Of a stretch of 19,780 nt of DNA, positions 1 to 19,780 are shown piece by piece. Location: the NCBI GenBank assembly GCA_937888775.1, contig CALAQT010000513.1, positions 1 to 19,780 on the forward strand, written 5' to 3'. The translations under genes were made by a program, and so were the position numbers. The notes beneath the pieces were generated by a model. That model was not told the origin of the DNA, did no database searches, and saw only the letters and a list, made by a program, of their open reading frames with translations. Source of the DNA: an uncultured Actinomycetes bacterium. Its GTDB lineage: Bacteria; Actinomycetota; Thermoleophilia; Solirubrobacterales; Solirubrobacteraceae. Position 1 is the first letter of the stretch; each line of letters starts with the position of its first letter.

Positions 1-294
1 TCGTAGGCAGCTGAACTTCGAACATCCAGCAGCCTGCCGCAGAAGGGCGGCGGCGAGTCGCTACATCCTGCGCAAGCTCCGAGACGGCCCTACCGCGCCA
101 CGAATCCCGAATCCAGCTCTCATCAGGGCCTCCCCCGAAACCCGGCGCGCGTTTCACCCCAAACGGGCAGGAGAGCCCAAAAAGATCGGCGCGGGGGTGG
201 GGTTTGTGCAACAGCGTCCCAGGCCGACTGGGGCCGCCTCTCAGGAATGAGAGTCGCCTTGCGGGCGCTATTCACAGGTCAGCCTCCGTACGAA

Positions 295-1386
295 CTAGGT
301 GCCTCCTAGGAGGCCCTTCAGCTCCTCGATCGCGTCCGGTACGTCGTCAACGCGCCGCGTCGTGTGATAGCGAAGCCATTCGCGCTCCAGCGTAGTACGG
401 CCAGCGATCACAACGGTCGGGATGCGCCAAAGGAACGCATAGACAATCTCGCACACGCACCCGATGTACGTCCAATCCTGAAGAGACATGTCCACGACCA
501 TGGCGTCACACCGACGGAGCCACTCAAGATTGCTGTCAACGCGGCCTCCCCCGGAACCGTACCAGGTCGTCCCTCGCCTACCCCAATGTTGTGGAAGCAG
601 GTCGACCACGGGATCTACCGGAACATAACCCGCAGCCCGCACGCTCTCGGCGAGCGACGCTCCCTCCGCAGCGACGTCGGTCCCACGGTAATCGATGGCA
701 CGGGCGATGAATATCCGTGGTCGTGTGTCGCCGGCCGTAGCCGCTTCGGGTCCTTCGATCGTCACGCTTGCGAAGAGCGGGGCCAGTGTCCGAATGGTGG
801 CCCTGATTCTGGCTTTCTGTGGGTAGGCCCGGTAATCCCACTCGCCAGGAGATCCGATCGCCTCGGCGACAATGCGTCTGAGTTGCTGTGAACGCACCCC
901 CTCGCCCGAGGCGACGAAGAGGCGATCGTTCTGATCGTGCATCGCGAGATACGGGCGTCCGCGCCAGGCCGTCAAGCCATCGAGGCCGGTGACGCCGATA
1001 AAGCGGTGTGCCCGACGAGCAAAGTCTAGGACTGGCGCCCTCGTCGGGAGTGAATGAACGTGAAGATGCGAGATCGCCGCGCCCGCTCGCGCTCCGTTCA
1101 TCGTACTTCCATGCTCGAAGAATATGCACGGGCCGTAGACCTGGTTAAGGACATGTCTGACTTGGCGGCGCAACCCGTCTAGAAGTTGAAGCTTTGCGCG
1201 GCCGAGTTCGGCGCAAGAGACAACGTGATCATCGGCAACGATGAGCACGTAACCCTCAGCCTGCGGGCCAATACCCGGCAGGACAGAGAAGCCATCCCGC
1301 TGGAGCAAGACTTCGTCATGCCAGCGGCGACCCGATGGAAGCCCGAAAATACGGCAGAAGACGCAGTCAGCCTCCCCGTTAGTCAT
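295..1386 (-). CDS. HIT-domain / nucleoside 2-deoxyribosyltransferase-like fusion protein
   Basis: Predicted cytosolic two-domain protein of 363 residues. The N-terminal part (about 1-130) is a HIT (histidine triad) domain: a CVFC pair at residues 8-11 that could bind zinc, and the triad H-L-H-V-H at about 107-111, whose middle histidine is the expected nucleophile for hydrolysis or transfer of a nucleotide alpha-phosphate. The C-terminal part (about 225-363) looks like the nucleoside 2-deoxyribosyltransferase fold: RIFIARAIDYRG at the start of the first strand, then CDAMVVDMS, then a CEIVYAF segment whose Glu matches the family's catalytic Glu. A TTG start six codons upstream is possible, but ATG at 1386 places the CVFC motif at the usual distance from the N-terminus. 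It is the last gene of a minus-strand group, 86 nt after the membrane-protein gene. The substrate is unknown. I see no fusion partner that fixes it; nucleotide salvage or nucleotide-signal turnover are inferences. Confidence 0.8.
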   Translation of the reverse strand: MTNGEADCVFCRIFGLPSGRRWHDEVLLQRDGFSVLPGIGPQAEGYVLIVADDHVVSCAELGRAKLQLLDGLRRQVRHVLNQVYGPCIFFEHGSTMNGARAGAAISHLHVHSLPTRAPVLDFARRAHRFIGVTGLDGLTAWRGRPYLAMHDQNDRLFVASGEGVRSQQLRRIVAEAIGSPGEWDYRAYPQKARIRATIRTLAPLFASVTIEGPEAATAGDTRPRIFIARAIDYRGTDVAAEGASLAESVRAAGYVPVDPVVDLLPQHWGRRGTTWYGSGGGRVDSNLEWLRRCDAMVVDMSLQDWTYIGCVCEIVYAFLWRIPTVVIAGRTTLEREWLRYHTTRRVDDVPDAIEELKGLLGGT

Positions 1387-1472
1387 AACCGCCAGCCAAG
1401 ACAAACCGAGGCTGGGATAGCGGTGCTCGGAGGCGCCGTGGAATGTAGGCGCCGTCGACCGTCTGCACGACC

Positions 1473-2573
1473 CTAAGCCTCTCGGGATCGGTCGTCGGCA
1501 AACCGAATGTAGACATCAGCATTGTCGATCCACGAAGGCCCATCGTCGTCGTCGTCCCAATCGACAACTCCCTTCTCTCGGAGAGCCATCAGGGTGCTTT
1601 GTACGAAAGCCGGTTCGTCATAATCGCGAAACAACGGTTCGAGGAGATCGCCGGCACGAACGCCGCGTCGCTTGCCCGTGCGCAGGCGTTGTATCTCATC
1701 GAGGATGCGCTGCTCAATCGCGGCTTGAAGCCGAGACTGACGCTCGTATCTGGCGTCAGGCGGCACAACATGCGACGAGCGGTCCCAAAGATGTTGGAAC
1801 GATAGTTCGAGCATTTGGTACGCGTGGGAGCCGTGGCGGAACAGAATCATCGGGAGGCGAACCGGTGCGATCGGCGCCAAAATATTGGGTGCAAAATATG
1901 CGACGTGGGGAAAGAGAATCGCCGTGCAGTATGGCGCCTGCTTGAATTGCCGTAGCTCGACGCGCGGCCCGTGCTCGGCGACCAGTCTTTGGACGGAAGC
2001 GACCGTCGACTCGATGTCCCGCACAATCTGTGCAGTGACGTCCTTGCGTCTGCCGGGCTCTTCGATCGCGGCGCGCTCCAGTGCCTCCGTGCTGATTGGA
2101 TCCGAGGTCAACGCGCAGATGGCCACGTCTCCAACCGTGTTACGCATGAGAGCCTGTAGATCTTCGAAGAACGGCCCGATCGGATTGAAGAAGACCCTTA
2201 GCGAAACGCCCATCATCCGGACGAGGCCACGGTCGTGGTCATGGAAGTCCGCCTTCAGGCGGACCTGCGCGTTGTCAGCGTTCGTACCAGCCTCGCGATC
2301 GCGATAGACCCTCGTGATGCCGGCATCAGCTAACTCACCAAAGATCCGCCAGACGGCATCGCCGAGCCACCGCTCCCGCAAACGATCGTAAACAAGCGAG
2401 ATCGCGACCGGAAACAAGACTGCGGACCCGAGCGCTTGAGACGCTACGCCTGCAACATAGAGAGCGTGCGAATGCGCGAGAACCCCCAGTGCCACACCGA
2501 GGAGAAAGAGGAAAAGGCCAACCGACCCAGCGATATAGAGATAGGTGTTCGGCTTCCAGGCGCGCAATTTCAA
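1473..2573 (-). CDS. two-span membrane protein with large cytosolic domain
   Basis: 366 residues. Residues about 11-34 and 37-60 are two adjacent hydrophobic helices joined by a short His-containing turn. The rest is soluble and probably cytosolic. Residues about 115-270 contain MMGVSLRVFFNPIGPFFEDL followed by a segment predicting strands and helices (VAICALTSDPIS, RLVAEHGPRVELRQF). This recalls phospholipase-D-like or DUF5919-like sensor/effector modules, but I see no HKD motif, so catalysis is unsupported. The last 70 residues (LFRDYDEPAFVQSTLMALREK) look like a winged helix. The start is TTG with no strong ribosome-binding site. It lies between the NadM-like gene (137-nt gap) and the HIT fusion gene on the same strand. 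The family is not recognised with certainty. A membrane-anchored sensor acting with the neighbouring nucleotide enzymes is a guess. Confidence 0.65.
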   Translation of the reverse strand: MKLRAWKPNTYLYIAGSVGLFLFLLGVALGVLAHSHALYVAGVASQALGSAVLFPVAISLVYDRLRERWLGDAVWRIFGELADAGITRVYRDREAGTNADNAQVRLKADFHDHDRGLVRMMGVSLRVFFNPIGPFFEDLQALMRNTVGDVAICALTSDPISTEALERAAIEEPGRRKDVTAQIVRDIESTVASVQRLVAEHGPRVELRQFKQAPYCTAILFPHVAYFAPNILAPIAPVRLPMILFRHGSHAYQMLELSFQHLWDRSSHVVPPDARYERQSRLQAAIEQRILDEIQRLRTGKRRGVRAGDLLEPLFRDYDEPAFVQSTLMALREKGVVDWDDDDDGPSWIDNADVYIRFADDRSREA

Positions 2574-2710
2574 GACCCCGCAGCCCGCGATGAGACGTCG
2601 CCGGCGATCCTAGTGGCCGCGCAGCAGTCTACTTGGAGCGGGGATTCGACGAGGAAGCGACGATTAGCGTTCATGCAGTCGTGGCTTGAGATGCGGGAAT
2701 ATCCTGGTTG

Positions 2711-3271
2711 TCACGGTGCGCCCCGAAGACGCTCCTCGATGCCTACGCTGCGCAGAAAATCGGCCACGCCGTCGGGAACGAGCTCTGGCCAGTCTGGAGA
2801 ACCTGCGGCGACCAGACGACGCAAGTCGGTTCCGGACAGCGCCTTGTCGTACTCGGTCAGAAGAATGTCAACCTCGTAGCCCTGGCGGCGAAGCACCTGC
2901 GCCTTGTCGAGGTTCCATGGCTCGCGCACGGTTGTGGCACACACGCACGAAAGGGGGACAAAGTCGCAGAGGGCCTCCGGCTGCTCAATCGGAAAAGGCC
3001 CGATAGTGTGCGCCCTATTGTCGCCGGACGCGGCCAGCGCCACACGCCACATTTCGACACGCTCCCAGTACGCGAGCGGGTTCTCGGCTGGCTCGCTTCG
3101 CTTCGCCGGACCCTCAAGATGTGCATGCTGGCCGGTCAAGCCGATGTACAACCGACCGTATTTTGCGGCAGCGCACTGGTAATAGCGAAAGTGGTCGTTG
3201 TGCAAGATCTGAAACCGGCCGTGTATACACGCGCTCGGGAAGACGGTGTGCCGCCTGTCCGACGACCGCAC
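2711..3271 (-). CDS. NadM-like nucleotidyltransferase (cytidylyltransferase superfamily)
   Basis: 186 residues resembling archaeal-type nicotinamide-mononucleotide adenylyltransferase, which joins NMN and ATP to give NAD. GRFQ at 18-21 followed by HNDH at 24-27 matches the GRFQ...HxGH nucleotide-binding signature, with Asp in place of the usual Gly. SGTDLR at 146-151 matches the C-terminal SGTxIR motif that contacts ATP phosphates. WPELVPDGV near 161-169 fits the family's C-terminal helix region. The GTG start at 3271 shares one base with the TAG stop of the upstream HAD gene (TAGTG), so translation is probably coupled. The length is close to the NadM family's usual size. The altered HxGH motif and the gene neighbourhood leave room for another phosphorylated substrate, so NMN specificity should not be assumed. 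Confidence 0.8.
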   Translation of the reverse strand: MRSSDRRHTVFPSACIHGRFQILHNDHFRYYQCAAAKYGRLYIGLTGQHAHLEGPAKRSEPAENPLAYWERVEMWRVALAASGDNRAHTIGPFPIEQPEALCDFVPLSCVCATTVREPWNLDKAQVLRRQGYEVDILLTEYDKALSGTDLRRLVAAGSPDWPELVPDGVADFLRSVGIEERLRGAP

Positions 3272-3948
3272 TACAGACCGAGCAGCGCATCGATTCCCAA
3301 CACGGACGCCAAACGGTGATCTGCGTCGGCCGGATCACCATCCGGCTTACCGCCCTCGACAAGGACGGTCGTCATGCCAAGCCGCTTCGCCGGTGCGAGA
3401 TCCTTCGACAGACTGTCTCCGACGAATAGAGCTTCCGTGGCGGGCACGCCCAGGCGCGCGCAAAGGGCTTGGAAAGGAATCGGACTCGGCTTGATCGGCA
3501 AACCGTCATCAACGCATATGCTGGCGTCGATCTGGCGCCACTCCACGGACAGGGCATCGAAGATCCTGTCCACAAGTGCCTTCTTGAAGTTGGACAAAAT
3601 GCCGACCCGGAGGCCCGCCGATCGGAGCTTCGCGAAGAGGGGGCCGATCGGAGGCGCTCCCGCGAGCAACGCCGACGGGTCGATCTCTGCTGCGGCATCC
3701 TGAAAGGTCGCTCCAGGCACCCCCAGGGCCTCAAGCGCGCCAACCTTACTGTTGTCCCCGCGATCAACTCGATTCTTGGCTCGCTGCTCTTGCAACGCCG
3801 TCCGCGCTTCGTCCAACGTCCAATCGCGGGCCCGCGCGAGAGCGACAAATGCTTGGTCGTCGACGAGGCGATCTAGCTCTGGGCAAACATAGAGCGTGCC
3901 AGCGACGTCGAAAGCCACGGCGGCGACTTGAGGCCTTCTGGAGGGCAA
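3271..3948 (-). CDS. HAD-family hydrolase lacking the second motif-I aspartate
   Basis: 225-residue haloacid-dehalogenase superfamily protein, probably a cytosolic phosphatase. Motif I is FDVAGTLY with the nucleophile D14, but position 16, normally the general acid/base Asp, is Ala. Motif II is ILSN with S119. Motif III is K153 in a KPSP segment. Motif IV is VGDSLSKD with D178 and D183. A helical cap lies between motifs I and II (about 25-95), placing it in the HAD-IA group. DxAGT-type motifs occur in phosphonoacetaldehyde hydrolase and in REG-2-like HADs, so the replacement does not prove loss of activity. The start is TTG at 3948. It is the first gene of the minus-strand group, overlaps the NadM-like gene by one base, and diverges from the ApgM-like gene. 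The substrate is unknown. Confidence 0.82.
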   Translation of the reverse strand: MPSRRPQVAAVAFDVAGTLYVCPELDRLVDDQAFVALARARDWTLDEARTALQEQRAKNRVDRGDNSKVGALEALGVPGATFQDAAAEIDPSALLAGAPPIGPLFAKLRSAGLRVGILSNFKKALVDRIFDALSVEWRQIDASICVDDGLPIKPSPIPFQALCARLGVPATEALFVGDSLSKDLAPAKRLGMTTVLVEGGKPDGDPADADHRLASVLGIDALLGL

Positions 3949-4162
3949 AGCGCTCTGACATTACCACGCGGGTCGTGTCAGGCGACTTCGGGCTGCCTCG
4001 TGCCGGAGGGCTTGAGCTGAGGCGAAACTACGTGCGCTGCAAACCATGCGGTGACCGGGGAATAGGGACCAACTCTCCCTGGAAAAGGTATCGTCAAGCC
4101 ATGAGGATCCTGGGCGATAGCTTGGATCGGGGAGCACACTGCACTCGGGCCTGATTTCTCGC
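3949..4162. promoter_or_regulatory. divergent intergenic region between HAD and ApgM-like genes
   Basis: This 214-nt stretch separates two divergent starts (TTG at 3948 leftward, TTG at 4163 rightward), so it should hold promoters for both transcription units. I see no convincing -35/-10 pair and no strong Shine-Dalgarno site before 4163. A short AGGGA/TCCCT inverted repeat near 4065-4080 is the only small structure noted. The assignment rests on gene layout only. Confidence 0.4.
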
Positions 4163-5422
4163 TTGGTTCCGACGGTCATGGTGGTCATGGACGGCGCCGC
4201 CGACCGACCCGAGGAGGAGTTGCATGGCGCCACCCCCTTGGAACTCGCCCGCACGCCTCATCTCGACGCTATTGCCGAACGGGCGAGAGGAGGCATGCTC
4301 AGGATACTTCCTAGCGGTGGCGCCCCCCAGACCCACTCCGGGATGCTGAGCCTGCTGGGATATCCTGACGTCGCGGTGACGGCGAAGCGTGGGGCGCTGG
4401 AGGGGTCCGTGATTTTCGGAGGCATGCGCCCCGGCTGCGTCTACGCCCGAGGCAATCTCTCAGCGATGGTCGACGGCCGCGTGATTTCAAGGCGGGTGAA
4501 CCGCGACATCACGCAAGCTGAAGCCGACGCGATCTGTATCCTGCTTAACCGCGCGGTTCCGGGACTGTCGGCTACTCCTTGCCATTTCAAAAGCTACTCC
4601 ACTTATCGTCTCGCCGTGGAGATCACCGTTGGCGATGCTCCGACAGACGCAGTGACCGGGACGGATCCCGGCTATTCCGAGGATGAGTTTGCGGTTCCCA
4701 AGCCGCAAGATGGGTTCGCGCCGGCAATGTCGCGGGCGCTTGAGAGGACGGCTGCGGCCAATCGAGTTGCTAACGCCGTGAATGCCATCACGCGCGCATG
4801 TCACACGGTGCTTGAGCGGGCGGACCTAAATGCGAAACGCAGGGCAGCAGGCCGACTTCCAGTTAATCATGTCCTTCTCCGAGATTTTGGCGTGTCTTTG
4901 CCGTCAGCGGAACCTTTCTCGGACCGGTGGGGGCTGACAGCAAAGTACTATCACGACCTACCGGTCGAACTAGGCGTGGCACGCTATTTGCACATGGACG
5001 AAGAGAAGGCGAACTGTGGCGCGGTCAACAGACGGGTATTTGAGGACGCCGCTAGCCGACTCGTGGGCGACTTGGCCAAATATGACTTTATCTGTTTCCA
5101 CGTGAAGGGTCCCGATGAGCCGGGCCATGACGGCAATTGGAAAGCCAAGGTTCGCGCTATCGAGATTGTCGACGAAGGCCTGTTTGCACGACTGGCGCTC
5201 GAACTCGACCGACGACCCGTAACCCTAGCCATCACGTCTGACCATGCAACGTGTTGGGCGGTCAGGACGCACACTGGCGATCCGGTGCCAATCATCGTGA
5301 CGGGGACGGGCACGCCAGACGGGAGATTACGTTTGAGTGAGGCCGCGTGCGCTCAGGGAACTTTTCCGATCACCGAAGCTTGGAAGGTGATGACAGGCCT
5401 CACCAACTTGGGGAGGACTTAG
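4163..5422 (+). CDS. ApgM-type (archaeal-type) cofactor-independent phosphoglycerate mutase homologue
   Basis: 419 residues, full length for the ApgM family, which interconverts 3- and 2-phosphoglycerate within the alkaline phosphatase superfamily. Family marks seen: metal-ligand D10 in VVMDGAADRP, TPLELARTPHLD at 24-35, HVKGPDEPGHDGN at 313-325, ITSDHAT at 357-363 and HTGDPVP at 370-376. The nucleophile region is unusual: APQTHSGMLSLLGY at 54-67, where typical ApgM proteins have a GSD-type motif before the LLGY segment. By my alignment the nucleophilic Ser falls on T57 and the following Asp on H58. The start is TTG at 4163; no better upstream start was seen. The gene stands alone on the plus strand, divergent from HAD/NadM and convergent with the PGK paralogue. 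The stop TAG lies inside the 4-bp target duplication of an IS1380 insertion, so the product is unaffected. Glycolytic mutase activity is uncertain. Confidence 0.85.
   Translation: MVPTVMVVMDGAADRPEEELHGATPLELARTPHLDAIAERARGGMLRILPSGGAPQTHSGMLSLLGYPDVAVTAKRGALEGSVIFGGMRPGCVYARGNLSAMVDGRVISRRVNRDITQAEADAICILLNRAVPGLSATPCHFKSYSTYRLAVEITVGDAPTDAVTGTDPGYSEDEFAVPKPQDGFAPAMSRALERTAAANRVANAVNAITRACHTVLERADLNAKRRAAGRLPVNHVLLRDFGVSLPSAEPFSDRWGLTAKYYHDLPVELGVARYLHMDEEKANCGAVNRRVFEDAASRLVGDLAKYDFICFHVKGPDEPGHDGNWKAKVRAIEIVDEGLFARLALELDRRPVTLAITSDHATCWAVRTHTGDPVPIIVTGTGTPDGRLRLSEAACAQGTFPITEAWKVMTGLTNLGRT
5419..5422. repeat. left target-site duplication of IS1380 (TTAG)
   Basis: TTAG immediately before the left inverted repeat, repeated at 7073-7076. 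Its last three bases are the TAG stop codon of the ApgM-like gene. Confidence 0.85.
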
Positions 5423-5441
5423 CCTCGAAGCGCCAATAGCG
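5423..5441 (+). repeat. IS1380 left terminal inverted repeat
   Basis: Starts CCTCGAAGCGCCAATAG and pairs with the right end at 7054-7072, with mismatches at positions 14 and 18. Confidence 0.88.
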
Positions 5442-5529
5442 GGCTGACGTCGGATCCTGGGAACGTCCTCCCGGGCCGTGAGAATCGGGATTGCTCAAGA
5501 TCTCGATCCCGACCCAGGAGGACACCCAG

Positions 5530-6864
5530 TTGGTGAAGCCAGAGGCTCGTCTCGAAACGATAGAAGTGACGGCGGACGGTGCGGGGCTGGTGTCGCACGC
5601 GGGCGTCGCGTTGCTGGTCGAGTTAACCGACCGGGTCGGGTTGACGGCGGCGTTGTCTGAGGCGTTGGCCGTGACGCGGGAGCGGCGCTCGGCGCACGAT
5701 CCGGGCCGGGTGCTGCGCGACGTGGCGGTGATGCTCGCGGACGGCGGCGACTGCGTGACCGACATCGACGCGTATCGCGGTCAGCAGCGGCTATTCGGCG
5801 CGAGGGCGTCGGAGACAACGACTCACCGGGTTCTCAAGGCGATCGACGAGCGGCTGCTGGGCCGGGTGCGCTGTGCGCGAGCACAGGCGCGGGCTCGGGT
5901 GTGGGACGCCGGCGCTCGCCCGGACACGATCACGTTGAACATCGACGCGACCTTGTTGACCGCGCATTCGGAGAAGGAGTCGGCGGCCGGCAATTACAAG
6001 CACGGGTACGGGTTTCATCCGCTCGGGTGTTGGCTGGACGAGACCGGCGAGGCGCTCGCCGCGATCCTCAGACCGGGGAACGCCGGGTCAAACACGGCGG
6101 AGGATCACTTCCAGGTGCTGGGGCTCGCGCTCGCGCAGTTGCCCGCCGAGGACCTGGACCGGGAGATCCTCGTCCGCACTGATATCGGCGGTCAGACGCA
6201 CGCGTTCACCGCCGATTGTCGCGATGCTGGGATCCGCTTCTCGGTCGGCTATGAGCTGACCGAGACGGTCCGCGCCGCGATCCTCAAGGTCCCGGAGGCG
6301 GCGTGGATACAGGCGATCAACGCAGGTGGGGAGAACCGGGATGGCGCGTGGGTGACGGAGCTGACCGACAGGATCGATCTGTCCGCTTGGCCCGAGGGGT
6401 CCCGGTTGATCTGTCGCAGCGAGCGTCCGCACCCCGGCGCGCAGTTCACGATCTTCGACGAGCACGGCTACCGGTACACGTGCTTTCTCACCGACCAAGA
6501 AGGCAACGACATCGCCGCCCTGGAGCTGCGTCACCGCGGCCGCGCGCGGGTTGAGGACAGCATCCGCGCCGGCCGGGACACCGGCATGCGCAACCTCTCG
6601 CACCACAGCTTCGAGCACAACCAGACCTGGCTTGAGACCTCGCTGATCGCGCAAGACCTGCTCTGCTGGACCAGGGTGATCTGCCTGACCGGCGAGCTCG
6701 CCACCGCCGAACCCAAACGACTCCGTCACCGAGTTCTGCACGTCGCCGGCAAGGTCGTGCGTCACGGGCGACGCACCCACCTCAAACTCGATCGCGATTG
6801 GCCCTGGTCCGACGCGCTCGTCGCAGCGTTCGCAAGGCTCCGCGAGATCCCGGCGCTCTGCTGA
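5530..6864 (+). CDS. IS1380-family DDE transposase
   Basis: About 444 residues from the start chosen. The frame stays open up to a TTG at 5491, but AGGAGG at 5516-5521 lies 8 nt before TTG 5530 and 11 nt before GTG 5533, so one of these is the likely start. IS1380 hallmarks are present: LNIDATLLTAHSEKE (first catalytic Asp), LRPGNAGSNTAEDH, ILVRTDIGGQTHAF (second Asp) and a C-terminal HSFEHNQTWLETSLIAQDLL region containing the likely Glu. It acts on the terminal repeats of its own element. No lesion is seen. It is diverged at protein level from the second IS1380 transposase in this window, so the two copies are separate arrivals. Confidence 0.93.
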   Translation: MVKPEARLETIEVTADGAGLVSHAGVALLVELTDRVGLTAALSEALAVTRERRSAHDPGRVLRDVAVMLADGGDCVTDIDAYRGQQRLFGARASETTTHRVLKAIDERLLGRVRCARAQARARVWDAGARPDTITLNIDATLLTAHSEKESAAGNYKHGYGFHPLGCWLDETGEALAAILRPGNAGSNTAEDHFQVLGLALAQLPAEDLDREILVRTDIGGQTHAFTADCRDAGIRFSVGYELTETVRAAILKVPEAAWIQAINAGGENRDGAWVTELTDRIDLSAWPEGSRLICRSERPHPGAQFTIFDEHGYRYTCFLTDQEGNDIAALELRHRGRARVEDSIRAGRDTGMRNLSHHSFEHNQTWLETSLIAQDLLCWTRVICLTGELATAEPKRLRHRVLHVAGKVVRHGRRTHLKLDRDWPWSDALVAAFARLREIPALC

Positions 6865-7053
6865 GCACCGACCGCTCCCGCTGCCAGGACCTCGCGACCG
6901 ACTCGCAGTACCGACGAAGTCCGCCTGCCCGGAAACGACCACCATGGGCGCGAACGCGCTTGCGCTCAACGACCAGACAGCCATCTCTCGCGCCAACAAC
7001 CCCCTCACCCGGCCAACTACAGCCGAGCGACACAAGCCGAGTCACCACGACGA

Positions 7054-7072
7054 CCCTAATGGCGCTTCGAGG
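7054..7072 (-). repeat. IS1380 right terminal inverted repeat
   Basis: Ends ...CTAATGGCGCTTCGAGG; its reverse complement matches the left end at 5423-5441. It is followed directly by the second TTAG copy. Confidence 0.88.
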
Positions 7073-7076
7073 TTAG
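7073..7076. repeat. right target-site duplication of IS1380 (TTAG)
   Basis: TTAG immediately after the right inverted repeat, equal to 5419-5422. Ancestral sequence downstream of the ApgM-like gene resumes from here. Confidence 0.85.
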
Positions 7077-7499
7077 CGGCGTCTCGGCGCCCAGTCCCGG
7101 GCGAGAGTTCCGGGTTGCCCGTTCTTGGAGCGCCGGGCGTCCCCGCGGTCGCCCTGCGAGGACCAGGGCCGGGAGATGTAGGAGGTCTGGGTTACCTGCC
7201 GTGGCAGGCCCTGCGTTCGGGACCGCGTTGTGGGGTCGAGAGACTCTGGATGGCACCGCGTGTCAAGCCGGCGGAACGCGAATCACGCCGGCAGAACGAC
7301 CGGCTGAAATGGGGTACGACGACTTAGGCTTCGGAGAAGGCCGCGAGCGGGCGATGGCCTCCGCCGAACCTGCCACATGCTGGCAGCGCCGACGGCGGGA
7401 TGAGTGGCCATGGTTTCATGCCACATAATCGTCCGCCGGCAGACGATAGCGCACCCGGCATGACTGCCGGCGCGCAGGCGAGATATGAGGTGACTACGT
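7077..7499. other. intergenic region between ApgM-like and PGK-like genes, no gene seen
   Basis: About 420 nt between two convergent genes once the IS1380 is removed. Short frames exist on both strands, but none has a recognisable motif or ribosome-binding site. Codon composition looks like GC-rich background. Termination signals for both convergent units are expected here; I could not assign a clear stem-loop. Confidence 0.5.
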
Positions 7500-8723
7500 T
7501 TAGCTATTGAGCGCCGCGACCGCTGGCAGTTCGGCGCCCATCAGCCAGGAGAGCATGGCGCCACCACCCGTACAGATGTGAATGGCTCCGTTATCCTGGC
7601 CTTCGAGTACAGCGACCACCGCGGCGACAGTGTCCCCGCCGCCAATGACACCGTGCTTGCCACTCGCGCGCAATGCCTTGGCAATCCCGATAGTGCCAGC
7701 GCGGTAATCGGGATGCTCGAAGTATCCTGCGGGTCCGTTCCACACAACCAAGCGGGCGGAATCGATTGCACGCTCGAGACCCGCGAGCGTAGCCGGCCCG
7801 ATGTCAAGCGCGCGTCCTCTCTCAGGCACGGGCTCCTGCGGAAACTGCACCAACGACCTGTAGTCGTCGACCTTTACGACTGAGTCAGCCGGAAGGAGGA
7901 TTGGCTTCCCAGCGAGTCGGGCTTCCTCAAGTACGGCGCGACAAGCGTCGACGTCCTCGTTCAAGGAGGCACCGGGAGCGTCGATCCCTCTTGTATCTGC
8001 CGTTAGCGTGGCACCGACGGCAATGCCGTCGGCGAGGAGGAAGAAGTACGCGAGCTTTCCCACCACGGCCACTTGGTCCATGCGTGCTAGGAGGCTGCGG
8101 ACGACGTGGATCTTGCCGTCCTTACCCGACACCTTCGCGCCGCCAATTATCCCGAGGGTCGGGCGGTATTCGGGTCTGTTGATCAACTCGAGCTCGTGTA
8201 GCTCCCGTTCGAGAAGGAGACCGGCGCACCGCTCAGGAGCAGCCAGCGCCGCCGCGACCATCGACGCGTGGGGGCGGTGGCAGTTGCCGAAAGCGTCGTT
8301 GACATAGACATCGACACCACGGACTAGGGCGGCGCCGAACGAAGGATCGTTTGCGTTCTCCTCAGCGTAGTACCGCACGTTCTCGAGGAGGAGCGTTTGC
8401 CCCGGGCCCAGTGCGGCAACGGCATCGTCGCGAGCGGAGCCGACGCAGTCGTCGGTGAAAAGCACAGGTGCGCCCAGCACGCTCTCGAGCGGTTGAACAA
8501 GCTGACGGAGGGACTTCTCGGGGTCGCGCTTACCCCAAGGTCGGCCCATGTGAGAGCAGATGACGACTCGGGCGCCCTCAGTTCTCAGCCTCTGGATCGT
8601 CGGCTCTGATGCGCGAATCCGCGTATAGTCGGGAGTTCCCGTTTCCGGATCGATTGCGACGTTCAGTTCGCACCGGAGAAAGACGGTCTTGCCGGCGAGA
8701 CCGACGTCGTTGAGAGTCTTCAA
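7500..8723 (-). CDS. divergent phosphoglycerate kinase paralogue
   Basis: 407 residues, about the normal PGK length. PGK transfers phosphate between 1,3-bisphosphoglycerate and ADP. Seen: an N-terminal LRCELN at 16-21 in place of the usual RxDFN (Asp to Glu), SHMGRP at 57-62, LLENVRYY at 112-119, VNDAFGNCHRPHAS at 141-154, GGAKVSGK at 194-201 (KVSDK in most PGKs, so Asp to Gly), LDIGPAT at 306-312, WNGPAGYFE at 328-336 and GGGDTVAAV at 361-369. VGKLAYFF replaces the common GGGMAYTF. Both lobes and the ATP-binding loop are kept, so it is probably a functional kinase. The several substitutions at normally invariant substrate-side positions suggest a paralogue with shifted substrate or regulation. 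The TTG start lies 8 nt after the stop of the small upstream gene, in one operon with selD. Confidence 0.88.
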   Translation of the reverse strand: MKTLNDVGLAGKTVFLRCELNVAIDPETGTPDYTRIRASEPTIQRLRTEGARVVICSHMGRPWGKRDPEKSLRQLVQPLESVLGAPVLFTDDCVGSARDDAVAALGPGQTLLLENVRYYAEENANDPSFGAALVRGVDVYVNDAFGNCHRPHASMVAAALAAPERCAGLLLERELHELELINRPEYRPTLGIIGGAKVSGKDGKIHVVRSLLARMDQVAVVGKLAYFFLLADGIAVGATLTADTRGIDAPGASLNEDVDACRAVLEEARLAGKPILLPADSVVKVDDYRSLVQFPQEPVPERGRALDIGPATLAGLERAIDSARLVVWNGPAGYFEHPDYRAGTIGIAKALRASGKHGVIGGGDTVAAVVAVLEGQDNGAIHICTGGGAMLSWLMGAELPAVAALNS

Positions 8724-8731
8724 CGCTGAAC

Positions 8732-8947
8732 CTAACCGGCTACTTCGAAGCCCTCGGGCTCTAGGTCAACGCGGGACGTCAAAACGACATCGGGATCGGC
8801 ACGGCGCAACTGGGCCTCGATGGCCGCCTTGTGCGCCACTAGTTCGTCGCGCGTGAATCCGGTCTCCTTTTCGAGGTCGGCAAATGTAATCCAGTTGCGC
8901 TCGGAGAGGATGGCCACCACCTTGTTCAATGCGTCATTCGTAGACAC
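8732..8947 (-). CDS. small winged-helix-like protein between selD and pgk-like gene
   Basis: 71 residues from a GTG at 8947, preceded by TTCAGGAG with AGGAG 8 nt from the start. The sequence NKVVAILSERNWITFADLEK followed by ETGFTRDELVAHKAAIEAQL reads like a small helix-turn-helix or winged-helix domain (about residues 5-48), with an acidic tail VDLEPEGFEVAG. The frame is open further up to an ATG at 9118 that overlaps the selD stop as ATGA. That longer 128-residue form is possible, but its extra N-terminus has no recognisable domain. The gene ends 8 nt before the PGK paralogue. Family unknown; it might regulate the operon or be an accessory subunit. Confidence 0.6.
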   Translation of the reverse strand: MSTNDALNKVVAILSERNWITFADLEKETGFTRDELVAHKAAIEAQLRRADPDVVLTSRVDLEPEGFEVAG

Positions 8948-9114
8948 GAGGAAGGCTCCTGAAATCTGTACGATGAAAGGCTGGGACCTGCGGTATTCTA
9001 CCGGGCCTGAGACGAGAAGGATCCGCAGGTTAGTTTGGAGGCCCTTCGGCTCGTTCGGGCAGGACGGGACGGCGCGGTCAAGGTGGCCTGGGCCGTTGGG
9101 CGTCCGGCGCAAGA

Positions 9115-10155
9115 TCATTCAATGATGGTCAGACCGGCTCCTAATCCGACAGTGCCGACCTGTGTGGCACGAAGGCCAGACTCCGCAAGTTCCTGCACTA
9201 GCGCCTCCGCGTTTGATGGCGGAAGTGAGATGAGAAGACCGCCGGCCGTCTGTGGGTCAAGCGCGACCACCAAGAGCGCGGAGTCGAGATGGCTTGCGCC
9301 AGCGAGAGCCTCTGGGACGAGTCCGCGGTTCCTGCTGTCGCCCGACGTTACGACACCCGCGGCGGCAAGACGTTGCGCTCCGGGCACGAGAGGCATGGTC
9401 GACAGGGCAATCGTCAGCCGTACGTTGCTGCTCGATGCGACCTCATGGGCGTGGCCGAGGAGGCCGAAGCCGGTAACGTCAGTGACGGCATTTGGGGCGT
9501 GAGCCCGGAGGATTTCAACCGTGCTGCTGTTTGGCATGAGCAGCCAGCGGATCGTCGCGTCGAGTTCGCCCTCGCGTAGGACGCCTTTGCGTTGTCCTGT
9601 GATTATCAGTCCAGTGCCCAGAGGCTTCGTAAGAACTAGAACGTCACCGACCTGAGCTCCAGATTTGAGCCATATGCGGTGCGGGTCCACGAAGCCAGCA
9701 ACCGCGAGCCCAAACTTTGGTTCGGCATCGCGGATGGTGTGACCGCCTGCGAGTATCACACCGACCTCCGAACATTGGCTGGCGGCTCCTGCGACAACGT
9801 CGGCCAGGATCTCTGGGGGAAGCTCTTCGGGAAAAGCGGCTACCGAAAGCGCTAGCGCGGGTCGGCCTCCCATCGCGTACACGTCGTTGAGCGCATTGTT
9901 TGCGGCTATGCGGCCGAAAGTCTTCGGATCGTCCACGACGGGCGGGAAGAAGTCGACTGTGAAGACGAGCGCCTGTGATTCGCTGATCCTGAGGACGGCT
10001 GCATCGTCGGCTGGGTCGAGCCCGACGAGCAGATTTGGGTCGCTCGCAGACGGAATGCGCTCTAGAAGACTTCTGAGAAGAACGCCGTCGTACTTTGCGG
10101 CGCAGCCTCCAGACGAACAGAGCGCTGTCAGGGTTTGCGTTCGCAGATCGCTCAT
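9115..10155 (-). CDS. selD: selenide, water dikinase (selenophosphate synthetase)
   Basis: 346 residues, full length. SelD makes selenophosphate from selenide and ATP, the selenium donor for selenocysteine, selenouridine and other selenium products. The active-site loop is SSGGCAAK with C18 and K21, matching the catalytic Cys and Lys, so this is the Cys form and not the Sec form. Further marks are DPADDAAVL at 47-55, VDFFPPVVDDP at about 67-77, ANNALNDVYAMGGRPALALS at 84-103, AGGHTI, VTDVTGFGLLGH and DPQTAGGLL, in the normal order of the PurM/AIRS-like fold. The ATG start at 10155 follows a divergent intergenic region. Downstream on the same strand are the small winged-helix-like gene and the PGK paralogue, probably co-transcribed. 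No SelA, SelB, SelU, tRNA-Sec, SenA or SenB is visible in the window, so the user of the selenophosphate is not known. Confidence 0.93.
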   Translation of the reverse strand: MSDLRTQTLTALCSSGGCAAKYDGVLLRSLLERIPSASDPNLLVGLDPADDAAVLRISESQALVFTVDFFPPVVDDPKTFGRIAANNALNDVYAMGGRPALALSVAAFPEELPPEILADVVAGAASQCSEVGVILAGGHTIRDAEPKFGLAVAGFVDPHRIWLKSGAQVGDVLVLTKPLGTGLIITGQRKGVLREGELDATIRWLLMPNSSTVEILRAHAPNAVTDVTGFGLLGHAHEVASSSNVRLTIALSTMPLVPGAQRLAAAGVVTSGDSRNRGLVPEALAGASHLDSALLVVALDPQTAGGLLISLPPSNAEALVQELAESGLRATQVGTVGLGAGLTIIE

Positions 10156-10397
10156 GACGCTTGCGCGGGCCCGACGCTAAGCGCTATTCCCGGTCGACGG
10201 CCAAAAATACTTGTGGGCATTTGCGGTCATGAATGTTCGAACGTTGCAAGCCGAGAGGTGCGTTGGAGCGTACCCCGACGGCACAGCTCGCTCGGATGGC
10301 CCGATCGGGGGAAATCTAGCATCAGTTAGTCGCTAATCCGTTGTCATGGTGCATCATCCTGAAGACGCTGCACGTCAAGCGTGTATTGTGCCCGACA
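10156..10397. promoter_or_regulatory. divergent intergenic region between selD and the Nudix-like gene
   Basis: About 240 nt between the selD start (leftward) and the Nudix-like start (rightward). It should hold both promoters. A near-palindrome AATGTTCGAACGTT sits near 10228-10241. No clear -35/-10 pair is seen. The role is inferred from layout. Confidence 0.4.
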
Positions 10398-10883
10398 ATG
10401 GCCGGAAACGAGATTGACGTCTATTTCGTAGCTGTGAAGGCTCTGATACGCGATCGGAGCAAGCTGCTGATAACGCACGACATCTTTGGCGATTGGGACA
10501 TCCCGGGTGGCCGTCTCCGGAAAGAGGACTTCGACGCTCCGTTGGAAGCGATTCTCGAGCGGAAGTTGGGTGAGGAACTAGGTGACGCGTTCGTGGTGAG
10601 AATCGGTGGGCCTTGCGTTTTCTTCCGTCATCAGCGCGTGGAGCACGGACGAGATGGGCAAGTCGCACGCATTTTCGCCGTCGGGTTTCACGTAGACTAC
10701 GCGGCGGGGGTAGTGAAGCTGGGTGGTCACCATGACAACCATCTCTGGGTAGACATGCCAAGCTTCCGACCTGCGGATTACTTCACGGGCGGCTGGCTTC
10801 GAGGGTTGAACGAGTACTTGGCGAGGTGCAGCGATCGACAGGAGGTCGCGGACTCCTCAAGTTTGAGAATTGACGAGCACTAG
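10398..10883 (+). CDS. Nudix-like hydrolase with imperfect Nudix box
   Basis: 161 residues from ATG 10398, read as MAGNEIDVYFVAV; a TTG 57 nt upstream gives a longer, less convincing start. The family cleaves nucleoside diphosphates linked to another group. IPGGRLRKEDFDAPLEAILE followed by RKLGEELGD aligns with the Nudix box Gx5Ex7REUxEExGU, but the canonical Arg-Glu is Arg-Lys, and the loop after GGR appears to carry a 3-residue insertion; the EELG half is kept. The flanking beta-strand pattern (VKALIRDRSKLLITHD before the box, VARIFAVGFHVDY after it) fits the fold. It diverges from selD and may belong to the same metabolic set by position. Activity is uncertain because one of the metal-box residues differs. 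Confidence 0.72.
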   Translation: MAGNEIDVYFVAVKALIRDRSKLLITHDIFGDWDIPGGRLRKEDFDAPLEAILERKLGEELGDAFVVRIGGPCVFFRHQRVEHGRDGQVARIFAVGFHVDYAAGVVKLGGHHDNHLWVDMPSFRPADYFTGGWLRGLNEYLARCSDRQEVADSSSLRIDEH

Positions 10884-11076
10884 CCGAGGGTCGTTGCGTC
10901 AAGGCCGGGCGCCAGTTGAGGTCCCGTGAACGATAGTTCGCGCAGGGATGTCAGTCGCCGCCAGTTAGGCCTGCAGCCGGTTGTGGACCTCGCGGTCGAT
11001 GGTACGCAGGAATCTGAGGAAATCGACGTGGCAGTGGCGCGGCAGGCATTGGCCTACCACCAAGCCAGTCAACACG

Positions 11077-11496
11077 ACCGGGCAGGTGATCCGCTCGTTG
11101 CACGCCCGCCACCGCGCGATCGAGTTCAAGAAGTTCTTGATCAAGATCGACAAGGAAGTCCCCGCCGGCCTCGCTCGATGTGCACGTGATCCTCGATAAC
11201 TACTCAACGCACAAGACACCGACGCCGGCTCGTGGCGCACCCACGGTTCGTTCTGCACTTCACTCCGACCGGCGCGAGTTGGATCAAACCTCCTGGAGCG
11301 GTTCTTCGGCGAGCTGACAGCCCGCAAGCTGCAACGCTCGGCACACCGTTCCGTCAAGGCGCTCAACGCCGACATCCAGAATTGGATCGAGAACTAGAAT
11401 ACGGACCCCAAGCCCTACGTGTGGACCAAGACCGCCGGCGAGATCCTCGAAAAGCTCGCCACACACTGCAACACAATTAATTCCTCAGGACACTAG
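11077..11496 (+). pseudogene. IS630-family transposase remnant (C-terminal half, broken)
   Basis: Only the second half of an IS630 transposase can be read, across several frames. TGQVIRSLHARHRAIEFKKF, then LIKIDKEVPAGL, is in one frame up to about 11172. LDVHVILDNYSTHKTP follows in another, then AHPRFVLHFTPTGASWI, then LERFFGELTARKLQRSAHRS, then an in-frame TAG at 11395-11397 where Trp is usual, then the normal-looking end CNTINSSGH and TAG. At least three frameshifts and one nonsense codon are present, and the N-terminal half is missing or unrecognisable. The D-N-Y-S-T-H segment holds one catalytic Asp. This is an old dead insertion next to the ISL3 transposon. Confidence 0.85.
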
Positions 11497-11715
11497 CTCG
11501 ACGTACGCGCTGCCGAGGGCGTCGTGGAAGATGTCGGCGGGGGCGGCCAGCCCCCTGTTCGCGACGCGAAACCTCACTGGGCGTCCGCTCTCGATGCCAA
11601 AAGCCACGCGCCGTCCGTGGTCAATCGCCCACTCATCGAGGAACAGACGTCGACTATCCGCGCTAGACCGCAGCCGGCAAAGCGCATCGCGTACAACAGA
11701 AGGATCTTGGTTCAC
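11485..11715 (-). CDS. hypothetical protein or gene fragment
   Basis: A 76-residue frame from a GTG, reading VNQDPSVVRDALCRLRSS through LFLDEWAIDHGRRVAFGI to ADIFHDALGSAYVELVS. The composition looks protein-like and the hydrophobic pattern is regular, but I recognise no family. It overlaps the end of the IS630 remnant by 12 nt on the opposite strand. The frame is open back to 11865, so it could be the tail of a gene cut by the nearby ISL3 transposon, whose left end is at about 11895. Confidence 0.3.
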   Translation of the reverse strand: MNQDPSVVRDALCRLRSSADSRRLFLDEWAIDHGRRVAFGIESGRPVRFRVANRGLAAPADIFHDALGSAYVELVS

Positions 11716-11894
11716 ATTGGCCCGACTGCCGCCACCACATCCGGTGACGCCACACGCCGGGTCCACTCCCCAGCGCGCTCGCACCCAGGATAACCGCTGG
11801 CGAGGCGAATGTGTGACACGTGGGGCGAAATCTCGAGGTCGGCGACGTCCGGGCAGCTCGGCCAAGCCCGCGGGCGCCGGCGACGGCCAAATTT

Positions 11895-11918
11895 GGGGTC
11901 TCCTGACGTTTCCGTGGG
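11895..11918 (+). repeat. left terminal inverted repeat of the ISL3-type transposon
   Basis: Contains CTCCTGACGTTTCCGTGGG (19 bp), found in reverse complement at the right end (15949-15967). It lies directly beyond the 3' end of the ISL3 transposase gene. Confidence 0.88.
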
Positions 11919-11922
11919 TATT

Positions 11923-13137
11923 TCACCGTGGTAGTGGTGGGCAGAGCCCGGCGAGTTTGAGCATCGCGAGCGCGATCAGTCGGCGGGGTGACTGAAACCC
12001 GAACGCTTGCCGGGCGAGCAGGCGGATCTGGGTGTTCATTTGCTCGATCCGGGCGTTCGACAACCCGTTTGTGACCGCGGAGAGGATCCCGTTGCGCTGG
12101 GCGGTGATCGTGCGGGCGAGCTTCACGAACGACGGCAGCCGCGATCGTCGTGCCCAGGCCAGCCACTGCTCCAGGAGCTGCTCGGCCTGCTTGGCCGACA
12201 CCCGGTAGATCTGCCGGAGCTGCTCCTTGAGCAGGTATGCCGGGTACAGCGGGCCGTTGGTCTTCTGGATCTCGGCGAGCTTCGCTTGCTGGCGGTCGGT
12301 GAGGTTCTCCGGGTTCTTCGAGACCGCGAACCGAGCGCCCTTCAGATCGCGGGCGAGCTCCATGTTTCCCTGTCGGCGCGCTTCGTTCCAGACCTCGCGA
12401 CGCACCTGGTCCAGCGCGTCGGTCGCGAACTGGATCACGTGGAACGGATCGACGCACCGGACCGCGCCGGGGCAGCGCTCAGCGACCGGCCCGGCGATCC
12501 AGGACGCCATGTCGCAGGACACCAATTCGGTCTGTTTGCAGCGTTCTTCACCGAGCGCGTCGAAGAACGCGAGCACCGTCTTGCGGTCCCGCCCGGCGCC
12601 AGCCCACACGAGCCGGCCGGTGTGATGATTGACCACGATCGTGAGGTACCTCTGTCCTTTTCGGTGGCTGATCTCATCAATCCCGATCCGCTTGAGCCCG
12701 TCGAGCAGATCGACGTTGCGGCGCGCCTCGTCAGCGACTCGCTCAAGGATCCCGCGGACCGACCGCCACGCGACGCGCATCAGCTCGGACACAGCGGTCT
12801 TCGAGCAGCGGCACGCCAACCACGCGACCTGATCCTCAAACACACGGGTGAACCGGGAGTCATGGCGGGCCCACGGGACCGCAGCCACGACCACGTCATG
12901 CCGGCGGCAGTTGACCCTCGGCGCGTCCGCCTCAAGGAAGCAGAACGTGCTCCCCAAGTCCAGCGCCCGCCACGACCGACGGCCGTCGCCATTGTCATAC
13001 CCCGGGCAGCGTCGGCGGCAGATCCCGCAACGACCCCGCTCCCTGAAGCCCGGCCGGACCGAGACGATCACCCCCCTCGCTGCCCATCCGCACGTCCTCC
13101 ACCACCGCCCGTTGCAAACCGAGCGGTGTTGGTTCAC
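11923..13137 (-). CDS. ISL3-family transposase
   Basis: 404 residues, normal for ISL3. An N-terminal zinc-finger-like region carries CGICRRRCPGYD (about 37-48) and a later Cys/His pair. The DDE core shows RIGIDEISHRKGQRYLTIVV, then SCDMASWIAGPV and CVDPFHVIQFA, and near the C-terminus GLSNARIEQMNTQIRLLARQ, which holds the likely catalytic Glu, followed by AFGFQSPRRLIALAMLKL. The frame is intact. The start is GTG 13137 with AGAAGGAGG at 13142-13150, a strong but closely spaced ribosome-binding site. It begins 15 nt after the end of the recombinase pseudogene and probably shares its transcript. The terminal repeat lies a few bases past the stop. Confidence 0.92.
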   Translation of the reverse strand: MNQHRSVCNGRWWRTCGWAARGVIVSVRPGFRERGRCGICRRRCPGYDNGDGRRSWRALDLGSTFCFLEADAPRVNCRRHDVVVAAVPWARHDSRFTRVFEDQVAWLACRCSKTAVSELMRVAWRSVRGILERVADEARRNVDLLDGLKRIGIDEISHRKGQRYLTIVVNHHTGRLVWAGAGRDRKTVLAFFDALGEERCKQTELVSCDMASWIAGPVAERCPGAVRCVDPFHVIQFATDALDQVRREVWNEARRQGNMELARDLKGARFAVSKNPENLTDRQQAKLAEIQKTNGPLYPAYLLKEQLRQIYRVSAKQAEQLLEQWLAWARRSRLPSFVKLARTITAQRNGILSAVTNGLSNARIEQMNTQIRLLARQAFGFQSPRRLIALAMLKLAGLCPPLPR

Positions 13138-13152
13138 ACTGCCTCCTTCTGC

Positions 13153-15349
13153 TCAGGGTTGTGCAAACAGTCCAGCTTCGTGGCTGGGAAACCTCGATCC
13201 GCAGGCCTTTCCGGCGTCCTTGCGTGACTTCGATCGCTCGCCGCTCGCCGCGTTGGACCTGATGCAACACGGTCTGGCGAGCGACGCCGAGCCGTTTCGC
13301 GGCCTCATCGAGCCGAACGAACCCGTCGGGAACGTCGGGGACGAACCGGCGTCGGGCGTCTTCGGAGAGTCGGATCCGCCAGGGCGCCTGCGGGGTTACT
13401 TGCTCACCGGCGAGCAGCCCGTCCTTCAGCCAGCGGCGGACGGTCGCGCCGGACCCGCCGAGCTCGCTGGCTGCTTGCTGGATCGTGACCAGCTGGCTGT
13501 CGGGATCGGCCGGTGGCGCGCGGCGGGGATCCCGGCGCGCTGGCGCAGATCCCGCACACGCGCCTGGGTGAACGGCAGTCCCTTGCCGGTGAGGCGGCCT
13601 TGCTTATTCAGCGTGCCGGCGATCTCGCGGTCGTGATGGTGCCGGGCGAGCCGCCGCACGAGCGCGACGGTCTCCTCGCTGGTGCGCATCCGGGGCGCGC
13701 CGCGGCCGACCGCCAGCCGCAGCTGAGTGCGGGCGCCGCCCTCCCACATGATCTCCACGTCCGCGTGCTTGTCGGGGCGCTTGACGGTCACCACGACATC
13801 GCTCACGACCGTGCGCAGTAGCTCCTTGCGGTCGCGACCGCTCGTCGTTGGAGCGTCCCATAGCCGCGGGAGATCACGCGCAAGCCTGGCCAGCACGAGT
13901 CGTTCCTGGGCAGTGAGCGGCTCGGGACGGGCGTGCTCGAGCAGCGCAAGCTTGCGCTGCTCGCGCTCGACCGCGATCAGCGCCTGCTCGTAGGCGTGCT
14001 CCACGGTCCGGGCGACAAGCCGGTTCTCCGGCTCGCACTCGTTGTATTGGCGCTTCGCGCGGCCCGCTTCATACTCGGCTCGCTCGACCGCGAGGCGCTG
14101 CCGAGCGAGCCGCTGCTCGTGCTGGTCCTCGAGCTCGGCGATCGCGCCCACGCCTGCGCTCACGCCCGCCGGGCTGACCGCCTCCAGGAACGCTGCTGCG
14201 ACAGCATGGTCAAGACGCCGGCCGCCGAGTGCCTGGCAGGCGGTCGCGGCGCCGTGGTGGTCACGGGCGCGCACGCACCAGTAGCGCGGCGAGCGGCCGT
14301 CCTTGCCCGAGTAGGTCACCTGCATCCGCCGACCGCAGCGCCCGCAGCGCACCAGGCCCTGCAGCAGCCCGGCGCCCTCGCGTGCGGCGCCGCCGCCCTC
14401 CCCGCGTGGCCTCATGTTCGCGTGCAGCCGCAAGCGCGTGGCGAGGTACTCGTCCCAGCTGACATAGCCGGAATGATGATTGGGCAGGCAGACGGCCCAC
14501 TCCTCCAGCGGCAACACGAGCCGACGGACCCGCACCCGTCCATCCGGGTCGAGATGCTTCTCCTCGCGCGTCCGACCGAACGTGAACGTCCCCGCGTAGG
14601 TGGGATTGGTCAGGAAGTCGTGCACCATCGGGTAGCTGGGTCGCACCCAGCGAACGCGGCGCTGCCCGACGCTGCGGCGCGGCAGCGTGCTCCCCTCCGC
14701 GCACAGCTCGGCGAGCACCTACCGCGCGGAGCCCAGCCGCCGCCACAACACGAAGACATGCTCGATCGCGGAGCGCACCTGCTCATCAGAGCAGAGCACG
14801 ATCCGGTCCTCGTCGTCGCGGGCAAACCCGACCGGCAAGTGCAACCGCAGCTCCCCGCGAGCCGCCTTGTTGCGCAGCCCGCCATCCAAGCGAGCTCGGA
14901 TCAGATGCAGCTCGGCCTCTGACATCGTGCCCTTCAAGCCGAGCAGCAGCCGATCGTTGAACTGCCCCGGCGCGTAGATGCCGTCCTGGTCGGCGACCAG
15001 CGTGCCCGTCAGCGCGCACAGCTCAAGCAGCTGATGCCAGTCCGCCGAGGATCGCGCCAACCGCGACGTCTCCAACGCCAAAACCAGCCCGACATGTCCC
15101 AGGCCAACCTCCGCGACCAACTCCTGAAACCCCACCCGCCCATCAGTCGAAGCGCCCGACCTGCCGGTGTCCTCGTCGACGACCGAGATCCCAGCAAGCG
15201 GCCATCCGAGAGCGACCGCGCGTTCACGCAACGCGTACTGGCGCGGCCGATTCCACGTTGCCCGCGACCTGCAACGCGGTCGACTGCCGCACGTACACGA
15301 CCGCGCGACGCCGTCGATGCGAGTAAGTGATCTTCCGCTCGTCGCTCAC
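13153..15349 (-). pseudogene. large serine recombinase, broken by frameshifts and an amber codon
   Basis: The reconstructed product would be about 730 residues. It starts GTG 15349 (VSDERKITYSHRRR), with the catalytic serine in AVVYVRQSTALQV. Lesion 1: a frameshift near 15255, after AGNVES, with the body resuming as LRERAVALGWPLAGISVVDE. Lesion 2: in-frame TAG at 14719-14721, where GSARQVL is usual, so Gln to amber. Then come the recombinase domain (NPTYAGTFTFGR), a zinc ribbon (CGRCGRRMQV ... YWCVRARDHHG) and a coiled coil. Lesion 3: a frameshift near 13525. A MerR-like helix-turn-helix tail follows (LVTIQQAASELGGSGATVRR). Lesion 4: an extra T near 13190, after which the normal ending SHEAGLFAQP and TGA at 13153-13155 can be read. 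No single product can be made unless decoding is unusual. Confidence 0.85.
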
Positions 15350-15497
15350 CGCGCGCCACCTCTCCAAGCCAGCGCCCCAACAACCTCGCCATCCGAACCG
15401 ACACCCGCCGCTGGACCTCCACCGGCAGCGTCTCCCACACCGCCCCCGGCGCGACCACCTCCTCCTCGCTGACCGCCAGCGCAAGCTGCCCCGACAT
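15009..15497 (-). CDS. small accessory ORF upstream of the recombinase
   Basis: Starts MSGQLALAVSEEE at ATG 15497 (a GTG at 15515 is also open). The first 60 residues, including VWETLPVEVQRRVSVRMARL, resemble the small helical proteins often encoded just before serine recombinases in such transposons. Past about residue 50 the frame overlaps the recombinase gene and reads as arginine-rich shadow sequence. The true product is therefore probably shorter and its stop may have been lost; the end given is only where the frame closes. Confidence 0.35.
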   Translation of the reverse strand: MSGQLALAVSEEEVVAPGAVWETLPVEVQRRVSVRMARLLGRWLGEVARGERRAEDHLLASTASRGRVRAAVDRVAGRGQRGIGRASTRCVNARSLSDGRLLGSRSSTRTPAGRALRLMGGWGFRSWSRRLAWDMSGWFWRWRRRGWRDPRRTGISCLSCAR

Positions 15498-15553
15498 CGC
15501 CACTTCCGTTTTCACCGGAGACTCGACGCCGACGCGGACAAGACCTCAGCCGC

Positions 15554-15850
15554 TCACCACGCTCCCAACAGCAACCGCCAGCCCGCAAGCGAAGCGATCG
15601 CGCTGACACGCCGCTCGCCGGGCGCACGCTCCGACAGATCCGTCCAGCACGCCGGCACCGCCCCCGGCGCCCCATCCACCAACCGGCAGATCACCGACGT
15701 CACGCCGTCACGGTTCTGCCATCCCAGCACCTCCAACTCACGCCCACGCAACTCGCCCGGCGCGGCGACAAGCCGAACCCGCTCCGGGAGCGGATCCACA
15801 ACATGAGTAGTGCGATCCCTACTCGAGCAAGCGGGCCCATACCCTGACAC
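15554..15850 (-). CDS. small passenger protein, DUF5372-like
   Basis: 98 residues from GTG 15850; the conserved part seems to begin at about residue 18 (VVDPLPERVRLV). The pattern LRGRELEVLGW ... VICRLVDG ... VPACWTDLS recalls the DUF5372-type small proteins (G-R-E-F-E ... LPAxWT) that precede serine recombinases in bacterial transposons. It lies just inside the right terminal repeat and reads toward the other passenger genes. Function unknown; family placement from memory is tentative. Confidence 0.5.
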   Translation of the reverse strand: MSGYGPACSSRDRTTHVVDPLPERVRLVAAPGELRGRELEVLGWQNRDGVTSVICRLVDGAPGAVPACWTDLSERAPGERRVSAIASLAGWRLLLGAW

Positions 15851-15948
15851 CGCGCACTTCGCATCGCCTCCAAGAGAATCCAGCCTTCGAACAGCCGGAA
15901 ACCCTAAGAGCCGCGCGGCGTGCGCCCCTTCCTCAGCCGCTCACCGTG

Positions 15949-15972
15949 CCCACGGAAACGTCAGGAGCGCCT
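15949..15972 (-). repeat. right terminal inverted repeat of the ISL3-type transposon
   Basis: Begins CCCACGGAAACGTCAGGAG, the reverse complement of the left end core, with three mismatches over 24 bp at its outer edge. Confidence 0.88.
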
Positions 15973-15978
15973 AAATTT

Positions 15979-16239
15979 GCCTCGATGCAGTAAATGGTTG
16001 CCGACGCACGCTCCTTCGCCGTCCCGCGGCGAATGGTTCCTACGTTAATCGCCGCGATGCTTCCCACCGCCGCGCAGAACTCCTTGCGCTGCGGAGTCAT
16101 CTGTGTCGACGGTCAAGCCCCAGACGCTCGCTCGGACGAAGAGCGTCCCGCTGGCTGCCGCTCCGCCGGCGATGCGATCGACGCTAGCCGCGGTGACCGC
16201 GTCTCAGTTTGGTGCGATTCGGCAGTCTCGTGGTTCGCG
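15979..16239. other. region without a recognisable gene
   Basis: About 260 nt between the transposon end and the end of the NERD gene's shifted tail. Open frames here have no recognisable motif. Confidence 0.5.
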
Positions 16240-16298
16240 TCAGGCGCTGTAATGGGCGTTGGAGGACCGCATCCGTACAGCTACGCGGAGCACAGCAG

Positions 16299-16811
16299 TC
16301 AGACGGTCGATCGAGACCACCAGGACGTCGTGCTCGCAATTCGGACAAGGCATAGGACCGCGAGTGCGCCCCGGCGCGACCATCTTCGCCGGCGCCGGGA
16401 CAGCCATACCGCCTGTTCGTGCACGCGAGCGAGGTGGCGCACGTCGTAGGTCCTGGTCTTGGTCTCGATCGCGACCGCCACACCGGTGGGGGCGATCGCT
16501 ACCGAGTCGATGTCTCCCCGGCCTCGCCACGGCAGAGAGTGCCGAAGCCGCCAGCCTTCCGCCTGAAGGGGGGCAAGCGCGCGGTGCACCTCGTCCTCCG
16601 AGCCGGCGCCGACTCGACTGCGCCTAGCGAGCGAAAACCAGTGGCGAGCATAGACGCCCAGCCCGACCGCCGTAAGGAGCAGCATCCCGGCGAGCGGCGC
16701 CAGTCCCGCGCTGGCGACCACGAGCCCAAGCAGCGCCGCACCGCCACTTCCGAGCGCTGCCTTGCTGGCGTGGAGGAGCCGGCGATGTTGCTGGCGGCGC
16801 GCGTAGTTCAT
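16299..16811 (-). CDS. NERD-domain membrane protein, 3' end probably frameshifted
   Basis: 170 residues from ATG 16811 (MNYARRQQHRRLL). Two hydrophobic stretches at about 20-58 form a membrane hairpin. They are followed by a nuclease-related (NERD) domain at about 70-150: GAGSEDEVHRALAPLQ, then RGRGDIDSVAIAPTGVAVA with the expected Asp, then IETKTRTYDV with the E-x-K pair typical of this nuclease fold, then HEQAVWLSRRRRRWSRRGAL. NERD proteins are thought to act on nucleic acid at the membrane, with little experimental proof. The frame used ends TTSWWSRSTV. The +1-shifted frame instead gives EHDVLVVSIDRLTAVLRVAV and stops at 16240, which looks like the genuine family tail. A small indel near 16335-16342 is therefore likely. 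Confidence 0.75.
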   Translation of the reverse strand: MNYARRQQHRRLLHASKAALGSGGAALLGLVVASAGLAPLAGMLLLTAVGLGVYARHWFSLARRSRVGAGSEDEVHRALAPLQAEGWRLRHSLPWRGRGDIDSVAIAPTGVAVAIETKTRTYDVRHLARVHEQAVWLSRRRRRWSRRGALAVLCLVRIASTTSWWSRSTV

Positions 16812-16841
16812 GTTCGGTGTTCCTCGTACTCCGCCATGCAC

Positions 16842-17102
16842 TGATTGTCCCGCCCGAGCTGGACAACTCGACCCGGCGCGGCGTTCCCAGGCTCGTCCAG
16901 ACCGTCCCGCTCAAGGGTGGTCAAGGGCCCCGGGCATCGAGTCGCCTTCCAACCGCTCGCGAGCGGGCGCAAGCAGCCGGAGCGGTCCGCGGCTACCGAC
17001 ACATAAACCGCGGTCCGTAGCCGCCAGCTGCGTGGCGTTGTCCGCCCGACGAGGCCCGCGACAGTAGGCTTCTTCGCGGGTCTCCTGATGCGCCCGAGGG
17101 AA
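16842..17102. other. region without a convincing gene
   Basis: Overlapping frames on both strands lack a recognisable domain. A frame on the minus strand near 17090-17050 reads RAHQETREEAYCRG, faintly like the start of a TetR-family regulator, but it dissolves within about 20 residues. Confidence 0.4.
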
Positions 17103-17119
17103 TAGTGAATCATTCACTA
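17103..17119. promoter_or_regulatory. perfect 17-bp palindrome, TetR-type operator candidate
   Basis: TAGTGAATCATTCACTA is an exact 8+1+8 palindrome. The TGAAT-x-ATTCA core is common in operators of TetR-family repressors. No intact tetR gene is seen beside it. The leftward sequence might be the ruin of one. Confidence 0.5.
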
Positions 17120-17200
17120 AACCCAGCCCTACCAGGGGGTAGGCACAGACAGACGCCAGATGCAAATTATGCTAATTAGCAGGATAAACGCTAGTTGATC

Positions 17201-17248
17201 GCTCGCTTCACACGCGAGAAGTCGTTGGTTCGAACCCAACCGTGCCCA
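17201..17248 (+). tRNA. 3'-half fragment of tRNA-Val(CAC), likely attachment-site copy
   Basis: Reads as the anticodon arm CTCGC-TTCACAC-GCGAG (anticodon CAC at 17209-17211), a 5-nt variable region, the T arm GTTGG-TTCGAAC-CCAAC, the 3' acceptor strand CGTGCCC and discriminator A, with no encoded CCA. The matching 5' acceptor strand GGGCACG and a normal D arm are absent upstream; instead there is AT-rich sequence. This is not a working tRNA gene. A clean 3' half is the usual mark left when an element integrates into a tRNA gene. Confidence 0.8.
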
Positions 17249-17288
17249 TTAGAAATACCTGCAAAGCGCCATCTTTTTGGATTTGCAC

Positions 17289-17316
17289 AGACCTCTCGCG
17301 TCAACGCGAGAGGTCT
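17289..17316. terminator. strong hairpin 40 nt past the tRNA fragment
   Basis: AGACCTCTCGCGT and its exact reverse complement are separated by CA (13-bp stem). No T tract follows in either direction, which is common for actinobacterial terminators. It may be the original terminator of the tRNA-Val gene. Confidence 0.55.
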
Positions 17317-17859
17317 CCCAGTTCCAGTCCATCCTCCGACCCAGTCGCCTCCCGAGGACGCGGTATTGGCGAGACGGGGCTCCCGCGTCGCCAATCGAGA
17401 GTCCTGCATCGGTGTGGGGACCGACATAGACGTCCCGCCGCGGGTCCTCGAGGGCGACTGCCGCGTTGCACCCTGAGCAGCGACGTCGGCGACCGACACC
17501 TCGAGATCGGAATCGTAGGCACAGGGATCACCCCAGCCGGCCGAGGCGCGCGATCGCTCACCGTCGATAGCGATCGTCCCGTGGCGGCTGCTGAGACGGC
17601 CCGCTCTGGGCGATTGCGAGCTTGTCGGAAAGGCCGGTTGTGCTAGCTCACTGGAGTCGGAGTCGATCTTCGGCAAGCGGTCGCGGATGTCCGAGGGACT
17701 GCCCTCAGGTGCTTGCTAGCCCGCGCTGGTTCGGCTAACGCCCAGAGGCGTCGGCTTCTGCAATCGCCGCGGAGCGGCAGTCTCACCGGCGGACACGCCC
17801 TAGCTGCTGGTATTCCTCAGGAGCGGCAATGAGCTGGACCGGGGGTCGCGTCAACTAGA
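17317..17859. other. region without a recognisable gene
   Basis: About 540 nt between the hairpin and the second IS1380. A long minus-strand frame ending in the tRNA fragment exists but gives no domain; its last residues merely translate the antisense of the tRNA. Confidence 0.5.
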
Positions 17860-17922
17860 TCAGTGAGTTAGCCGGTGGATGGTCGCCGGTCGGGATCGGC
17901 GGGATGTTTGGTCGTGGCATTG

Positions 17923-17948
17923 GAAAGCCCCGTAAATACGGGGCTTTC
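17923..17948. terminator. hairpin upstream of the IS1380 transposase
   Basis: GAAAGCCCCGTA and TACGGGGCTTTC form an exact 12-bp stem with an AA loop. Read left to right the stem ends in CTTTCTG, resembling a weak intrinsic terminator. Inside an IS and 65 nt ahead of its transposase, such a hairpin could block transcription entering from outside. Confidence 0.6.
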
Positions 17949-18013
17949 TGTCCGGCTGGACCGTCAGGGTGTGGGTTGCGAAGACCAACCTTTGACGGTG
18001 AGGAGATGCCACC

Positions 18014-19471
18014 TTGCGGGTGAACACGAGTAACGATTTCAGGAGCGTCGGACGGCTCCGGTTCCGGGCGGACGATCCGAGCCTGACGCCGTATGGTGGG
18101 CTGGCGATCGTGGGTGAGCTCGCGCGCCGCACGCGGCTGGTCGAGCTCGTCGACGCGGAGCTCGCGGCCGTGCGTGGTGTGGGTGCGGTCAAGGCCCGCC
18201 GGCGCGGGCTTTCGCCTGGTGCGCTGGTGGTCTCTCTGGGGGAGTGCCAGATCGCTGGGGCGGAGTGCTTTGATGACATCGAGAACGTTCGTGCGGATAC
18301 CGCGGGCGCTGCGCTTCGCGCGGATACCGCGACACCTTCAGCACGACCGCACGCCAACTCGCGATGCGTTACCGGCCTACGCGCGATCGAGGGTGCGGTG
18401 GCGCGGGTGGGTGAGCGTGTTGATCGTCAGCTCGGGCGTGACCCGGGCGATCAGGTGACGTTCGACCTGGACGCCACCGAGACGGAGGTCTACGGGCGCG
18501 GGGCGCGCCGGCGCGGCGCCGCCCGCAGTCACAGCGGCGCGCTGACCTACCAAGCGTATGTCGTGAGCTGGGCCGAGCGCGGCCGCGCGATGACCAGCGA
18601 GCTTATGGGCGGCAGCCGCGCGCGGATCACCGCGCGCGAGTCCGCCAGGATGATCGCCCGCGCCAAGAGCTTGCTGCCCGCCGGGCATCGGCAGCTCACC
18701 GCCCGGTTCGACAGCGGGTTCTACTCGGCCGAGCTGATGATCGCGCTGCGCGACCAGCACACGCGGTTCTCGATGTCCGCGCCGCGGACGAGCAGCATGT
18801 GGAGCGCCTTGGCGTCGATCCCCGAGGAAAACTGGGTTCAAGCGACCGAGATGCGCGGCGCCGAGGTCGCCGAGATCGCGTTCACCCCCCACGGCTGGGA
18901 GCTGGAGGCGCTGCGGCTGATCGTCTGCAGGGTGAGCGTCAGCGCGCAGGAGATTCACCGCGGATCCCCACGCGCCAGGCGGCGCTCCACGATCCCCGCC
19001 GACCAACTTCAGATGGTCCTCGACGGACAGCTCGACTCGACCTACGCCTACAGCTTCAGCGTGACTGACATCCCCACCGAGCAGAAGAACACGATCGAGG
19101 TCGAGTACTTCCACCGCCAACGCGCTCAGATCGAGGAGCGCTTCAAAGACGCGAAACTCGGCCAACCCCTGCGTCACCTCCCGAGCGGCGACATCAACTC
19201 AAACCGCGTCTGGCTCACCGCCAGCCTGATCGCGTTGAACATCACCGCGATCCTCTGCGACCTCTCGCCCGCCGCCGCCGCATCCGGCCAAGCCCCCAAC
19301 GACACACCCTTACGCCGCCACGCGAAGGCGCTATGACGGATCCTGTTCTGCGTCCCCGCCCGGATCGCCCGCACCGCACGGCAGATCACGCTGCGCCTCC
19401 CCGCCGGCTTCCGCTACCTGGACAGCTTCCAGGCGACCTACCAGGCCGTCACCGCGCTCGGCGCCCAATAA
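18014..19471 (+). pseudogene. IS1380-family transposase with scrambled segment and in-frame TGA
   Basis: The frame runs 440 residues from TTG 18014 (AGGAG at 18001-18005, 8 nt before) to TGA 19334-19336. Past the TGA, the same frame continues for 44 residues (RILFCVPARIARTARQ, then ITLRLPAGFRYLDSF) to TAA 19469-19471, a normal-looking family C-terminus, so an Arg CGA probably became TGA. Catalytic regions are recognisable: TFDLDATETEVYG, LTARFDSGFYSAE, and EVEYFHRQRAQIEERFKDAK, which contains the likely Glu. Near 18330-18385 the open frame reads poorly, while the adjacent frame gives the family-like TFSTTARQLAMRYRP, so two compensating indels flank that segment. A 12-bp direct repeat, GCGGATACCGCG, 27 bp apart (18293 and 18320), lies just before it. 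Probably inactive. Confidence 0.85.
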
Positions 19472-19655
19472 CCAGCTCCGCCCGCCCATCGAAGACCAGC
19501 CCACCCCGCCCGCCGCGCCGACGCGACGCCCAAAACGACGCTCAGGACCCTGCCCGCCCCGGCCACCGAACCCCACGCCCCACAACAAGCCAGCCCAACC
19601 CACAACGAGCAGCGCTCCACGACCCCAACACAACCCGCCCAGCCCTACTCACTGA

Positions 19656-19780
19656 ATTAGGTAGACGTAGCGGAGTTCCGTAGTTCCCACCGGCAGAGAT
19701 TGCGTAGTTGGCGCGGTCAGGAGTGGAGGGCGTCCGGATAACTGTGTAGGCGGGTGATGGGTAGGTTAACGGTTACTCCG
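19656..19780. other. right edge of window, nothing recognised
   Basis: About 125 nt after the second IS1380 with no frame or structure I can name. Confidence 0.4.

Follow-up and report, generated by a model that had tools for sequence, protein, structure and literature searches.

SelD, the selenophosphate synthetase, is the entry enzyme shared by the established selenium-use traits. The known uses of selenium comprise selenoproteins, selenouridine, the Se-cofactor and selenoneine/ovoselenol. In the selenoneine system, SenA/SenB/SelD, entry of selenium into a small molecule likewise depends on SelD, and the cited passages describe the use of a Se-glycosyltransferase, an enzyme that is not found among the window ORFs scanned (PMC10702425, PMC10891094). 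The archaeal SelD-like proteins of sulfur reducers carry the catalytic Cys and Lys; thiophosphate synthesis has been proposed for the crenarchaeal members, and the partners named in the cited sections are SirA-like, Prx-like and sulfur genes, without the proteins called C and E below (Li et al. 2014, PMC4210487). To judge from the names, this family probably corresponds to the curated family NF038049. The third system of relevance is the PhpF/PhpG pair of the phosphinothricin-type phosphonate clusters, in which a NadM-like nucleotidyltransferase is encoded directly upstream of an ApgM-like protein. The name of the PhpG family (NF038358) refers to transfer from a CMP-activated phosphonate onto 3-phosphoglycerate.

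The window analyzed here, a stretch of 19,780 nucleotides from an uncultured actinomycete of the Solirubrobacteraceae, encodes a true SelD together with a NadM/PhpF-like nucleotidyltransferase (C) and an ApgM/PhpG-like metalloenzyme (E). These three proteins possibly form the core of a dedicated selenium pathway, perhaps a sulfur pathway in haloarchaea, with nucleotide capping and transfer; we put this reading forward tentatively.

Gene strings of the window

All the genes named in a previous sequence-only reading are open reading frames (Table 1). Its assignments as HIT, NadM-like, HAD, ApgM-like, PGK, SelD and Nudix-like proteins hold, but the deoxyribosyltransferase half that it ascribed to the HIT protein is unconfirmed, as the C-terminal half returned no family above cut-off in whole-protein scans. 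Two genes of the same strings, encoding the membrane protein B and the small protein H, were missing from its list.

Table 1. Features of the locus, with positions in the window and best family scores
Feature	Position	Strand	Remarks
A, HIT-domain protein	295..1404	-	PF11969 42 bits, PF01230 28.5 bits
B, membrane-like N-terminal part (by eye)	1473..2573	-	no family above cut-off; in the string of C
C, NadM/PhpF-like nucleotidyltransferase, core	2711..3271	-	
D, HAD-family protein, DxA for DxD	3271..3948	-	PF00702 64.4 bits
E, ApgM/PhpG-like metalloenzyme, core	4163..5422	+	
IS1380-type insertion element, outside the proposed system	5423..7072	+	transposase PF13701 254.4 bits; inverted ends at 5423 and about 7072, alike in 13 of 14 bases
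PGK paralogue, accessory	7500..8723	-	PF00162 353 bits, above the cut-off of 27; in the string of SelD
H, small protein between SelD and PGK	8732..9118	-	no family above cut-off
SelD, selenophosphate synthetase, core	9115..10155	-	TIGR00476 335.6 bits, above the curated cut-off of 125
J, Nudix-like, divergent from SelD	10341..10883	+	PF00293 20.8 bits, cut-off 21.1

The changes at normally fixed residues that the same reading had pointed out are indeed present. Besides those of E, treated below, the HAD protein exhibits Asp-Val-Ala for the Asp-Ile-Asp of its best PDB match (4ygq), and the PGK paralogue, compared with PDB 7zy7, has Glu for Asp in the RxDxNV motif as well as three additional residues after KVS. 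The HAD gene and the start of the C gene overlap by one base, a coupling which suggests that D may be a member of the pathway. As read from the sequence, a GTG at 8947 is the likely true start of H, yielding a protein of 71 residues. The IS1380-type element starts immediately 3' of the E stop codon; because it has inserted between the E and PGK genes, these were presumably closer to each other formerly. Transposases and a recombinase surround the locus, which is rich in mobile elements.

Families of the core proteins

Protein C shares the fold and the GRFQ...H..H motif of NadM (TIGR01527; PDB 1ej2), from which it differs in standing with SelD and E. Its scores with the NadM models (42.7 bits for TIGR01527, cut-off 181.2; 46.6 bits for PRK01153, cut-off 127) place it outside NadM by the curated cut-offs, and no curated PhpF model came up for it. 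Its homologue in the PhpG-type locus L003 of Amycolatopsis sp. MtRt-6, encoded by the gene directly before that of PhpG, is 36% identical (tblastn).

Protein E possesses the alkaline-phosphatase-type fold and the metal-ligand pattern of ApgM (TIGR00306; PDB 2zkt), the ligands being those known from the phosphoglycerate mutases. It is nevertheless neither ApgM nor PhpG by the curated cut-offs, with 264.9 bits for TIGR00306 (cut-off 320) and 299.5 bits for NF038358 (cut-off 545). The Ser nucleophile and the Asp of the ApgM structures are replaced by Thr57-His58, and Thr-His occurs in all 17 E-clade rows aligned. A separate alignment, A4, leaves out L004, L006 and a shortened P0147. With the PhpG-type loci L001-L003, E shares 31-33% identity (tblastn), and two of them, L003 (664.8 bits) and L001 from a Clostridia MAG (579.4 bits), exceed the PhpG cut-off and encode the protein directly behind a C homologue. 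E is distinguished from PhpG by the Thr-His at the nucleophile and by Asp10, a position at which L003 and P0069 have Cys, although L001 has Asp there too. The loci differ as well: an enolase-like gene is found in L001-L003 and a PEP mutase-like gene in L003, and none of them contains a SelD match.

In a tree built by a quick method without P0001, P0017, P0020, P0025 and P0120 and including three wrong ORFs with very long branches (L009, L014, L019), the E clade (18 rows, support 100) stands apart from an 11-row set (support 100) with L001-L003, P0069 and P0074. The genome searches yielded no locus of this clade. The r220 contig scan with A1 returned only three distant loci, 31-33% identical to the query, and no E-clade locus was found at E 1e-66 in overlapping draws of genomes (0/24, 0/399, 0/103, 0/18, 0/15 and 0/146). 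At E 1e-20, 140 of the 396 genomes of a phylum draw gave a match; the best is 33% identical and those listed at most 37%, an identity so low that these matches are placed outside the E clade.

The SelD of the window looks catalytically normal by its sequence. Cys18 and Lys21, which we take to be the catalytic Cys17 and Lys20 of the E. coli enzyme, are invariant columns in two alignments. In a SelD tree, the window protein and six contig-linked SelDs fall within a 13-row set (support 99) separate from 107 other rows. Two observations weigh against the dedicated selenium pathway: the 8-row subset with all six linked SelDs excludes the window row, which forms a long branch, and the 13-row set includes two proteins whose contigs, 24909 and 10273 bases in size, have no counterpart among those of E or C.

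Linkage of SelD, C and E elsewhere

The sequence-only reading expected a neighborhood conserved beyond this strain. This is the case for the NadM-like, ApgM-like and SelD genes, which recur in other lineages, the pair of apgM-like and nadM-like genes being kept in metagenomes, Rhodococcus and Halobaculum; in the distant loci searched, the PGK gene is not among them. Among close metagenomic relatives, 11 of the 19 E-clade proteins (P0002-P0020) are encoded on a contig of the same size and source as that of a C relative, where the null gave a mean of 0.025 and a maximum of 2 in 20000; linkage here means contigs equal in size and source, not in name. For at least five of these 11 contigs a SelD matches as well, against a mean of 0.04 and a maximum of 2 under the null; a size of 1442, common to C and SelD contigs of different sources, was excluded from this count, and no contig size is on record for the SelD row P0179. 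The six others, which count against the proposed core, have no SelD among the 120 of 7617 SelD matches listed.

Linkage is also seen on plasmids. Five Rhodococcus records display the order acyl-CoA dehydrogenase-selD-C-E with genes overlapping by a few bases; in a sixth Rhodococcus plasmid, NZ_CP032676, the match is reduced to a fragment covering 12% of E. In Halobaculum, each of the six records that carry a C homologue shows the order acyl-CoA dehydrogenase-E-SelD-related-C. The SelD-related gene adjoins C in each of the seven plasmid records that have one. In all, a C homologue is present in 18 plasmid records; among the 16 that were read, C adjoins a SelD or SelD-related gene in 12 and a PPDK-like gene in four. 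Other cases stand against the dedicated selenium pathway: C homologues occur without SelD or E in two Rhodococcus plasmids, Enterococcus, Treponema and a phage-like contig, and two genomes with the order acyl-CoA dehydrogenase-C-E have no selD match within 19.5 kb. Both of the latter carry SelA elsewhere, with selD near selA in one of them, so that the operon might be supplied in trans or might work without selenium.

The SelD and SelD-related partners are of two kinds. That of R. aetherivorans is a true SelD above the curated cut-off, as is that of the window, whereas the haloarchaeal proteins adjoining C, from Halobaculum and Halorussus, are closest to NF038049 and fall below its cut-off. 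A sulfur pathway, in which SelD and its relatives would make thiophosphate that C and E process, fits this haloarchaeal partner and the proposal made for crenarchaeal members in the cited part of PMC4210487; the true SelDs of the window and of R. aetherivorans speak against it, and we consider it unlikely.

Since the trio recurs in unrelated lineages and E and C score below the ApgM and NadM cut-offs, a chance gathering of glycolytic and NAD-salvage paralogues near insertion elements, to which three housekeeping-like genes and the abundant mobile elements might point, is most improbable, and for the trio it is already contradicted. For the PGK, HAD, HIT and Nudix proteins, it is possible that they are chance neighbors. 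No tblastn match to any of these four or to the membrane protein was found in L033 (Rhodococcus) or in L034, L039 and L040 (Halobaculum); for PGK, the same holds for L051 and L052, and the annotations of the seven further Rhodococcus and Halobaculum stretches read include no PGK. PGK is thus unsupported as a core member, and its pairing with SelD, which had been expected to be conserved, is absent from the distant trio loci searched by tblastn and annotation. Relatives of this PGK occur on plasmids, the best 12 of 71 matching records being 36-41% identical.

The neighboring transposases and recombinase could also suggest a nucleotide-signaling or defense island, whose HIT, Nudix, NadM-like and HAD proteins would handle a signal nucleotide. 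A weak match of the HIT protein to ThsC (E 0.0033, PADLOC), a viperin gene near the Treponema C homologue and the C homologue of the phage-like contig agree with this idea, which is very unlikely all the same: apart from ThsC-HIT, none of the nine proteins was hit by a PADLOC model at E 0.01, and SelD and E seem to be metabolic enzymes whose operon is found again in several lineages. Two viral contigs, apparently copies of one element, contain a C relative; no E relative was found in viral contigs, and phage records returned no match to the C of that element. Equating the membrane protein and the possible Nudix protein of the phage-like contig with B and J of the window is unsupported (BLASTP E 0.52 and 0.74, respectively).

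A candidate route and its meaning

SelD and the PPDK/PEP-synthase-type enzymes are both dikinases using ATP. As C partners either SelD or a PPDK-like protein, its neighborhood suggests that it acts on the phosphorylated product of the adjacent enzyme. If we assume that the C-E pair follows the PhpF/PhpG logic of nucleotide activation and subsequent transfer to 3-phosphoglycerate, SelD would make selenophosphate, to which C would add an NMP (CMP or AMP), the product being a nucleoside diphosphate whose beta phosphorus bears the selenium. Thr57 of E would then take the selenophosphoryl group and hand it to a small phosphoglycerate-like acceptor, and the PGK paralogue and HAD protein may act on the product in the window host. 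What the data show is the repeated gene linkage, the families of the proteins and the conservation of catalytic columns; the substrates and products of this scheme are all inferred. The nucleotide-activation pathway of the sequence-only reading is partly supported: it retains a conserved trio and, in PhpF/PhpG, a nearest characterized logic; what is lost is its grouping of PGK with SelD.

Alternatively, the product of C and E may be glycerate or another acid activated with a nucleotide, selenophosphate serving solely as the Se donor of a later step, as for SenB in selenoneine synthesis. The known roles of SelD are those of a Se donor, the PGK and ApgM-like enzymes point to a phosphoglycerate carbon skeleton, and the acyl-CoA dehydrogenase neighbors imply a carbon substrate. 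We hold this scheme to be rather unlikely, no SenB-like or SelU-like enzyme being present among the 17 window ORFs (Pfam) or in the trio-locus annotations. Returning to the dedicated selenium pathway, it is possible, if doubtful, that it constitutes a further selenium-use trait, in which nucleotide-capped selenophosphate leads to a Se-P-C metabolite and opens a way to C-Se bonds, and of which haloarchaea have a sulfur variant.

No published description of the SelD-C-E trio was found among the open-licence papers surveyed. Genomes with SelD and none of the known selenium traits were still unexplained in 2015 (PMC5322559) and 2022 (PMC9312934), according to the portions cited. A compact operon of SelD, a nucleotidyltransferase and a transferase-like protein in cultured Rhodococcus offers a direct test for such cases. 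The trio may be an unrecognized route that puts selenium or sulfur into a metabolite and, if this is true, nucleotide activation, known from phosphonates, would extend to selenophosphate or thiophosphate.

Organization of the locus and its mobile elements

The sequence-only reading described two operons and two single genes, and this arrangement holds, since two leftward strings and two rightward single genes are present in 295-10883, a stretch interrupted by one insertion element. This IS1380-type element, bounded by inverted ends (5423 and about 7072), lies directly 3' of the stop codon of the ApgM/PhpG-like metalloenzyme E. To the right of the locus are transposases of the ISL3 and IS1380 types, along with a serine recombinase. 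The latter (13426-15231) comprises two open frames with one in-frame stop between them and looks like a broken mobile gene. A second, distinct IS1380-type transposase is located at 18014-19336 (78 bits to PF13701 vs 254 for the transposase at 5491-6864). No tRNA gene was found in the window.

Genes of the two leftward strings and the two rightward single genes
Unit	Feature	Position	Direction	Remark
String one, gene 1	HAD protein D	3948-3271	leftward	
String one, gene 2	Nucleotidyltransferase C	3271-2711	leftward	1-base overlap with D
String one, gene 3	Protein B	2573-1473	leftward	
String one, gene 4	HIT-domain protein A	1404-295	leftward	
String two, gene 1	SelD	10155-9115	leftward	
String two, gene 2	Small protein H		leftward	between SelD and PGK
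String two, gene 3	PGK	8723-7500	leftward	
Single	E	4163-5422	rightward	divergent from start of a leftward string
Single	Nudix-like J	10341-10883	rightward	divergent from start of a leftward string

Linkage of E, C and SelD in relatives and plasmids

Protein searches report relatives of E, C, and SelD at about 50-63% identity. The two named E/C relatives (P0010 and P0147) both belong to Solirubrobacteraceae, the sources being otherwise mostly jgi, lgn, and ena. Gene linkage among these close relatives was defined by equal contig size and same source, not by contig names. On this basis, a C relative occurs on a same-size, same-source contig for 11 of the 19 E-clade proteins P0002-P0020 (null with lengths jittered by 20%: 0.025, maximum 2 in 20000). 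Among the 119 SelD relatives listed (118 with a length), seven have a contig size that recurs among the E or C contigs (null 0.28, maximum 4), and the match at 1442 was left out of the linked count because its source differs. Of the six remaining same-source matches, five coincide with an E contig as well as a C contig (null 0.04, maximum 2); the sixth (7463) fits a C contig only. For the other six E-C contig sizes, no SelD appears among the matches listed (best 120 of 7617). A quick tree of 120 SelDs places the window SelD together with the six linked SelDs in a 13-row set (support 99), apart from the 107 others; the window SelD sits on a long branch, outside the 8-row subset containing the six linked ones. 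Of the other six rows of the set, four are on contigs below 4 kb, and the contigs of the last two (24909 and 10273 bases) match neither E nor C contigs.

C homologues are found in 18 plasmid records (7 Rhodococcus, 6 Halobaculum, Halorussus, Enterococcus, Treponema, and two further haloarchaeal records); the neighbourhood of C was read in the first 16. Five of the seven Rhodococcus records display the order acyl-CoA dehydrogenase, selD, C, E, with overlaps of a few bases; their E proteins are 94-100% alike, and they are counted as one lineage. In one of them E is shortened and adjoins an IS3 element. All six Halobaculum records exhibit the order acyl-CoA dehydrogenase, E, a "hypothetical" protein, C. 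Judged from its sequence, this "hypothetical" protein is SelD-related: the SelD-related family NF038049 matches all three proteins tested (E-values 1e-28 to 1e-36, below the 250-bit cut-off), and all six are homologous to a Halorussus protein, itself SelD-related (172.9 bits, NF038049) and encoded directly before C. No E is annotated in the Halorussus stretch read. As the six Halobaculum records and Halorussus all show the adjacency, a SelD-related gene lies beside C in 7/7 plasmid records carrying one. Plasmids often carry true SelD (161 records at E 1e-25), which, in contrast, was seen beside C only in the five Rhodococcus records. The E proteins of the Rhodococcus and Halobaculum lineages are 27% identical to the window E and possess Ser at the nucleophile position; the trio is therefore not bound to one E type. 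PGK, the HAD and HIT proteins, B (membrane-like), and J return no tblastn match in the Rhodococcus (L033) and Halobaculum (L034, L039, L040) loci, nor in loci L051 and L052.

In a phylum draw, 36 of the 396 genomes encode ApgM-type proteins that are 31-36% identical to E. Of six placed in a tree of E relatives, the three correctly read rows (L007, L011, L023) all carry a KGPDVPAHD motif, and the function of these proteins may also be non-glycolytic.

Other partners of C and loci devoid of a local selD

A close Rhodococcus-type E is present in 2 of 298 genomes of the order of Amycolatopsis G002, adjacent in both to acyl-CoA dehydrogenase and C. No selD match is found in the 19.5 kb around these genes in either genome, and SelA is above cut-off in both. 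In one genome selD adjoins selA; in the other, no selD lies in the 15 kb around selA. Selenophosphate supply in trans fits this pattern, with two genomes only and evidence that cuts both ways.

C has a PPDK-like partner in four plasmid records: Enterococcus, Treponema, and two of the seven Rhodococcus records, where C precedes the PPDK-like gene. At L035:2436-4818, L036:7995-10505, L037:7986-12349, and L043:5492-7896, the gene for a C-like nucleotidyltransferase precedes one for a PPDK-like "PEP/pyruvate-binding" protein; the two look like a separate conserved pair. The Treponema locus also contains a cysteine desulfurase and a viperin-family radical SAM protein, and that of R. opacus a radical SAM protein. 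In Halobaculum lipolyticum (L044:1-148), a PEP/pyruvate-binding protein is annotated just past the acyl-CoA dehydrogenase-E-SelD-related-C genes. A phage-like element on IMG/VR contigs (L031:688-2800, L032:5969-8081) encodes, one after another, a protein that by eye may be Nudix-like (no NCBIfam match), a membrane protein, and a nucleotidyltransferase resembling C; methylase-like and histidine-kinase-like genes (by eye) come next.

Proposed activation of a phosphorus acid

In a Clostridia MAG (L001) and Amycolatopsis sp. MtRt-6 (L003), a C homologue lies directly 5' of a protein passing the PhpG cut-off, near an enolase-like gene below the enolase cut-off. In L003, a PEP mutase-like gene scores 313.9 bits vs a cut-off of 319.55. 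In L001 the C homologue, PhpG (above the curated cut-off), and enolase-like gene span 9396-13222; no PEP mutase was noticed by eye in 13 kb, and the contig ends shortly behind. PhpF is described as a phosphonoformate cytidylyltransferase (PMC6697681) and CMP-phosphonoformate as an intermediate of phosphinothricin biosynthesis (PMC12288639). The PhpG reaction is taken from its NCBIfam family name only. PhpF/PhpG and the trio would share a nucleotide-activated small phosphorus acid moved by an ApgM-like enzyme. Orphan SelDs and a thiophosphate idea are discussed in the SelD literature, excerpts of which name neither C nor E (PMC4210487, PMC9312934, PMC5322559, PMC13188914).

The usual partners of C are SelD, SelD-related, or PPDK-like proteins. 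These are enzymes that phosphorylate a small substrate at the expense of ATP. In the simplest reading, C would cap the phosphorylated product of its partner enzyme, selenophosphate where the partner is SelD, and E would then transfer the capped group. The acceptor of E may be 3-phosphoglycerate, as the name of PhpG has it, and the location of a PGK paralogue next to SelD would be in keeping with a product derived from phosphoglycerate.
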